This document shows positions 1-64,000 of a stretch of 64,000 nucleotides of DNA, piece by piece (positions within the stretch are counted from its first letter, which is position 1; the number at the start of each line of letters is the position of its first letter). The stretch covers positions 186,001-250,000 of the forward strand of contig NZ_JAUFQR010000003.1 in NCBI RefSeq assembly GCF_030409875.1. Reading direction: 5' to 3'. This DNA comes from Chryseobacterium tructae (GTDB lineage: Bacteria; Bacteroidota; Bacteroidia; Flavobacteriales; Weeksellaceae). The translations under genes and the position numbers were made by a program. The notes under the pieces are model-generated. The model saw only the letters and a list, made by a program, of their open reading frames with translations, had not been told where the DNA came from and ran no database searches.

Positions 1-274
1 CGTTTTTATGAAATAAGATCTTCTTTGAAAAATAAGCAGGAATCTGTTCCGGAATCTCCAATAAGGGATCCATTTTAAATGCTGAAACCGTCATCTGACA
101 ACAGCTGCAAGCACATAATGGTGAACAAATATCTCCTTTGTCAGTAGAATGAGTCTCAGAAATACTTAAAGAAATTTTTTTGTTGCCCGAATTTAATGGA
201 TGAGATACGTCTTCACATGGCATCAGTGATAACGCCATGAAATAAATTGCCAGTATCCATCTTAACAGGTTCAT
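1..274 (-). CDS. Small Cys-rich secreted protein, DUF6660-like (3' end outside window)
   Basis: The minus-strand frame opens with ATG at 274 and runs off the left edge, giving about 91 residues. It begins with a short positively charged and hydrophobic segment (MNLLRWILAIYFMALSLMPC) that looks like a signal peptide or signal anchor. It then shows a cysteine cluster, CSPLCACSCCQ, around residues 54-64. This layout resembles small Bacteroidota proteins (DUF6660) that I associate with metal-efflux genes; that family name is from memory. Clustered cysteines suggest metal binding, which is inference. The preceding gene in its own direction is not in the window, so context gives no help. Confidence 0.6.
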   Translation of the reverse strand, partial: MNLLRWILAIYFMALSLMPCEDVSHPLNSGNKKISLSISETHSTDKGDICSPLCACSCCQMTVSAFKMDPLLEIPEQIPAYFSKKILFHKN

Positions 275-412
275 TGCTACAAAGGTAAAGTTTTTTTCTA
301 AAATGGGTGAATCCTCTTGATTGAATTATTACATTCTCCAAAACAGATGCCATTTTAATATTATATTTCAATCTAAAGTATTCATTAATGCTGCTTATGA
401 AAAACGGTTACC

Positions 413-420
413 TATATTTG
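413..420 (+). promoter_or_regulatory. Bacteroidota -7 element
   Basis: TATATTTG matches the TAnnTTTG -7 consensus and lies 23 bases before the ATG of the next gene. I do not see a matching TTTG -33 box at the usual spacing, so only half of a promoter is supported. Confidence 0.4.
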
Positions 421-442
421 AAAATATTTTTTTAAGGTCACG

Positions 443-876
443 ATGATACACAAAGGAACTATAGAAGGAAACGATTTAGAATATGACTTAGCATACATTG
501 GATACACTTTAACCGTCGAACAAATACTATTTGTCATGAAGGTAATGAGTCCTGATTTGTTCAGGTTAACAGCAATATCTACTTACTTTCACATTTTAAT
601 GGATATGGTCAGGAAGAAGAAAACAGATTTGACAATACCCCGCAGGGAAGGGAAAAATATATAAATAATCTTTCTATCTCGGATGTATTTTATTTTTCTG
701 AAGACATCAAATCTCACGAACCGGAAGCTCAGAAAAAGATAGGACTATATATTCTGGAATTTTGGAAGATGAGACTTTATCATCTATTTCCAGATAAAGA
801 ATTTGATTTTATTTTATCAGAAAATGGACTCTTTGATGAAAGTGGGATCTGTATTACTTTTTCTCAAGGTGTATAA
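443..876 (+). CDS. Hypothetical protein, frameshifted
   Basis: The frame opening at 443 ends at 664, while a second frame with natural-looking coding sequence continues to a TAA at 874-876. The two join smoothly if one T is added to the TTT at 556-558, reading MSPDF-VQVNSNIYLL and giving about 144 residues. The repaired protein is soluble and acidic, with the C-terminal part containing SISDVFYFSEDI and LEFWKMRLYHLFPD. I do not recognise the family. It has its own -7 element upstream and a strong shared terminator downstream, so it is a monocistronic unit converging on a SusD gene. Confidence 0.55.
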
Positions 877-894
877 CAATTCAATACAAAAAAA

Positions 895-912
895 CCACCG
901 CAAAAGCGGTGG
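895..912. terminator. Bidirectional intrinsic terminator
   Basis: A perfect 7-bp GC-rich stem (CCACCGC/GCGGTGG) with an AAAA loop is flanked by A-runs on the left and on the right, so either strand ends in U-rich RNA. It separates the convergent hypothetical gene (443-876) and the SusD gene (946-2439). Confidence 0.85.
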
Positions 913-945
913 CTAAAAAATCAAATCTAATTATTGGACTGTAGA

Positions 946-2439
946 TTATAAATTGGGGTTATTTTCAATCTCCTTCAATGGAATACTGAATAAATAATAA
1001 GAACTGTTCGGAACAAACTGAGTCTTATTTGGAAAATCAAAAACCGTATGACCTTTTCCATCTACTGTTTTTATCGTTCCATTAGAGGTTGTAATCTGAA
1101 CTTTGATCGGCTTTCCTTCTGTATCTACAAATGGTTTTCTCACCACTGTTCCCTGTGTTCTGATAATATCTGAAAGAGAAAATCCTTCTCCAAATAATTC
1201 TTTTCTTCTTTCAATCAAGATTTCATTCACTACATCATTTTGTGTTAATGAACCTGTGTAAGCGTTAGCCTTTCTTGCAGCTCTTAATTGATTTAAAACC
1301 GTTACTGCCTGAGTTACATTCCCATTTCTTGCTTCTGATTCTGCTTCAATCAGATACATTTCAGCAGCTCTCATATAGACAATATCTGCAATAAGTGTTG
1401 ACTTAAATTTAAATTTAGCATATCTCAACAACCCTTCTCTTGATGGAAGATTATCCCATGAGAACAATTGAGTTCTGATATCATTGGTATCAAACAATTT
1501 CTGAAAGTAAGGATCTGCCATAAAGCTGTAATAATAACTTCCTGATGAAGACACATCCAGATAGTGGAAAGCATAGCTCCCATCAGATTGTTCCTGAGTT
1601 TGTCTGCTTCCCCAGATCCATTCTTCATTATTAATATCATTGAATCCATCTTTATACTTTTCCGGAGCCATCAAAGGAAAACCTTCTCTTGCCGTTTTTG
1701 CCGCAACAGCAGCTTTACTCCACTCTCCTGTATTCAGATAAACCCTTGCCAGGATACCGTTTACAACGTTACGGTTGATCTTATCTTTATAATTTCTTGT
1801 ATAGTTCTTTAACAAATTATCTGCATCCGTAAGATCACTTTTAATCAAAGTATAAATATCTTCAAGACTGGATTTCTTCTTTGCTATACTACTTGTTGTT
1901 GAAGGCTCTATATAGATCGGAGCCGTTAACGCACTCTTATCTTTAAGGTAACTGAATTGATAAAAGCTGGCAATATTCAGATAACAGAAAGCACGCAATG
2001 CTTTTGCCTGACCTTTTACCTGATCTTTTTTTGCCTGGCTTCCTTCCGTTGCATCAATTTTCGCAATAACATTATTCATATTATTGATGGTGGAATACAA
2101 CATTGTCCAGATAAATAATGGGCGAGAAACTGTACTATTCACCATTTCCGTAAAATCGTAGGTAGATGCGAAACCATATTTATTAGTTAATACAGCTACA
2201 TCGCTTCCCATCGCATCACTTGCTCTTAAAACAGTAGAATATCCAATATTCGCAAAAGTAGTCCCGTCATTATTGAATTTTGCCCATGTTCCGTTGATTA
2301 CCGTTTCCGCACTTTCAGCTGTTTTGAAAACCTCTTCACTGGTAGCTTGATCTGTAGGAGCGGTATCCATTTCACTCTCACAGCTTGTAAGCGACCATAA
2401 TCCTATTAAAGCAAAAGATAAATATTTTAAATTTTTCAT
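946..2439 (-). CDS. RagB/SusD-family nutrient-binding outer-membrane lipoprotein
   Basis: The 497-residue product starts with a lipoprotein signal peptide ending LTSC with the lipidated cysteine at residue 20. The length and the C-terminal segment (YMRAAEMYLIEAESEARNG, then LNQLRAARKAN and IERRKELFGEG) are typical of SusD proteins, which sit on the outer face of the outer membrane and capture ligand for a SusC TonB-dependent channel. The SusC partner lies directly upstream in the same direction with a 17-base gap. No glycoside hydrolase is nearby, and the pair is preceded by an S-box riboswitch, so the ligand may be a methionine- or sulfur-related nutrient rather than a glycan; that is inference. 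Confidence 0.93.
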   Translation of the reverse strand: MKNLKYLSFALIGLWSLTSCESEMDTAPTDQATSEEVFKTAESAETVINGTWAKFNNDGTTFANIGYSTVLRASDAMGSDVAVLTNKYGFASTYDFTEMVNSTVSRPLFIWTMLYSTINNMNNVIAKIDATEGSQAKKDQVKGQAKALRAFCYLNIASFYQFSYLKDKSALTAPIYIEPSTTSSIAKKKSSLEDIYTLIKSDLTDADNLLKNYTRNYKDKINRNVVNGILARVYLNTGEWSKAAVAAKTAREGFPLMAPEKYKDGFNDINNEEWIWGSRQTQEQSDGSYAFHYLDVSSSGSYYYSFMADPYFQKLFDTNDIRTQLFSWDNLPSREGLLRYAKFKFKSTLIADIVYMRAAEMYLIEAESEARNGNVTQAVTVLNQLRAARKANAYTGSLTQNDVVNEILIERRKELFGEGFSLSDIIRTQGTVVRKPFVDTEGKPIKVQITTSNGTIKTVDGKGHTVFDFPNKTQFVPNSSYYLFSIPLKEIENNPNL

Positions 2440-2456
2440 TGTTTAAATTTTAAAAG

Positions 2457-5402
2457 TTAGAAAGTTGCCTGAAGACCAAAAGTGACCGTTCTCATTGCCG
2501 GATACCTGAAATAAGTTGTCCCATCCAATGCCTGCTCAGGATCCATTCCTTTATGTTTATAGAAGGTCAGAAGATTTTCTGCCTGAACATAAATTCTGAA
2601 CTTTTTCAATCCTAATGTTTCAAAATAATCAGATGGAAGCGTATATCCTAAACTTACATTCTTAAGTCTTGCATACGTCCCTGAATAAAGGAATCTTGTA
2701 GACGTTGATGTCCAGTTGTTGGTTTTCGTGTTTTAAAGCAGGAACATCTGTATAAGGATTGTCCGGAGTCCATCTGTTCAGCATTTCTGTTCCCCATGCA
2801 CGTCCGCCTAAGTTTTCCGCTATGTAAGATGGAAGCATAATCTGAATCCAAAAATCTTCCCACCAATTTTTAAATGTTAACAGCGCTGAAAAAAATCAAA
2901 GCTTTTTATAATTGATACTCGTACTCACACCTCCTGTTAGCTTAGGTAAAGCAGAACCTTGCAATATTTTTTTGTAGCTTTAGCATATTCGGATGTTGTT
3001 CCTTCTACCTGGTTTCCATTAGCATCTTTCGTAATGGTCTTCCATAATGGCTTTCCGTTGCTTGGGTCTACCCCTGCCCATTCCTGAATGTAAAAAAATC
3101 ATAAACAGAACCTCCTACATTCAATTGCTTAGTCGTTCCAATCACAAGTGGCCCGTTAGGTAATTTTGTGATTTTATTATTTAAAGTACTTAGGTTAACA
3201 TCGACATTCCATTGGAAATCTTCCGTTTTAATAGGTGTAGTAAACAATGAAAATTCAAAACCAGTATTCTTTATGGTTCCTACATTGGCCGGATAGTCAC
3301 TAATTCCTAAGGACGGAGCCACCGGTACGTTAAACAACAGGTTTTTACTTTTTCTTTCAAAATACTCTACATTACCTTTAATCCTGTTATTAAGAATCGC
3401 AAACTCCAACCCTACATTCAGGTTAAGGTTCGTTTCCCATATCAGATTAGGAGTACCTACTTTTTCTAATGTTTTTCCGGGTTCACCAGCAAGCGGTGAA
3501 TCTTTATATAATTCCTGGTAAGCATAATAAAGAGCTGAACCATTTGGCTTTTGTAATTTGTCATTTCCTTGTCCACCATAACTTGCACGCAACGTCAATA
3601 GATTAAAGAAATTCAGGTTTTTAACAAACTCTTCGTTTGAAAGTTTCCAAGATCCGCCGACAGACCAAAATGTTCCCCATCTGTTATTTTTTGAAAATCT
3701 TGAAGAGCTATCTGCTCTTGTTGATGCGGATAAGAAGTATTTATTATCAAAGTCATATTCCACTTTTCCAAGGAAACTTAATAAGCTTAACTTATCACTG
3801 TTTCCTCCGAAATCTACCAATAAAGAAGCGGCATCAGGTTCATAGTAATTAGGCAATGAAAACCCTTGTCTGCTTCCAGAAATAATCTGGTAGTCATATT
3901 TGTAAAATTCATGTCCACCTAACACATTAATATGGTGCCTGCCAAACCTCTTATCATAGGTAAGAATATTACTGGTGGTATAGGAAAGCGTTCTGCTATT
4001 GGTCTTTCTTACAGATCCTCCGGTCTCTTTCCTTGGCCAAGAAGCGGATTCGTATAATAATGTTCATTATAGTTCACCAAATCAACAGAAAAGCTTGATC
4101 TAAATTTCAATTCCGGAAGGAATGTTAATTCCATAAAACCTTTTCCTGAAAAGTTATCAATCTTATTTTCATTCTTATCCAATGGTAAGCTTGCCGCTAA
4201 ATTCTGATTCTGAAGTGCTGCCGTAGGTCTGTATCTCCCAAAATCATATACTTTGTTTCCGTCAGCGTCTAATACGTAAGAACCGTCAGGATTTCTTTCA
4301 AGTATGGATAGAAAGATGGAATCGCTCTCGCAGCCTGAATAATATTGCTTGCCTTAGAATCTGAAGAACTCGGAGCCTGCTGAATACTGTTGGTATAACT
4401 TAGGTTCACCCCAACATTCAGCCACTTTTTAACTTCTGAATTAATCTTTAACCTTGTATTATATCTTTTAAACCCTGACTCAATCGCCATTCCTTTATCG
4501 TCCAAATATCCTAATGAAAAGAAATAATTGCTTTTCTCACTTCCACCACTGATATCAAGATCTACCTGATTTCTGGAAGCCACTCTTTGTAAAACATCTC
4601 TCCAGTCATCATTCCATAAAGCTCTTGCTCCCGGTAATAACTTTCCGTCAGTGCCTATTGGTTTTGGATAATTAGCTCCATAAGGATTAATCCCTAAATT
4701 AGAAATAATATTATCCGTCGCCATCTGCGCTGCCTGCTGAGCTGAAATTGAACCAGACTGATATCCGTTTCTCATTGCCTCCCAGTATAATTGGAAATAC
4801 TGATCAGTATTTACTTGTTCATAGTCTTTTACTGCTCTGCCTGAGAATCCCTGACTTATATTAAAGTTGACTCTTGCTTCACCTTTTTTACCAGACTTTG
4901 TAGTAACGATAATAATTCCGTTTGCCCCTCTTGAACCATACAAAGCACTTGCAGTGGCATCTTTTAGTACACTGATGGATTCTATATCATTAGGACTGAT
5001 TCCATTGATATTTCCATCAAAAGGAATTCCATCTACAACATATAGAGGTTCACTGGAAGCACTTACCGAGCCTACTCCTCTGATTCGGATGGTAGCGGTA
5101 GCTCCAGGCTGCCCTGAAGCACCCGTAACCTGAATTCCGGGAACTTGTCCTTCTAATGCTTTCGTAACATTGGTTACGGGTCTGTTATTGATTTTATCGC
5201 TGGAAATTGTTGCTACTGATCCGGTATAGCTGTTTCTTTTTGCCTTTCCATAGGCTACTACAACCACTTCATCAATTTCTTTTTCTCTAAGAGTATCTTT
5301 TTTAGGTTTGGAATTCTGTCCGTTTACACTTACCACCCCTAGAAAAAAGGCAGCAACTGACGGAATCCAAATTTTAGAATTGAATAAATTTTTACTAATC
5401 AT
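2457..5402 (-). pseudogene. SusC/RagA-family TonB-dependent receptor with multiple frameshifts
   Basis: The intact N-terminal piece (to about 4305) has a signal peptide, a TonB-box-like EIDEVVVVAYG and a plug domain with IRIRGVGS, YVVDGIPFD and LYGSRGANGIIIVTTK. The middle piece (3068-3925) and C-terminal pieces carry beta-barrel sequence, ending TFGLQATF at 2457. Frame changes are needed near 4305, 4029, 3095, 2970 and at several points between 2890 and 2730. Most occur at homopolymers, and each restores good SusC-like sequence. The protein lacks the usual N-terminal carboxypeptidase-regulatory-like domain. The start is the ATG at 5402 rather than an in-frame TTG at 5408. With its SusD partner it would import a nutrient across the outer membrane using TonB. 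Sequencing error is likely, but the local indel density leaves true decay possible. Confidence 0.85.
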
Positions 5403-5434
5403 AATCAATTTTGTTTACCATATATTAAAATTTT

Positions 5435-5462
5435 GCCCTTTACCGAAAAGTCAGCAAAGGGC
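5435..5462 (-). promoter_or_regulatory. Candidate expression platform hairpin of the S-box
   Basis: Between the aptamer and the SusC start there is a 7-bp stem (GCCCTTT/AAAGGGC) with a 14-base loop. It is followed by AAAATTTT rather than a clean U-run, so it could act on translation or termination. It ends about 33 bases before the ATG. The role is inferred from position only. Confidence 0.45.
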
Positions 5463-5486
5463 ATCGATAAATACGATAAACCAAAT

Positions 5487-5581
5487 GCTTATTTTTCCTT
5501 TAAAGGCTGAATGTAACACCTTACACAATGCAGGTTGTCAAGACTTCGTAGGGTCAGTTCCCTCCATCTTTCTTTATAAGC
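5487..5581 (-). promoter_or_regulatory. SAM-I (S-box) riboswitch aptamer
   Basis: On the minus strand the sequence shows the SAM-I core in order. P1 pairs GCTTAT with ATAAGC. It then has AAGAAAGATGGAGGGA, CTGACCC, the kink-turn region GAAGTCTTGACAACC, the P3 pairing TGCATTGTGTAAGGTG with TTACATTC, and a P4 hairpin (CCTTTAAAGG) before the closing arm. These match the known Bacteroidota S-box pattern, with a few changes such as ACAACC for GCAACC. S-boxes normally reduce expression when S-adenosylmethionine is high. The next gene downstream is the SusC receptor, with no other gene between. Confidence 0.9.
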
Positions 5582-5598
5582 CGATCGAAATATGGTTG

Positions 5599-5629
5599 CA
5601 AAGCTATAAACTTTTAGTCTATAAAACAA
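5599..5629 (-). promoter_or_regulatory. Promoter of the S-box SusC/SusD operon
   Basis: On the minus strand a -33 TTG (5629-5627) is followed by a 20-base spacer and a perfect -7 TAGCTTTG (5606-5599). This predicts a transcript starting about ten bases before the riboswitch P1 stem, which is the expected arrangement. Confidence 0.75.
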
Positions 5630-5824
5630 GTAGACTTATAGATTTTCATGATAATTTTTCAAAAATTAACATAAGTTTTTATTAAAACCCTCCACAAAAA
5701 GGAATTATAACGATTATCATTTTATTAAACATGACAAATATCATTATCAATACTATAATTACAAAAACACAAGAGATTCTAAAGTTTTTAACCTTTAATT
5801 GAAAAAACTTTTTAATTTTATAGA

Positions 5825-6232
5825 ATGAAAGTTTTGATTATAAATGGGCCAAACCTAAATCTTTTAGGAACCCGGGAACCTGAGATCTACGGAAATATTT
5901 CTATGGAAACATATCTGGAAAACTTAAAATCTGAGTTTCACACTCATGAATTAAGTTATTATCAATCCAATATTGAAGGCGAACTGATCAACAGGCTTCA
6001 GGAAGATGATTTTGATGCTGTTGTAATTAATCCAGGGGCTTTTACCCATTATTCTTATGCGATCGCTGACTGTCTGAAGAATATTAGAAAGCCAAAAATA
6101 GAAGTTCATATCAGCAATATTTATAAAAGGGAGGAATTCAGACAGAAATCCGTTACAGCAGCCAATACCGATGCCGTTTTATCCGGATTTGGGATGGATG
6201 GATACAGATTGGCAATCCTGAGTTTGAAATAA
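5825..6232 (+). CDS. aroQ: Type II 3-dehydroquinate dehydratase
   Basis: The 135-residue protein matches the small dodecameric type II enzyme, which converts 3-dehydroquinate to 3-dehydroshikimate in the shikimate pathway. The family signature NGPNLNLLGTREPEIYG is at residues 7-23, including the catalytic Arg/Tyr region. NPGAFTHYSYAIADCL and EVHISNIYKREEFRQKS carry the substrate-binding Asn, Ser, His and Arg. It is transcribed alone, divergent from the SusC gene and convergent with pckA. Its length is slightly short of the usual 140-150 residues but complete. Confidence 0.96.
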   Translation: MKVLIINGPNLNLLGTREPEIYGNISMETYLENLKSEFHTHELSYYQSNIEGELINRLQEDDFDAVVINPGAFTHYSYAIADCLKNIRKPKIEVHISNIYKREEFRQKSVTAANTDAVLSGFGMDGYRLAILSLK

Positions 6233-6274
6233 TCAAATCATGAATCTTCAGATTTTATAATATATAAATATTTT

Positions 6275-6366
6275 GCTCGCAGATTTAGCAGATTACGCAG
6301 ATCTTATTTTTATAGGGTTTCATATTTTTCCCCAAACATCTGTAAAATCAGCTTAATCAGCGAGAG
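6275..6366. repeat. Imperfect palindromic intergenic repeat
   Basis: The left arm (6275-6302, GCTCGCAGATTTAGCAGATT and on) is the approximate inverted copy of the right arm (6338-6366). Both are built from short AGATTnnGCAGATTnnGCAGAT units. I recognise this 'cagatt' palindrome type as frequent between genes in Chryseobacterium-like genomes. It could fold as a long cruciform or RNA hairpin. It lies between convergent aroQ and pckA, beside a separate terminator. Confidence 0.7.
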
Positions 6367-6378
6367 TAAAAATAAAAA

Positions 6379-6399
6379 AGCCTCATCAATGATGAGGCT
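6379..6399. terminator. Bidirectional intrinsic terminator
   Basis: A 9-bp stem (AGCCTCATC/GATGAGGCT) with an AAT loop has an A-run on the left and a T-rich tail on the right. It serves convergent aroQ and pckA. Confidence 0.88.
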
Positions 6400-6420
6400 T
6401 TCTATTTGTACTTTATCTGA

Positions 6421-8037
6421 TTAGATAGTTTGCTCTTGCAATTGAGGTCCTGAAGGGATTAGTCTCTTCCCTTCTTCAGTACCGCAATACTGTTCGAAGT
6501 TTTTGATATATCTTGAAGCAAGATCTTTTGCTTTTTCTTCCCATTCTGAAGTATTTTCGTACGTATCTCTAGGATCAAGGATACCTGTAGAAACGTTTGG
6601 AAGTTCAGTAGGAATCTCAAGGTTCATGATTGGAACCTGAGTTTTAGGAGCGTTATCGATAGATCCGTCAATGATTGCATCAATGATTGCTCTTGTATCT
6701 TTTAGAGAAATTCTCTTACCAGTACCATTCCATCCTGTATTTACTAAATAAGCTTTAGCTCCGTGTTCTTTCATTTTTCCGATCAATGTTTTAGAATACA
6801 TTGTTGGGTGTAATGTAAGGAACGCTTCTCCAAATGCCGGAGAGAAAGATGGCTGAGGTTCAGTAATTCCTCTTTCAGTCCCTGCTAATTTAGAAGTATA
6901 ACCGCAAAGGAAGTGGTATTGAGCCTGATCTTCGTTCAGGATAGAAACCGGAGGAAGTACTCCGAATGCATCTGCTGAAAGATAAACGATTTTCTTCGCA
7001 TGACCAGCCTTAGATGGTAATACAATTTTGTTGATATGATAGATTGGATAAGAAACTCTTGTGTTTTCAGTGATAGACCCGTCAGTATAATCTGCTTGTC
7101 CATTGTTCACTACAACGTTTTCAAGAAGTGCATCTCTTTTGATCGCTCTGAAGATATCCGGTTCTTTTTCTTCTGATAGGTCGATTACTTTAGCGTAGCA
7201 TCCTCCTTCATAGTTGAATACTCCGTTATTATCCCATCCGTGCTCGTCATCACCGATAAGGTACCTTTTCGGATCTGCTGACAACGTAGTTTTTCCTGTT
7301 CCTGAAAGACCAAAGAATAAAGCTACATCACCTTTCTCACCTACGTTTGCAGAACAGTGCATAGAAGCCATACCTTTTAATGGAAGGTAATAGTTCATCA
7401 TTGCAAACATACCTTTCTTCATCTCACCGCCATACCAAGTACCACCAATGATTTGAAGTTTTTCAGTAAGGTTGAACATGACAAAGTTTTCAGAATTCAA
7501 TCCTTGAGCTTCCCAGTTAGGATTTGTTGTTTTGGAACCGTTGATTACTGTGAAATCTGGTTCGCCAAAGTTTTCAAGCTCATAGTGAGAAGGACGGATA
7601 AACATGTTGGTAACAAAATGCGCCTGCCATGCTACTTCCATGATAAATCTTACTTTAAGTCTTGTATCTGCATTTGTTCCACAGAAAGCATCTACTACAT
7701 AAATTTTCTTAGCTTCTGAAAGCTGAGTCATCACTAGTTCTTTACAAGACCCGAAAATTTCCGACGTTGTTGGTAAGTTTACTTTACCATCCCAGAAAAT
7801 TGTATCTCTTGTAACATCATCCTGAACAATATATCTGTCTTTAGGTGAACGACCTGTGAAAATTCCTGTTTTTACTGATACCGCGCCCGATTCCGTAAGT
7901 TCCGCTTTCTCAAACCCCTGATTTTCAGGAGAAACTTCAGCCTGATATAATTCTTCATAAGAAGGATTACACACTACTTCATAGTTTCCTTTAATCCCTA
8001 ATTTCTCTAAATCCTGGATGATTTTAGTGTTTTTCAT
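6421..8037 (-). CDS. pckA: Phosphoenolpyruvate carboxykinase (ATP)
   Basis: The 538-residue cytosolic enzyme interconverts oxaloacetate plus ATP with phosphoenolpyruvate, CO2 and ADP, the entry step of gluconeogenesis. The kinase-1a loop [11 protein letters not shown] is near residue 241, followed by the metal-binding stretch GDDEHGW and by [27 protein letters not shown] near residue 58 is the conserved substrate-binding segment. The length is normal for the family. It is a single-gene unit with the terminator at 6379-6399. A -7-like TATTTTTG lies on the minus strand at 8080-8073, but no clear -33 box was seen. Confidence 0.97.
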
Positions 8038-8164
8038 TTTACTTATATTTTCTATTTCTTTATTGACTTCAACAAAAATAATATTAATTATTTGTTAAAG
8101 GTGGTTTAAATATACTGATATAAGTCAGAATGACAAATAAAAAAACAGACCTGTAAAATATTGA

Positions 8165-9070
8165 TTATAAATCAATTAAATTTGACCATTCAAAAATAGT
8201 TGTAAAATCTTTCTCCCAAAAATAGTCTTTGAAGCCCCCAAATTTGGCACTCATCACAAAATCTCCGCCCCAAGCGCCCAAACTTTTGACAAATACAGGA
8301 CAATCTGAGAACATTTTTTCTTTAACTGTAGGAATTTCAATAAAATCGGAGATTTTACGTTCATGAATCATCATTAATTCAGAAAAAGTTTCCAATTCAT
8401 TGCATAATAAAATTTTCTTTGTGATTTCTGAAAATTCATCCACCAATTCCTGAGACTTCTTTTTCGATTTATAAAGATTGATTCCTTCCCTGCTATCTTG
8501 TTTCTGATTTAAGTGGATAAAGATCAATTCATTTTTAAAAGATGGATTAAAATCTGCTTTCTCATATTTAATCTCAGGTTTGCTCTGAAAAAGAACGGCA
8601 GATTTCTCTTTTGCGACAGCAATATCATAACCGCTGCCCCCTAAACTGATTGTATTTAAATGAAAAGGATCTATTTGCGCCCACTCTGCAAGATTGTTCA
8701 TTAAAGTAGAACTGCTTCCTAGCCCAAAATCAGCGGGAAACTGGAGATTAGTTTTTAAAAGGTAAGTATAATCGTTTTTGAATTTTGTAGCAGAAAGCTG
8801 CTGAACATTCTTTAATGTCTTTAAAATGAATTCAGCGCTTGATGGAATATTGGTTTCGAGAATCTGCCAATTTTCATAATCAATGACAGCTTTTAACCAA
8901 GGTTTGTTTTGATGGAGGGCTTCCCAGAGAATCAAAGATTGGCTATCATCTTTCTCTTCAAAGAAAAACTCTTGTCCCAGCTTGGTTGGTACCGCTAAGA
9001 CAAGAGCTCCATCGATTGCGAAATATTCTGAAGTAAGCATAAGCTTGCCCGGTGAAAATATCGCGTTCAT
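8165..9070 (-). CDS. GYDIA-family GHMP kinase
   Basis: The 301-residue protein begins with the GHMP-kinase motif SPGKLMLTSEY. It has the glycine-rich phosphate loop DFGLGSSSTLMNNLAEWA near residues 114-129, and the sequence GSGYDIAVAKE gives the Bacteroidota GYDIA subfamily its name. GHMP kinases phosphorylate small molecules such as mevalonate, phosphomevalonate or homoserine; this subgroup resembles mevalonate-pathway kinases, but its substrate is not shown by sequence. It lies 10 bases downstream of fabD in the same direction, so the two are probably cotranscribed. Confidence 0.88.
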   Translation of the reverse strand: MNAIFSPGKLMLTSEYFAIDGALVLAVPTKLGQEFFFEEKDDSQSLILWEALHQNKPWLKAVIDYENWQILETNIPSSAEFILKTLKNVQQLSATKFKNDYTYLLKTNLQFPADFGLGSSSTLMNNLAEWAQIDPFHLNTISLGGSGYDIAVAKEKSAVLFQSKPEIKYEKADFNPSFKNELIFIHLNQKQDSREGINLYKSKKKSQELVDEFSEITKKILLCNELETFSELMMIHERKISDFIEIPTVKEKMFSDCPVFVKSLGAWGGDFVMSAKFGGFKDYFWEKDFTTIFEWSNLIDL

Positions 9071-9080
9071 ATTGTATTAA

Positions 9081-9956
9081 TTAGATGGCAGAAGCAGAAT
9101 CTACTGAACTGTCAATTTTTTTGATCAATCCTTGAAGAGTTTTTCCTGGCCCTACTTCTATGAAGTTAGAGGCACCATCTTTAATCATATTCTGTACAGA
9201 CTGAGTCCATTTTACGGGTCCAGTAAGCTGATCGATAAGATTTTGTTTGATCTCATCAGGATTTGTAACTGCTGTAGTGGTAATATTCTGGTATACAGGA
9301 ATAGTAGCTTTTCTGAATTTCGTATTTTCGATAGCAGCAGCTAATCTTTCCTGAGCGGGCTGCATCAATGGTGAATGGAAAGCTCCGTTTACAGGTAACA
9401 ATAAAGCTCTTTTTGCTCCAGCTTCTTTTAATCTTACACAAGCTTCTTCTACTGCAGAAGTTTCACCTGAGATGACCAATTGACCTGGGCAGTTATAGTT
9501 TGCCGGAACCACGATACCATTGATCTGCGCACAGATTTCTTCAACCTTAGCATCTTCTAGACCTAGAATAGCTGCCATTGAACTTGGATTTGCATCACAA
9601 GCTTCCTGCATCGCTTTAGCTCTTTCAGAAACCAATTTCAAGCCATCATCAAAAGATAAAACGCCGTTAGCTACTAATGCTGAGAACTCTCCTAAAGAGT
9701 GCCCTGCTACCATTTCAGCTCCAAGACCGTTTACTGCTTTTAATGCTGCTACTGAATGTATAAAAATTGAAGGCTGGGTAACCTCTGTTTTTTTAAGATC
9801 CGCATCCGTTCCGTTAAACATAATGGAAAGAATGTCGAAACCTAAAATTTCATTGGCAGATTCCATCAGATCTTTAATATCTTTTCTAGAATCATACAAT
9901 TCTTGTCCCATTCCTACGAACTGAGAACCCTGCCCTGGAAATACAAGTGCTTTCAT
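9081..9956 (-). CDS. fabD: Malonyl-CoA:ACP transacylase
   Basis: The 291-residue protein transfers malonyl from CoA to acyl carrier protein for fatty acid synthesis in the cytosol. The N-terminal FPGQGSQFVGMG and the nucleophile motif GHSLGEFSAL (Ser87) are intact. The catalytic His lies in NGAFHSPLM near residue 195, and VGPGKTLQGL closes the domain. Its length is slightly short of the E. coli enzyme but complete. It leads a likely two-gene unit with the GHMP kinase. Confidence 0.96.
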   Translation of the reverse strand: MKALVFPGQGSQFVGMGQELYDSRKDIKDLMESANEILGFDILSIMFNGTDADLKKTEVTQPSIFIHSVAALKAVNGLGAEMVAGHSLGEFSALVANGVLSFDDGLKLVSERAKAMQEACDANPSSMAAILGLEDAKVEEICAQINGIVVPANYNCPGQLVISGETSAVEEACVRLKEAGAKRALLLPVNGAFHSPLMQPAQERLAAAIENTKFRKATIPVYQNITTTAVTNPDEIKQNLIDQLTGPVKWTQSVQNMIKDGASNFIEVGPGKTLQGLIKKIDSSVDSASAI

Positions 9957-10026
9957 GTATTGAATTAAATATTATGCAAATATAACTATAATGTTAACAA
10001 TATTCTTTTAAACGAAGATAAATCAT

Positions 10027-11964
10027 TTAAGGTACCAACCTAATTACTCTGTAACCCGTGTTTACATAAGCTCCGTTGGCTTTAGATTTTACAAACTCAA
10101 ATTTGGTGGCAAGCTGAGTCTGCACCTTATTCATTTGTTTGAAAATTTCTCCTTTTTTATTTTCTCTTGTCAACATATCATTAACAACATCAAAACCTAC
10201 GATCGCATATTTTGGAGGAGTCTTGCAATATTTGCTCTTGTAAGCGGCTAGAATCTCTTTTTCAAAATTACCATCTGTATTGATCTTTCTGTCCATCAGA
10301 TATACCAGGCTTGCCTGGCTCAAGTCGTCTACTTTCTTTTCGAAAACCGGAGAGTAGAACATACTAAATGCCTTTACCCCATGTACTTCTTTAGAAATAG
10401 CAATCATTCTGTTGGCAAAAGTTTCTCCCATTTCATCATTGGCTAAAACAGCGATAACCGGAGCAGATTGTCCTGTCATCATATTTTGATCTAATTGAAT
10501 TTCTGCCGGAGAATTCACAATAACGATATTAGGATTTTTCACTGCTTTTTCAAGCCCTGATTTGATGTAGTTTGCATTTTCTTTTTTAGCGTCAGCTACT
10601 ACATATATTTTTTGATCTGAATAAACTGCTTTTACTTCTTCTACAATTTTATCTGCATAGGTCTGATTATTCGTTTCAACAATAATCAAATTATTATAGT
10701 TGTATAATTCCGGTGTATTAGCAAATGGTGCTACGACAGGAATTTTTTGATTTTTAGTAAAATCTAGTACATCAATTACATTGGACTTAAAGAATGGCCC
10801 AATAATAAGATCTGTATTTTCCGGATTAATCTGTGTTAAAGAGTTTTTGAAAGAAGCTTCATTTCCAGAATCTACAATTTTGATATCCAGTTTTTGCCCT
10901 CCTCTTGCGTTTCTTTCAATAGCAAGCTTAGCTCCCGTTAAAAAGTCAAGAGCCATTCCTCTGTACTGTGTTTCATTAGTACTGTATCCGAAAGGAAGCA
11001 TCAATACCACACTTAGTGCATCACCGCTTTTCTTAACGTATACCGGATCCTGCTTTTTGATTTTTAAAACCATTCCTGATTTCAATCCTTTGGAAAGATC
11101 GGGGTTAAGAGCGATTAATTCATCGATACTTACTCCAAACTTATTCACAATTGAGAATACAGTATCTCCTTGCTGAACAGTATAGGTAACATAGTCATCA
11201 CCAACTACTACATTATTAGAAACTGTTGAAGATTTCTCATTCCCTGAATCCATTTTCGTTTTCGAATTGACTGGTTCAGCTACAGGTTCTGTATTTGATC
11301 TTTTTATTTTGATGGTATCACCAGGTTTTAAACCTTTTTCTTCCAATCCTGGATTTAGGGTATAAAGATCCTGTTGGCTGATTCCAAACTGTTTTGTAAT
11401 TCTGTAATAATTATCTTTCGCCTGTATCACATAATTTTCGCCTTCTAATGCAGCTGTAGCTGTAATAGTTTCTGTTTTTTCTACAGGAGCTTCTACAGGT
11501 TTTGTGGCTGTTACAATGGGCTGATCACCACCATATTTTTTGATGCTGGCAAGAGGTAATGTGATCTCATCTCCAATTTTCATATGAGAATCCAATTCAG
11601 GGTTCAGCTTTCTCAGGTCTGTTTCAGAGATTCTGTATTGTTTTGTAATTCCATAGATGGTTTGCTTAGGCTGTAAAATAATTTTACCAACCGAAGTTCC
11701 CGCAATCGTACCTACTTTTTCAGGGACAACAGCTTTAGGAGCAACCTGAGTTACTGCTTTTTCTGTTTTTACGGTTAAAACATCTCCAATAGCCAACTTG
11801 CCATCTTTATGCTTAGGGTTTAGTTTCAGCAATTCATCTACAGTCATTCCATACTTCTTTGCAATGTTGTAAGGATTATCACCTTGTACAACGGTATGCG
11901 ATTTTTGGGCTGAAACTCCCAAAACCATACATAAACTGGATAGAATAAAAAACCTCTTTATCAT
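10027..11964 (-). CDS. Secreted protein with four LysM domains and a periplasmic-binding-like domain
   Basis: A signal peptide ends near residue 20 (GVSAQ). Four LysM repeats follow, at about residues 23-67, 95-137, 177-221 and 259-303. Each has the pattern Y/HTVxxGDxxxxIxxxxGxxxxxLxxLNP. They should bind peptidoglycan. The rest (from about residue 315) resembles a type-I periplasmic-binding fold, as in amino-acid ABC receptors and LpoA-like proteins, with LMLPFGYS, DLIIGPFF and KIPVVAPFANT. No transporter gene is adjacent. A role in sensing or supporting cell-wall synthesis is possible but unproven. It is probably its own unit between bshC and fabD. Confidence 0.88.
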   Translation of the reverse strand: MIKRFFILSSLCMVLGVSAQKSHTVVQGDNPYNIAKKYGMTVDELLKLNPKHKDGKLAIGDVLTVKTEKAVTQVAPKAVVPEKVGTIAGTSVGKIILQPKQTIYGITKQYRISETDLRKLNPELDSHMKIGDEITLPLASIKKYGGDQPIVTATKPVEAPVEKTETITATAALEGENYVIQAKDNYYRITKQFGISQQDLYTLNPGLEEKGLKPGDTIKIKRSNTEPVAEPVNSKTKMDSGNEKSSTVSNNVVVGDDYVTYTVQQGDTVFSIVNKFGVSIDELIALNPDLSKGLKSGMVLKIKKQDPVYVKKSGDALSVVLMLPFGYSTNETQYRGMALDFLTGAKLAIERNARGGQKLDIKIVDSGNEASFKNSLTQINPENTDLIIGPFFKSNVIDVLDFTKNQKIPVVAPFANTPELYNYNNLIIVETNNQTYADKIVEEVKAVYSDQKIYVVADAKKENANYIKSGLEKAVKNPNIVIVNSPAEIQLDQNMMTGQSAPVIAVLANDEMGETFANRMIAISKEVHGVKAFSMFYSPVFEKKVDDLSQASLVYLMDRKINTDGNFEKEILAAYKSKYCKTPPKYAIVGFDVVNDMLTRENKKGEIFKQMNKVQTQLATKFEFVKSKANGAYVNTGYRVIRLVP

Positions 11965-12002
11965 ATTCGATAATTATAATTTACAAAAATACTTCTTTAA
12001 AA

Positions 12003-13589
12003 TTAAATGGCAACAATTATTAATTTGGAATCTTGAACCACCATCTCTTCCAAACAATTTTCAAGCCATGCATAGCCTTCATCCGAAAAGAATACACTAA
12101 AATTAAAAACTCTTTCCTGCCACGTTTTAGAAGGGTGTACAGCTAAAAACAGATTTTCAAGTCTTTCCAGCAATTCGTTCTGCTTTATTTTTTCAGCATG
12201 AAGAAGACGTTTTTTCATCCTTTTAAATGATTTCAGCTGTCTCACTTCTTCTGCTTTTACCATATTCCCAAAGGATTTCTCAGTGGTTTCAGCAGATGCT
12301 CTTAATTCAGCAAAATTACTAACCAGTATATCTTCTTTCTTATCCAATAATTCTAAAATAGGATTATCTTTTAAAATCTTTTGATTGGTAATTACTGTAA
12401 AATTCTGGAAAAAATCTCCTATGTTAAGCTCCAGTTTCTCAATTTTCTTCAATGTTTTCTCTTTTAGGAAAAGCATAGAGTTTCTTGGAATCAAAATAGG
12501 GAAAGGAATATTGATTTTTGAAAAATAGTCTTTGAGCTCCAGCCAATACATAATTTCAGCATTTCCTCCGATATAGGCAAGATTGGGCATTACCTTTTCC
12601 TGATATACAGGACGCATTAATGCATTTGGACTGAATTTTTCAGGATGGTTTTCAAGTTCTGCAATGATCTCTTCTTCTGTGAATTGAATATTCGTATCTA
12701 CAACAATATATTTCTGCCCGTTAAAATCAATTCTGTCTCTTGTTTCGGAAAGATAGAAAAGATTAATATCACGAGGGTTCACCTGAACTTTTCCATATTT
12801 CTCGGTCAGGAAATTGACTTTATCTTTTGAGTTTTTCTGTAAACTAAAATGAAGCAGCTCATCTTTAAAGACCTCTTTAATTTGTTCTTTAAGCTCTTTC
12901 GAATCCCCATCCAGCATCAATAATCCAAATTCTGAAAAAAGACGATTAACCAAAATCTGGATAGCCTGTGTCAAAGTATTTCCAATCTTATAGGCTTCTT
13001 TCAACATTAAAATCAATTCTGTTCCAAAAACAGAATCTTTGAATTCTTTTTCAAATTCAGAGATAAAGTAATTATCATTCATCTGAATCCTACCCACAGG
13101 GCCACCGGATTTCTCATTGATTTCATAATAATTATTCTCTGTCTTAAAGTGATTGATCTCTGCAAAGTCATGGTCTTCTGATGCCATCCAATATACCGGA
13201 ACAAAATTAAAATCCGGAAAATGTTCTTTAAGATAGGTGCAGGTTTTAATGGTTTGCAAAATTTTATACACAAAAAAAACCGGACCGGAAAACAAATTCA
13301 GTTGATGGCCTGTTGTAATGGTAAAAGTATTGGGTTGCTTCAGATTTTCAAGATTATCTTTCTGTTTTGAAGAAAGATTAAGATCTGATAACTGTTGATC
13401 AAATACATTAAACAAGATATTCCTCTGCTCTGAAGAGAAAGAATCTTTCTTTAAGTGGATCTGCTGGCTGAAGTGCTCTACAGAAAATGTTTTATCTTCA
13501 AAACCCTCAATATTCTGATTCAAAAAATCTTTTACTAATTGAGGTATGCTTTCTATATCATTAAATGATATTTTGTTAATTGTTTTCAA
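12003..13589 (-). CDS. bshC: Bacillithiol biosynthesis cysteine-adding enzyme BshC
   Basis: BshC joins cysteine to glucosaminyl-malate in the last step of bacillithiol synthesis. The protein shows the family's features: TITTGHQLNLFSGPVFFVYKIL, the HxGH-like VYWMASEDHDFAEINH, and a C-terminal coiled coil. I chose a TTG start at 13589 (MKTINKISFND), which matches family N-termini and follows the porin stop codon by 14 bases, giving 528 residues. An upstream GTG at 13622 would overlap the porin gene and add 11 atypical residues. It is probably cotranscribed with the porin gene upstream. Confidence 0.93.
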   Translation of the reverse strand: MKTINKISFNDIESIPQLVKDFLNQNIEGFEDKTFSVEHFSQQIHLKKDSFSSEQRNILFNVFDQQLSDLNLSSKQKDNLENLKQPNTFTITTGHQLNLFSGPVFFVYKILQTIKTCTYLKEHFPDFNFVPVYWMASEDHDFAEINHFKTENNYYEINEKSGGPVGRIQMNDNYFISEFEKEFKDSVFGTELILMLKEAYKIGNTLTQAIQILVNRLFSEFGLLMLDGDSKELKEQIKEVFKDELLHFSLQKNSKDKVNFLTEKYGKVQVNPRDINLFYLSETRDRIDFNGQKYIVVDTNIQFTEEEIIAELENHPEKFSPNALMRPVYQEKVMPNLAYIGGNAEIMYWLELKDYFSKINIPFPILIPRNSMLFLKEKTLKKIEKLELNIGDFFQNFTVITNQKILKDNPILELLDKKEDILVSNFAELRASAETTEKSFGNMVKAEEVRQLKSFKRMKKRLLHAEKIKQNELLERLENLFLAVHPSKTWQERVFNFSVFFSDEGYAWLENCLEEMVVQDSKLIIVAI

Positions 13590-13603
13590 CCTGTATGTAG
13601 TTT

Positions 13604-15541
13604 TTAGTTGAACAAATACCACAAAATTCCAATATTCAATCTGAAATCATACACTGGATAATGTGGAAATGCATAAGCTTTGTTATTTGAAATAAAGGTT
13701 CCTATCTGTTGCCCTTCTATGAAAAAGAACATTTTTTTCACCTTCATATTAATATATAGATCAGCAATTGGCTGCCCTCCGATGGAGAATGAATTCGTGC
13801 CAGGAAGAACATATTCGTTAAGAACCGGAAAATACTCTCTGGAGTTAAATTTAGAGAAATAATATACTTTAAGTCCTGCCTGAATTTCTGCTGCTTTTTT
13901 AAATGCCTGCGTTTGGTAGAAGAAATTTGCTCTTCCCACAAAGCTTGGCATTGGAAGAAGATCTTTATTGGTTAATGCATTTTGGAACTGCAGTCTTGTA
14001 TTCAAATGGAATTTACCATAGCTAAAAGTAGCATCCCCTCCTACCTGAGAAATACTCAATGAGTTTTCACTCTGCTTAGGAGCAGCATTGTTATCAAAAT
14101 AAGTATAGTTATCAATTCTGAAGTAGTTGGCAAAAAGCTCTGTTTTAAACCATTTTAAATTGATACTTCCACCTAATTCCATCACTGATTGATTCTTTGC
14201 ATTTTCAAGATAATAATTAAATTTATTATAAACTGAAGTATTCAATAAATAGTTGAATGATGGATAAGCACTTTGGAAATTCACTTTTGCATTCACAAAG
14301 TAGTCTTTTATGGGCTCAAACTTCAGATTATTGGTCGTTTTTAAATAACTTTTAAACTCGCTTCCGTTGGAGAACTCAAGGAATGAATTCAACTGTACTT
14401 TATCCCAAAGTTTCACCTCTAAATTCCCTACGGCTCCAATTCTGCTTTCTTTAAGCTCACCAGGAATAGGAACGTTATTAAGAACAACCATATCTCTTAT
14501 CCCAAATTTAATCATCTGATAGCGAACCCCTGCATCTAATTTGAATTTTTCATTATTAAAAACCAAACTCAAAGTATTACTCAGATTGCTTGAATACTTT
14601 TTCGTTGTCCAAGGCATTCCATTCACTAACTCTGTAGGAGCCTTATACCAATATGTTTCTAGCGCATCTTGGTTATAGTAATATTTATTCCCTTGATGAG
14701 AAATTGTATGTCTGATACTGAAAGGAAATTTTTCAGCATCGAAAGGGGTAAACTGATGACTCAGATAATATCTTCTATAGGCAAATTGTGAACTTGTGGA
14801 AGATAAATTCACCTGTGCATTTTGTCTATTCTTATAGTTACTGTCTCCACTTTGGAATAGATTATCTTCAGTAATTCCACCACTTTCCTGATTGTTGACA
14901 TTCTGATGAAGGTAGTGCGCAAAAAGCTCATACTTTCCAGTTTTTGAAACATAGTGTCCCGAGAATATGGTATTATTGTTCGCTGCTAATGAATTTCTGT
15001 AAAGACCTTGTGAACGAAGTCCCATATATTCAATTGCAAAGTTGAATCTTTTTCCGATATTTTGAGTATAGGTAGAATTTAGTGCCGCTCCGTTTCTCAT
15101 CGCATTATGATAAATGAATGTGGCAGTAGGTGTTTTCACATCATAGTACTTTACATCATTTGCTCCCAAGATCAGATAAGATTTATTGGAAGGTAATAAA
15201 GATAAGTTCTGTTCTGCATTCACTTCAAATACAAGCGGATTGAATCCCGAACCAATATTGGCAGGTTGTATTCTTCCGAAGTTGTCTCTGTTATTATATT
15301 GTGAAAAGATATAAGTTTTATCAAAAGTCATTACCGTATCAAAAACTTTCTTTTCTGAAAATTGAGTTTGATACAGATAATCATTGATGGTAGGTTTAAA
15401 AATTATCAAGGAATCTTTCTTTCCGGAATCTATGACCAGAGTGTCTCCCGACTTTTTATTTTTTTGAGCTTCTTCTGTTGTAACAACTTGTGCATGGGCA
15501 GCGAAGCCGAAGAAAGTGATTATGAAAAGGATATACTTCAT
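13604..15541 (-). CDS. Putative outer-membrane beta-barrel porin (Porin_10 type)
   Basis: The 645-residue protein has a signal peptide ending FAAHAQ near residue 18. A long sequence of alternating aromatic/polar strands follows, typical of a beta-barrel, and the C-terminus (FRLNIGILWYLFN) ends on aromatic residues. Length and N-terminal region (LIIFKPTINDYLYQTQF, then TFDKTYIFSQYNNRDNFG) match the Bacteroidota 'putative porin' family (Pfam Porin_10). The substrate is unknown. It lies just upstream of bshC. Confidence 0.88.
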   Translation of the reverse strand: MKYILFIITFFGFAAHAQVVTTEEAQKNKKSGDTLVIDSGKKDSLIIFKPTINDYLYQTQFSEKKVFDTVMTFDKTYIFSQYNNRDNFGRIQPANIGSGFNPLVFEVNAEQNLSLLPSNKSYLILGANDVKYYDVKTPTATFIYHNAMRNGAALNSTYTQNIGKRFNFAIEYMGLRSQGLYRNSLAANNNTIFSGHYVSKTGKYELFAHYLHQNVNNQESGGITEDNLFQSGDSNYKNRQNAQVNLSSTSSQFAYRRYYLSHQFTPFDAEKFPFSIRHTISHQGNKYYYNQDALETYWYKAPTELVNGMPWTTKKYSSNLSNTLSLVFNNEKFKLDAGVRYQMIKFGIRDMVVLNNVPIPGELKESRIGAVGNLEVKLWDKVQLNSFLEFSNGSEFKSYLKTTNNLKFEPIKDYFVNAKVNFQSAYPSFNYLLNTSVYNKFNYYLENAKNQSVMELGGSINLKWFKTELFANYFRIDNYTYFDNNAAPKQSENSLSISQVGGDATFSYGKFHLNTRLQFQNALTNKDLLPMPSFVGRANFFYQTQAFKKAAEIQAGLKVYYFSKFNSREYFPVLNEYVLPGTNSFSIGGQPIADLYINMKVKKMFFFIEGQQIGTFISNNKAYAFPHYPVYDFRLNIGILWYLFN

Positions 15542-15586
15542 TATTCATTATTGTACAGCAAAAATAAGAAATAATAGTAAATAAAA

Positions 15587-15609
15587 AACCCCTGCTATAT
15601 GCAGGGGTT
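15587..15609 (-). terminator. Intrinsic terminator of the second SusC/SusD operon
   Basis: A 9-bp stem (AACCCCTGC/GCAGGGGTT) with a TATAT loop is followed by T's on the minus strand (from the A-run at 15583-15588). It sits about 40 bases after the SusD stop codon and ends that operon. Confidence 0.87.
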
Positions 15610-15648
15610 CTATATATAATATGTTAAATATTACTATAATTTTGGAAA

Positions 15649-16836
15649 TTATTGTCCTAAAAGTTCATTAGCATCTACAGCTCCCTGAGGGAAAGGCAGT
15701 TTATACTTTTCTCCTTTAAGCTTAAGATCAGACCATCTTACCCACTCAAAAGATAATTCCAATCTTCTTTCATTATCTAAAGAAAGAGTTGAATTTCTTT
15801 TAGTTTGTAATTCTGTTAATCTATTAGCATTTCCAGCTTCTGCAGAAATTAAATACATTTCCGGGATTCTTGAGATCAAAAGATCAGAATCATCAGATCT
15901 ACTATATTTATTAGAGAAAACAAAGTTTCCAGTAGATGGAGCCTCATCAAAATCAAATAAAACTTTTCTAGTATCATTCGTTCCTAACAAGTTTAAAAGG
16001 CTTTGAGAAGCTGCAAAACAGTTCCACGTGCTTGCGTCATAACTTAAGATCCAACCCCAAGATCCGTTTTCCTCAGCTCTATTTCCTTTAAACTTAAGAA
16101 TGGTTTCAGCATCTAGATCTTTAGGATTATCTGAAATAGCAAACTTACCACTCTTAATCAATGCTTCAGCTTCAAGACCTGCATTTTGAATATCTCCATT
16201 CATTCTGTAAACTCTAGCAAGAAGAGCCATAGCAGCTTCTTTTGTAGGTTTTAAAAGAGCTTTAGGATCATTGGCATTGAAAGGCTCAATATTATCTTTT
16301 GCAAATTTTAGATCATTGATAATAAAATTTAAAACGTCTTTCGGAGAAGAAGCTTTGATTGCACTACCATCATAAGTTTCATTAACCAATGGAACACCCT
16401 CATATAAATCATATAATCTTAAATAAGATAATGCTCTCACATATCTTGCTTTTCCTTTTTGAGCATTAGAAGCTGTTGATACTCTTATTACCGTGTTTGC
16501 TCTATTAATTGATTTATAAAAATCTTTATATAAGTAAGTTAATAGAATATCTCCTGGAGGTGTCGTATGTTCATACATATACTTAACCTGAACCCACTGA
16601 AATTTAACTGGTTCAAGATTATCCTGAGCTAAGATTTCCGGAGCCATAATATTGAAGAAACCATAATCATTTGGTTTCATAACACTACTATAAGCACCAA
16701 TTAATAACTTATCAACATCATCTGAAGATAGGGGAGAGTTAGCATCTAAAGCTACCTCAGACTGAATATCCAATGCTTTTTCACATGAACTTACTAATAG
16801 CCCAAATGCTAGTAATAATATACTTATTTTTTTCAT
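15649..16836 (-). CDS. RagB/SusD-family outer-membrane lipoprotein
   Basis: The 395-residue product has a lipoprotein signal peptide with cysteine 18 (LLVSSC). It has SusD landmarks: DVDKLLIGAYSSVM near the N-terminus, ALSYLRLYDLYEGVPLV, ALLARVYRMNGD and a C-terminal RIPEMYLISAEAGN with RRLELSFEWVRWSDLKLKG. It is shorter than most SusD proteins (450-550 residues). It follows its SusC partner by 10 bases. The ligand cannot be told from sequence, and no degrading enzyme is encoded nearby. Confidence 0.92.
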   Translation of the reverse strand: MKKISILLLAFGLLVSSCEKALDIQSEVALDANSPLSSDDVDKLLIGAYSSVMKPNDYGFFNIMAPEILAQDNLEPVKFQWVQVKYMYEHTTPPGDILLTYLYKDFYKSINRANTVIRVSTASNAQKGKARYVRALSYLRLYDLYEGVPLVNETYDGSAIKASSPKDVLNFIINDLKFAKDNIEPFNANDPKALLKPTKEAAMALLARVYRMNGDIQNAGLEAEALIKSGKFAISDNPKDLDAETILKFKGNRAEENGSWGWILSYDASTWNCFAASQSLLNLLGTNDTRKVLFDFDEAPSTGNFVFSNKYSRSDDSDLLISRIPEMYLISAEAGNANRLTELQTKRNSTLSLDNERRLELSFEWVRWSDLKLKGEKYKLPFPQGAVDANELLGQ

Positions 16837-16846
16837 TTCTTTCTAA

Positions 16847-19711
16847 TTAAAAGTTAACATTTAACCCTAAACTATATACCTTCACATTTGGAATACCATT
16901 TAGATCAAATCCTGACGTTATTTTACTTGTATCTGCTGTACTCTGATTAGACACTGCAGTTTGGTCTACATAGTACGTTTCTGGATCTACCCCTGAATAC
17001 TTAGTAAATGTAAATGGATTTCTTACCTGAGCATATACTCTCATTGATTTGATAAAACCTAATTGAGTTTTGTCAAAATTGTACCCAATTGTAATGTCTG
17101 TAATTCTTAAGTAATCAGCATCTTCCAAGAATCTTGAAGATCTTTGATTATTCCAAGATGCAACAGCTCCTGCTAAATGCGGGCGAGGAACATTAGTATT
17201 TGTATTGTTAGGTGTCCAATAATTCATTTCTTCTGCAACCATATTCGCAGAGAACGATGGATAGCCTATAGAACCTCCATTTAATTGACTTTCTTTATAC
17301 AATGCATATACTTTTTTTCCAATAGAATATTGAGCATTAATGGAAAGATCTAATCTGTCATAACTAAATCTAGTAGAAATACCTCCATAAATTGGAGCAA
17401 TACCTCCATTAAATACTTTTCTATCTCTAGAGTCAATTATTCCATCTCCATTGATGTCGTTATAGATCATATCCCCAGCCTGAACAACTTTTGTTACATT
17501 ACCACTCTGATCTTTATATTCATAGCGTTCTTTAGCCACTCCTAAAGCTTCAATAAAGAAGAATGATCCTAAAGGTTCTCCTTCTTTTACGATTGCATCA
17601 AAACCTGTTGTAAACTGTCCTGTTTTTGTTCCAATCTTTTCTACAACATTCTTATTATAAGAGAAGTTAGCAGCAAAATCCCACTTAAATCTCTCTCCTT
17701 TAATAATTTTTGTATCTAAGCTAACTTCAATCCCTTTATTATTAATAGATCCAATATTACTTAACATACTACTAAATCCTGACTCTTGAGGAACTGGAAG
17801 TCTATACAATAAATCTGATGTAGTTTTATTATAGTAATCTACCGTCAAGTTAACTCTTTTGTTGAACATGGATATATCCATACCTGCATCAAAAGATTTA
17901 CCTTTTTCCCACTTTAAATTAGGGTTATACATTTCTGTAACAGCTGTTCCAGGCTCTTGATTATGATTCTGTCCTGCAGCAATAAGGTTAAGTCCTCCTG
18001 AATAAGGAATACCAGTCTGGTTTCCAGTAAGACCATAAGAAGCTCTCAACTTCAATTCATTGATAAAAGGAACTTTGAAGAATTCTTCATTTGATACAGT
18101 CCATCCAAGTGAAGCTGCTGGGAAATTACCCCACTTATTACCTTTTGCAAATTTTGAAGAACCATCATATCTGGTTGATAGCATTAAGTTATACTTATTA
18201 TCCCAAGTCAACTGAGCTCTTCCGAAGAAAGATGCTAATGACATAGAGATCATATAACTTCTTCCATTGTTAATTGTTGCCGCAGAAACTAACCACGGTA
18301 AGCTATTAGATGGGAAATTCTCACCTTGAACAAAAGAATCTTCATATTGCCAATTCTGGAACGACTGCCCAACTAAAACACTTAGCTTTAGTCTATTATC
18401 TACAAACCCCTTATCATAAGAAGCCGTATTTTCGATCAAATAATCTCTGTTATTTCTTGTTCTATACAGGCCATACCCCCATGGTACTCCAGCATTTTCT
18501 CCTCTTCTTGTATTAGGGGCATCAAATCTGCTATATCTCTCAGATGCAATATTACCACTGATTGAGGTTTTTAAAGTAATTTCCTTAATAGGGTTATAGA
18601 TCGCGAAGAAATTAGCCCCAATATTTTGCCATTTGTCCCAAACTTGACGTTCGTATGCAAATAGAGGATTGTTAAAACTAAATCTATTAGGTTTACCATT
18701 AGCACCATATGGAGCCATGTTTGGAGGGGCACTCATTGCATTGGAATAAGGCTGATAAGTATCATTATCATCTGCAACTGGAACCGCTTTTGAGTAGGTA
18801 AAATATGAATTTACACCAATTTTAAAATTATCGGCAAACTTTTGTTCAACATTCAATCTTGCTCTTGATATTTCATAATTATCCCCGATGATAATACCAT
18901 CTTGCCCAATATGAGAGGCAGAGAAATACATTTTAGACATTGGCCCACCCGCAGTAAAGCTTATCTGATTATTTGTAATGGCACCTGTTTGTAAAACGTA
19001 GTCCATCCAGTCTGTATTTATCCCAGTATCTGTCATTGGTGTTAATCCAATTTGGCTAGCAGGCTTTGGTAAAATACCTGCTGCAATATCATTCAGATAA
19101 TTCTGTCTTGCTACGTCATGAACCTGCTTATACTGTTGAGCATTCAATAGCCTCGGTCTTTTGATCACTTCCTGAATACCATAAGATGATGAAAAAGAAA
19201 CACTAGGTTTTCCATTATATCTTCCAGCCCTTGTTTCAACCAATACAACCCCGTTTGAGGCTCTGGAACCATAGATCGCCGCAGAAGCTGCATCTTTCAA
19301 GATTTCCATACTACTGATATCTTCCGGAGCAAGGTTTCCTAATGATTCCTGAGGAATCCCATCAATGATATAAAGAGGGTTATTGGATGCACTTAATGAT
19401 CCATTTCCTCTAATACTAATTTTGGTATTATTTCCGGCACGTCCACCTGTATTTGCTACCTGAACCCCAGGAGCTTTTCCTTGTAAGGCTAATTCAACGG
19501 ATGCAACCGGCTGCTCTTGCAAAACTTCACTCTTAACGGTTGTAATAGCACCCGTAACGTCAGTCTTCTTTTGCTTTCCATACCCAACCATCACAACCTC
19601 GTCAATCTGAGTTTCTTTAGCCGTAGTATCTTTCTTAACTTTTTGAGCAGACACAGCCTGTCCTATAAAGAACAATGCTCCAACGCTCAATACACGTAGT
19701 TTAACATTCAT
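16847..19711 (-). CDS. SusC/RagA-family TonB-dependent outer-membrane receptor
   Basis: The 954-residue protein has a signal peptide ending AVSAQ, a TonB-box-like sequence QIDEVVMVGYGKQKK, and a plug domain with KISIRGNGSLSASNNPLYII, DISSMEILKDAASAAIYGSR and GVVLVE. A long beta-barrel follows, ending VKVYSLGLNVNF. As in the other SusC gene here, the carboxypeptidase-regulatory-like N-terminal domain is missing. It imports an unknown ligand with the SusD protein downstream. It is intact, in contrast to the frameshifted SusC at 2457-5402. Confidence 0.95.
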   Translation of the reverse strand: MNVKLRVLSVGALFFIGQAVSAQKVKKDTTAKETQIDEVVMVGYGKQKKTDVTGAITTVKSEVLQEQPVASVELALQGKAPGVQVANTGGRAGNNTKISIRGNGSLSASNNPLYIIDGIPQESLGNLAPEDISSMEILKDAASAAIYGSRASNGVVLVETRAGRYNGKPSVSFSSSYGIQEVIKRPRLLNAQQYKQVHDVARQNYLNDIAAGILPKPASQIGLTPMTDTGINTDWMDYVLQTGAITNNQISFTAGGPMSKMYFSASHIGQDGIIIGDNYEISRARLNVEQKFADNFKIGVNSYFTYSKAVPVADDNDTYQPYSNAMSAPPNMAPYGANGKPNRFSFNNPLFAYERQVWDKWQNIGANFFAIYNPIKEITLKTSISGNIASERYSRFDAPNTRRGENAGVPWGYGLYRTRNNRDYLIENTASYDKGFVDNRLKLSVLVGQSFQNWQYEDSFVQGENFPSNSLPWLVSAATINNGRSYMISMSLASFFGRAQLTWDNKYNLMLSTRYDGSSKFAKGNKWGNFPAASLGWTVSNEEFFKVPFINELKLRASYGLTGNQTGIPYSGGLNLIAAGQNHNQEPGTAVTEMYNPNLKWEKGKSFDAGMDISMFNKRVNLTVDYYNKTTSDLLYRLPVPQESGFSSMLSNIGSINNKGIEVSLDTKIIKGERFKWDFAANFSYNKNVVEKIGTKTGQFTTGFDAIVKEGEPLGSFFFIEALGVAKERYEYKDQSGNVTKVVQAGDMIYNDINGDGIIDSRDRKVFNGGIAPIYGGISTRFSYDRLDLSINAQYSIGKKVYALYKESQLNGGSIGYPSFSANMVAEEMNYWTPNNTNTNVPRPHLAGAVASWNNQRSSRFLEDADYLRITDITIGYNFDKTQLGFIKSMRVYAQVRNPFTFTKYSGVDPETYYVDQTAVSNQSTADTSKITSGFDLNGIPNVKVYSLGLNVNF

Positions 19712-20261
19712 ATTAACAAATTTTAATATATTTTAGTCGCAAATATGTTAATAAATATTAACACTAGCAAATTTCATGTATAAACAAAGTCCATTTTCAT
19801 TCACAATCTCATAGACAGAACCCCTTATAAACAAAAAGATTCACAATATTAAGTCCACTTTATTTAACAAAAAATAAAATAAGCGTTTTAAAAAGCGATT
19901 TAACAATTAATAATTCGATGAAAAAAAAATTATTTATAATAAATCTAAATTACAATAGCGCTAATTTTCAACCAAATACATCTTTATTTATAAAAATATT
20001 AATAGTTTTTGGCAAGCTATAAACTTTTATATATTTGAGTATATTTTTTTAGACTTATTCAATAAAATCCCAAGCCACTCATTTTCTGTATTATATCTTA
20101 AACCACTCATAAAAAAGATTTTAACACACTACAAACGGTAAGTCAATCTTATTTTCATCAAATAAATAAGCATTAAAAAACGAAATTTTATATTTAGAAT
20201 TTTTACAATAAGGAATATAAATTCCTAAGCATAATATCAAATTCAAAAAGCACATAAACAA
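19712..20261. other. 550-bp AT-rich intergenic region with promoter-like elements
   Basis: No protein-coding frame is convincing here. On the minus strand, 20030-20012 closely matches the promoter of the first SusC operon: GCTATAAACTTTTA is shared, with one A fewer in the adjoining A-run. This may be the SusC promoter with a leader of about 290 bases. On the plus strand the same segment shows TTTG (20008-20011), 18 bases, then TATATTTG (20030-20037), so an outward transcript is equally possible. Confidence 0.45.
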
Positions 20262-20290
20262 AATAAGCCGTCTCAATGAGACGGCTTATT
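20262..20290. terminator. Strong intrinsic terminator after infB
   Basis: An inverted repeat AATAAGCCGTCTC-AAT-GAGACGGCTTATT, with A-rich DNA to its left and T-rich DNA to its right, can terminate on both strands. It ends the rimP-nusA-infB operon on the minus strand and could end any plus-strand transcript begun near 20044. Confidence 0.88.
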
Positions 20291-20310
20291 TTTATCTATT
20301 TATCTGAATA

Positions 20311-23260
20311 TTATTTCAGCTTTTTCTTAACTGCTACTTCTTCATAAACTTCAAGAATATCTCCGATTTCAATATCATTGTATCCTTTAAGGTTCAGACC
20401 ACATTCGTAACCTTTTGTTACTTCTTTCACATCATCTTTGAAACGCTTTAAGCTTTCAAGCTCGCCATCAAATTTCACAATACCATCTCTCAACAAACGT
20501 ACCTTAGATTGTCTTGTTACTTTTCCGGTAAGAACCATACAACCAGCAATTGAACCAACTTTAGAAATCTTGAATACCTCACGGATTTCAACATTACCAA
20601 TTACTTGCTCCTGAATTTCTGGAGAAAGCATTCCTTCCATTGCTTCTTTTACTTCATCAATTGCTTTATAGATTACAGAATATGTTCTGATTTCAATTTC
20701 CTCACGGTCTGCAAGTTCTTTTGCATTAGCACCAGCTCTTACGTTGAATCCAATGATAATAGCATCTGATGCTGCTGCTAAGTTGATATCAGATTCAGTG
20801 ATCTGTCCTACACCTGAGTGAAGAATTTTCACGCTGATTTCTTCTGTTGATAATCTTTGTAACTGATCAGACAATGCTTCCACTGAACCATCCACGTCAC
20901 CTTTAAGGATAATATTCAATTCTTTGAATTCTCCTAAAGCAATACGTCTACCCAATTCTTCAAGCGTTGTATGTTTTTTCGTTCTGATAGAAAGTTCTCT
21001 CTGAAGTTGTTCTCTCTTATTTGCAATGGTTTTACCCTCACTTTCGTCAGCATATACTCGGAATTTATCACCTGCTGTAGGTGCCCCATCCAAGCCTAAG
21101 ATTGTTACAGGAATAGATGGCCCTGCTTCCGAAAGATTTCGTCCTCTTTCATCAAGCATGGCTTTTACTTTACCATGATTTTTACCAGCAACTACATAAT
21201 CTCCAACTTTCAGAGTTCCTGCCTGCACTAACATAGTGGCAACATATCCTCTTCCTTTATCCAATGAAGCTTCAATAACAACACCTTGAGCATTTCTACT
21301 AGGATTAGCTTTTAGATCAAGCATTTCTGCCTGAAGTAATACTTTCTCTAATAGAATATCCATGTTATTACCAAATTTCGCAGAAATTTCCTGAGCCTGA
21401 ACATTCCCTCCCCATTCTTCTACAAGGATATTCATCCCTGAAAGCTGCTGACGGATATTATCAGGATTTGCATTTGGTCTATCAACCTTATTCAATGCAA
21501 TAATCATAGGTACACCTGCTGCCTGTGCGTGAGAAATAGCTTCTCTCGTTTGAGGCATTACATCGTCGTCTGCTGCAATTACAATAATAGCAATATCGGT
21601 AATCTGAGCACCTCTAGCTCTCATTGCTGTAAAGGCTTCGTGACCTGGTGTATCTAAGAATGTAATTCTCTGTCCGTTTTCAAGTTTAACATTGTAAGCA
21701 CCAATATGCTGAGTAATTCCTCCGGATTCACCTGCAATTACATTTGTTTCTAATGTAGTCAAGTAATGATGTTTTACCATGGTCAACGTGTCCCATTACA
21801 GTAACAATTGGAGCTCTAGTAACTAGATCTTCTTCGTTATCGATTTCATCTTCAGCATCACTTTCTTCAAGATCAGCATCTGAGAATTCAATTTTATACC
21901 CAAATTCATCTGCTACTAATAACAAGGTATCAGCTTCTAATCTTTGGTTCATAGTAACCATTACCCCAAGTGAGAAACAAGCAGAGATAACTTCAGTTGG
22001 AGAAACGTTCATTAAACTTGCTAATTCACCTACTGTGATAAATTCTGTCACCTTCAGTGTTCTGTCCTGTGCTTCAAATTCTTGTTGACGCTCATCCTGT
22101 TCTCTACGGTAAGTTCTTTTATCCTTTCTGTGTTTTGCAGATTTAGATTTACCTCCTTTATTGGTAAGTTTTTCTAAGGTTTCCTTGATCTGGTTTTTAA
22201 CTTGCTCGTCAGTTAATTCAACTGGCATAACTCTTTGACCAGGTCTGTTGTTTTGACCTCCTTTCTTGAATCCACCACCTTGGCCACCTGGACGGTTTCC
22301 ACCTTGGTTATTTCCGAAACGGTTTCCACCTTGGCCACCTTGACCTGGTGGGCGATTTCCTTGTCCACCTTGTCCTTGACGGTTTCCACCTTGTCCACCA
22401 CCATTGTTATTATTGTGCGGACGGTTTCCACCCTGGCCACCTTGGTTATTATTTCCAGAGTTTTGATTATTTCCACCTTGGCCTTGATTATTATTCTGAC
22501 CACCTGGCTTTTCAATTCTCTTTCTTTTCTTTTTAGCACCAGCTCCTGGTTTTGGTGCAAACTGAGTTAAGTCAATTTTTTCACCTACGATCTTAGGACC
22601 GTCCAGTTTCTGATAAACAGTTTCAATTTTTTGAGGTTCCTGATTTTCAGGTTCAGCTTCCACTTTTGGAGCTTCTATTTTTTTCTCTTCTACCACTGGT
22701 TTTGGAGTTTCTTTTACAGGTTCAACCGGTTTTGCTTCTTCTTTTTTCTCCTCCATTTTTGGCTTGTCTTTTTTCACAGGTCTATTTCTAGATTCTATTT
22801 GAGACAAATCAATTTTATCCAAAACTTTAAATTCCTGCTTTTCAGGAGCTGCTTTTACTTCCGGTTCTTCTTTCACAATTTCTTCTTTCTTTTCTTCCAC
22901 CGGTGTCGCTACAGGAGCTGCAGGGGTTTCTTCAACTTCAGGCTTAGTAGGTTCTAAATCTATCTTACCTAAAATTTTAGTTTCTGGTTTGTTTGCTTTA
23001 GCTCTTATCACTTCAGGGGTTTTCTTCTCTTCAATTTCCAGTTTTTCTTCCGGAACTTTAGTGATCACCACCTCATGGGAAGCTTTTCTTTGTTCGCCAT
23101 CTTTAGCAAACTCAGCTTCCAATGCAGAATATGCCGATTCTTCCAATTGAGCGTTAGGATTGCCTTCAACCTCGAAACCCTTTGAGTGTAAAAACTCTAC
23201 TAATCTGGACATCGAGATGTTGAATTCCTTAACCGCTTTATTTAATCTAATTTTTGGCAT
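20311..23260 (-). CDS. infB: Translation initiation factor IF-2 (frameshifted in this sequence)
   Basis: IF-2 is the GTPase that places initiator tRNA on the 30S subunit. The N-terminal part has an IF2_N domain (residues 1-50), a long acidic/Pro/Lys linker, a Gly-Asn-Gln-rich stretch (about 250-340), a second IF2_N-like domain, and the G1 motif GHVDHGKT near residue 489. The rest carries [12 protein letters not shown] and domains II-IV, ending at 20311. The frame breaks at 21747-21749, where family sequence demands IRKTNVIAG. Restoring two A's (minus strand) in the A-run repairs it, giving about 983 residues. Because IF-2 is essential, a sequencing error is far more likely than a mutation. 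It is the last gene of rimP-nusA-infB. Confidence 0.95.
22238..22515 (-). repeat. Low-complexity Gly/Asn/Gln-rich repeat inside infB
   Basis: About 90 residues are made of short repeats such as [15 protein letters not shown] and [10 protein letters not shown], giving a degenerate repeat in DNA (GGTTTCCACCTTGGCCACC on the plus strand). It links the N-terminal region to the conserved part of IF-2 and is predicted to be disordered. Slippage could change its length between strains. Confidence 0.85.
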
Positions 23261-23336
23261 CTATATTATTTACTGTTTTTTAATTTTTAAAATTAAAGTA
23301 TTTCCTTTTCACTGTTTATTAAGATTTATTTACATC

Positions 23337-24572
23337 TTAATCTTCAAATTCTTCTCTCAGAATACGCTTAACCTCTTCAATTGTTTCTTCTTCAAGGTCA
23401 ACCATATTTAAAAGACTCTCAGTTTCTTTATCAAGTACTGATTTTGCAGTTGTAAGTCCTACTTTCTTAAATTCATCCAAAATCCACTGCTCAATATCGT
23501 CATTGAATTCTCTCAATTCAACATCGTCATCCTCGCTGGACTCTCTGTAAACATCAATTTCATATCCTGTCAACCAAGAAGCCAATCTGATATTCTGCCC
23601 TTGTTTTCCGATTACTTTAGAAATCTCTTCAACTGGAGTATACACTAATGCATAGTTTGCCTCTTCGTTGATATCAATTTTATTAATAGTAATATTACCT
23701 AAAGATCTCTTCACCAAAATTTCAGGGTTTTTAGACCACTGAATAACATCGATGTTTTCATTTTTCAACTCTCTTACTACTCCATGAATTCTGGATCCTT
23801 TAACCCCCACACAAGCTCCTACAGGATCAATTCTGTCATCATAAGCATCTACTGCAATTTTCGCCTTTTCTCCAGGAATTCTCACTACCTTTTTCAAGAT
23901 AATCGTTCCGTCTTGGATTTCAGGAATTTCCAGCTCTAATAATTTCTCTAGGAATTTAGGTGCAGTTCTGGAAATAATAATCTGCGGTTTTGAACCTTTA
24001 AAATCTACTGTCTCAACAATAGCTCTGATATTCTCACCCTTTTTAAAGAAATCGGATGGGATCTGGTTTTCTTTTGGTAAAATGAATTCGTTTCCTTCGT
24101 CATCTAACAAAATTACATGTTTGTGACGGATGTGGTGAATTTCACCGACAACGATTTCACCAATTTTATCTCTAAACTGTTCGTACAGCATAGCATTGTT
24201 ATGCTCTTGAAGTTTTGTAGCCAGAATTTGCTTTAAGGTAAGAATATTTCTTCTTCCCAACTGTGCAACAGGAATTTCCATTGTAAAGTCCTCACCTACT
24301 TCGAAGGTAGGATCAATCTTCTTTGCTTCAGAAATTTCAATTTCCAAATCATCATCTTCAGACATTTCGTCCTCTACAATTGTTTTATTTAAAAATATCT
24401 GAAAATCTCCTTTATCCGGGTTTACAATTACATCAAAATGGTCATCTGAATCGAATCTTTTTCTCAAAAGTGTCTTCAGTGAATCTTCAATAATTGCCAT
24501 AAGATCAATCTTACTGATCCCTTTTTCGTCTTTAAAATCACCAAAGGATTCAATCAACGCTATATTATCCAT
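23337..24572 (-). CDS. nusA: Transcription termination/antitermination factor NusA
   Basis: The 411-residue protein binds RNA polymerase and modulates pausing and termination. An N-terminal polymerase-binding domain (residues 1-125) is followed by an S1 domain (about 131-195: DKIGEIVVGEIHHI, then FILPKENQIP). Two KH domains follow, with VGACVGVKGSRIHGVVRELKNE and KVIGKQGQNIRLASWLTGYEIDVY. It lacks the E. coli acidic repeats, ending in a Glu-rich tail, as is usual outside Gammaproteobacteria. It is 17 bases after rimP and 76 bases before infB in the classical order. Confidence 0.97.
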   Translation of the reverse strand: MDNIALIESFGDFKDEKGISKIDLMAIIEDSLKTLLRKRFDSDDHFDVIVNPDKGDFQIFLNKTIVEDEMSEDDDLEIEISEAKKIDPTFEVGEDFTMEIPVAQLGRRNILTLKQILATKLQEHNNAMLYEQFRDKIGEIVVGEIHHIRHKHVILLDDEGNEFILPKENQIPSDFFKKGENIRAIVETVDFKGSKPQIIISRTAPKFLEKLLELEIPEIQDGTIILKKVVRIPGEKAKIAVDAYDDRIDPVGACVGVKGSRIHGVVRELKNENIDVIQWSKNPEILVKRSLGNITINKIDINEEANYALVYTPVEEISKVIGKQGQNIRLASWLTGYEIDVYRESSEDDDVELREFNDDIEQWILDEFKKVGLTTAKSVLDKETESLLNMVDLEEETIEEVKRILREEFED

Positions 24573-24589
24573 CTATTTTTTTTTCTTTT

Positions 24590-25057
24590 TTAAAATTTAA
24601 TTACTACTAATGCCTTTTTGATCTCAGTGTAAGGAATTTCTTTTTCCTCTTCCACATCCACCTTTCCTTTTCCGATATCTTTCGGTTTACGGTAACGTAA
24701 AACAAGAGTGATCTTCTCTTCGTCTACTTTTGACAATTCCCCTTCTATTTTAGAAGAATCCTCCAGCATCACTTCAATCTCTCTTCCTATGTTTTTATTG
24801 AACTGTCTTGGTGTTACTAATGGCTCGCTTAATCCCGCAGACATTACCTGAAGGCTAAAGTCGTGTTCTTCACGATCCATATTAAATTCTATGGCACGGC
24901 TTGCATCAAGACAATCCTGCAAAGAAACTCCATTATCACCATCTAAAATCACTGTAACATCATCCCCTGCAGAGATCTTAAGATCAATAAGAAAAAGATC
25001 TTCTCTGTTCTCAAGGAATTCATTTAATAATTCTTCAATTCTTTTTTTAAACTCCAT
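24590..25057 (-). CDS. rimP: Ribosome maturation factor RimP
   Basis: The 155-residue protein helps assemble the 30S subunit. It shows the conserved N-terminal region with DDVTVILDGDNGVSLQDCLDASRAIE, then the family motif LQVMSAGLSEPLVTPRQFNKNIGREI and a C-terminal Sm-like domain. It is the first gene of the rimP-nusA-infB operon. A promoter and a leader hairpin lie just upstream. Confidence 0.95.
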   Translation of the reverse strand: MEFKKRIEELLNEFLENREDLFLIDLKISAGDDVTVILDGDNGVSLQDCLDASRAIEFNMDREEHDFSLQVMSAGLSEPLVTPRQFNKNIGREIEVMLEDSSKIEGELSKVDEEKITLVLRYRKPKDIGKGKVDVEEEKEIPYTEIKKALVVIKF

Positions 25058-25084
25058 ACATTCTTTTATCTTGATTTACAGTAC

Positions 25085-25110
25085 GAAAAAAGGCTTTCTT
25101 GCGAAGCCTT
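25085..25110 (-). terminator. Terminator-like hairpin in the rimP leader
   Basis: On the minus strand AAGGCTT (25110-25104) pairs with AAGCCTT (25096-25090) and is directly followed by a run of T's (from the A's at 25085-25090). It lies between the promoter at 25135-25165 and the rimP start at 25057, so it may act as an attenuator. Its effect is inferred. Confidence 0.6.
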
Positions 25111-25134
25111 CCCATTTTTTCCGTAAATCCATTG

Positions 25135-25165
25135 CAAATATACGCTTTTTTTCCAAAAATGCAAA
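25135..25165 (-). promoter_or_regulatory. Promoter of rimP-nusA-infB
   Basis: The minus strand has TTTG (25165-25162), a 19-base spacer and TATATTTG (25142-25135), an exact match to the Bacteroidota housekeeping promoter. The start should be near 25128, leaving a leader of about 70 bases before rimP. Confidence 0.85.
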
Positions 25166-25272
25166 ATTATCTTATTATCAAGCAAATAGAACGAAATTCA
25201 TTTACATTAAATTAAACAAGTAAGTGAAGGTATTTTTATTATTTTTGTCTTTGAATTTAAAAAACAAACATT

Positions 25273-26586
25273 TTGAATATAACGATTGTAGGAACAGGTT
25301 ACGTAGGGTTAGTTACAGGAACTACTCTTGCGGAGCTTGGCAATTCAGTATACTGTGTTGATATTGATGAAAAAAAGGTAGAAGGCATGAAAAACGGCAT
25401 TGTTCCCATCTACGAGCCGAACCTTGAAGAGATGTTCCTTAGAAACATCCAATCTGAAAGATTATTTTTCACTACCAATTTAAAAGAAGCTTTAGACAAA
25501 AGTGAGGTGATTTATCTGGCCTTACCTACTCCTCCGGGTGAGGATGGTTCAGCAGATCTCTCTTATGTATTAAAGGTCGCAAATGACATTGGAGAAATGA
25601 TGACCGAATACAAGGTTGTTGTCAATAAAAGCACTGTTCCTGTAGGCACTGCAGACAGAGTAAGAGAAGCTATATCATCTAAAACAAACATCCCTTTTGA
25701 TGTTGTTTCTAATCCCGAATTTTTAAGAGAAGGCTTTGCTGTTGAAGATTCAATGAATCCTTCAAGGGTAGTGGTTGGAGCAAGCTCTGAAAAGGCAAAA
25801 GAAATTATGGCTAAAATATACCAGCCATTTACCAATACGGGAATCCCTATTATTTTCATGGATGAAAAATCATCCGAACTCACAAAATATGCCGCTAACT
25901 CATTCCTTGCAGTAAAGATTACCTTTATGAATGAAATCGCTAATTACTGTGAAAAGGTAGGTGCTGATGTAGATAAAGTAAGATTAGGAATGGGAAGTGA
26001 TGACAGAATCGGACACCGATTTCTATTCCCAGGCATTGGATACGGCGGGAGCTGTTTTCCTAAAGATGTAAAAGCCCTTATAAAATCGGGAAAACAAGAG
26101 GATTTCAACTTCCAGATTCTAGAGGCTACAGAAAATGTAAATACATCTCAGAAGGTTATTCTTGTTTCTGAAATTGAAAAATATTTTGGCGGAAATGTTG
26201 CTGGAAAAAAAATTGCCATGTGGGGATTAGCCTTCAAAGCTAACACAGACGACATTAGAGAAGCCTCTTCTTTAGACAATATTGCCCTTTTATTAGAAAA
26301 AGGCGCAAAAATTGTAGCTTATGATGCTGTTGCTGAAAATAATGTCCAAAAACTATTGGGTGATAAAATCCAATATGCTAAAGGAATGTATGATGCACTG
26401 GAAGATGTAGATGCCTTATTTATTGCTACAGAATGGCCAGAATTCAAAAATCCTAATTTCGAGCTTATGGCTAGAAAAATGAAAAATAAGGTGATTTTTG
26501 ATGGTAGAAATATGTATCCGCTTGAAATCCCTGAACAAAATGGGTTTTATTATAAAAGTATAGGTAGAAAGACAATTACAAAATAA
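25273..26586 (+). CDS. ugd: UDP-glucose 6-dehydrogenase
   Basis: The 437-residue enzyme oxidises UDP-glucose to UDP-glucuronate with two NAD+. The dinucleotide-binding motif GTGYVGLVTG is at residues 6-15, NPEFLREGFAVEDSMNPSRVVVG is the family segment, and the catalytic cysteine is Cys261 in GGSCFPKD. A homologous UDP-N-acetyl sugar dehydrogenase cannot be fully excluded. The start is a TTG at 25273; no better ATG precedes it. It is the first gene of the glycan locus, divergent from rimP and only 4 bases before rfbB. UDP-glucuronate may be the substrate later amidated by the AsnB-like protein. Confidence 0.92.
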   Translation: MNITIVGTGYVGLVTGTTLAELGNSVYCVDIDEKKVEGMKNGIVPIYEPNLEEMFLRNIQSERLFFTTNLKEALDKSEVIYLALPTPPGEDGSADLSYVLKVANDIGEMMTEYKVVVNKSTVPVGTADRVREAISSKTNIPFDVVSNPEFLREGFAVEDSMNPSRVVVGASSEKAKEIMAKIYQPFTNTGIPIIFMDEKSSELTKYAANSFLAVKITFMNEIANYCEKVGADVDKVRLGMGSDDRIGHRFLFPGIGYGGSCFPKDVKALIKSGKQEDFNFQILEATENVNTSQKVILVSEIEKYFGGNVAGKKIAMWGLAFKANTDDIREASSLDNIALLLEKGAKIVAYDAVAENNVQKLLGDKIQYAKGMYDALEDVDALFIATEWPEFKNPNFELMARKMKNKVIFDGRNMYPLEIPEQNGFYYKSIGRKTITK

Positions 26587-26590
26587 AGAA

Positions 26591-27669
26591 ATGAAAAATA
26601 TTATTATTACGGGAGGAGCAGGATTCATTGGATCCCATGTTGTAAGAGAATTTGTAAAAAACAATCCGAAAAGTATGATCATCAATCTTGATGCTCTTAC
26701 TTATGCTGGAAATTTGGAAAACCTTAAGGATATTGAAAATGAACCTAATTATGTTTTCGAAAAAGCAGATATTACAAAACCTGAAGAATTAAGAAGGGTT
26801 TTTGAAAAATACAACCCAGATGCGGTTGTACATTTAGCTGCAGAGAGTCACGTTGACAGAAGTATCACCGATCCGATGGCATTTATCAACACGAATGTAA
26901 ATGGTACTGCCAATCTTCTTAATCTCTGTAAGGAGTTTTGGATCTTAAATCCAGATCATACCCACGGAAGATTCCCTGATGAAAAAAGAACAAACCTTTT
27001 TTATCATGTTTCTACGGATGAAGTATATGGAAGCTTAGGAGAAACAGGTTTTTTCCTTGAAACGACTTCTTATGATCCTCAATCTCCATATTCTGCTTCA
27101 AAAGCAGCTTCAGACCACCTGGTTAGAGCCTATGGAAATACATATGGAATGCCATTTATTGTATCTAACTGTTCCAATAATTATGGACCCAATCATTTCC
27201 CTGAGAAATTAATTCCCCTTTGTATCTCTAATATTATTAATGAAAGCCTTTGCCTATTTATGGTGATGGAAAATATACAAGAGATTGGTTATTTGTAATT
27301 GATCATGCTAAAGGAATACACCAGATCTTCAACGAAGCAAAAACCGGAGAAACTTATAATATAGGAGGATTCAATGAATGGCAGAACATTGATTTGGTTA
27401 AAGAATTAATCAAACAGATGGATGCTAAACTTGGAAAACCTGAAGGCTATTCTGAAAAACTGATCACATTTGTCAAAGACAGACCGGGGCATGATAAACG
27501 TTATGCTATTGATGCCACTAAATTAAATAAGGATTTGGGATGGAAGCCTTCCGTAACATTTGAAGAAGGATTAGGAAAAACCATAGACTGGTACCTTGAG
27601 AACAAGGAATGGCTTGAGAATGTAACCAGCGGAGATTACCAAAAATACTATGAAAATCAGTACAATTAG
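26591..27669 (+). CDS. rfbB: dTDP-glucose 4,6-dehydratase (frameshifted in this sequence)
   Basis: RmlB/RfbB converts dTDP-glucose to dTDP-4-keto-6-deoxyglucose. The N-terminal part has [11 protein letters not shown] at residues 8-18, [12 protein letters not shown], the [11 protein letters not shown] segment and the catalytic Y-x-x-x-K in [13 protein letters not shown] near residue 166. The frame breaks at the AAA run 27243-27245. Adding one A restores [17 protein letters not shown] and joins the C-terminal part, which ends at 27669, giving about 359 residues. A sequencing error is likely. It supplies the intermediate for the FdtA/QdtA branch downstream. Confidence 0.94.
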
Positions 27670-27701
27670 TATTGCCAATCACAGAATATAAAATAAAAAA
27701 G

Positions 27702-28564
27702 ATGAAAGGAATAATATTAGCCGGAGGATCCGGAACAAGACTTTACCCTCTAACTATTGCCGTAAGCAAACAGCTAATGCCTGTTTATGATAAACCGATG
27801 ATCTATTATCCATTATCCACTTTACTTTTAGCTGGAATTAAGGATATTCTGATCATTACAACCCCACATGATCAGGCTGGGTTCATTAAACTATTAGGTG
27901 ATGGCTCTCAGATTGGTTGTAATATAGAATATATTGTACAACCAAGCCCAGACGGTCTGGCACAAGCTTTATTCTAGGGGATAAGTTTATAGGTAATGAT
28001 CCGGCAGCTCTTGTTTTAGGAGACAACATCTTCTATGGTTCTGAAATGGGGACTTTATTAAAAAATAAAACAAACCCTAATGGAGGCGTTGTTTTTGCTT
28101 ATCACGTTGCAGATCCTGAAAGATATGGAGTTGTAGAATTTGATGATAACTTCAAGGCTGTTTCTATTGAAGAAAAGCCTTTAAAACCAAAATCAAATTA
28201 CGCGGTACCGGGTCTTTATTTTTACGACAATAATGTGGTAGAAATTGCTAAAAACATAAAACCATCCGCAAGAGGAGAATTAGAAATCACAGATATTAAC
28301 AACGTTTATCTAAAAAATGAAAAACTTGAAGTAGGTGTTTTGGACAGAGGTACCGCTTGGTTGGATACCGGAACTTTTGATTCCCTTAATGATGCTTCGG
28401 AATTTGTAAGTGTTATTGAAAAAAGGCAAGGCTTCAAGATTGGATGTATTGAGGAAATTGCTTTTAGGAATAAATTCATCAATGAGGAAAAATTATTGGA
28501 AACGGCAGCAAAATATGGAAAAAGTGGCTATGGTCAATATTTGAAACAACTCGTTGGTCAATAG
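27702..28564 (+). CDS. rfbA: Glucose-1-phosphate thymidylyltransferase (frameshifted in this sequence)
   Basis: RmlA/RfbA makes dTDP-glucose from dTTP and glucose 1-phosphate. The start is the ATG at 27702 ([18 protein letters not shown]), which carries the nucleotide-binding motif; [19 protein letters not shown] follows. The frame stops at 27977, but restoring one T in the TTT at 27968-27970 gives [15 protein letters not shown] and continues to 28564. That part includes [20 protein letters not shown] and the [13 protein letters not shown] segment. The full length of about 288 residues is normal. It is followed by a strong terminator. Confidence 0.94.
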
Positions 28565-28586
28565 ACTTACTATTTATAAACCTTGC

Positions 28587-28616
28587 AAACTATTGGCTTT
28601 ACAGCCAATAGTTTTT
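28587..28616 (+). terminator. Intrinsic terminator after rfbA
   Basis: A 12-bp stem (AAACTATTGGCT/AGCCAATAGTTT) with a TTAC loop is followed by T's. It closes the ugd-rfbB-rfbA unit and separates it from the ABC exporter genes. Confidence 0.87.
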
Positions 28617-28713
28617 GCCTATAATAACAAATATCAATATATTAGTTGATATTTTTTAGTTTTATGTAAACAATAATTTACAGACTAAGAAATCCGGTAA
28701 GAATTAATTATTA

Positions 28714-28721
28714 TAAATTTG
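28714..28721 (+). promoter_or_regulatory. -7 element before the ABC exporter genes
   Basis: TAAATTTG fits the TAnnTTTG consensus and lies 15 bases before the permease ATG, just after the rfbA terminator. No TTTG -33 box is at the right spacing, so the promoter is only partly supported. Confidence 0.4.
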
Positions 28722-28736
28722 CAAAAACTTACACAG

Positions 28737-29584
28737 ATGAATGAACCACAGCAAAAGTGGACAGAAACAATTGAAGCGAATCATTCTTTATTTGATTTAA
28801 AGCTCAAAGAAGTATGGCGGTATAAGGATCTTGTTTACATGTTTGTAAAAAGAGATTTCATATCGAGCTTCAAGCAAACCATTTTGGGGCCAATCTGGTT
28901 TTTTATTAACCCGGTTTTAACAACAATAGTCTATCTGGTTGTTTTTGGAGCGATTGCCAAACTTCCTACAGATGGTGCACCCCCTATTTTATTTTATCTG
29001 TCTGGTGTAACTCTCTGGAATTACTTCTCAGCTTCATTGCTGACTACTTCCAGTACCTTTGTAGGGAATTCAACCATTTTCGGAAAAGTGTATTTCCCAA
29101 GACTGGTAACGCCACTTTCAGTTGTCATCTCAAACCTGATGCGTTTTGGAGTACAATTCCTTCTATTCCTTCTTGCATGGGCTTATTATCTGAGCCAGGG
29201 AAAGGTGCAACCTAATATCTGGATTCTTGCGACTCCTTTCTGATTATACTGATGGCCTTTTTTGCGTTAGGAGTAGGTATGATATTTTCGGCACTTACTA
29301 CAAAATATAAAGATTTGAGCATGCTTTTGGGATTTGGAGTCAGTTTATATATGTATGCTACTCCGGTTATCTATCCGGTATCTTCCCTTCCGGCAGGATT
29401 CAAAAAGCTTGCTTACTATAATCCGCTTACGGGGATTTTCGAGTGTTTTAAGTATGCATGGCTTGGCGTAGGTGATTTTTCGCCATTAATGCTGGGAATC
29501 AGCACAGTTCTGATTCTTATTCTTTTGCTATTGGGAATACTGATCTTTAATAAGGTTGAAAAGACCTTTATGGACACCGTATAA
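28737..29584 (+). CDS. Polysaccharide ABC exporter permease, Wzm-like (frameshifted in this sequence)
   Basis: This is the membrane subunit of an ABC-2 exporter that moves undecaprenyl-linked glycan across the inner membrane. RYKDLVYMFVKRDFISSFKQTILG and PIWFFINPVLTTIVYLVVFG are typical of Wzm/TagG permeases; about six membrane segments are visible. The frame stops at 29243 in ILATPF. Adding one C at 29240 gives TPFLIILMAFFALGVGMIFSALTTKYKD and continues to 29584, about 283 residues. I chose the ATG at 28737 over an in-frame TTG at 28719. The ATPase gene follows after 38 bases. Confidence 0.92.
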
Positions 29585-29622
29585 GATTTAACTGTTATCT
29601 TTAATCTAAAATCAATCAAAAC

Positions 29623-30873
29623 ATGCTGGCTTTAAAAGCAGAAAACATATCAAAACAATACCGTCTGGGACAGGTGGGAACGGGGACTCTCTCCCATGAC
29701 CTTAACAGATTCTGGCATAAAGTAAGAGGGAAAGAAGATCCTTATCTAAAAATTGGTGAAACGAATGACAGAACAACAAAAGGAGATTCTGAATATGTTT
29801 GGTCACTCCGTGATATCAATTTTGAGATTGAACAGGGAGATGCTGTAGGAATTATAGGAAGAAATGGTGCTGGCAAATCTACTTTACTCAAACTTTTAAG
29901 TAAAGTAACCAAACCAACAACCGGAAAGATTTATACTCAGGGAAGAATTGCCTCATTGCTGGAAGTAGGAACAGGATTTCACCCTGAAATGACAGGGCGT
30001 GAAAATGTATATCTTAATGGTGCTATTCTCGGAATGACCAGAAAAGAAATCACCCGAAAATTTGATGAAATCGTAGATTTCTCTGGAGTTGAAAGATATA
30101 TTGATACTCCAGTGAAAAGATATTCTTCAGGAATGTATGTTCGTCTGGCATTTGCTGTGGCGGCTCACCTTGAGTCTGAAATTCTGATTGTAGATGAAGT
30201 GCTTGCAGTAGGAGACTCTGAGTTTCAAAAGAAATGTCTTGGAAAAATGGGTGACGTAACAAAGGGGCAAGGAAGAACGGTACTTTTTGTAAGTCACAAT
30301 ATGGCTGCTATTAATGAACTTTGCAACAGTGCTATTCTTTTAGATAAAGGATCTGTAGTAATGCAAGGTGATAAGGATAAATGTATTATTGAATATCAAC
30401 GTAAGAATTCATATATCTCCCATTATGAAGCCCCAAGAGATAATTTCGAAATAGGTAATGAAAAAATTAAAGTTCAGGCTTATTCGGCAACACCTATTCA
30501 AGGAAATGTCCTGAATATCAATTCAGGAGTAAAAATAAAAATAGATTTTATAAGTACCATTCAAAATGCTACTGTAGATCTTTCGTTTTATGTGAAAAAC
30601 TCACATGAAGTAATTGTAATGAGTAATGGTTTTATGATTAGCGAAAACGGAGAACCTGGTGCGTATTCTATGAGCTTTGATATTCCTGCTAATATATTGA
30701 ATGAAGATTCTTATTATTTTGATATGTTCTGGGGAATAAACCGTTCTGAGATTGCATTCAAAACTCAATCTTTTGGTTTTGAGATCAATGGAATCAGAAA
30801 TCAATTCGGTGACATCAAAAAATCACCCGGTGTAATTTCACCCGCTATTGTTTCGGAAATCAAAAAATTATAA
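29623..30873 (+). CDS. Polysaccharide ABC exporter ATPase with C-terminal glycan-binding domain, Wzt-like
   Basis: The 416-residue protein powers glycan export. The Walker A motif GRNGAGKST is near residue 79. The signature and Walker B region YSSGMYVRLAFAVAAHLE to LIVDEVLAVGD is near residues 167-194, with SHNMAAI as the switch region. The last 150 residues or so form a beta-rich extension of the Wzt type, which in known O-antigen exporters recognises the finished polymer's end. Its presence points to chain-end-controlled, ABC-dependent O-antigen or capsule export rather than only teichoic-acid-type export. Confidence 0.93.
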   Translation: MLALKAENISKQYRLGQVGTGTLSHDLNRFWHKVRGKEDPYLKIGETNDRTTKGDSEYVWSLRDINFEIEQGDAVGIIGRNGAGKSTLLKLLSKVTKPTTGKIYTQGRIASLLEVGTGFHPEMTGRENVYLNGAILGMTRKEITRKFDEIVDFSGVERYIDTPVKRYSSGMYVRLAFAVAAHLESEILIVDEVLAVGDSEFQKKCLGKMGDVTKGQGRTVLFVSHNMAAINELCNSAILLDKGSVVMQGDKDKCIIEYQRKNSYISHYEAPRDNFEIGNEKIKVQAYSATPIQGNVLNINSGVKIKIDFISTIQNATVDLSFYVKNSHEVIVMSNGFMISENGEPGAYSMSFDIPANILNEDSYYFDMFWGINRSEIAFKTQSFGFEINGIRNQFGDIKKSPGVISPAIVSEIKKL

Positions 30874-30907
30874 CTTTTCAGTACTCATCATTTCAAAATA
30901 ATTCATC

Positions 30908-31884
30908 ATGCTTTTAAATATTATCTTTTCATATAACCGTGCAATGCAGGTAGATTATCTGCTAAGTACTATTTTAAAAAAAATCAAGATAGATGATTAT
31001 GAGACGGTTATTTTATATCACACTACCGGAAATCATCATTTAGGGTATAAAAAATTAATTGAAAAGTATAAAAACTATCCCAATATTTGTTTTGAAGAAA
31101 GAAAAGAAATATGGTTTGATTCCGCTTTTTTCAAAACACTTACCAACAAAAAAAATTTAAAATTCTTTCTAGAGAAAAATCTAAAGAATAAACAAGGTGA
31201 TAACTTCAAAGGGCTGCTTCAGGATTACTAAGAAAGACCAAACATGAGTTGGTTATGTTCAATACTGATGATGGGGTCTTTTATAATGATGTAATTCTGG
31301 ATGAAGAAGTTCTTTCAGAATTTAAAAAAGATCCTGAAAATTCATCTTACAGAATGTATGTAGGTGATAATATTGAAGGTTTCCCCGATTATATTCAGAA
31401 AAAAGGCAATCATTATGAATGGGATTACTATGCGGATAAAAATATTACGCACTGGTCTTATCCTTTTTCAGTTGACGGAACGGTATACAACGCTAAACAT
31501 TTGTTAAAAGTTTTAGAAAAAATACCTTATCACAACCCGATTACTTTAGAAGAAAATGTGTTCAGACATGCATTACAGCATAAACTCTTTAGAAAAGGAA
31601 TGAGCCCATTACAAACCAAACTGGTAGGTACAACTTTAAACAGGGTTTCTGTAGAAACATTCAACCCAACCATCAATATAAGTGTTGATGAATTAAATGA
31701 AAAATTTGTCGAAGGCTATACTCTTTACCTTGGACTTCCTGATCATATTGATGTGGTCAATATTGTTCCATTTGAAGTAAGTGTAGTAAAAGGCAATCAG
31801 AAAGTACTTCTATATTCTTTGGATGAAGATGGAAAGAAAATACAAAATTCGTATGGAATTGAAGGGACTAAAAACGAGTCCTAA
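30908..31884 (+). CDS. Putative glycosyltransferase of unrecognised family (frameshifted in this sequence)
   Basis: The first frame (30908-31231) starts LLNIIFSYNRAMQVDYLLST, like the N-terminus of GT-A proteins. It breaks at GLLQDY. Adding one T at 31225-31226 gives DLLRKTKHELVMFNTDDGVFYND and continues to 31884, about 326 residues. The TDD in MFNTDDG is placed like the metal-binding DxD motif of GT-A enzymes. HWSYPFSVDGTVY and PLEEN-like ITLEENVF follow. I do not recognise a named family. Its position between Wzt and the FdtA-type gene suggests a sugar-transfer role. Confidence 0.6.
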
Positions 31885-31906
31885 TAGATATATAAATTAA
31901 AAGATT

Positions 31907-32305
31907 ATGACTCCGCATATTATAGATTTTTTAAAGATCGGATCTCCGGAATTAGGATATATTACTGTAGCTGAAGCTCAAAAAAATGTTCCTTTTTCCA
32001 TCAACAGAGTTTACTGGACTTATTTTACCCCTCAAGATGTAATCCGTGGAGGACATGCCCATAAGAAACTGCAGCAGGTTATCTTTGCAGTTTCGGGCAC
32101 CATAGAATTCAATACCCAGGATTTGGAAGGTAATGAGGCTACATTCATTTTAGACTCGCCTTCCAAAGGACTTTATATTCCGGAATTAATCTGGAGAGAC
32201 ATTAAGTTCAGTCACAATGCTGTTCTTTTATGTCTGGCATCTGAACTTTACGAAGAAGATGATTATTTCAGAGATTTTGAAGATTTTAAAAACCACAAAA
32301 AATGA
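31907..32305 (+). CDS. dTDP-4-oxo-6-deoxyglucose 3,4-ketoisomerase (FdtA/QdtA-type cupin)
   Basis: The 132-residue cupin moves the keto group of dTDP-4-keto-6-deoxyglucose from C4 to C3. The metal-free cupin active-site segment [12 protein letters not shown] is at residues 46-57, with the WxcM-like features VYWTYFT and the C-terminal [20 protein letters not shown]. The family makes either the galacto (FdtA, towards Fuc3NAc) or gluco (QdtA, towards Qui3NAc) product, and I cannot tell which. Its stop overlaps the next start by 4 bases (ATGA), so the two are translationally coupled. Confidence 0.9.
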
Positions 32306-32772
32306 TACATCCTTTAGCTGACGTACAATCTCAAAATATAGGTGAAGGAACTTTTGTATGGCAGTTTTGTGTCATTTTAAAAGGAGCAAAAATTGGCAAT
32401 GGGTGCAACATCAATTGTCAGGTACTTATAGAAAATGATGTTACCATTGGAGATCATGTTACGATAAAACCCGGAGTTCAGATCTGGGATGGTGTTGACC
32501 TTGAAGATAATGTATTTATAGGGCCTAATGTAACTTTTACTAATGATCTTTTTCCAAAGTCTAAGAATAAAGAATTCAAACTGGAGAAAACATTGGTAAA
32601 AAAAGGAGCTTCCATTGGTGCCAATGCTACTATTTTAGCAGGAATCACCATCGGCGAAAATGCATTAATCGGTGCCGGAAGCGTGGTTACTAAAAGTGTT
32701 CCTGATAACGAAATATGGGTTGGAAACCCTGCAAAATTTTTAAAGAATAATAAGAATGATAAAGTTTCTTGA
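32302..32772 (+). CDS. Hexapeptide sugar N-acetyltransferase (FdtC/QdtC-like)
   Basis: The 156-residue protein is a left-handed beta-helix with hexad repeats ([36 protein letters not shown]). It has the family segment [17 protein letters not shown] and a typical end, [16 protein letters not shown]. It probably acetylates the 3-amino group made by the next gene's aminotransferase, giving dTDP-Fuc3NAc or dTDP-Qui3NAc. It overlaps the previous gene by 4 bases and the next by 17 bases. The context of ketoisomerase, acetyltransferase and aminotransferase in a row makes this assignment stronger than the fold alone. Confidence 0.88.
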
Positions 32773-33855
32773 TTTACAAAAAGTTAATCTTAAATATCAA
32801 CAAGAAATAGAGGATAGCTTACTTCAAACTTTCAGATCTGGATGGTATCTTTTAGGAGAAAAAACCAAAGCTTTTGAAAGTAATTTAGCTCAATATATAG
32901 GAACAAAACATGCCATTGGCGTAGCGAACGGACTGGATGCGTTGCGTCTCATTCTTCGTGCTTATATAGAACTAGGAATTATGAAACCCGGAGACGAAAT
33001 TCTTGTTCCTTCGAATACTTATATCGCTTCTATATTAGCTGTTTCTGATAACGGACTGGTTCCAGTCCTGGTAGAGCCAGAAATCAATACATACAATATT
33101 GATATTGCTAAAATTGAAGAAAAGATTACATCAAAAACAAAAGGAATTCTTATTGTTCATCTTCAGGGAAGAATTGTATTCTCGGAACAGCTTAAAGAAA
33201 TTGCTCAGAAACATGATTTAAAAATCATTGAAGATAATGCTCAAACCATCGGAGCAGAATGGAACGGCATAAAATCCGGAAATCTAGGAGATGCCGCTGG
33301 ATTTAGCTTTTATCCTGGGAAAAACCTAGGAGCATTAGGAGATGCAGGTGCTGTAACGACCAATGATGATGAACTTGCAAAGGCCATCAGAGCATTGGCT
33401 AACTATGGTTCTAACCAAAAATATGTAAACATTTATCAAGGATTAAATTCCAGACTTGATGAGCTACAGTCCGCTGTTTTAGACATCAAACTTAAATATA
33501 TTGATGACGAAAATAACGCAAGGAGAATTATTGCGAAAAGATTCATCAATGAAATCACCAACCCTGATATCATCCTTCCTGAATATCCTGAAAATGAACA
33601 TGAACATGTATGGCATGTTTTCGTTATCAGAACTCATAGAAGAGATGCACTTCAGGCTTATCTTACGGAACATGGAATACAAACTATCATCCACTACCCT
33701 ATTCCTCCTCACAAGCAGGAAGCCTACAAAGAGTGGAATGATCTGTCTTTCCCGATCAGTGAAAAATTCATGCAGAAGTTTTAAGCCTTCCGATTTCCTC
33801 AGTTTTAGAAGAAGAAGAAATACAAACCATTATTAAAACGGTAAACGAATTTTAA
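32756..33855 (+). CDS. dTDP-3-keto-sugar aminotransferase, FdtB/QdtB-like (frameshifted near 3' end)
   Basis: This DegT/DnrJ/EryC1-type PLP enzyme transfers an amino group to C3 of the dTDP-3-keto-6-deoxyhexose. [35 protein letters not shown] and the PLP-lysine segment [18 protein letters not shown] are intact. The frame stops at 33784. Adding one A to the A-run at 33762-33766 gives [21 protein letters not shown] and extends the protein to 33855, the exact base before the next ATG. The repaired length is about 367 residues, as expected for the family. Confidence 0.93.
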
Positions 33856-34752
33856 ATGGAACAGCCATTAGTAACAGTGGTTGTAGTTTCCTATAATCAT
33901 TCTCAATTCATAAAAGAAAACCTGGACAGCATAAAAAGTCAAACCTACAAAAACATTCAGCTGATTGTAGGGGATGATGCTTCCCCAGATCATTCAGTAG
34001 AAGTTTTTGAACAGTGGCTGCAGGAAAATAACTATCCTGCAGAAAAAAACTTCCATACTAAAAATACAGGCCTGCCAACCATGCTGAATGAATGTATGGA
34101 TCTGGCCAAAGGAAAATATATAAAAATCATAGCAGCCGATGATTTTCTGCACCCGGAATCTATTGAAAAATCAGTTTCTACATTAGAAAGATTAGGAAAT
34201 GAATACGGAATGTCTTTTTCTCACACGCATGCTGTGAATAATGACAGTGAAATCATTGAGGATATTGCAGACTATGATGCTTTAGGCAAAATAGATCCTC
34301 GTATTTTCAATGAAGAGCTCTTGAAAGGGAACAGAATTGCAGCTTTAACGGTATTATTAAGAACAGATGTCGTAAGGGAGACGGGCAAATATGATGCACA
34401 ATTTATTATAGAAGACTATTACCGATGGCTAAAGGTCAGCCAAAAATATCTCATCGCTTATATCCCGGAAAAGCTGGCTTATTATAGACTGCATACCGAT
34501 AATATATCCAAAGTAAAAGCTGACAGAATTGAAATGGAAGCGGCTTTGCTGCAGATGATGTTTGATAAAAAAGGAGTTTCAAGAGGAAGCATCAATTATA
34601 TTACTCAGAAATTATATCAGTCAGGAGCACAACTTCCTGAGGAATATACCAATGCCTACCATGCCTATCCGTTTCGTTCAAAAAAACTGGACTTCGCCAT
34701 AAGGAAGAAGCTTCCTTTTTCTTTGTATAAGATATTAAAGAAAATTATCTAA
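33856..34752 (+). CDS. Family 2 glycosyltransferase
   Basis: The 298-residue protein starts with the GT2 signature VTVVVVSYNHSQFIKENLDSI. NDA-type nucleotide binding is represented by VGDDASPDHSVEVFE, and the metal-binding motif is IAADDFLHPES. IEDYYRWLKVSQKYLIAYIPEKLAYYR is typical of the acceptor half. It has no transmembrane segment, so it is a cytosolic, membrane-associated transferase. It starts at the base after the repaired aminotransferase stop. Donor and acceptor are unknown; the Fuc3NAc/Qui3NAc donor made just upstream is a candidate. Confidence 0.9.
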   Translation: MEQPLVTVVVVSYNHSQFIKENLDSIKSQTYKNIQLIVGDDASPDHSVEVFEQWLQENNYPAEKNFHTKNTGLPTMLNECMDLAKGKYIKIIAADDFLHPESIEKSVSTLERLGNEYGMSFSHTHAVNNDSEIIEDIADYDALGKIDPRIFNEELLKGNRIAALTVLLRTDVVRETGKYDAQFIIEDYYRWLKVSQKYLIAYIPEKLAYYRLHTDNISKVKADRIEMEAALLQMMFDKKGVSRGSINYITQKLYQSGAQLPEEYTNAYHAYPFRSKKLDFAIRKKLPFSLYKILKKII

Positions 34753-34753
34753 A

Positions 34754-35560
34754 ATGAATCCTTTAATTTCCATCATCGTTCCTTGCTACAATCAGGCTGT
34801 TTATCTTGATGAATGTCTTGAATCTGTACTTCAGCAAACCTATCAAAACTGGGAATGTATTATTGTCAATGATGGTTCTCCAGACAATACTGAGGATCTT
34901 GCAAGAAAATGGGTAGAAAAAGATACCCGTTTTCAGTATGTTGATAAGAAAAACGGAGGTTTATCTTCCGCAAGAAATGCTGGAATAGCTGTTGCAAAAG
35001 GAGAATGGATTTTACCATTAGACGCAGATGATAAAATATCTCCGGCCTATCTGGAACTGGCTGAGAAAGAATTCAGCAATGGGTACACTGTCATTTATTG
35101 TGAAGCTGAAAAATTTGGTACAGAAAATGAAAAATGGATTCTGCCCGAATATACTCCACAAGCTTTAGCCGTAAGAAATGTTATTTTTTGTACGGCATTT
35201 TTTAAAAGAACAGATTGGGAAAAAGCCGGCGGATATGATACCAGCCTTATTTATGGCCTGGAGGATTGGGAATTCTGGATCTCCATTCTTAAAAACGGAG
35301 GTAAAGTGTATAAAATCAAAGAAATTTGTTTCTATTACAGGATCAAAGAAAACTCTATGATTAAAGACATGATCTCTGATAACGGAGACATGAAGAAAAT
35401 GGTAACCCACAATATTGTGTACAGAAAACACATCGAGTATTTCACAAAGGAACTCGGTAGTTTTGAGAAGCTCTACGATAATAATCAACATTTGAAAAGC
35501 ATCCTCAACAGTAAGAGGTATGTTTGGGCAAATAAAATTTTTAATCTTTTCAACCGATGA
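34754..35560 (+). CDS. Family 2 glycosyltransferase
   Basis: The 268-residue GT-A protein has LISIIVPCYNQAVYLDECLESV at its start, VNDGSPDNTEDLARKW for nucleotide binding, GGLSSARNAGIAVAKGEWI, and the DxD motif LPLDADDKISPAYLE near residues 93-104. The acceptor region GGYDTSLIYGLEDWEFWI carries the usual ED motif. It is separated by one base from the previous glycosyltransferase. Specificity is not readable from sequence. Confidence 0.9.
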   Translation: MNPLISIIVPCYNQAVYLDECLESVLQQTYQNWECIIVNDGSPDNTEDLARKWVEKDTRFQYVDKKNGGLSSARNAGIAVAKGEWILPLDADDKISPAYLELAEKEFSNGYTVIYCEAEKFGTENEKWILPEYTPQALAVRNVIFCTAFFKRTDWEKAGGYDTSLIYGLEDWEFWISILKNGGKVYKIKEICFYYRIKENSMIKDMISDNGDMKKMVTHNIVYRKHIEYFTKELGSFEKLYDNNQHLKSILNSKRYVWANKIFNLFNR

Positions 35561-35695
35561 GAAAAAAGGAAGAGAAGGCCGGTTACCCCAACAAAATGAA
35601 ATACTATTCATATATTTGAGTATCTGAATGAAATGATTTTTTTTCAGATATGGAATATTGTTCCCCTATAACACAATTAATGAAACAACTAAGGT

Positions 35696-36364
35696 ATGAT
35701 TATTGGCAACGGTATTATAGCAAATGCTGTAAAATCTTATGACAGACAAGATATAGTTTTTTTTGCTTCAGGAGTATCTAATTCACTGGAAACTAGAGAT
35801 TCAGAATTTGAAAGAGAGTTTTCTCTTTTAAAAACGGTCTATGGAGATAACAGAGAAAAGAAACTGATTTATTTTTCTACCCTCAGTATCCATGACCAAT
35901 CAAAGCAGAATAGCCCCTATGTCCTCCATAAAAAAGAAATCGAAAACTATATAGAAAATAATGTTGATCATTACCTCATCTTAAGAATAGGAAATATTGT
36001 AGGAAAAGGTGGAAACCCCAACACGCTTTTCAACTTTCTGAAGACACAGATTACAAACCATAATGAATTTACCCTGCATCTGAAAGCCAGAAGACTTCTT
36101 TTAGACATTGAAGATATCTCCAGATTTGTAGAATCTCATGGTCTGCATTCCCATAATAAAACTATCAATTTCTCCTTTCCTTATTATTACGATTTAAAGG
36201 AAATCATCAGTGCTATTGAAAAAGAAACAGATAAAAAAGGACTTTATACTGAAGCTCATGAAGGTGATTTCTACAAAGTAGATTTTGATGAAGATATCAT
36301 GGCTTTTTTCTCTGGAAAAACACCAGAGAGCTATTTAGAAACATTAACCAGAAAGTATATTTAA
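35696..36364 (+). CDS. NAD(P)-binding sugar epimerase/reductase-like protein
   Basis: The 222-residue protein begins at once with a Rossmann loop (MIIGNGIIANAV). It has YFSTLSIHDQSKQNSPYVLHKKEIE, which resembles the S-Y-x-x-x-K catalytic region of extended SDR sugar enzymes, and LILRIGNIVGKGG. It is shorter than typical sugar epimerases (300-340 residues), as in minimal atypical SDRs. An ATG at 35680 in another frame could belong to the true N-terminus if one base is missing before 35696. A -7-like TATATTTG lies at 35611-35618. The substrate is unknown. Confidence 0.7.
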   Translation: MIIGNGIIANAVKSYDRQDIVFFASGVSNSLETRDSEFEREFSLLKTVYGDNREKKLIYFSTLSIHDQSKQNSPYVLHKKEIENYIENNVDHYLILRIGNIVGKGGNPNTLFNFLKTQITNHNEFTLHLKARRLLLDIEDISRFVESHGLHSHNKTINFSFPYYYDLKEIISAIEKETDKKGLYTEAHEGDFYKVDFDEDIMAFFSGKTPESYLETLTRKYI

Positions 36365-36365
36365 G

Positions 36366-37307
36366 ATGGCTAATTTTTATGTAATTATTGTTACTTACAA
36401 TGCCATGAAATGGGCAGAAAGATGTTTTACAAGTTTACGAGATTCCAACATTCCAGTAAAGACAATCGTTATTGATAACGGTTCCACGGATGGTACTCAA
36501 GAGTATATTAAAATAAACTTTCCTGAAGTTGATTTTATTCAGTCTTCGGAAAATTTAGGTTTTGGTAAAGCCAATAATATTGGTATTGAAAAAGCGTATA
36601 AAGAAGGAGCCGATTTCTTTTATTTGATGAATCAGGATGCATGGATTTTCCCAGACAGTATGGAACAATTGCTGGAAGTATACAACAGCCATCCCAACAA
36701 AGAACAACTCGGTATCTTAAGCCCGATGCATTTAGACGGAAGCGAAAAAAAATTAGATTCCCATTTTGAAAATTATCTGGGAAAATATGCCAAAACAAAC
36801 CGTTTAATTTCTGACCTATTTTTAAAACAGCTAAATAAATGGTACGAAATAGATTTTGTAAACGCTGCACATTGGTTATTACCTAAGTCTACCATTGAAA
36901 CCGTTGGTGGTTTCAATCCGTTTTATTTCCATTATGGTGAAGACTATGACTATTTAAATCGTGTTGTTTATAATAAAAAGAAAGTTATACTTTGCCTGGA
37001 TAGCCTTGTAGTTCATGATACTAAACAGCATAAAGCTTTTCAAAGTCCCGAAGCCGCTTATAAAGAAAAATGGCTTTCATTGAGGTTACAAAAACAAACC
37101 GAATTTATGAATCCTGCCTTTGATTTTGATCCCGTAAAAATAAAAAAACAGTTATTATGGGATTTTTATAAATTCGCATTAAAAGGTTATACAAAAGAAC
37201 GTATTGAGCAACGTGAAATGAATAAGTATTTTTTACCTCGCTTACAGGAAATTCATGAGCATCGTCAAAAAATCATCAACTCTTCACACCCATTTTTAAA
37301 TATCTAA
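36366..37307 (+). CDS. Family 2 glycosyltransferase, rhamnosyltransferase-like
   Basis: The 313-residue protein starts FYVIIVTYNAMKWAERCFTSL and has VIDNGSTDGTQEYI, NLGFGKANNIGIE and the motif LMNQDAWIFPDSM in place of a classical DxD. GGFNPFYFHYGEDYDYLNR is the acceptor-side ED motif. These are features of the WbbL/RfbF rhamnosyltransferase-like GT2 group. It is a close paralogue of the gene at 41522-42445. The donor sugar cannot be fixed: no rmlC or rmlD gene is seen in the window, so dTDP-rhamnose, if used, must come from elsewhere. Confidence 0.88.
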   Translation: MANFYVIIVTYNAMKWAERCFTSLRDSNIPVKTIVIDNGSTDGTQEYIKINFPEVDFIQSSENLGFGKANNIGIEKAYKEGADFFYLMNQDAWIFPDSMEQLLEVYNSHPNKEQLGILSPMHLDGSEKKLDSHFENYLGKYAKTNRLISDLFLKQLNKWYEIDFVNAAHWLLPKSTIETVGGFNPFYFHYGEDYDYLNRVVYNKKKVILCLDSLVVHDTKQHKAFQSPEAAYKEKWLSLRLQKQTEFMNPAFDFDPVKIKKQLLWDFYKFALKGYTKERIEQREMNKYFLPRLQEIHEHRQKIINSSHPFLNI

Positions 37308-37317
37308 AAATTTCTAA

Positions 37318-38471
37318 ATGAGTAAAAAAATTCTTTTTGTTTGTTATGGAGATTCAAACTCTCCAAAAGCCTGGTCTAATGTGCCGTTCCTTTTTTCTGA
37401 AAATTTAAAAATGCAGGGATATGAACTCCTGCGTGTAGATCTATCGCCCTCACCGAAATACGAAACATTATGGAATAAATACCCGGGAAGAATTTTATCC
37501 CGATTTTTTCCAAATCATCAATATGAATTTATTAAAACTCCTATCGCAAGGATATTAGCTTATAAAAAGATCAAAAAGGTTGTAAAAAATAATCCGGATC
37601 TTTATTTTGTTATTTTGTTGACTTTCGATTTTTATAATAAGTTCAATAACACACCATCGCTACTATTTCACGATTGGAGTTATGACATGGTGATCTTAGA
37701 TCGCTTAAAGAGAAAACCCTATTTCTTTGAAAAATGGTTTATCAAATATCAGCATGAAGCGTTCAACAATTCCGAATTAGTAGTTTCACTTTTTAAAGAT
37801 GCACAAAAAATAATTTCTGAACGCCATGGTAAACAAGTACATCACCTCGGCAGTAATGTTGTTAATGATCTAAACTTTAATAAGCCTACTGTTCAAGAAA
37901 TTTTAGATAAGAAAAAAAATTCACAACAACTGCTGCTTATTGGATCGATGAAATATTTATTAGGGGCAAGAAAGTTGGTAGAAGCAGTTAGAATTTTACA
38001 GAAAGATTTCCCCAATTTAACTTTAAATATTATTAATATTCCTAAAGACAGATTGTTGTTACAAGATACAGATCGAAATATAATTTGTTATGAATATTTG
38101 GATAAGGGAGATCCGGAACAGAATATCCAATACTATGATCTTATTACTAATGCAAAAATTTTAGTAAATCCATCCGAAATTTGGGCTGCATATTCTAGTA
38201 CGATTGAATGTATGTTTTACTACACGCCTATCATTATAAAACCTTATGAAGCCTTTGCTTTAGATTATGGGGAGGAAAATGACTTCGGTATTTATCTTCA
38301 AACACTGAAGTAATTGATATTGTAGATAGTATCCGAACAATTCTTATGATGAACGATGACGAGTATACAAAACTATGCTTAAGAGCCCATGAACTGGTAA
38401 AAGATCAAACTTGGGAAAGTTATACAAAGAAAGTAATCGAATTGATGAATAATGTAGCAAATAAAAATTAA
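37318..38471 (+). CDS. GT4-like glycosyltransferase (frameshifted near 3' end)
   Basis: The product starts ILFVCYGDSNSPKAWSNVPFLFSENL and carries a C-terminal Rossmann domain with LLLIGSMKYLLGARKLVEAV and the donor-site region SEIWAAYSSTIECMFYYTPIIIKPYEAF. This is the GT-B layout. The frame stops at 38313. Adding one A to the AAA at 38300-38302 gives FGIYLQNTEVIDIVDSIRTIL and continues to 38471, about 385 residues. The next gene begins 4 bases later, consistent with one operon. The sugar is unknown. Confidence 0.8.
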
Positions 38472-38475
38472 TCCT

Positions 38476-39264
38476 TTGAAATCACTCCCTATCAGTATTT
38501 GTATTCTTTCCTGGAAAACAGGGAAAACATTGAGAAACACATTGAAATCCTATCAGAAGTATGGTCTTCTGAACATGGTTGATGATATTGTCATTCTTTT
38601 TCAGGAAGTAAGTGAATCTGACAAAAAGCTGGCAGATCAGTACAATATCAGATACATAGGACTAAAAGATAATATCGGCATCGGAAAAGGGATGAAAACA
38701 TTGGCAGAAAATGCAGTTTGTGAAAATATTCTTTTTCTGGAGCATGATTTTGAGCTTATTGAAAATAAGGAAACTGCATTTTCACGTCTCAAAAGTGGAC
38801 TGGAAATGCTTGACAACGGTTTTGATGTAGTTCGCTACCGAAGCAGGAATACACCTGGCTACCCTCTTATTTCAATCAGACATAAAGGAAATGAGCTCGA
38901 TTACTATGATGACTGGCACGAGTGTACTTCACCTCATCTTCTGGAATCTCTGCACTGGCTTGACCCAGCCTCAGAATTCCCGGACAAGATACAAAAGCAG
39001 GGCGAATATTTTGTGACCACCTCGCGATGGGCCAACTGGACTAATAACCCATACCTTGTGAAGAAAAGCTTCTTGCTTGAGACCATTATTCCTTTCTCAG
39101 GAGAAACAGCGTCACTGGAAAGAAATATTGCCGCCTGGTGGGTAAAGCAAAACTTCAGAATCGCACAGGGAGAAGGACTTTTTAAACATAATGATCTCAC
39201 CAAATATCCGAAGAAAACCATTATTCAGAAAATAATAGGGAGATTAAAAAAAATATTTAAATAA
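38476..39264 (+). CDS. Glycosyltransferase family 2-like protein
   Basis: The 262-residue protein opens with LPISICILSWKTGKTLRNTLKSY, a GT-A-like start, and has DNIGIGKGMKTLAENA followed by LFLEHDFELIENK. EHD replaces the usual DxD. ISIRHKGNELDYYDDWHECTS and GETASLERNIAAWWV have no counterpart I recognise. The start is TTG at 38476, 4 bases after the repaired upstream stop. It probably transfers a sugar, but the family match is weak. Confidence 0.65.
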   Translation: MKSLPISICILSWKTGKTLRNTLKSYQKYGLLNMVDDIVILFQEVSESDKKLADQYNIRYIGLKDNIGIGKGMKTLAENAVCENILFLEHDFELIENKETAFSRLKSGLEMLDNGFDVVRYRSRNTPGYPLISIRHKGNELDYYDDWHECTSPHLLESLHWLDPASEFPDKIQKQGEYFVTTSRWANWTNNPYLVKKSFLLETIIPFSGETASLERNIAAWWVKQNFRIAQGEGLFKHNDLTKYPKKTIIQKIIGRLKKIFK

Positions 39265-39274
39265 CACAAGCAAG

Positions 39275-40237
39275 ATGAAAATTCTTTTCCATGAGGATGA
39301 ACTCAATTACAGAGGAACTTCCATAGCAGTATATGATTATGCAGATTTCAATGAGAGATATCTGGGAAATGAGTCTATCATTGTATACAATAAAAATTCA
39401 AAGACCAACCATCCGCTGGGTGTTGAAAAATTTGAAAAAAGATTCCGTGTACACGGCTATTCAGACTTCAGCGAAGTAGATCAGCTGATCCGTGAGCAGA
39501 ATATAGACCTTTTTTATGCTATTAAAAACGGTAATATAGATGGTATAGATACTAAGGAATGTAAATCTGCAATACACAGTGTTTTCAAACATTTTGAGCC
39601 TCACGGGGATGTTTACGCCTATGTCTCCGAGTGGCTGAGCCAGGAAATGACGGGTTCAAAATATCCTTATGTTCCCCACATGGTCAATTTTGATTCCCAA
39701 ACCCATGAGGATCTGAGAGCAGAATTCAATATTCCTCCAAAGGCAAAAGTATTCGGTTATTATGGCGGTCATATCAGCTTTAATATTCTTTTTGCCCAAA
39801 AGACCATTGAAAAGATTGCATCAAAATATAAGGATGTCTATTTCATTTTTATGGGTGTAGATCCGTTCATTAAAAAGAAGTGGTGGAAATCCGTTCCTTC
39901 AAACATTATATTTCTTCCGCCAAGTTCAGATATTATCATGAAGCAGAAATTCATCAATACCTGTAATGCCTTGCTTCATGCCCGTGAAAGAGGAGAAACT
40001 TTTGGAATTACCGTAGCTGAATTTGCCATCATGGGAAAACCTGTCATTGCTTTTGCCAATCCTCCGGAAAAAGCCCACATCACTCATTTACAGGATCAGG
40101 CTTATTATTATAATGACAGTAAGGAATTGCAGGATATTATTCTGGATGCAGACCTCACTTTATCCGCAAAAGAACTTTATGAAAAATTCCTACCTCATCC
40201 GGTGATGGATACTTTTAAAAAGATTTTTATTGATTAA
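39275..40237 (+). CDS. Family 4-like glycosyltransferase
   Basis: The 320-residue protein starts ILFHEDELNYRGTSIAVYDYADF, typical of GT-B enzymes that begin with a Rossmann fold. The C-terminal half has VFGYYGGHISFNILFAQKTIE, NTCNALLHARERGETFGITVAEFAIMGKPVIAF, where the E-x7-E-like segment that binds the nucleotide sugar is ETFGITVAE. It is shorter than most GT4 proteins. It lies 10 bases after the previous gene. Donor and acceptor are unknown. Confidence 0.82.
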   Translation: MKILFHEDELNYRGTSIAVYDYADFNERYLGNESIIVYNKNSKTNHPLGVEKFEKRFRVHGYSDFSEVDQLIREQNIDLFYAIKNGNIDGIDTKECKSAIHSVFKHFEPHGDVYAYVSEWLSQEMTGSKYPYVPHMVNFDSQTHEDLRAEFNIPPKAKVFGYYGGHISFNILFAQKTIEKIASKYKDVYFIFMGVDPFIKKKWWKSVPSNIIFLPPSSDIIMKQKFINTCNALLHARERGETFGITVAEFAIMGKPVIAFANPPEKAHITHLQDQAYYYNDSKELQDIILDADLTLSAKELYEKFLPHPVMDTFKKIFID

Positions 40238-40337
40238 AATATCATCTGAAAATCTGATAACAAATAATCATAAAAACGAAATTACTTTATCTATTTTAAA
40301 ATCTCTTAAAATAAACAGGCTCAATCCCGCTTAGAAC

Positions 40338-41477
40338 ATGAACATGAAAACAAAAATAATTAATTACATAATAGGTTTAATATTTTCAGTCTACTACTGT
40401 GTAAGTATTGCAACCTCTTATACCCTTATTATCGTTAAAAAAAGCGGTTGGTGTTTCGGAGACTGGATCATCAACTATCAGGACGGGGGCTTCAAAAGAA
40501 GAGGTCTCTTTGGTACTCTGTTTATAGGAATCAATGAACTTACCCAAATTAATCTTGAATATATTGTATTTGCATTTGTTGCATTACTATATACTGCTAT
40601 TTTTTATCTTTTGTTCAAACTCTTTTGGAATGAAAAGAACAATCTATTTGTCATCGCTTTAATTCTGCTTCCCACAGGCTTTGGTATGATGGTAAAAGAT
40701 CCCAATATTGCCACACGAAAGGAAATGCTTATCTTCTTTATGTATCTTGTCTACATTCTGTGTCTGCGTTCAAAAGTCATAATCAAAGATATCACGATCA
40801 CCTTCTTTATCATTATCTCCATGCTATCCCATGAAGCTACCTTCTTTTATTTACCATTTGTGGGATTAGCCTACTTTACAAAAAATGAAGGACTTCCTTC
40901 CGATAAGCTTAAAAGGATTGTGCTCTATCAGTTCCTACCAGCTCTCATCATCTTGATCTATCTTTATAAGTTTGGAGTCACCTTAAAGACAGACAATACA
41001 GTGGCATTCTTTAAAGCCCACGGATTAACGCTTGAAGAAATGGGTATTTTTGATTATAGTCCTAACTATGATGTTCTGGGATATTACAAGTCTCACCCTT
41101 ACGATTATCAAACTTACGGAATAAGTATATTGTTAGGAGCATTAACGGTGTATTTATATTGCAAATTCAATAAAGTTAAAATTAATAAAATATTCCTGAT
41201 TATACAGATCCTGTTTTTAATTCCATTGTTCTATATGGCAGTGGATTGGGGAAGATGGGTGAATATTTTCTTCTCACTTTTAACAATATTCCTTGCCTTG
41301 GAAGCAAAGGCTGTTCTAAGCAGAAAACAGGAAATCACTGCTGTTATATTAATTTTATTTAATCTTTCCTGGAGAATGATGTTGATCCTTCAGGGATTCT
41401 TAACTTTCTCCATGTTTGATGACCTTCTTAAACGTCTGTACTATTTTTTGTATTTTAGAATCACTAATTTGCTTTAA
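40338..41477 (+). CDS. Polytopic membrane protein of a glycan locus, function unassigned
   Basis: The 379-residue protein has about ten hydrophobic segments, beginning at residues 9-31. After the first segment, between residues 35 and 60, it has GDWIINYQDGGFKRRGLFG, a Gly-Phe-x-Arg-Arg-Gly motif that I associate with unclassified membrane proteins of polysaccharide clusters. Conserved-looking KDPNIATRKEM and LSHEATFFYLP follow. It could be a Wzy-like polymerase or a membrane GT-C transferase. ABC-dependent pathways do not normally need Wzy, so the role is open. Confidence 0.6.
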   Translation: MNMKTKIINYIIGLIFSVYYCVSIATSYTLIIVKKSGWCFGDWIINYQDGGFKRRGLFGTLFIGINELTQINLEYIVFAFVALLYTAIFYLLFKLFWNEKNNLFVIALILLPTGFGMMVKDPNIATRKEMLIFFMYLVYILCLRSKVIIKDITITFFIIISMLSHEATFFYLPFVGLAYFTKNEGLPSDKLKRIVLYQFLPALIILIYLYKFGVTLKTDNTVAFFKAHGLTLEEMGIFDYSPNYDVLGYYKSHPYDYQTYGISILLGALTVYLYCKFNKVKINKIFLIIQILFLIPLFYMAVDWGRWVNIFFSLLTIFLALEAKAVLSRKQEITAVILILFNLSWRMMLILQGFLTFSMFDDLLKRLYYFLYFRITNLL

Positions 41478-41521
41478 AATATGGGCGCTTCATCAGTCCT
41501 CAAATAATATTAAAATAAAAA

Positions 41522-42445
41522 ATGCCTGAGATTCATATTATCATTGTTACCTATAATGCCATGAAATGGGCGGAACGGTGTTTTAACAGTTTAAGAAAAT
41601 CGTCTGTTCCCATAAAATGTATCGTCATAGATAACGGATCTACAGACGGAACCCAGGAATACATAAAAACGCATTTCCCTGAAGTAGATCTCACCCAGTC
41701 TGAATCTAATCTTGGATTTGGAAAAGCCAATAATATAGGGATTGAGAAAGCTTATAAAAACGGGGCAGAGTTCTTCTATTTGATGAATCAGGATGCATGG
41801 CTGTATGAAAACAGCATGGAAAAAATGCTTGAAGTATATAATAGCCATCCCAACAAAGACGAAATTGGTATCATAAGCCCTATTCATATTGATGGCTCTG
41901 AAAAATATCTTGATATTTTCTTAGATCAGTATATTGCCAAGAACTACGAAAAAACAAGAATGATCTCTGATCTGTATTTTCAGACTTTAAAGCCTTATTA
42001 CGAAATTCATTTTGTAAATGCTGCTCATTGGTTGCTGCCAAAGAAAACAATAGAAACGATAGGCGGTTTCAACCCTTACTTTTTCCATTATGGAGAAGAT
42101 GATGAATATGTGAACAGGGTTCATTTTCATCAAAAGAAAGTACTGCTGGTTCCAGGGAGTAAAGTAGTTCATGATGGTGTACAGCTGCTTCACAAAATAG
42201 ATTTTACCAAATACGAAGATGTCCGTATCGAGATCAACACGCTGAATCCTAGCCTTCCTAACGCTTTACAACAAGAAAAGAAGGCATTAAAACAAAGTAT
42301 GTTTAAAAATCTGGTTACAGGAAATATCAGCAAGTACAAAGAATTATCTCTGAAGTATAAAAAAATAGCGCGAGATAGTGAAAAGATAAACAGCTTACGA
42401 AACCAATTGACCCAACCAGGGTCTAGTTTTCTGAATCTATCGTAA
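41522..42445 (+). CDS. Family 2 glycosyltransferase, rhamnosyltransferase-like
   Basis: The 307-residue protein shares long near-identical stretches with the gene at 36366: VTYNAMKWAERCFNSLR, VIDNGSTDGTQEYIK, NLGFGKANNIGIEKAYK, FFYLMNQDAWL and LEVYNSHPNK. It also has FVNAAHWLLPKKTIETIGGF. The C-terminal third, from about residue 230, differs. The two are paralogues that probably use the same donor on different acceptors. It follows the membrane protein and precedes asnB. Confidence 0.88.
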   Translation: MPEIHIIIVTYNAMKWAERCFNSLRKSSVPIKCIVIDNGSTDGTQEYIKTHFPEVDLTQSESNLGFGKANNIGIEKAYKNGAEFFYLMNQDAWLYENSMEKMLEVYNSHPNKDEIGIISPIHIDGSEKYLDIFLDQYIAKNYEKTRMISDLYFQTLKPYYEIHFVNAAHWLLPKKTIETIGGFNPYFFHYGEDDEYVNRVHFHQKKVLLVPGSKVVHDGVQLLHKIDFTKYEDVRIEINTLNPSLPNALQQEKKALKQSMFKNLVTGNISKYKELSLKYKKIARDSEKINSLRNQLTQPGSSFLNLS

Positions 42446-42491
42446 ATTAGCTGTACAAAAAGTGAAAATTAATGATGAAAAATAAAATATT

Positions 42492-44288
42492 ATGTGTGGA
42501 ATAGCGGGAATTATAAGCAGTAATGCCAGAAATTACCAGGAAGAAATCCGAAAGATGACAGATTCGCTGGTGCACCGGGGCCCGGATTCTTCTCACTATG
42601 AATTTTATGATAATGCCGCACTAGGCCACCGCCGACTTTCCATTATAGATCTTTCTGACAATGGGAAGCAACCTATGTTTTCCAATACCAAAAATGAATG
42701 TATAGTTCTCAATGGTGAAATATATGGCTATCAGGACATCAAAAAACAATATGCAGAATATCCTTATCATGGAGGTTCTGATACTGAAGTCATTCTTGCC
42801 ATGTATCAGAGAAAACAGGAAAACCTCATCCATGATCTTCCCGGGATGTTTGCATTTGCTATTTGGGATGAACAAAAACAACAGCTTTTCTGTGCAAGAG
42901 ATCGTTTCGGAGAAAAACCTTTCTATTATGCCATCGGTAAAAACAATGAATTTATTTTTGCTTCAGAAATTAAAGCCATTTTAGCTTCAGGACTTATTCA
43001 GCCCAAAGTAAGTTCACAGGCTCTCTCCCATTATCTTCAATATGGATATGTAAGCTCTCATCAGAGTATTTATAACAACATTTATACACTTCCACCAGCC
43101 CATCAACTTGTTTGGAAAGATGGAAAATTTACGGTTTCTCGCTACTATAGCATCCCTGCAAAAGATAGAGCCATCAACCTTTCCGATGCTAAGGAAGAGT
43201 TTTTGTATCTATTGAAAAATGCGGTCAAGAAACAGCTTATCGCAGATGTAGAAGTAGGAAGTTTCCTGAGTGGAGGATTAGATTCCTCATCTGTTGTAGC
43301 ATTGGTAGATGAATTTTTACCCCATCAGACTACGATCAGTTTCGGATATGATCATAAAGACAACGAACTGAAATATGCAAAGGAAATTGCAGACAAATAC
43401 AAAACCAACCACATTGAAGTTCATGAGAAGAAATCTGATCTTGTGACCTCCCTTTTAAAAATATCGCCGTTCTTCGATGAGCCTTTTGCAGATGCTTCCT
43501 TTATTCCTCATTATGAAATATGCAGAGCCGCAAGAAAGAACCTTACCGTTGTATTATCTGGAGATGTAGGCGATGAATTGTTTGGAGGGTACCATTTCTA
43601 TACCGTTGAAAATAAATTAAAGAAACATTTCAGCTATAAAAATATCATTGCTCAGTTTGGGTTAAAACTCTATCAGCAAATAAAACCAACTTCATTCCTT
43701 ACCCGGAAAAACATGGAATTTTCATCCATTATGGATTTCCATCTGAATGATGTGAGGAACGCCTTCAATAAGAAAGAGCGTGATCTTTTAGGGGTTTCAT
43801 CTGATTATCTGCAAACGTATAGCTTTACTCCCGATCCTGATTCCTTAAACGATATTATGAGAGTAGATCTGGAGAATTATGTTCCAGCTAATATGATGGT
43901 AAAATCAGATAGAATGGCGATGGCCAATTCTCTTGAAGTAAGAACACCATTTCTGGATCTGGACTTTGCAGAATTCTGCATCCAATTACCTGATCAGCTG
44001 AAGCTTAATGATAATAATGATAAAATTATCCTACGTGAAGCCATGGGTTCTTACTGGACGGAAACAATCAGAAAACGTCATAAACAAGGATTTGGTCTTG
44101 GGGTAAAAAGCTGGTTTGCTGAAGAAAACCTGATGAATTTTTCAAATGATCTGTTAAAAGACCCTAATCATAAGGTATTTAATTTTATAGACTTCAAAGC
44201 TGCTCAAAATTTCCTTGACAAGGATGAGAGACATTGGAATCTATTACAACTTGCTTTATGGGCGGATAATAACAAATCATATTTATAA
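42492..44288 (+). CDS. asnB: Glutamine-hydrolysing asparagine synthase-like amidotransferase
   Basis: The 598-residue protein has both enzyme halves. The N-terminal glutaminase uses Cys2 (MCGIAG), with MTDSLVHRGPDSS, GHRRLSIIDLS and LNGEIYG. The synthetase half has the pyrophosphate loop SGGLDSS at residues 260-266 and SGDVGDELFGGYH. In central metabolism AsnB makes asparagine. Inside O-antigen and capsule loci, close homologues amidate uronic acids. With UDP-glucose dehydrogenase in the same locus, uronamide formation is the more likely role here, by inference. Confidence 0.9.
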   Translation: MCGIAGIISSNARNYQEEIRKMTDSLVHRGPDSSHYEFYDNAALGHRRLSIIDLSDNGKQPMFSNTKNECIVLNGEIYGYQDIKKQYAEYPYHGGSDTEVILAMYQRKQENLIHDLPGMFAFAIWDEQKQQLFCARDRFGEKPFYYAIGKNNEFIFASEIKAILASGLIQPKVSSQALSHYLQYGYVSSHQSIYNNIYTLPPAHQLVWKDGKFTVSRYYSIPAKDRAINLSDAKEEFLYLLKNAVKKQLIADVEVGSFLSGGLDSSSVVALVDEFLPHQTTISFGYDHKDNELKYAKEIADKYKTNHIEVHEKKSDLVTSLLKISPFFDEPFADASFIPHYEICRAARKNLTVVLSGDVGDELFGGYHFYTVENKLKKHFSYKNIIAQFGLKLYQQIKPTSFLTRKNMEFSSIMDFHLNDVRNAFNKKERDLLGVSSDYLQTYSFTPDPDSLNDIMRVDLENYVPANMMVKSDRMAMANSLEVRTPFLDLDFAEFCIQLPDQLKLNDNNDKIILREAMGSYWTETIRKRHKQGFGLGVKSWFAEENLMNFSNDLLKDPNHKVFNFIDFKAAQNFLDKDERHWNLLQLALWADNNKSYL

Positions 44289-44330
44289 TTCAATAATTAT
44301 TTTTAAACACAAAGCCTAAAAAAAATTCAT

Positions 44331-45149
44331 ATGCCTAACTACTTGCGATCCCTTCATAGTATCTTATTTAAAGAAACACCTATCAGCTTCATCAAAAGAA
44401 AGCTGAACATTTCCTATCTTGATAACCGTAAACTTTTCACCATTCATTATAATAACAGAAAAACCAGGATTTATCTTAATAAAAAGTTTGGTTTTGTTGA
44501 TCTGTATATTTTTGAAAATGGCATCTATGAGAAGTATATTATTGATGATATAAGATCTGTTCTTACCCAAGACAAAGTATTGTTGGACATAGGAGCCAAT
44601 ATTGGGCAACATAGTTTACTTCTAGCTCCTTATTGTAAACAGGTCTATTCATTTGAGCCTATTCCCGATGTCTATCATGAGTTTAACGAAAGTATCAAAA
44701 AAAACAATTATACAAACATTAAGCTCTTCAATACAGCTATTGGAGGTTCTTCAGAAGTAAAGTCATTTAATTATGTTGCAGGACATGCAGGAATGAGCTC
44801 ATTTATTGAAAGCAAGAATCCTGGAAAAAAATTGATCAATGTTCAGATAGAGCCTCTTAAAAAAATGATATCTGATGCTAAGTTTGATGTTGTGAAAATG
44901 GATGTTGAGGGATATGAAGCGGTTGTCATTCTGGAAAACAAAGATATCTTCCTAAAAAACAGACCTATTTTATTTATGGAATTTTGTCCGGCTGCTATTG
45001 ATGAACAGGGAGAGCATACTTCTAAGGACTTGCTTCAGTTCTTTTTTGATAATCAGTTTAAAGTATACAGCAGAGTACATAAAAAAGAATTTTTTGCTAT
45101 CGAACAGGAATTGTTCGTTAATGATAACTTAATTATTACTCCCCTTTAG
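44331..45149 (+). CDS. FkbM-family methyltransferase
   Basis: The 272-residue protein has the SAM-binding motif VLLDIGANIGQHSLLLA near residues 83-99, VYSFEPIPDVYHEF, then the FkbM-type KFDVVKMDVEGYEAVVI and PILFMEFCP. FkbM proteins put O-methyl groups on polyketides and on sugars. In this context it most likely methylates a sugar residue of the glycan, which could also serve as a chain-ending signal for the Wzt domain. That second point is speculation. Confidence 0.85.
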   Translation: MPNYLRSLHSILFKETPISFIKRKLNISYLDNRKLFTIHYNNRKTRIYLNKKFGFVDLYIFENGIYEKYIIDDIRSVLTQDKVLLDIGANIGQHSLLLAPYCKQVYSFEPIPDVYHEFNESIKKNNYTNIKLFNTAIGGSSEVKSFNYVAGHAGMSSFIESKNPGKKLINVQIEPLKKMISDAKFDVVKMDVEGYEAVVILENKDIFLKNRPILFMEFCPAAIDEQGEHTSKDLLQFFFDNQFKVYSRVHKKEFFAIEQELFVNDNLIITPL

Positions 45150-45153
45150 GTTC

Positions 45154-46089
45154 ATGAAGATCTCCGTAATTATTCCCGTATACAATGCCGAAAAATATAT
45201 TTTAAAAGCTGTAGAATCTGCTTTACAGTTTGAGGAAGTTTCTGAAGTAATTTTAGTAGAAGATCAATCACCAGATAATGCACTTCAGATATGCAGCGAA
45301 CTGGCTCAAAAATATAGTAAAGTAAAACTTTTCCAACATCCGGATAAAGGAAACCATGGTGCAGGAGCATCAAGAAACCTTGGTATAGAAAAAGCCACAG
45401 GTAATTTTATTGCCTTTCTTGATGCAGACGATCATTACCTTCCTAATCGATTTGATGCTGAAAAAGAGCTTTTCAAAGACTCAAAGATAGATGGGGTATT
45501 CAATGCTATTGGTACTGAATATTTAACAGAAAAAGGGAAAGAAGAGTTTCAATCTAAATTTAAAGAAATATCCCTAAGTACAGTTAATTATCCTGCCGAG
45601 GGTGAAGAAGTATTTAAAGGACTCTTAAGCCTATCAACTAAAACTTTCGGTACTTCTTTCCATCTCAATTCACTTACGATTAGAAAGATTTCTCTGGAGT
45701 CTCACCATATACGATTCAATAAGGATCTTCGTGTACATCAGGACTCAGATTTCATTATCAAACTCGCATATCATTGTTATTTAAAAACAGGAAATATCAC
45801 AGAAGCTGTTGCTATGAGAGGTATTCATGACAATAACAGGATCACTAAAATTGTAAAATATTCTCCGCAATATAACCAGAGACAGTTTCTTTTATGGCAA
45901 TCTCTCAATCAATGGGCGATTTCCAATCAGATTCCCACAGAACCCAGAAAAAGAATCTATTTACTTTATAAATCATTTGATCTGTCCTTAAAGAAAGGCC
46001 TTCTCAAATACTTTAATATTTTAGGAGAAGTCCTTAAAAACCCAGAAATATTAAAGACCAAATACCGTTTCACTTACTCCAATAGATAA
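45154..46089 (+). CDS. Family 2 glycosyltransferase, tandem paralogue 1
   Basis: The 311-residue GT-A protein starts KISVIIPVYNAEKYILKAVES and has VEDQSPDNALQICSELA, GNHGAGASRNLGIEKATG and the DxD motif FLDADDHYLPNRF near residues 90-102. RVHQDSDFIIKLAYHC and AMRGIHDNNRITKI mark the acceptor half. It is closest to paralogue 2, which begins 2 bases after its stop codon. The two share sequence to the C-terminus (LKTKYRFTYS). Confidence 0.9.
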   Translation: MKISVIIPVYNAEKYILKAVESALQFEEVSEVILVEDQSPDNALQICSELAQKYSKVKLFQHPDKGNHGAGASRNLGIEKATGNFIAFLDADDHYLPNRFDAEKELFKDSKIDGVFNAIGTEYLTEKGKEEFQSKFKEISLSTVNYPAEGEEVFKGLLSLSTKTFGTSFHLNSLTIRKISLESHHIRFNKDLRVHQDSDFIIKLAYHCYLKTGNITEAVAMRGIHDNNRITKIVKYSPQYNQRQFLLWQSLNQWAISNQIPTEPRKRIYLLYKSFDLSLKKGLLKYFNILGEVLKNPEILKTKYRFTYSNR

Positions 46090-46090
46090 C

Positions 46091-47026
46091 ATGAAGATTT
46101 CCGTAATTATTCCTGTATACAATGCAGAAAAATATATATCAAAAGCTGTAGAATCTACTTTACAGTTTGATGAAGTCTATGAAGTCATCTTGGTAGAAGA
46201 TCAATCTCCTGATAATGCTCTTCAGGTATGTCGTGAGCTAGCCCAAAAATATGATCGGGTACAACTTTTCCAACATCCGGATAAAGGGAATCATGGTGCC
46301 GGAGCCAGTAGAAACTTGGGAATAGAAAAAGCAACCGGAGATTTTATAGCCTTTTTGGATGCAGATGATTATTTCTTACCTAATAGGTTTACTGCTGAAA
46401 AAGAACTTTTTAAAGATCCAAAAATAGACGGTGTTTTTAATGCCATTGGCACGGAATATTTAACTGAAAAAGGGAAGGAAGAGTTTATATCCAATATCAA
46501 TGATAGTGAACTTTTAACTGTTAATTATGCAGCAGAAGGCAATGAAGTGTTCAGAGGCCTATTAGGACTTACTTCCAGAGTCTTTGGTTCATTTTTTACT
46601 TTAGATGCTCTTACCGTGAGAAGACATTCGCTTGAATCTAAAAAATTAAGATTTAATGAAGCTCTTCGCCTTCATCAGGATTCAGATTTTATTATTAAAC
46701 TCGCCCATCAATGTCATTTAAAATCCGGCATTATAGATCTCCCGGTGGCTATGAGAGGAATGCATGATGATAACAGGATCACCAAAATAATAAAGTATTC
46801 TCCACAATATAATCAACGACAGTTTCTTTTTTGGAATTCCCTTTACGAATGGTCTACTACTCTAGCTCTTGAAACAGATGTGGCGCAGCACATCTATCTT
46901 CAGAAAAAAGCATTCGAACTTTCAGGAAAAAAAGGAGTATCAAAAACAATGGGATTGTTGGCTGCTATTTTTAAAAACCCTAATATATTAAAAACAAAGT
47001 ATAGATTCACCTATTCTCATTCATAA
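46091..47026 (+). CDS. Family 2 glycosyltransferase, tandem paralogue 2
   Basis: The 311-residue protein is nearly superimposable on paralogue 1 over its whole length, with the same VEDQSPDNALQ, GNHGAGASRNLGIEKATGDF and FLDADDYFLPNRF motifs. It differs mostly in the middle (residues 140-200) and at 245-290. The equal length and head-to-tail arrangement indicate a tandem duplication. The products may add successive residues of the same sugar. About 260 bases without a gene follow. Confidence 0.9.
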   Translation: MKISVIIPVYNAEKYISKAVESTLQFDEVYEVILVEDQSPDNALQVCRELAQKYDRVQLFQHPDKGNHGAGASRNLGIEKATGDFIAFLDADDYFLPNRFTAEKELFKDPKIDGVFNAIGTEYLTEKGKEEFISNINDSELLTVNYAAEGNEVFRGLLGLTSRVFGSFFTLDALTVRRHSLESKKLRFNEALRLHQDSDFIIKLAHQCHLKSGIIDLPVAMRGMHDDNRITKIIKYSPQYNQRQFLFWNSLYEWSTTLALETDVAQHIYLQKKAFELSGKKGVSKTMGLLAAIFKNPNILKTKYRFTYSHS

Positions 47027-47287
47027 TATGTATTGGGCTTTTCTTTTCCAAAACCAGCAATAATAATTCCCACAAAAGAGGATTTTATTTTATTTTTTCA
47101 CTTTAAAATGAAGAATTTTTTGACATAAATCACTGCTGTGATTACATCTATGGTGTGTGTCGGCCATTTTATAGAAAAAAACAAAATCTTAATACCTTAA
47201 AATAAAATTAAAAGCTTAAATTTCGAATTCAAAAGGTACTAATAAAACGCAATTGTAATTCTAAATTTATTGTAAAAAGGAGAAGAA

Positions 47288-48231
47288 ATGAGGATCTCAG
47301 TAGTTATTCCCGTTTATAATGCAGAAAAGTTTGTTTCTCAGGCAGTAGACTCTGTTCTTCCGTTTGATGAAGTACACGAAATCATTCTGATTGAAGATAA
47401 GTCCCCGGACAACGCATTAAAAATATGTCACCAGCTAGCCGAAAAACATGAAAAAGTAAAACTCTACCAGCACCCGGATAAGGAAAACCATGGTGCCGGC
47501 CCAAGCAGAAACTTGGGAATAGAAAAATCAACCGGTGACTTTGTTGCCTTTCTCGATGCAGACGACTATTTCCTACCCAATAGATTCGATGCTGAAAAGG
47601 AATTATTTAAGGATCCAAAAGTCGAAGGAGTTTATGGAGCCCTTGGAGTACATTACTATTCTGAAAAAGCCAAAGAACAATACTACCAGTTATTTGGAGA
47701 CAGGCTAACCACAGTCTATAAAAAATACGAACCCAAAGATGTTTTTCCGGGACAGCTTCACATGTTGGGAAGTTTTGGACTGTTTAGTATTGATACCTTA
47801 ACAGTACGCAGGGAGTCTTTAATGAATAAAGTAAAACCATTATTCAAACCTCATTTAAGACTTCATGAAGACACGGAATTTCTATTTCGTCTTTCTTATT
47901 ATCTCGATCTTTATCCTGGAATTCTAGATAAAGCAATAGCTATAAGAGGGGTACATGAGAATAATAGAATCACAAAAGTAGATCTACGTGTCATAAATCC
48001 TGCAGTATCAAGGGCTATACTTTGGAAAGAAGTAGATCTTTGGTCGCAGACTGAAAACGAGATTTCCGAAGATGTCAGGATTCACATTAAAAGGATGCAC
48101 CGCAGCTTTGAAATTGCAAAAGCTCCTTTGCTAAAAAAATGGGGAATGATCATAAAAACTTCTTTACCGATTATCATAGCATAAGGTCTGGACTATATAA
48201 TATTAATTTCAGACATTCATTAATCTCTTAA
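47288..48231 (+). CDS. Family 2 glycosyltransferase, tandem paralogue 3 (frameshifted near 3' end)
   Basis: The N-terminus (RISVVIPVYNAEKFVSQAVDS, then LIEDKSPDNALKIC and FLDADDYFLPNRF) matches the other paralogues. The middle region GVYGALGVHYYSEKAKEQYY and FPGQLHMLGSFGLFSID is shared only with paralogue 4. The frame stops at 48184. Compared with paralogue 4, adding one A to the A-run at 48154-48158 restores FTDYHSIRSGLYNINFRHS and moves the end to 48231, about 315 residues. This comparison inside the window is good evidence for a missing base. Confidence 0.88.
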
Positions 48232-48467
48232 AAACTACAACCATAGATTACAACTTAAATTAAAACACAAAATCAAAAAAAGAATGCATTAAAAATTTCT
48301 GTTAAAATCATTTATTTCCTTTAATTCGGCAGAATTTTTGAATCAAAAATTAAAGAAACAATATATCTTTTTTTCCATAAAAAAATTTAGACATAAGTCT
48401 TTATAATTGATTATCTTGCAAAGCTTTTACACACACGAATGGTATAAAAAAATTAAGTTGACAAAAA

Positions 48468-49409
48468 ATGAAAATCTCAGTAATTATTCCCGTTTACAAC
48501 GCCGAAAAATATGTTTCCCAGGCGGTGGAATCTGCTTTGCAATTCGATGATGTCTATGAAATCATCCTGATTGAAGACAAATCACCTGATAATGCATTGG
48601 AGGTTTGTCAGCAGCTTGCAGAAAAGTATGCCAGGGTAAAACTTTATCAACATACTGATAAAGGAAATCATGGCGCAGGACCTACAAGGAATTTAGGAAT
48701 AGAAAAATCTACCGGAGACTTTATTGCTTTTCTGGATGCGGATGATTATTTTCTTCCCAATAGATTTGATGCTGAAAGAGAACTTTTCAAAAAGCCAGAA
48801 GTAGAAGGTGTATATGGTGCACTTGGTGTTCATTATTATACTGAAAAGGCGAAACAACAATATTATTCTTTATTTGGAGACCGGCTAACTACTGTTTATA
48901 AAAGACATGAGCCTAAAGATGTTTTCCCTGGGCAAATCTATATGCTGGGCAGCTTTGGCTTATTCAGTATAGATGCTTTAACGATCCGTAAAGATTGTTT
49001 AATTAAAAAAATGGATCCTTTATTTAAAGCTAGCTTACGACTACATCAGGATACAGAATTTCTGTTTAGGCTATCTTATTACCTTAATCTATATCCCGGA
49101 ATTTTAGACAAAGCTGTGGCTATACGTGGTGTACATGAAGACAACAGAATTACTCAGGTAGATTCTAAAAAAGTAAATCCGGCTACAACGCGCGTTCTTT
49201 TATGGAAAGAAGTAGATATCTGGGCAGAAAATGAACCTACTCTTCCTGAACATATAAAGCTTCATATCAAAAGAATGTACAGAAGTTTTCAGATCGCTAA
49301 TGCTTCCAATTCAAAAAAATGGGGGATGATCATGAAATATCTTATAACAGACTACAAAAGCATCAGATCTGGAATTTATAACATTAATTTCAGGAATAAT
49401 TTATTGTAA
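48468..49409 (+). CDS. Family 2 glycosyltransferase, tandem paralogue 4
   Basis: The 313-residue protein is a close relative of paralogue 3: both have VEGVYGALGVHYY, KDVFPGQ, SFGLFSID and RLHxDTEFLFRLSYYL, and the same C-terminal region IRSGIYNINFR. The start KISVIIPVYNAEKYVSQAVES and FLDADDYFLPNRF are shared by all four. It is preceded by a 236-base AT-rich gap after the repaired end of paralogue 3. Its stop lies 10 bases from the convergent SGNH gene. It is the last plus-strand gene before the minus-strand acylation block. Confidence 0.9.
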   Translation: MKISVIIPVYNAEKYVSQAVESALQFDDVYEIILIEDKSPDNALEVCQQLAEKYARVKLYQHTDKGNHGAGPTRNLGIEKSTGDFIAFLDADDYFLPNRFDAERELFKKPEVEGVYGALGVHYYTEKAKQQYYSLFGDRLTTVYKRHEPKDVFPGQIYMLGSFGLFSIDALTIRKDCLIKKMDPLFKASLRLHQDTEFLFRLSYYLNLYPGILDKAVAIRGVHEDNRITQVDSKKVNPATTRVLLWKEVDIWAENEPTLPEHIKLHIKRMYRSFQIANASNSKKWGMIMKYLITDYKSIRSGIYNINFRNNLL

Positions 49410-49419
49410 GTTATACCCC

Positions 49420-50337
49420 CTATCTCCCTCTGCTTGCAAGAATAGAATCTGCAATGCGGCCCGTAATCTTTCTACTTGATTCTTTATACAAATGGTTTCC
49501 ATCCGTATAATTATATTCTGAGTAATTTTCTGAGAAGTCAAAAAACTTCACATTCTGCTTCCTTGCCATATCCTTAAGCAATTTATTAAAAGAAGGATAC
49601 TTTTGATTTTCAATAGTTATGAGTCCTTTTGATGTAGGAAGACGAACCAGATAAACCTTACCTTTTGTTCTTAGATAATTAATCATTTCATTGATAGCTT
49701 TGATACGCTCCGGTGAAAGCTCTACCGTATTAGCCAGATCCTTATAAAAAAGCTCTTTTTTATTTGTTCTCACTGCTACAGAGTCTCTATGCATATTGAT
49801 ATTTACTTCCAGCCATCCATCTTGATGAAGAAAAGTATTGGATCGTCCCAGTTCTGCTCTTTCGGTGTAAATCTTGAACCAGCTTCGTGTATAATGCTTT
49901 AGCAGATATTCATAATTAGGAGACTGATCATAAAAAAACATATCATTCAATGGAGAGTGTTCTTCAGGGAAATCTTTTTCTTCTTTGATACTCTTATTTA
50001 GTGATAGATTCCATGGACTTACGGTCAAAATGAAAATTCCATTTTTGGTTTCAGGATCTAATTTTCTTTTTAAGGCTTTAAAGTAGATCTGTCCATAGGG
50101 TGATTCTACAATATTTAAAGAAAAATTATCAAAATTTGTGGAAAGCTTATTTTTCAATACTCCCGGAACCACTCCCTGAGAGCCACGAGAATCTCCCAAT
50201 ATCATATTCTGTGGTTTTTTAACCGCAAAATGCATATAATTATCATCTGTATTCCCATCTGCAAAAGAACCAAGAATGGCCAATACAATAAGTACAGCAA
50301 CAAAATAAGGCACTATTTTAATTAAAAACTTCTTCAT
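49420..50337 (-). CDS. SGNH/DltD-like protein paired with an MBOAT (pair 1)
   Basis: The ATG at 50337 gives 305 residues with one N-terminal membrane anchor (about residues 5-23) and an external domain. ILGDSRGSQGV carries the candidate nucleophile Ser50, and YTDGNHLYKES near the end supplies Asp279 and His282. Ser with a late D-x-x-H is the SGNH triad used by DltD and AlgJ/X-type O-acyltransferases. It starts 2 bases after the MBOAT stop. The likely role is to receive an acyl group from the MBOAT and pass it to the glycan. An upstream start at 50382 would overlap the MBOAT gene. Confidence 0.78.
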   Translation of the reverse strand: MKKFLIKIVPYFVAVLIVLAILGSFADGNTDDNYMHFAVKKPQNMILGDSRGSQGVVPGVLKNKLSTNFDNFSLNIVESPYGQIYFKALKRKLDPETKNGIFILTVSPWNLSLNKSIKEEKDFPEEHSPLNDMFFYDQSPNYEYLLKHYTRSWFKIYTERAELGRSNTFLHQDGWLEVNINMHRDSVAVRTNKKELFYKDLANTVELSPERIKAINEMINYLRTKGKVYLVRLPTSKGLITIENQKYPSFNKLLKDMARKQNVKFFDFSENYSEYNYTDGNHLYKESSRKITGRIADSILASRGR

Positions 50338-50338
50338 G

Positions 50339-51772
50339 CTAAAACTGAAAATAAATAAATTCATTATTCCCGAAGTTGGCATAACGGAGAATGATATAAA
50401 TAATAACGAGATAAGAAATATGCCTTATCCATGAGCCAAATCTTTTAATTTCCAATCCGTGAAACCTCTCCCTGTTGATCCATTCTACAATTAGCATAAA
50501 TCCTATCAATGCTAATACTTTTATCGGCAATGGATGTGGAATAGAAAGTAATTCACGACTAAAGATTCTTCCGATGTAATGAATCGCCTGTGTTACAGAT
50601 TCTGCCCTGAAAAAAATCCAGGCGATACAGGTGATCAAAAAAGTAAGCAGCATCTGAAAACACTCCTTAAAAGAGGGTAAAAATTTTCCCTGGGCAGCAA
50701 CTTCTATATTCTGACGATTTCTGTTCATGATCAGTAAAGGCATAAAATACAGAGCATTAAGTCCTCCCCAGATCATAAATGTCCAGTTTGCTCCATGCCA
50801 GAACCCCGAAACCAGGAAAATAATAAATGTATTCCTGATCTTCATCAAAATCCCGCCTTTACTTCCACCCAATGGAATGTATAAATAGTCTCTAAACCAG
50901 GAAGAAAGCGAAATATGCCACCTTCTCCAGAATTCGGCAATATCTCTGGAAAAATAAGGGAATGCAAAGTTTTTCAACAATTCAATCCCAAATAATCTTG
51001 AAACTCCCAGTGCAATATCTGAATATCCTGAGAAATCTCCGTAGATCTGAAAAGCAAACAATACAGTTCCTATCACAAGAGTTCCGGGACTTTCCGTTTG
51101 ATAATTATTAAATATCTCGTTCACCAGCGGAGCACAGTTATCTGCAATAACCATTTTTTTGAAAAATCCCCATAGAATCTGCCGCATTCCATCTACAGCT
51201 TGCTCATAATTGAAAACTCTTTCCCGCTGTATCTGGGGCAAAAGATGCGTTGCCCTTTCGATAGGACCCGCTACAAGAAGAGGGAAATAACTTACAAAAA
51301 CAGCATAGTCTGTAAAGCTTCTTTCTGCTTTTATTCTTTTTTTATAGACATCAATCACATAAGAGAGCCCATGAAATGTGTAAAACGAAATTCCTACAGG
51401 AAGTATAACGTTGAGTAGCCAAACATTGACCTTAAAACCAAAACCGCTAAGAAGATCTGCAAAGCTCTCCACAAAGAAATTATAATATTTAAAGAATCCT
51501 AGAAAGCCTAGATTGATAGCAATACTTAAAGTAAGCCAGAATTTAGCTTCCCGATTCGTCTTACTGTTCTCAATTTTAATTCCTGATAAATAATCCAATC
51601 CGATAGAAAACATTAGCAAAAAAAGGAATCTCCAATCCCAACAGGCATAAAAATAAAAGCTGGCCAATAACAGCAACCTGTTCTGTTCCTGAAATTTTCT
51701 ATTGAAAACAAACCAATAAAGACAAAATACTATTGGTAAAAAAATAAGAAATCCTATTGAATTGAATAACAT
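50339..51772 (-). CDS. MBOAT-family O-acyltransferase (pair 1)
   Basis: The 477-residue polytopic protein resembles AlgI and DltB. It starts LFNSIGFLIFLPIVFCLYWFVF and contains ILPVGISFYTFHGLSYVIDVY, VAGPIERATHLLPQI, the FWRRWHISLSSWFRDYLYIPLGG signature and the catalytic His326 in SGFWHGANW. Such proteins move an acyl group from a carrier inside the cell across the membrane. The SGNH gene follows immediately. The 317 bases upstream (51773-52089) hold no gene and no clear promoter. Confidence 0.93.
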   Translation of the reverse strand: MLFNSIGFLIFLPIVFCLYWFVFNRKFQEQNRLLLLASFYFYACWDWRFLFLLMFSIGLDYLSGIKIENSKTNREAKFWLTLSIAINLGFLGFFKYYNFFVESFADLLSGFGFKVNVWLLNVILPVGISFYTFHGLSYVIDVYKKRIKAERSFTDYAVFVSYFPLLVAGPIERATHLLPQIQRERVFNYEQAVDGMRQILWGFFKKMVIADNCAPLVNEIFNNYQTESPGTLVIGTVLFAFQIYGDFSGYSDIALGVSRLFGIELLKNFAFPYFSRDIAEFWRRWHISLSSWFRDYLYIPLGGSKGGILMKIRNTFIIFLVSGFWHGANWTFMIWGGLNALYFMPLLIMNRNRQNIEVAAQGKFLPSFKECFQMLLTFLITCIAWIFFRAESVTQAIHYIGRIFSRELLSIPHPLPIKVLALIGFMLIVEWINRERFHGLEIKRFGSWIRHISYLVIIYIILRYANFGNNEFIYFQF

Positions 51773-52089
51773 AGTAATTAGAAGATATGGATTATAACAA
51801 TTCTCTGAAACCGATTGTTTCTACTTTCATATGATTCTTTTTACAAAAAAATACAAATATTAAGTCTTTCTCCGATGGAATACTCTTTATTAATGGGGGA
51901 ATATTTATTATTTCAATCATTGTAAGTGTTTTAGGTTACACGATTTGTTTTCTGATCTTAATTACTCTCCTGACACTTTCAGTAAATTCTGAAATTAAAT
52001 TTACAATTCTTATTACTAAAACCTTATATATTATCTTTTTTTTCTAAAAATAATCTACTTTCAACCGCTTAAAATAACCTCGGCATTAT
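51773..52089. other. 317-bp gene-free gap between the two MBOAT/SGNH pairs
   Basis: The stretch is AT-rich and I see no coding frame, no hairpin terminator and no full promoter in it. It may still hold a start point for the second pair. Confidence 0.5.
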
Positions 52090-53028
52090 TCAATGAGATA
52101 AAACATTCCTTGCTACAACTCCCGAAAAAGCTTCCACAGATTTTTTATCCAAATGAACCTCATCCAGCCACTGGTAGCTATTCTCCAATTTATTATAATT
52201 GATATAGGAGACTTTTGTTTTCAAGGCAACAGCTTCCATACGGTTATCAAAATCCGGAAATGCTTTTTCTTCTATTGAATAAGGTGCTTTATTAACAGGC
52301 ATTCTTATGACCATCACCTTTCCGTGTTGCTTAAGAAACTCAATTGTTTTTTCAAGATAAAGAATTCTATTTTCAGACACTTTCAATCCGTCAATCCTTT
52401 CCTGAAATTTTATCATATTCTTTTTGTTGGACATCTCCTGCTTTTCCGGTGCAACCTTTTTTATGATTTTCAAATCATATTTTCCGTTGTCCAGGATCGT
52501 AGAAACTCCCACTACGTTTTTAGGAGGTAGTATTTTTTTATTGAGCTCATTGGTAATGGATGGATCGTAACTTTCAAACAGATATTCGATATTGGGACTG
52601 ATAGCCACCATAGAAGTCTTTGCAACGCTTTTATCATTTTCAATATAAAATTCCGGACTATCCGGTTTCTTTTTGTCAACCATTAAAGCTGTAGGCTCAA
52701 CTGTTACAATAAAAACACCATCCTTTGTTTCTGGCTTTATTTTTTTCTCAATAGACTCCAGATATTTAGGTCCATAAGGGGAATGTGCCCACGTAAAGGA
52801 ATAATTATATATAGCCGTATTGGGATATTTTGGATGTAAAATACGATCCATGATGAAAGGATCCATCAACGCAGCTCTGGAACTCCCCAATATAAAAGAG
52901 TTCTGCTGAGGAGATGTAAACCTCTTATAAAAATCATCAGTATTATGTGTTAAAAAATAGACGGCATATCCTAATACCAACAAAGGTAGTATAGAAAACA
53001 TCGCCAATCTTAAAAGTGATTTCTTCAT
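52090..53028 (-). CDS. SGNH/DltD-like protein paired with an MBOAT (pair 2)
   Basis: The 312-residue protein has one N-terminal membrane segment (about residues 7-26). ILGSSRAALMD holds Ser50 at the place of the GDS serine of the pair-1 protein, and WLDEVHLDKKS supplies Asp289 and His292. The overall layout, including SPYGPKYLESIEKKIKPETKDG, parallels SPYGQIYFKALKRKLDPETKNG in pair 1, so the two are paralogues. It follows its MBOAT by 54 bases. It probably completes acyl transfer outside the cytoplasm. Confidence 0.75.
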   Translation of the reverse strand: MKKSLLRLAMFSILPLLVLGYAVYFLTHNTDDFYKRFTSPQQNSFILGSSRAALMDPFIMDRILHPKYPNTAIYNYSFTWAHSPYGPKYLESIEKKIKPETKDGVFIVTVEPTALMVDKKKPDSPEFYIENDKSVAKTSMVAISPNIEYLFESYDPSITNELNKKILPPKNVVGVSTILDNGKYDLKIIKKVAPEKQEMSNKKNMIKFQERIDGLKVSENRILYLEKTIEFLKQHGKVMVIRMPVNKAPYSIEEKAFPDFDNRMEAVALKTKVSYINYNKLENSYQWLDEVHLDKKSVEAFSGVVARNVLSH

Positions 53029-53082
53029 AATTCAAATTATGCCGGAGCTTACTAAGTTCTTCCTATTATTTCCGTTAATCTG

Positions 53083-54519
53083 CTAAAACATAGCATACAT
53101 AAACCCTTTAGGAGCAATATAAAACAGAAAAACTAAAAACACCAATATATAATAAAAGCCCCATCGTAAAACAATGTTTCTCTTTACAAAAATCTCTTTA
53201 ATGGCATATTCTTTATCCCGGTTCCCCCATTCCAGCAATACCATAAATACCATTACCAATATAACTTCTTTTTGGATTGGAAAATTGGGCAACTGGAAAA
53301 ATGATAATGAGAAAATTCCCTGATAATATTTCGCAGCCATTTCCATATCTTTTGAAAAGAAAAGAATCATTAATAGAGTAAAAAGAACAAACGTTACCGG
53401 AATATTCTTTATTTCGTCTTTTGTTGGAATGAAGTTGTTAGATGTTTTCACCTTTTTATTCATTTTCCCACTCAAAATCAATGGAATAAACATGATTCCG
53501 CTTACCAACCCGTGAACAATATAATGCCATTCTGCCCCATGCCAGAAGCCCACCACCAGAAAATTAATAATGATGGCCATAATCAATCCATATTTATCAT
53601 AATCTCTGAAATGAATAGATAAAGGAGTGAAAACGTATTCAGTAAGCCAGGAGGTTAAAGAAATATGCCATCTTCTCCAATAATCAGCCACATTTTGAGC
53701 AAACAATGGATAATTAAAGTTAGGCTGAATTTTAATCCCTAACAGCTTGGAAATCCCTATTGCCATATCTGTATATCCTGAGAAATCTGAATACAACTGG
53801 ATAAAATATAATATTGCCCCAACGAATAAAGCACTTCCATTTAAGGTATGATAAGACTCAAATAGCGGAGAGGTAATTCCTGCAATATTATCTGCTACTA
53901 CCAGCTTCTTGAAAAGCCCCCATAAAATTTGTTTCAATCCATCTGTAAATTGAGGGGAAGAAAATTCTCTTTTTATTTTCAGATTCTTCAAAAATGGGGT
54001 AGCTCGGTCGATTGGCCCGGCAATAATACATGGAAAAAAGGCAATAAAAACCGCATAATCCAACAGAGATGGAATTTCCTTCAATTTATTATTTCTGATA
54101 TCCAACAAATAGCTTATCATTCTAAACGAATAGAAACTGATCCCTATCGGAAGGATAATTTTCAATACTCCTAATTGATTTTCAACTCCAAAAAGATGCA
54201 GGAAATCATTGAAGTTCTCAATGAAAAAATTAAAATATTTAAAATATAAAAGCTGAATCAGGACAATAAAAACCCCTGACCTCAGCCACCATACTTTAGA
54301 GGTATCTTTTGAAGCAGATTTTATTTTATTTCCAACAAAATAGGTAACCCCTGTTGTAGCCATCAATAAAAATAAAAACTCCCAGCTCCAACTGCTATAA
54401 AAGACATAGCTTCCCACAAGCAGAATGATATTTTGGATCTTTGAGGTTTTCCCGCTTAGATAATAAATAAAATAAAGCGCAATAAAGAATAATATAAAGC
54501 TGTATGAATTAAGAAGCAT
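53083..54519 (-). CDS. MBOAT-family O-acyltransferase (pair 2)
   Basis: The 478-residue membrane protein has the AlgI/DltB features ILPIGISFYSFRMISYLLDIR, IAGPIDRATPFLKNL, YWRRWHISLTSWLTEYVFTPL and His327 in VGFWHGAEW. It is a diverged paralogue of the pair-1 MBOAT. It begins 10 bases after the acyl carrier protein gene, the arrangement expected if the carrier delivers its acyl group to this protein. Confidence 0.93.
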   Translation of the reverse strand: MLLNSYSFILFFIALYFIYYLSGKTSKIQNIILLVGSYVFYSSWSWEFLFLLMATTGVTYFVGNKIKSASKDTSKVWWLRSGVFIVLIQLLYFKYFNFFIENFNDFLHLFGVENQLGVLKIILPIGISFYSFRMISYLLDIRNNKLKEIPSLLDYAVFIAFFPCIIAGPIDRATPFLKNLKIKREFSSPQFTDGLKQILWGLFKKLVVADNIAGITSPLFESYHTLNGSALFVGAILYFIQLYSDFSGYTDMAIGISKLLGIKIQPNFNYPLFAQNVADYWRRWHISLTSWLTEYVFTPLSIHFRDYDKYGLIMAIIINFLVVGFWHGAEWHYIVHGLVSGIMFIPLILSGKMNKKVKTSNNFIPTKDEIKNIPVTFVLFTLLMILFFSKDMEMAAKYYQGIFSLSFFQLPNFPIQKEVILVMVFMVLLEWGNRDKEYAIKEIFVKRNIVLRWGFYYILVFLVFLFYIAPKGFMYAMF

Positions 54520-54529
54520 ACAACAGTTG

Positions 54530-54765
54530 TTATTTAGAAGTTATAGAGTCTATCATTTCACCTACATCATTCCAGCTTCTGATTTCCGATGAAGTAAAAC
54601 GGATTCCAAAGCCTTTTTCTACCGCTACAATTAACTGAATATGAGAAAGTGAATCCCATTCTTCAATATCTTCTGCTGTAGTTCTGGAGTCAATACAATT
54701 TCATTATTGTCTAATTCATCACGGAAAATATCAGTCAGTTTAATTAAAATTTCATCCTTGTTCAT
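54530..54765 (-). CDS. Acyl carrier protein (small gene, frameshifted in this sequence)
   Basis: Translation from ATG at 54765 reads [21 protein letters not shown] second frame reads [20 protein letters not shown] and ends MIDSITSK at 54530. They join when one base is restored at the TT of 54682-54683, giving about 78 residues. DSLSH carries the phosphopantetheine-attachment serine (about Ser39), and the fold is that of the ACPs found next to FkbH-type proteins. It lies 18 bases after the FkbH-like gene and 10 before an MBOAT, so it probably carries the acyl group between them. Confidence 0.85.
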
Positions 54766-54783
54766 AATAGTTTGTAATATGTT

Positions 54784-56511
54784 TTATAGTTTATGATTTA
54801 TATATACTTGTTTGTTTTCGTATTTCTCTACATCCAGTACCCATCGTTCATCTTTTTCAGTGAAACCCAGTCCTTCATAATGGTTCATCACCATTTGGTT
54901 TTTAGCCGTTGGAATAAACTCTCCTTCTACATATTTATATCCATTTTTACGGGCTGTATCTATGATTGTATTTAAAGTAAAGTCTTCCATTCCTCTTTTC
55001 AGAACACGGCAGCTCATTAGCCATGTATCTATGAAGAGCGTTTCCTGATCTTTCTTTTCAAGAACAATTACACAGATCAGTCCATTATCACCATACTTAT
55101 CTTCAAGAGTAAAAGAAATGGTATAATGAGTATCTGAATTCATCAATTCTTCAACATCCTGTTCTGTATACCGTACTGTTCTCAGATTAAACTGATTAGA
55201 ACGTTGTGTCAATTGTGAAACCCTCGGTTTTGAAAAATTGTTGAATGCCTGAACATCAGAAACCATATGAAGACTCTTTAGAAAATCTTCAACGTTGGTG
55301 AATCGCTCTACATCAACAGCCCTTTGAGCTTCTACCTGATACTGTTTCGTTCTTTCAGTATCATTTTCTGAAAAGCTTGCTGTTTCGAAAAGATTTAAGC
55401 TGTAAAGGTATTCCAGATATTCTGCCGGATCTTCCGGAAGTTCCGGAACACAAACCTCAGGCAGGTTTTCTCTTACAATATTCCTTTCAAACGGATTATC
55501 ATCCAGGAACACCATAGAATCTAATCCTATATTCAAAATTCCCTGAATTTTCCTGATGTTATCCGCCTTATTCTCCCAATTGGCTACAAAAACAGCAATA
55601 TCTTCAAGCTTTAGAACCATATCAGGGTGTTTCTCGAAAGGTTCTTTGGCTTTATCTTCATCATTTTTACTGCAGACCGCAAGGATTATTCCTCTTTGCT
55701 GAAGCGCCTTCACCCAATATTGAAATTCTGTAAATGCTTTTCCGATCCCAAAACTTCCGATCTGTATTTTTTCAAGACCATCATCACCAATAATCCCACC
55801 CCAGGTAGTATTATCCAGATCAAGAATCAGACATTTCTTAAATTTTCCTTCCAGTGATGAAATAATTCCGGTAATATGATGAGCTACAATAGGTAGTATA
55901 TCAAGAGACAGCACCATTTCCGTATTCACATAGATATTAGGAGAAAACATAAAATCTCTTCCCCATTTATTCTGAATGGAAACCAGATCAGCAATAAAAA
56001 AATTATCATTTTTAAAAGCAATTTCTGCCGAAAGAAGATAATTAAGTTTATTCTGCTGGAAAACGAATGAAGATTCTACCTTATTGGAAAAGTTTCCAAA
56101 AACCTGATTATTGATCGATGGAAAATTACAGTAGATTACCCTGCTTTTGCTTCGTTCCTGTATCGTTTGATATAACTCTGTCACATAAGCAAGCTTATTT
56201 TCTGCAAAACAAACCTGTGGATCATATGATTTGTAATATTGAGCCAACAACTTATGCGAGGATTCAAAAATAATCGTATAATGAGCATTGAACTCATAGT
56301 ATTCAGATGTTGGATCCAGAATCTGGCGGGAGATCTGACCGAAATCAGCCTCAAAAATATCAAACTCAAAACCTTCGCCTATTGCTGTTCCTTTTAAAGC
56401 AACATTCAGGAATTGAGTTGCCGTATCACCCAACAGGGCAATCTTTATTTTTTTTAATTCTTTGGAATCTTTACGAAGTTCTTTTTTAAGCTCCGAAAAT
56501 GTTTTATACAT
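54784..56511 (-). CDS. FkbH-like HAD-IIIC protein (acyl-ACP loading)
   Basis: The 575-residue protein has three parts. An N-terminal SGNH-like domain begins KIKIALLGDTATQFLN. The HAD domain has the catalytic motif LILDLDNTTWGGIIGDDG near residues 225-242 and VFLDDNPFERNIVRENLP. A GNAT-like C-terminal part includes DTWLMSCRVLKRGMEDF. Studied FkbH-type enzymes take a glyceryl group from 1,3-bisphosphoglycerate, lose the phosphate and load it on an ACP. An ACP gene lies directly downstream. The acyl group in this locus is therefore likely glycerate or a derivative, by inference. Confidence 0.9.
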   Translation of the reverse strand: MYKTFSELKKELRKDSKELKKIKIALLGDTATQFLNVALKGTAIGEGFEFDIFEADFGQISRQILDPTSEYYEFNAHYTIIFESSHKLLAQYYKSYDPQVCFAENKLAYVTELYQTIQERSKSRVIYCNFPSINNQVFGNFSNKVESSFVFQQNKLNYLLSAEIAFKNDNFFIADLVSIQNKWGRDFMFSPNIYVNTEMVLSLDILPIVAHHITGIISSLEGKFKKCLILDLDNTTWGGIIGDDGLEKIQIGSFGIGKAFTEFQYWVKALQQRGIILAVCSKNDEDKAKEPFEKHPDMVLKLEDIAVFVANWENKADNIRKIQGILNIGLDSMVFLDDNPFERNIVRENLPEVCVPELPEDPAEYLEYLYSLNLFETASFSENDTERTKQYQVEAQRAVDVERFTNVEDFLKSLHMVSDVQAFNNFSKPRVSQLTQRSNQFNLRTVRYTEQDVEELMNSDTHYTISFTLEDKYGDNGLICVIVLEKKDQETLFIDTWLMSCRVLKRGMEDFTLNTIIDTARKNGYKYVEGEFIPTAKNQMVMNHYEGLGFTEKDERWVLDVEKYENKQVYINHKL

Positions 56512-56525
56512 AAATATTCTTTTTA

Positions 56526-56648
56526 TTAAAACATCAATGTATCCTCTTCTTCAGCTGAAAGCCCTTTTTTATAATATTCGTAACAAGTAAATTTCTGTAT
56601 CAGATCATCATCTGAAATATAGGTATTGGGAACAATTTTCATTTCCAT
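56526..56648 (-). CDS. Possible 40-residue small protein
   Basis: An ATG at 56648 opens a 40-codon frame ending 14 bases before the FkbH-like gene. The product is acidic and soluble, with IVPNTYISDDDLIQKFTCYE and an EEED stretch near the end. Its composition looks coding and it fits the gap between the acyltransferase-3 gene and the FkbH gene exactly. I recognise no family. A chance open frame is possible at this length. Confidence 0.45.
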   Translation of the reverse strand: MEMKIVPNTYISDDDLIQKFTCYEYYKKGLSAEEEDTLMF

Positions 56649-56681
56649 AATTGTGTTGCTTTGCTACAAAAATAAAGATTT

Positions 56682-57704
56682 TTATCTGATATTCACCTTT
56701 TTCAGATAATCTCTTAATGGCTTTTCAATACATTGATAAAACAAAATAGAAGTCAGGATAACAACGATTATATAAATCCCGAATACAGTGTCAATGGAAA
56801 AATTATATTTACCTACCACTTCTCTCAGAATGTAAAGAACAGGAATATGGGTAATATATACAGCATAGCTAGCCTCCCCAAGATATTCCAGAGGTTTCAA
56901 AGAAAATACCTTCGTCAAAACTCCGTTATTTTTAGAGATTAAAACAATGAGCGGAATAAAAAGTAATGCCATCAATCCGTTATGATAAAACCATGGAAGA
57001 AAAATCAATGACAATAATATGAGCCCGAAGATAATAATTACCGGTACATCATAATTCTTCTGACCTGAGTTCTTCACAAAAAATAATCCTGCAAGATTCC
57101 CAACCAGGAATTCATTAATATGCATCAGTGGAAAGTAGTACAATAACTCGTGGCTTTCTGTATGTGGCCCTTTATAATAAGAAGAATCTACATAAAGGCT
57201 GCAAAATACCTGGGTCATGATCCAGATAATAACCGTTACTACCCAAATACTTTTATTTCCTTTGGAATAAAAATAATTATACAGTAAAGGAAACAACAGG
57301 TAAAATAGAAATTCTACCGAAATAGACCACCCGGGAAAATTCAGGATCATCGCCTCACCGGGAATCCAGCTCTGAAGTCCAAACAAATACAAAAAACCTT
57401 TATAGATACTGAAATTGGAATATCGGGTTACCAAATACAACAAAAGTCCCAATACATACAAAGGGTAGATTCTGGCGAACCGATTTCTATAGTAATCAAA
57501 ATATTCGATTCTATTTTTTTTGTGATAAGCCACAATCATAATAAAACCTGAAAGAATGAAGAAGTAGCTCACTCCTACATTAGCTTTCAGGAATATATTG
57601 GATATATAATTAATTTTATATAAAAACAGATCTTTATTGAAATGGGAAATAACAATCGCCATAGCCGCAAGAAATCTGGTAAATGTAATCTGGCTTATTT
57701 TCAT
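56682..57704 (-). CDS. Acyltransferase 3-family membrane protein
   Basis: The 340-residue protein is of the OafA/NodX type. The N-terminal motif TRFLAAMAIVISHFNKDL has the conserved Arg and His, and about ten membrane segments follow, with YRNRFARIYPLYVLGLLLY and WSISVEFLFYLLFPLLY. It ends with CIEKPLRDYLKK. Such proteins move acetyl or other acyl groups to sugars at the cell envelope. It is one more candidate for decorating the glycan, independent of the ACP-linked system downstream. Confidence 0.92.
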   Translation of the reverse strand: MKISQITFTRFLAAMAIVISHFNKDLFLYKINYISNIFLKANVGVSYFFILSGFIMIVAYHKKNRIEYFDYYRNRFARIYPLYVLGLLLYLVTRYSNFSIYKGFLYLFGLQSWIPGEAMILNFPGWSISVEFLFYLLFPLLYNYFYSKGNKSIWVVTVIIWIMTQVFCSLYVDSSYYKGPHTESHELLYYFPLMHINEFLVGNLAGLFFVKNSGQKNYDVPVIIIFGLILLSLIFLPWFYHNGLMALLFIPLIVLISKNNGVLTKVFSLKPLEYLGEASYAVYITHIPVLYILREVVGKYNFSIDTVFGIYIIVVILTSILFYQCIEKPLRDYLKKVNIR

Positions 57705-57837
57705 AAAAACCGCTTAAACAACTGTACTATACATTTTATATGCACATTTTTTCATCCAGAAATCTTCAACTAAAGAGCTAATATTATTTTCATTGAAATG
57801 CATTAGAAAAGAGATCAATAATTATCTTTCTAAAAAA

Positions 57838-58608
57838 CTATTTAATGAAAACACCAATGTATTTTCCTTCGTATTCTACTACCGTAGTCTCTATATTATT
57901 CTTTTCACAGAAATCCTGATAAGCAGAATTATCACCAATATCATCACTGATGAAAACACCTCCTTTTCTTAAATGGCTGTAAAGCTCATCATAAGCCCAC
58001 ATTCTTCCATTATAACTCTTGTCAGAGTCATAGTGAAGAACGTCAAACGTAGCACTTTCAGAAAAGATCTTTGGTAAGGATTCTCTATCTGCAAAACGGA
58101 ATAATTTCCAATTGCCTTTAAGAGTCTCAGGGACTACATATCCTACATATTGGTCTCCATCCTGAGCAAGATATGGCATGTCTGAACTATACAGTGTTCC
58201 GTTTCTTTTTACCAGAGATAAAAGGGAAGCCAATGAAGACCATCCATATGCAACTCCTGTTTCCACAACATGCTGAGCATTAGCAAACTCACATGCATAA
58301 TAGATCAGCTCCAAAGCACCAGGCCCACCCATTTTCACGGGACAATCCTTTTCTCTTTGTGCTGCTGTAGCCAAAATATCTTGATAATCATTACGAAAAG
58401 CATCTATTTCAAGTCCAAACAACTTTAAAACTGCTTCTTTCTGTGATACTGCTCTTCCAGCTGCCCAGGAATTGGTCTTTTCCTTTCCCTTAAAGGCATT
58501 GCCTCTGTTAACAGTATTTTTAATAATTTTCCGGCCCAGTTCCGGATAAAGGTCGGGTCTTTTCAGATATCCGATAAATGTTTTGAGAACTCTTGTTATT
58601 TCACTCAC
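57838..58608 (-). CDS. Class I SAM-dependent methyltransferase
   Basis: The 256-residue protein has VVETGVAYGWSSLASLLSL near residues 109-127 in place of the SAM motif I, TLYSSDMPYL, FDVLHYDSDKSYNGRMWAYDEL and GGVFISDDIGDN. This is the layout of Methyltransf_24-type sugar or lipid methyltransferases. It is the first gene of the minus-strand block and is divergent from the glycosyltransferase at 58874. The methyl acceptor is unknown. Confidence 0.82.
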   Translation of the reverse strand: MSEITRVLKTFIGYLKRPDLYPELGRKIIKNTVNRGNAFKGKEKTNSWAAGRAVSQKEAVLKLFGLEIDAFRNDYQDILATAAQREKDCPVKMGGPGALELIYYACEFANAQHVVETGVAYGWSSLASLLSLVKRNGTLYSSDMPYLAQDGDQYVGYVVPETLKGNWKLFRFADRESLPKIFSESATFDVLHYDSDKSYNGRMWAYDELYSHLRKGGVFISDDIGDNSAYQDFCEKNNIETTVVEYEGKYIGVFIK

Positions 58609-58667
58609 TGTGTTGCCTTTAATAAAGCAAAAATAAAGATTTTTTTTTCATTTATATAAAAACAGAT

Positions 58668-58675
58668 TATATTTG
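58668..58675 (+). promoter_or_regulatory. -7 element in the divergent intergenic region
   Basis: TATATTTG fits the consensus exactly, with a T-rich stretch at -33 instead of TTTG. It could drive the plus-strand glycosyltransferase at 58874 with a leader of about 190 bases. The 58609-58846 gap holds no other recognisable feature. Confidence 0.45.
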
Positions 58676-58873
58676 TGTAACCCAAGTGAAAAAAAAGCAT
58701 TGCCTCTATCCCTATTATGAAAAATGCCAGTTTGTCATCAGAATTTCATTTTTCAATGAACAATTTTCTTTCCGTATATTTCCTGAAGTATTCGTCTGCA
58801 ATACCTGATAAAAATGCAAAGTACTGTAATTATCAGACAGGAATAAATGATCAACACTCATTATAAAAACAAT

Positions 58874-59713
58874 ATGAAGTTTTCCGTACTTATTGCTCAT
58901 TACAATAATGCCGCGTTGTTTAGGGACTGTTACGATTCCCTTACAAAACAAACCTACCCAGATTGGGAAGCTGTTGTAGTAGATGATGCATCTTCAGAAA
59001 ATGAAAGAGAACAAGTAAAAGCTCTTATTGCAGGAGATGAAAGATTCAAGTTTTTTGAAAATGAAAAAAACAGCGGTGTCGGTGTTACCAAAAGCAGACT
59101 TATAGAATTGGCTACCGGAGAAATCTGTGGTTTTGTAGACCCTGATGATGCCATACTTCCTACAGCTATCGAAAAGGCAATACAGATTTTTAAAAATAAA
59201 AAAAAAGTAGTCCTTACTTATTCCCGTTTTATGGGATGTGACAAGGATCTGAAACCTATTACCCCTTTTAAATCTGCCATGCAGGTAAGGAATGGGGACC
59301 CTTATTTCTTTAATTATCCCAATCAGATCAATCATTTTGTAACGTTCAGAAAGGATGTTTATGAAAAAACAGAAAAGATGAATACGGAATTAAGGATTGC
59401 AGAAGATCAGGATCTGTACCTCAAAATGTATGAAAAAGGTGATGTTTATTTTATAGAGGATACCAATTATCTTTACAGAGCCCATTCCGGAGGTATTTCT
59501 CAAAACGACAACAAAGGAAAATCGTATGATTACTTTGCTCAGGTTGTTTTGGCAACTATGAAGAGAAGAAACCTCACCAGCATCAATGGGAAAAAGATTC
59601 CGGAAAAATACACCACTCATCAGGAGATTTTCGCATTGTTGGAATATCAGCATGGAATTTGGTACAGGATAAAGAAAAATATAGTCATTACATTACAAAA
59701 ACTTTTCAGATAA
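58874..59713 (+). CDS. Family 2 glycosyltransferase
   Basis: From the ATG at 58874 the product has 279 residues and starts KFSVLIAHYNNAALFRDCYDSL. It has VVDDASSENEREQVK for nucleotide binding, SGVGVTKSRLIELATGEI, and the metal motif FVDPDDAILPTAIEKA near residue 90. RIAEDQDLYLKMYEKG carries the ED motif. An in-frame ATG at 58847 would add nine atypical residues. Its stop overlaps the next start by one base (TAATG), so they are coupled. Confidence 0.9.
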   Translation: MKFSVLIAHYNNAALFRDCYDSLTKQTYPDWEAVVVDDASSENEREQVKALIAGDERFKFFENEKNSGVGVTKSRLIELATGEICGFVDPDDAILPTAIEKAIQIFKNKKKVVLTYSRFMGCDKDLKPITPFKSAMQVRNGDPYFFNYPNQINHFVTFRKDVYEKTEKMNTELRIAEDQDLYLKMYEKGDVYFIEDTNYLYRAHSGGISQNDNKGKSYDYFAQVVLATMKRRNLTSINGKKIPEKYTTHQEIFALLEYQHGIWYRIKKNIVITLQKLFR

Positions 59714-60873
59714 TGTCAGAAAACAAAAAAATACAGGTTCTTTTCAGACACCGTTCTATGGAAATGGGAGGAGTAGAAAAAGTAATATTAAGTATGCTTA
59801 ACAATCTTAATCCTGATAAGTTTGACATTACGGTTTGCCTCAACCTGAATCAGGGTGAACTGAAGGATGAATTTCCAAAGCATGTAAAAAAAGTGTATCT
59901 AACGGAAGGAAAAGAAAGCTTCTCTCAAAATCCTCTTGTTCATAAGCTTCAGCTTGTTCGCCGAAGACTAAAACTTTCAAAGGCATTAAAAGACCATACA
60001 GTATCGGATCATATTCTGGGAAATAAAAAATTTGATATCGAGATTGCTCCCACCTATGCCGCCTTCTCATCGGTTATCAATTCCAGCAATCACGCTTCCA
60101 AAAAAATAGGATGGTTTCATTCCGAAATCAATATCCCTGGAATGAAGCCTTTGGTTCCGGATATTCTTAAAAACTTTCCACAGTTTGACCACATGATCTA
60201 TTGTTCTCAAAAGATCAAAGACATTATGCACCTATCTTATCCGGATCTGCAATATCCGGCAGAAAGTGTAGTCATTAATGCGATTCCTATTGAGGAAATC
60301 AAAAAGAAAGCAGAAGAAAAAATACAAGATTTTCCACAAGGGCCGGTTTTTGTTTCCGTAGGTCGTCTTCACACCAGAAAAGGGTATCATAAACTTATCG
60401 ATGCTCACAAAAAACTGATTGATGATGGATTTAAGCACAGTATTGTGATTGTTGGTAACGGTGAAGAGATGAAAAACCTGACAGAACAAATTCAGGCTAA
60501 TAACGTACAGAATACCTTTATGCTATTGGGCAATAGGATGAATCCTTATCCTTACATAAAGAATGCAGATTACTTCATTCTTTCCTCCGAATCAGAGGCG
60601 TGGCCGCTAGTAGTGGCAGAAGCATTGATCCTTCAGACTCCTATTATCGCTACGGATACCGGAGATGTAGGAGTAATGATAAGAGATAAAGAAACCGGAT
60701 ACCTCATCAATTATGACACGAATGAAATGTATGAAGCCATGAAAACATTTCTGACAGATACTGAACTTATCGCTCATATCAGAAAAAACCTGGAAACCAT
60801 AGAAGATCAATTTGATAATCAGAAGATTTTCAACACCGTTGAAGAGATCATCGAAAATCTTTATCAAAAATAA
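59713..60873 (+). CDS. Family 4 glycosyltransferase
   Basis: The 386-residue GT-B protein starts at the ATG of the TAATG overlap (MSENKKIQVLFRHRSMEMGG). It has GGVEKVILSMLNNL, VSVGRLHTRKGYHKLIDAHK at the start of the C-terminal domain, ADYFILSSESEAWPLVVAEALILQTPIIATD with the E-x7-E nucleotide-sugar motif, and GDVGVMI. GT4 enzymes are retaining. It ends on the base next to the convergent SDR stop codon, with no bases between. A similar start in the gene at 63750 suggests a paralogue. Confidence 0.92.
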   Translation: MSENKKIQVLFRHRSMEMGGVEKVILSMLNNLNPDKFDITVCLNLNQGELKDEFPKHVKKVYLTEGKESFSQNPLVHKLQLVRRRLKLSKALKDHTVSDHILGNKKFDIEIAPTYAAFSSVINSSNHASKKIGWFHSEINIPGMKPLVPDILKNFPQFDHMIYCSQKIKDIMHLSYPDLQYPAESVVINAIPIEEIKKKAEEKIQDFPQGPVFVSVGRLHTRKGYHKLIDAHKKLIDDGFKHSIVIVGNGEEMKNLTEQIQANNVQNTFMLLGNRMNPYPYIKNADYFILSSESEAWPLVVAEALILQTPIIATDTGDVGVMIRDKETGYLINYDTNEMYEAMKTFLTDTELIAHIRKNLETIEDQFDNQKIFNTVEEIIENLYQK

Positions 60874-61632
60874 TTACTGAGCAGAGTACCCGCCGTCTAC
60901 TACCAAATTAGAACCTGTGATCCATCTTGCAGCATCAGAAAGCAGGAAGATACAAGCATTCGCCACATCTTCGGGTTTTCCGATTCCAAGTGGATGCTTT
61001 TTAAGGATTTCCTCAGCAGCAGCTTCCCCAATATTTTCAAACATTTTTTCCAAGATTGGAGTATTGACCATGGCAGGGCTGATACTATTTACCCGTATAT
61101 TGCTTCTGGAAAGTTCCATAGCCATAGAACGTGCTCCTGAAATAACAGCTCCTTTACTGGAAGAATAAGCAGCTTTCCCAATTTCTCCCACCATACCTGC
61201 TACGGAAGAAATAAATACAAAACTAGCTGTTTCGGTCTTGTATTTTTTAAGGGATAAAATCTTGGCAATTTCAAATCCGGCAATAACATTCACGGCAAAA
61301 ATATCGTGATATAGCTGCGGGGTATGTTTTTTAAGCGGCAATGTCTTTTCAACACCTGCACAGTGAATAAAGCCTGAGACCTTACCCAATACCGAAACTT
61401 TTTCAGCGATCAGCTCTTCAAGGTTCTCACACTGAGCAATATCAGCAATGATAGTTTCTACTTGAGTATCCTGAGCCAGCATAGAGACTGTTTTCTGTAG
61501 CTCTTCTTCATTCCTTGCAATAAGGATGAGATTTGCCCCACTCTTGCTGCATTCTACAGAACAGCTTCTCCCGATCCCGGAAGAAGCCCCTGTAATAAGA
61601 ATAATTTTATCTTTTAATGAAAACTGATTCAT
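60874..61632 (-). CDS. Short-chain dehydrogenase, FabG-like
   Basis: The 252-residue protein has the cofactor loop TGASSGIGRSC at residues 14-24, NVIAGFEIAKIL, the catalytic serine region FVFISSVAG and the Y-x-x-x-K motif AAYSSSKGA. It ends with the typical ITGSNLVVDGGYSAQ. Beside an acyl carrier protein (one-base overlap) and a KASIII-like gene it most likely reduces a 3-ketoacyl-ACP to a 3-hydroxyacyl-ACP. Reduction of a sugar is an alternative. Confidence 0.9.
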   Translation of the reverse strand: MNQFSLKDKIILITGASSGIGRSCSVECSKSGANLILIARNEEELQKTVSMLAQDTQVETIIADIAQCENLEELIAEKVSVLGKVSGFIHCAGVEKTLPLKKHTPQLYHDIFAVNVIAGFEIAKILSLKKYKTETASFVFISSVAGMVGEIGKAAYSSSKGAVISGARSMAMELSRSNIRVNSISPAMVNTPILEKMFENIGEAAAEEILKKHPLGIGKPEDVANACIFLLSDAARWITGSNLVVDGGYSAQ

Positions 61633-61865
61633 TAATCTTCAAAGTTTTCTTTACCAATAAGATCTCTTAGATCTGAAACCGTTTCAATGTCTTTAAAATG
61701 TTTTGTATCAACTTTTTTATTGAAATTTTCGTCTACAAAAGCGATAACGGAAAGTAAGCTGATAGAGTCATAGCTTTCTAATGCTTTCAGATTCGTATCT
61801 AATGTAAGCGTTTCATCTTCTTCTAATTCTTCTTGTAATTTTTCCAAAAAAACGGATGTCTTCAT
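61632..61865 (-). CDS. Acyl carrier protein
   Basis: The 77-residue acidic protein has the ACP fold and the phosphopantetheine serine, Ser34, in ESYDSISLLSVIAFVDE; DSI replaces the common DSL. Its stop overlaps the SDR gene by one base and it starts 25 bases after the KASIII-like gene. It is distinct from the ACP at 54530-54765. It probably carries the chain made by the flanking KASIII and SDR enzymes. Confidence 0.92.
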   Translation of the reverse strand: MKTSVFLEKLQEELEEDETLTLDTNLKALESYDSISLLSVIAFVDENFNKKVDTKHFKDIETVSDLRDLIGKENFED

Positions 61866-61890
61866 ATATTTTTTATTTATGATGTTATAA

Positions 61891-62865
61891 TTAAATTTCC
61901 AATATCGTTGCTCCCCAGGAATATCCTACTCCAAAACCTGCCAGTAAAACCTTATCTCCTTCTTTCAACATTCCTTTATCCATCATATTTTTCAGAGCAA
62001 TTGGAATGGTTGCAGAGACGGTATTTCCTGTTTTTTCCATATCAATATAGAACTTTTCTGTCGGGATTTTGGTCTTTTTTCTCAAATAGTTCAGCATGAA
62101 CGAGTTGGCCTGATGAAAAACAAAGTGATCAATATCTTCCATCGTTAATCCATTCACTTCCATTGTTTCTTTTACCAGTCCCGGAATATTTTCAATCGTA
62201 AAATTGAAGATTTCGGGGCCGTTCATATAAAGGTTTTCCGGTGCAAATTCATTTTCTGAGTTCAGTTCAAAATCAGTTCTGAATGCTCCTTTTTTAACAA
62301 TAAGATTTTCAGCGCCACTACCGTCTGTTCCCAGGCAGAATTTATAATCATGTCCTGTTTCTGATTTTTCAATGATTGCAGAAGCAGAGGCATCCCCGAA
62401 TATACTTCGGTTTCCTTTATCTTTAGGGTTAATATGTTTGGTATAAGTTTCTGAAGTAACCAATAAAATATGTTCTGCAATTCCTGCAGCGATCAATCCT
62501 TTAGCAAATGCTAATCCATATACGAATCCTGAACATCCAAGATTAAAATCCATAGCACCGATATTCTTTCTCAAACCAAGTTTATCTTGCAAAATACAGG
62601 CTGTTGTGGGAAGGAAATAATCAGGGCTTTGGGTACAGAAGAGAATAAAGTCTATTTTATTTCTGTCATAGTTCTCAAATATTTTTTCGGACGATCTCAC
62701 GGCAAGATCCAGTACTGTTTCGTTTTCTGATGAAATGTGGCGTTGTGTGATACCTACTTTCTCCTGGATTCTTTCGGAACTCCATTCAGGGAACTCTTTT
62801 TCCAAATCCTCGTTGGTAAGCACCAGCTCCGGCAAATAATATTCTATTTTGGAAACTTTTATCAT
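61891..62865 (-). CDS. 3-oxoacyl-ACP synthase III-like condensing enzyme
   Basis: The ATG at 62865 (MIKVSKIEYYLPEL) gives 324 residues. The catalytic triad of KASIII is intact: Cys111 in LGCSGFVYGLA, His in VFHQANSFML and Asn in TGNTVSATIP. KASIII condenses acyl-CoA with malonyl-ACP. A paralogue inside a glycan locus next to its own ACP and SDR, and far from the fatty-acid genes, suggests a dedicated short acyl chain for sugar modification. A start at 62886 would add seven atypical residues. Confidence 0.9.
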   Translation of the reverse strand: MIKVSKIEYYLPELVLTNEDLEKEFPEWSSERIQEKVGITQRHISSENETVLDLAVRSSEKIFENYDRNKIDFILFCTQSPDYFLPTTACILQDKLGLRKNIGAMDFNLGCSGFVYGLAFAKGLIAAGIAEHILLVTSETYTKHINPKDKGNRSIFGDASASAIIEKSETGHDYKFCLGTDGSGAENLIVKKGAFRTDFELNSENEFAPENLYMNGPEIFNFTIENIPGLVKETMEVNGLTMEDIDHFVFHQANSFMLNYLRKKTKIPTEKFYIDMEKTGNTVSATIPIALKNMMDKGMLKEGDKVLLAGFGVGYSWGATILEI

Positions 62866-62909
62866 ATAAATTCTTTTTCTTTGCAAAAGTAAAAAACAAA
62901 TTTACAATA

Positions 62910-63479
62910 ATGATCTTCATATACCGAATAGTACTGAAAATACATTCTACCTACCATACCTTTTTAAATAAGGCGAGTTTGGAGGTGGCAAAATATCGTG
63001 GTATGAAAGTAGGGAAAAATTTCAATATGCCTGACAAAATTTATTTTGGTACAGAGCCTTATCTTATTGAAATTGGTCATGATGTCAATATAGCTGCCGG
63101 AGTAAGATTCGTTAACCATGGTGGTACAACTACTCTTCTGAGAAAACTTCCCGGATATGAGGATGCCAGAATTATGGGTCGAATTAAAATCGGAAATAAT
63201 TGTACCATAGGAATCAACTGTGTTATTACGCAGGATGTACAGATTGGGAACAACTGCATCCTTGGAGCAAACTCTGTTTTATCTCAATCGATGCCTGATA
63301 ATACTGTATTTATCGGCAATCCCGCTCAGTTTCTTTGTACCATTGAGGATTATGGTGATATTGTTTTGAAAAATAATCCTGATTACCCAAGAGAGCTTGA
63401 AAAAGACCGTAAAAAGCTTGATGAATATATCAAAGCAAACCTTCCTCATAAATACAAGAAAGCAAGAAGGATCAAATAA
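62910..63479 (+). CDS. Hexapeptide-repeat acyltransferase
   Basis: The 189-residue protein has a left-handed beta-helix with IGHDVNI, IGNNCTIGINCVI and IGNNCILGANSVLSQS, and ends in the usual PDNTVFIGNPAQFL plus a basic tail. The conserved His of VRFVNHGGTTTLL is the likely catalytic base. It is divergent from the KASIII-like gene by 44 bases. It could attach acetyl, or the acyl chain carried by the nearby ACP, to a sugar. About 270 bases without a gene (63480-63749) follow. Confidence 0.85.
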   Translation: MIFIYRIVLKIHSTYHTFLNKASLEVAKYRGMKVGKNFNMPDKIYFGTEPYLIEIGHDVNIAAGVRFVNHGGTTTLLRKLPGYEDARIMGRIKIGNNCTIGINCVITQDVQIGNNCILGANSVLSQSMPDNTVFIGNPAQFLCTIEDYGDIVLKNNPDYPRELEKDRKKLDEYIKANLPHKYKKARRIK

Positions 63480-63749
63480 ACCTGTCTTCTGAAATAAGAT
63501 ATGCTGTCTTTTTATTAGCATTACAATTTTCCACTACCCATCATTCCGGTATACTTCCTTCAAAATATCCTTTGTTTAACAATATTTTATATTCTTTCTG
63601 GACTGAAGCTTCGTTTTTTTTATATTTTTGTAAGGCATCCCAAAAAAATCTTTGGAGTGCATAACAGAAAATCTTTACTAAAAAATTGTTTTTTTATTGA
63701 TCATGAAACATCCGGTAATTATTTTTTTGTGGAATATAAAGACCTCTGA

Positions 63750-64000
63750 ATGAAAAAAAAGATTCTTATACGCATTGGATCCCTCCGCCATGGTGGTGCA
63801 GAAAAAGTTTTAGTAAATTTTCTTAAAAACCTTCCTGAAGACAAATATGAAGTTGATTTATTGATCAATCTCTATACAGGAATGTACATCAAGGAAGTTC
63901 CATCATGGGTAAATTTACATTATCTTTTGAAAGGAGAAATGATCACCACCAACAAACCTCATGAAATTCCGGTAAAAGCATTCAGAGTCCTTTATCAGAA
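63750..64000 (+). CDS. Family 4-like glycosyltransferase (5' part, cut by window edge)
   Basis: The ATG at 63750 opens a frame that runs off the right end, giving 83 residues so far. It starts KKKILIRIGSLRHGGAEKVL, the GT4 pattern with GGAEK after the first strand, followed by VNFLKNLPEDKYEVDLLINLYTG. It resembles the start of the gene at 59713 (GGVEKVILSMLNNLNPDK). The glycan locus therefore continues beyond the window. Confidence 0.85.
   Translation, partial: MKKKILIRIGSLRHGGAEKVLVNFLKNLPEDKYEVDLLINLYTGMYIKEVPSWVNLHYLLKGEMITTNKPHEIPVKAFRVLYQ

Follow-up and report, generated by a model that had tools for sequence, protein, structure and literature searches.

Genes and products of the locus

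The DNA analysed here (the window) is a stretch of 64,000 nt from Chryseobacterium tructae (GCF_030409875.1, contig NZ_JAUFQR010000003.1, forward strand, 186,001-250,000). An ORF check of the window placed FkbH, ACP, MBOAT1, SGNH1, MBOAT2 and SGNH2 in this order on the minus strand, which bears out the same-direction, six-gene arrangement proposed in the initial annotation; five of the six are intact ORFs at the positions below, the exception being the ACP gene.

54784-56511, minus strand: FkbH-type protein, 575 aa, predicted glyceryl loader (TIGR01686 310 bits, cut-off 146.65; FkbH_N 232 bits)
54533-54765, minus strand: ACP gene, in two frames in the present assembly; Chryseobacterium sp. c4a has it intact, with 78 residues
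53083-54519, minus strand: MBOAT1, 478 aa, with His285, His327 and C-terminal FMYAMF (Pfam MBOAT 70 bits)
52090-53028, minus strand: SGNH1, 312 aa, with an N-terminal helix and Ser50/Asp289/His292; model with SGNH fold
50339-51772, minus strand: MBOAT2, 477 aa, with His286, His326 and C-terminal FIYFQF (Pfam MBOAT 102 bits)
49420-50382, minus strand: SGNH2, 320 aa, catalytic residues Ser65/Asp294/His297 present
56682-57704, minus strand: AT3, a membrane acyltransferase belonging to the underlying locus (Acyl_transf_3, Pfam 102 bits against a cut-off of 31)
57838-58608, minus strand: MT, a SAM methyltransferase likewise belonging to the underlying locus (Methyltransf_24, Pfam 43.8 bits against a cut-off of 26.3)
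51852-56607, minus strand: cassette FkbH-ACP-MBOAT1-SGNH1, with bounds from the empty site in relatives
28719-30873, plus strand: genes of a Wzm/Wzt-type ABC exporter, with the Wzm frame broken in the assembly (ABC_tran and ABC2_membrane matches)

Profile matches and a structure model divide the FkbH protein into FkbH_N, HAD-IIIC and a GNAT-like C-terminal domain. The DLDNT motif reported initially is present, and Asp231, Asp233, Ser281, Lys315, Asp337, Asp338 and Cys501 are invariant in 31 aligned sequences. The ACP gene is broken by a frameshift: the first frame stops early after 44 residues, the two pieces lie at 54765-54682 and 54682-54533, and the D-S-L serine falls in the second, different frame. 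Of the carrier with an active serine that had been claimed, the serine is thus encoded, but the gene is not intact. Each of the 50 genus loci with this cassette type has the ACP gene, which is a single frame in the 49 loci other than that of the window; the intact copies of relatives match PP-binding over its cut-off, and the phosphopantetheine serine is kept in all 118 collected ACPs.

Both MBOAT proteins pass the Pfam MBOAT cut-off and match DltB chains by sequence (MBOAT1 against 8jem/6bug, E about 4e-31), and the histidines singled out earlier are present, as His327 in MBOAT1 and His326 in MBOAT2. Each ends in an acyl-shuttle motif FxYxxF (F or Y first), found at the C-terminus of 90/91 genus MBOATs and 58/60 MBOATs from named loci; this motif acts in PatA and DltX (PMC12148441).

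A partner SGNH gene adjoins the MBOAT gene in both pairs, and the serine and D-x-x-H expected of the two SGNH proteins were confirmed in each. Neither protein scored over any Pfam or NCBIfam cut-off (DUF1574 on SGNH1 included), and the SGNH1 profile gave no credible match to PDB sequences (best, a peroxiredoxin, E 0.024), so that fold comparison was required. The AlphaFold model of SGNH1 (pLDDT 91) has an SGNH fold, and Foldseek placed PatB first (E 1.1e-5) and DltD 6pfx fifth (E 5.2e-4), with TM-scores against PatB and DltD of only 0.34-0.51 and many GDSL esterases matching equally well.

The Bacteroidota-type promoter consists of TTG plus TAnnTTTG. No such pair was found upstream of the eight genes scanned, among which single TAnnTTTG matches lie upstream of FkbH, MT and the KAS III gene only. 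Rfam families were absent from positions 48000-60000 of the window at E 0.5.

Bounds, distribution and tailoring genes of the cassette

In order to follow the genes through the genus we used 148 genomes, 52 FkbH-positive (53 FkbH loci) and 96 FkbH-negative. FkbH-linked MBOAT types occur in 50/52 of the former and 0/96 of the latter (presence table 50/0/2/96, Fisher 1.5e-37), a linkage far beyond chance. The co-occurrence anticipated for related genomes is conserved, at 50 of the 53 loci.

The limits of the unit are given by an empty site. In five of five aligned FkbH-less relatives the region at about 51852-56607 is absent and AT3-MBOAT2-SGNH2 is retained; L240 aligns to window positions 58999-56608 and 51851-49001 with 15 bases between them, L243 has 14 bases between the flanks, and L241, L244 and L248 have similar bounds. 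In FkbH-less relatives AT3-MBOAT2-SGNH2 is contiguous, and AT3 adjoins MBOAT2 in 16 of the 20 fetched MBOAT2 loci with no FkbH in the stretch. The locus MT-AT3-MBOAT2-SGNH2, also found without the cassette, is the underlying locus in which the cassette is set.

In a wider set of 80 named FkbH loci, ACP and MBOAT share a same-strand gene run with FkbH at 52, some of them outside Bacteroidota; a related gene set lies on the pSymB plasmid of Sinorhizobium meliloti, and a phage collection held two records with FkbH. In an even sample of the phylum, an MBOAT stands beside FkbH in just 5 of 28 genomes with FkbH over its cut-off, which indicates that FkbH has further uses.

The cassettes of relatives carry optional genes for a methyltransferase, a VOC protein, or MaoC plus SDR. 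On the MBOAT tree these tailoring genes require four changes, the minimum (perfect sorting), whereas on the FkbH tree they require 12 against a minimum of three. Co-inheritance of neighbouring genes explains part of this agreement. We infer that MBOAT type is matched to the tailoring chemistry of the carrier-bound acyl group.

Proposed pathway and alternatives

We propose, with a probability of roughly 0.7, that FkbH-ACP-MBOAT1-SGNH1 is a swappable four-gene O-acylation cassette inside the O-polysaccharide acylation locus MT-AT3-MBOAT2-SGNH2, and that it is carrier-fed, PatAB-like and adds glyceryl, moved across the inner membrane, to a surface polysaccharide. FkbH would take D-1,3-bisphosphoglycerate, its HAD domain would strip the phosphate, and the D-glyceryl group would be attached as a thioester to the phosphopantetheine of the dedicated ACP. 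Glyceryl-ACP would dock at the cytoplasmic face of MBOAT1, where His327 may help acyl transfer to the tyrosine of the protein's own C-terminal motif at the outer face; from this acyl-tyrosine the group would pass to Ser50 of SGNH1, which would esterify a sugar hydroxyl of an exported polymer.

This polymer is probably the polysaccharide exported by the Wzm/Wzt-type ABC transporter of the same locus (Wzt, ABC_tran 78 bits; Wzm, judged by the intact copy of the close relative G015, ABC2_membrane 60 bits; NCBIfam Wzt/Wzm matches below their cut-offs). It is possible, though less likely, that the mechanism holds and the acceptor is another exported glycan, such as a Bacteroidota protein O-glycan: glyceroyl is a rare modification of Bacteroidota O-glycans (PMC12871550), and L032, L043, L044, L063 and L076 carry the plain cassette outside a glycan locus of the window type. 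The window copy, however, sits in an ABC-exporter polysaccharide locus.

The glyceryl identity of the acyl group is predicted from FkbH family membership, and we know of no glyceryl ester in C. tructae. This assignment is similarity-based, and the carrier could bear another acyl group for the cassette to transfer, such as phosphoglyceryl or one from another acyl phosphate; we consider this unlikely, given an FkbH score far above cut-off and the retained HAD phosphatase residues. The tailoring genes would also all make simple chemical sense with a 2,3-dihydroxypropionyl thioester as substrate, and they would alter the ACP-bound group ahead of transfer: the methyltransferase would yield O-methylglyceryl, the VOC protein may epimerise C2, and MaoC plus SDR, by dehydration and then reduction, would yield lactyl. 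The last route to lactyl from glyceryl-ACP has a precedent in the bryostatin loading module, and a VOC epimerase is known from methylmalonyl-CoA epimerase.

The initial annotation had read the two MBOAT/SGNH pairs as two glyceryl sites or acceptors served by one glyceryl-ACP pool. In the window and seven relatives both pairs do lie downstream of FkbH-ACP on one strand, and in the genus loci the SGNH2 family partners either MBOAT2 or the FkbH-linked MBOAT3. Against this, MBOAT2 occurs without any FkbH in 30 of the 148 genomes, AT3-MBOAT2-SGNH2 is complete without the cassette, and MBOAT2 forms its own clade on the MBOAT tree, apart from the FkbH-linked types. Two glyceryl sites are therefore improbable and pair 2 was rejected as the second: the unit is FkbH-ACP-MBOAT1-SGNH1, from which pair 2 is separable. 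No carrier gene lies in the MBOAT2-SGNH2 run of loci without FkbH, and acetyl-CoA would be the most likely donor of this FkbH-independent pair. KAS III-ACP2-SDR (60874-62886) was considered as its donor system and was not supported by co-occurrence: KAS III orthologues (at least 74% identity, two partial) occur in 73/148 genomes, 29 of 62 MBOAT2 genomes are without KAS III, 27 KAS III genomes have neither MBOAT2 nor FkbH, and association was p 0.51 with MBOAT2 and p 0.085 with FkbH.

If the ACP frameshift were a true mutation, the cassette would be dead in this strain, where no second FkbH was found in the genome. This is improbable: the other three cassette genes are unbroken, and nine of 50 genes of G015, ACP included, align to the window as two segments, with the break mostly at a short base run and no clear two-piece case in the reverse comparison. 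Since the ACP is intact in relatives and eight other window genes are likewise split, the frameshift is likely an assembly error. It is very improbable that FkbH-ACP feeds a cytoplasmic sugar N-acyltransferase beside a separate O-acetylation pair: N-glyceroyl amino sugars exist (PMC6120980) and at other loci across the phylum FkbH-ACP commonly has no MBOAT, but in the genus FkbH strictly co-occurs with MBOAT1/MBOAT3, the empty site spans four genes, the cassette recurs across phyla and the MBOAT tree tracks the tailoring genes.

The glyceryl cassette may be one case of a broader arrangement, which we judge an even bet, in which several phyla would use FkbH-ACP as a general C3-acyl supply for acylating glycans across the membrane. 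Tailoring would be swappable, MBOATs would read the acyl group and SGNHs keep the acceptor, and cassette exchange at fixed loci would re-code surface chemistry. Glyceryl esters of bacterial glycans would in part stem from such a supply, and the cassette, found in many distant bacteria, may account for some of their rare glycerate groups.

Relation to known systems

Among the matches listed in the openly licensed PMC literature, no described system of FkbH-ACP-MBOAT-SGNH make-up was found. There, FkbH with MBOAT led only to cyanobacterial peptides, whose MBOAT acts separately, as a sugar acyltransferase; HAD-IIIC with ACP and O-antigen gave no match, glyceryl with ACP and MBOAT gave plant work only, and FkbH/O-acyltransferase/polysaccharide/ACP gave nothing relevant by title among the matches listed. 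A 2025 review places glyceroyl among the rare Bacteroidota O-glycan groups and calls the stage at which such modifications are introduced unknown (PMC12871550), and the gene for the N-linked glyceroyl group of Tannerella forsythia has been termed elusive (PMC6120980). For O-linked glyceryl, the cassette offers concrete candidate genes and a predicted code by which gene content would specify the acyl group, and the pSymB gene set places a related system in a tractable laboratory organism.

With FkbH loading pathways (Tmn16, AbyA2, suomilide BslA) the cassette would share the transfer of glycerate from 1,3-bisphosphoglycerate onto a carrier, which an O-methyltransferase domain may follow (PMC3625739, PMC13122637); the FkbH homologue Tmn16 forms glyceryl-S-ACP in vitro (PMC3625739). 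In the polyketide and peptide pathways, however, glyceryl ends in a small molecule, whereas in the cassette FkbH and its carrier are joined by a membrane acyltransferase and an SGNH protein, all within a glycan locus. Gellan of Sphingomonas is a polysaccharide in which one glucose bears both L-glycerate and acetate as esters; the glyceryltransferase gene is not named in the available passages of PMC9104527 and PMC9737242. The listed FkbH homologues include proteins of Sphingomonas, Erythrobacter and Novosphingobium.

PatA/PatB likewise pairs an MBOAT ending in FxYxxF with a distinct SGNH protein (PMC12148441), and the SGNH1 fold resembles PatB, but PatA takes acetyl-CoA and pathways of its kind are said to have no carrier protein, whereas the cassette includes a carrier and its loader. 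That 2025 PatAB study states that MBOAT-SGNH pathways besides Dlt have no similar carrier protein (PMC12148441); if our reading is true, the cassette is a widespread exception.

The Dlt system (DltA, DltB, DltC, DltD, DltX; D-alanylation of teichoic acid) shares the acyl thioester on a dedicated carrier, the MBOAT and the SGNH protein, and the gene content supports the earlier proposal that FkbH and a dedicated carrier replace DltA/DltC beside an MBOAT-SGNH pair; no DltA-type ligase was found among the scanned cassette and neighbouring proteins. "Dlt-like" holds in part. It does not hold for the shuttle motif, which is fused to the MBOAT's own C-terminus as in PatA, whereas in Dlt it is on the separate microprotein DltX; the MBOATs also score under the DltB equivalog cut-off (TIGR04091, 150.7 and 178.3 bits against 375), and the cassette stands in a Gram-negative polysaccharide locus. 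If FkbH-ACP is a general C3-acyl supply, MBOAT-SGNH acylation would have a second branch that uses a carrier protein, alongside Dlt.

Gene block and ACP break

The minus strand of the window bears, in this order, FkbH, ACP, MBOAT1, SGNH1, MBOAT2 and SGNH2, with the following features:

54784-56511, minus strand: FkbH, with FkbH_N and FkbH domains far over the cut-off
54533-54765, minus strand: ACP gene, between FkbH and MBOAT1, split in two frames
53083-54519, minus strand: MBOAT1, passes Pfam and matches solved DltB chains
52090-53028, minus strand: SGNH1, with Ser and D-x-x-H motif
50339-51772, minus strand: MBOAT2, passes Pfam and matches solved DltB chains
49420-50382, minus strand: SGNH2, with Ser and D-x-x-H motif

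The initial annotation described a Dlt-like system with an FkbH loader and two MBOAT/SGNH pairs, and its MBOAT histidines, SGNH serines, D-x-x-H motifs and FkbH HAD motif were all found at the positions it gave. Only the ACP gene differs: a 44-residue frame stops early and the serine-bearing part lies in another frame. The annotation misread the conserved cassette in part.

The closest relative, G015, has an FkbH 98% identical to that of the window and an ACP in a single 78-residue frame. When the G015 genes were compared with the window, no one window frame reached 93% coverage for 13 of 50; nine of those 13, including the ACP, matched in two pieces, and among the remaining four one was truncated near its end and three resembled window edges or unlike ends. 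The genes matching in two pieces mark these regions:

3068-38468, 48154 and 54533-54765: split or broken genes in the window

Many of the differences between G015 and the window were one base in short runs. The reverse comparison flagged 5 of 56 window ORFs, which we read as locus edges, an unlike gene and a coverage barely at the threshold, together with a 70-residue ORF (2654-2866) whose alignment is broken into three pieces. The assembly has an estimated completeness of 97.3%. It seems to carry many one-base errors, and the ACP break is a probable, not a proven, assembly error. SGNH1 has a second listing, on a contig whose 864,646 bases exceed the 864,536 of the window's contig by 110.

Cassette and underlying locus in the genus

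FkbH was present in 52 of 148 genus genomes, at 53 loci, of which 52 were fetched with flanks and the 53rd is the window itself. Cassette partners accompanied it at 50 of the 53; the other three (L080, L081, L082) lack them, and their FkbH is of another type. The MBOAT genes of the fetched loci comprised 17 of the MBOAT1 type (M1), 38 of the MBOAT2 type (M2), 34 of another FkbH-linked type (M3) and 2 others. M1 or M3 occurred in 50/52 FkbH-positive and 0/96 FkbH-negative genomes (Fisher 1.5e-37). M2, called at 70% identity or more, occurred in 62 of the 148 genomes, 30 of them without FkbH, and was somewhat commoner with FkbH (32/52 vs 30/96, p 0.0005). At 13 loci (L031, L034, L035, L042, L045, L048, L049, L065, L067, L069, L070, L072, L075) a gene of the MBOAT2 type lies upstream of FkbH, and its partner is an SGNH-like protein with no relation to SGNH1 or SGNH2.

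Another 20 MBOAT2 loci, all free of FkbH over the stretch fetched, were compared. AT3, MBOAT2 and SGNH2 stand side by side in 16 of them, and two of those 16 genomes (G006, G028) carry FkbH at a different place; the remaining four loci showed other gene contexts. Alignment of the window against five loci of FkbH-less genomes left a gap at about 51852-56607, and at this empty site the flanks lie 15 bases apart in one locus (L240) and 5 to 129 in the four others. Cassette-bearing and cassette-free loci are intermixed on the SGNH tree, where five changes of state are required, which argues that the cassette was probably gained or lost more than once. SGNH1-type genes form one clade, partnered with M1, and SGNH2-type genes partner M2 or M3; the SGNH is retained while the MBOAT and loader genes get swapped.

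A plain FkbH-ACP-MBOAT1-SGNH1 set stands free in five species (L032, L043, L044, L063, L076), in another neighbourhood without glycosyltransferases. One of these loci (L032, 7304-7738) has an ORF, transposase-like on our reading of its sequence, antisense between FkbH and ACP.

Tailoring genes and MBOAT types

The interval between FkbH and M3 held a SAM methyltransferase and a VOC gene at 16 loci, VOC alone at 3, and MaoC and SDR at 15, and no such tailoring gene was found between FkbH and M1 in 16/16 loci. Over the genus and the named loci (the best 80 matches from an FkbH profile scan), the predicted proteins kept their catalytic residues: MaoC His34 (35/35) and Asp29 (34/35), SDR Tyr147 and Lys151 (32/32), VOC His5, Glu54 and His73 (37/37) and Glu121 (36/37), and the ACP Ser (118/118).

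The MBOAT tree accounts for five tailoring classes with 4 changes, which is the minimum, though its long M1 and M2 branches come together, a point for caution. The FkbH tree takes 12 changes for four classes (minimum 3), and the SGNH tree restricted to M3 loci takes 5 for three (minimum 2). On all three trees the labels were more clustered than in shuffles. Linkage alone explains the difference between the MBOAT and FkbH trees poorly, because the tailoring genes are at roughly equal distance from FkbH and from the MBOAT. We read this as MBOATs that would be matched to the predicted acyl group. The groups predicted are D-glyceryl for the plain cassette, O-methylglyceryl for the one with methyltransferase and VOC, and lactyl for the one with MaoC and SDR; the L-glyceryl of gellan-producing Sphingomonas would go with the VOC type.

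Distribution, glycan context and known systems

In an even sample of the phylum FkbH was over the cut-off in 28 of 395 genomes, with an MBOAT beside it in five (G000, G056, G072, G532, G326). The family sample gave FkbH in 14/148 genomes, and the cassette with an intact ACP in 3 of the 11 FkbH-positive family genomes outside the genus (L149, L150, L151). Among the best 80 named loci, 72 had an ACP and 52 an ACP and an MBOAT in a same-strand run; 11 of the 52 were Chryseobacterium or Kaistella, and among the others are Flavobacterium, Pedobacter, Prevotella, Bacteroidales and MAGs of Treponema (one), Omnitrophota (one) and Bacillota, whose contigs may be mis-binned. For 44 of the 52 MBOATs, all downstream of FkbH, the next gene encodes a same-strand protein of 250-420 residues, a putative SGNH.

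Plasmid records with an FkbH match numbered 119, 40 of them from Sinorhizobium. One S. meliloti pSymB record (L263, 4837-10716) has the order VOC-MBOAT-(409 aa)-ACP-FkbH, its MBOAT ending in FLYQGF, and a Rhodobacteraceae plasmid reads ACP-FkbH-MBOAT-(358 aa)-VOC; two other plasmids opened carry FkbH-ACP without MBOAT. The unnamed proteins beside the plasmid MBOATs gave no Pfam match; each begins with a hydrophobic segment and carries G-x-S and D-x-x-H motifs, and in our reading they are putative SGNH proteins. The SGNH-like protein of the pSymB set is annotated as a TonB-dependent receptor. FkbH relatives were also seen in two phage-collection records from human faeces (MT835480.1 71410-73137 and MT839313.1 3-881; 36% and 57% identity).

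The genes around the locus form a glycan cluster and encode UDP-glucose dehydrogenase, RmlB, RmlA, a Wzm/Wzt-kind ABC exporter (RmlB, RmlA and Wzm identified from the intact G015 copies), a DegT aminotransferase, a hexapeptide acetyltransferase and numerous glycosyltransferases. A polymer exported by an ABC transporter is completed before export, and a membrane-crossing acyl relay would therefore be a natural way to decorate it; the putative acceptor is an exported polysaccharide. Four similar glycosyltransferase family 2 genes stand in tandem at 45154-49409, the first two and the last two being most alike. A possible 3-hydroxyacyl-ACP supply stands at 60874-62886, where KAS III is followed in line by a second ACP, this one intact, and by an SDR; its presence in the genus is independent of MBOAT2 and FkbH. 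The only Rfam match of the window at gathering score is a SAM riboswitch (RF00162, 5486-5582, 65 bits).

The cassette is a conserved unit. It is not a member of the Dlt system, three defining features of which it lacks, but its predicted donor side works like that of Dlt and its predicted transfer side like that of PatAB. It is widely distributed and would offer a testable code from gene content to predicted acyl chemistry.
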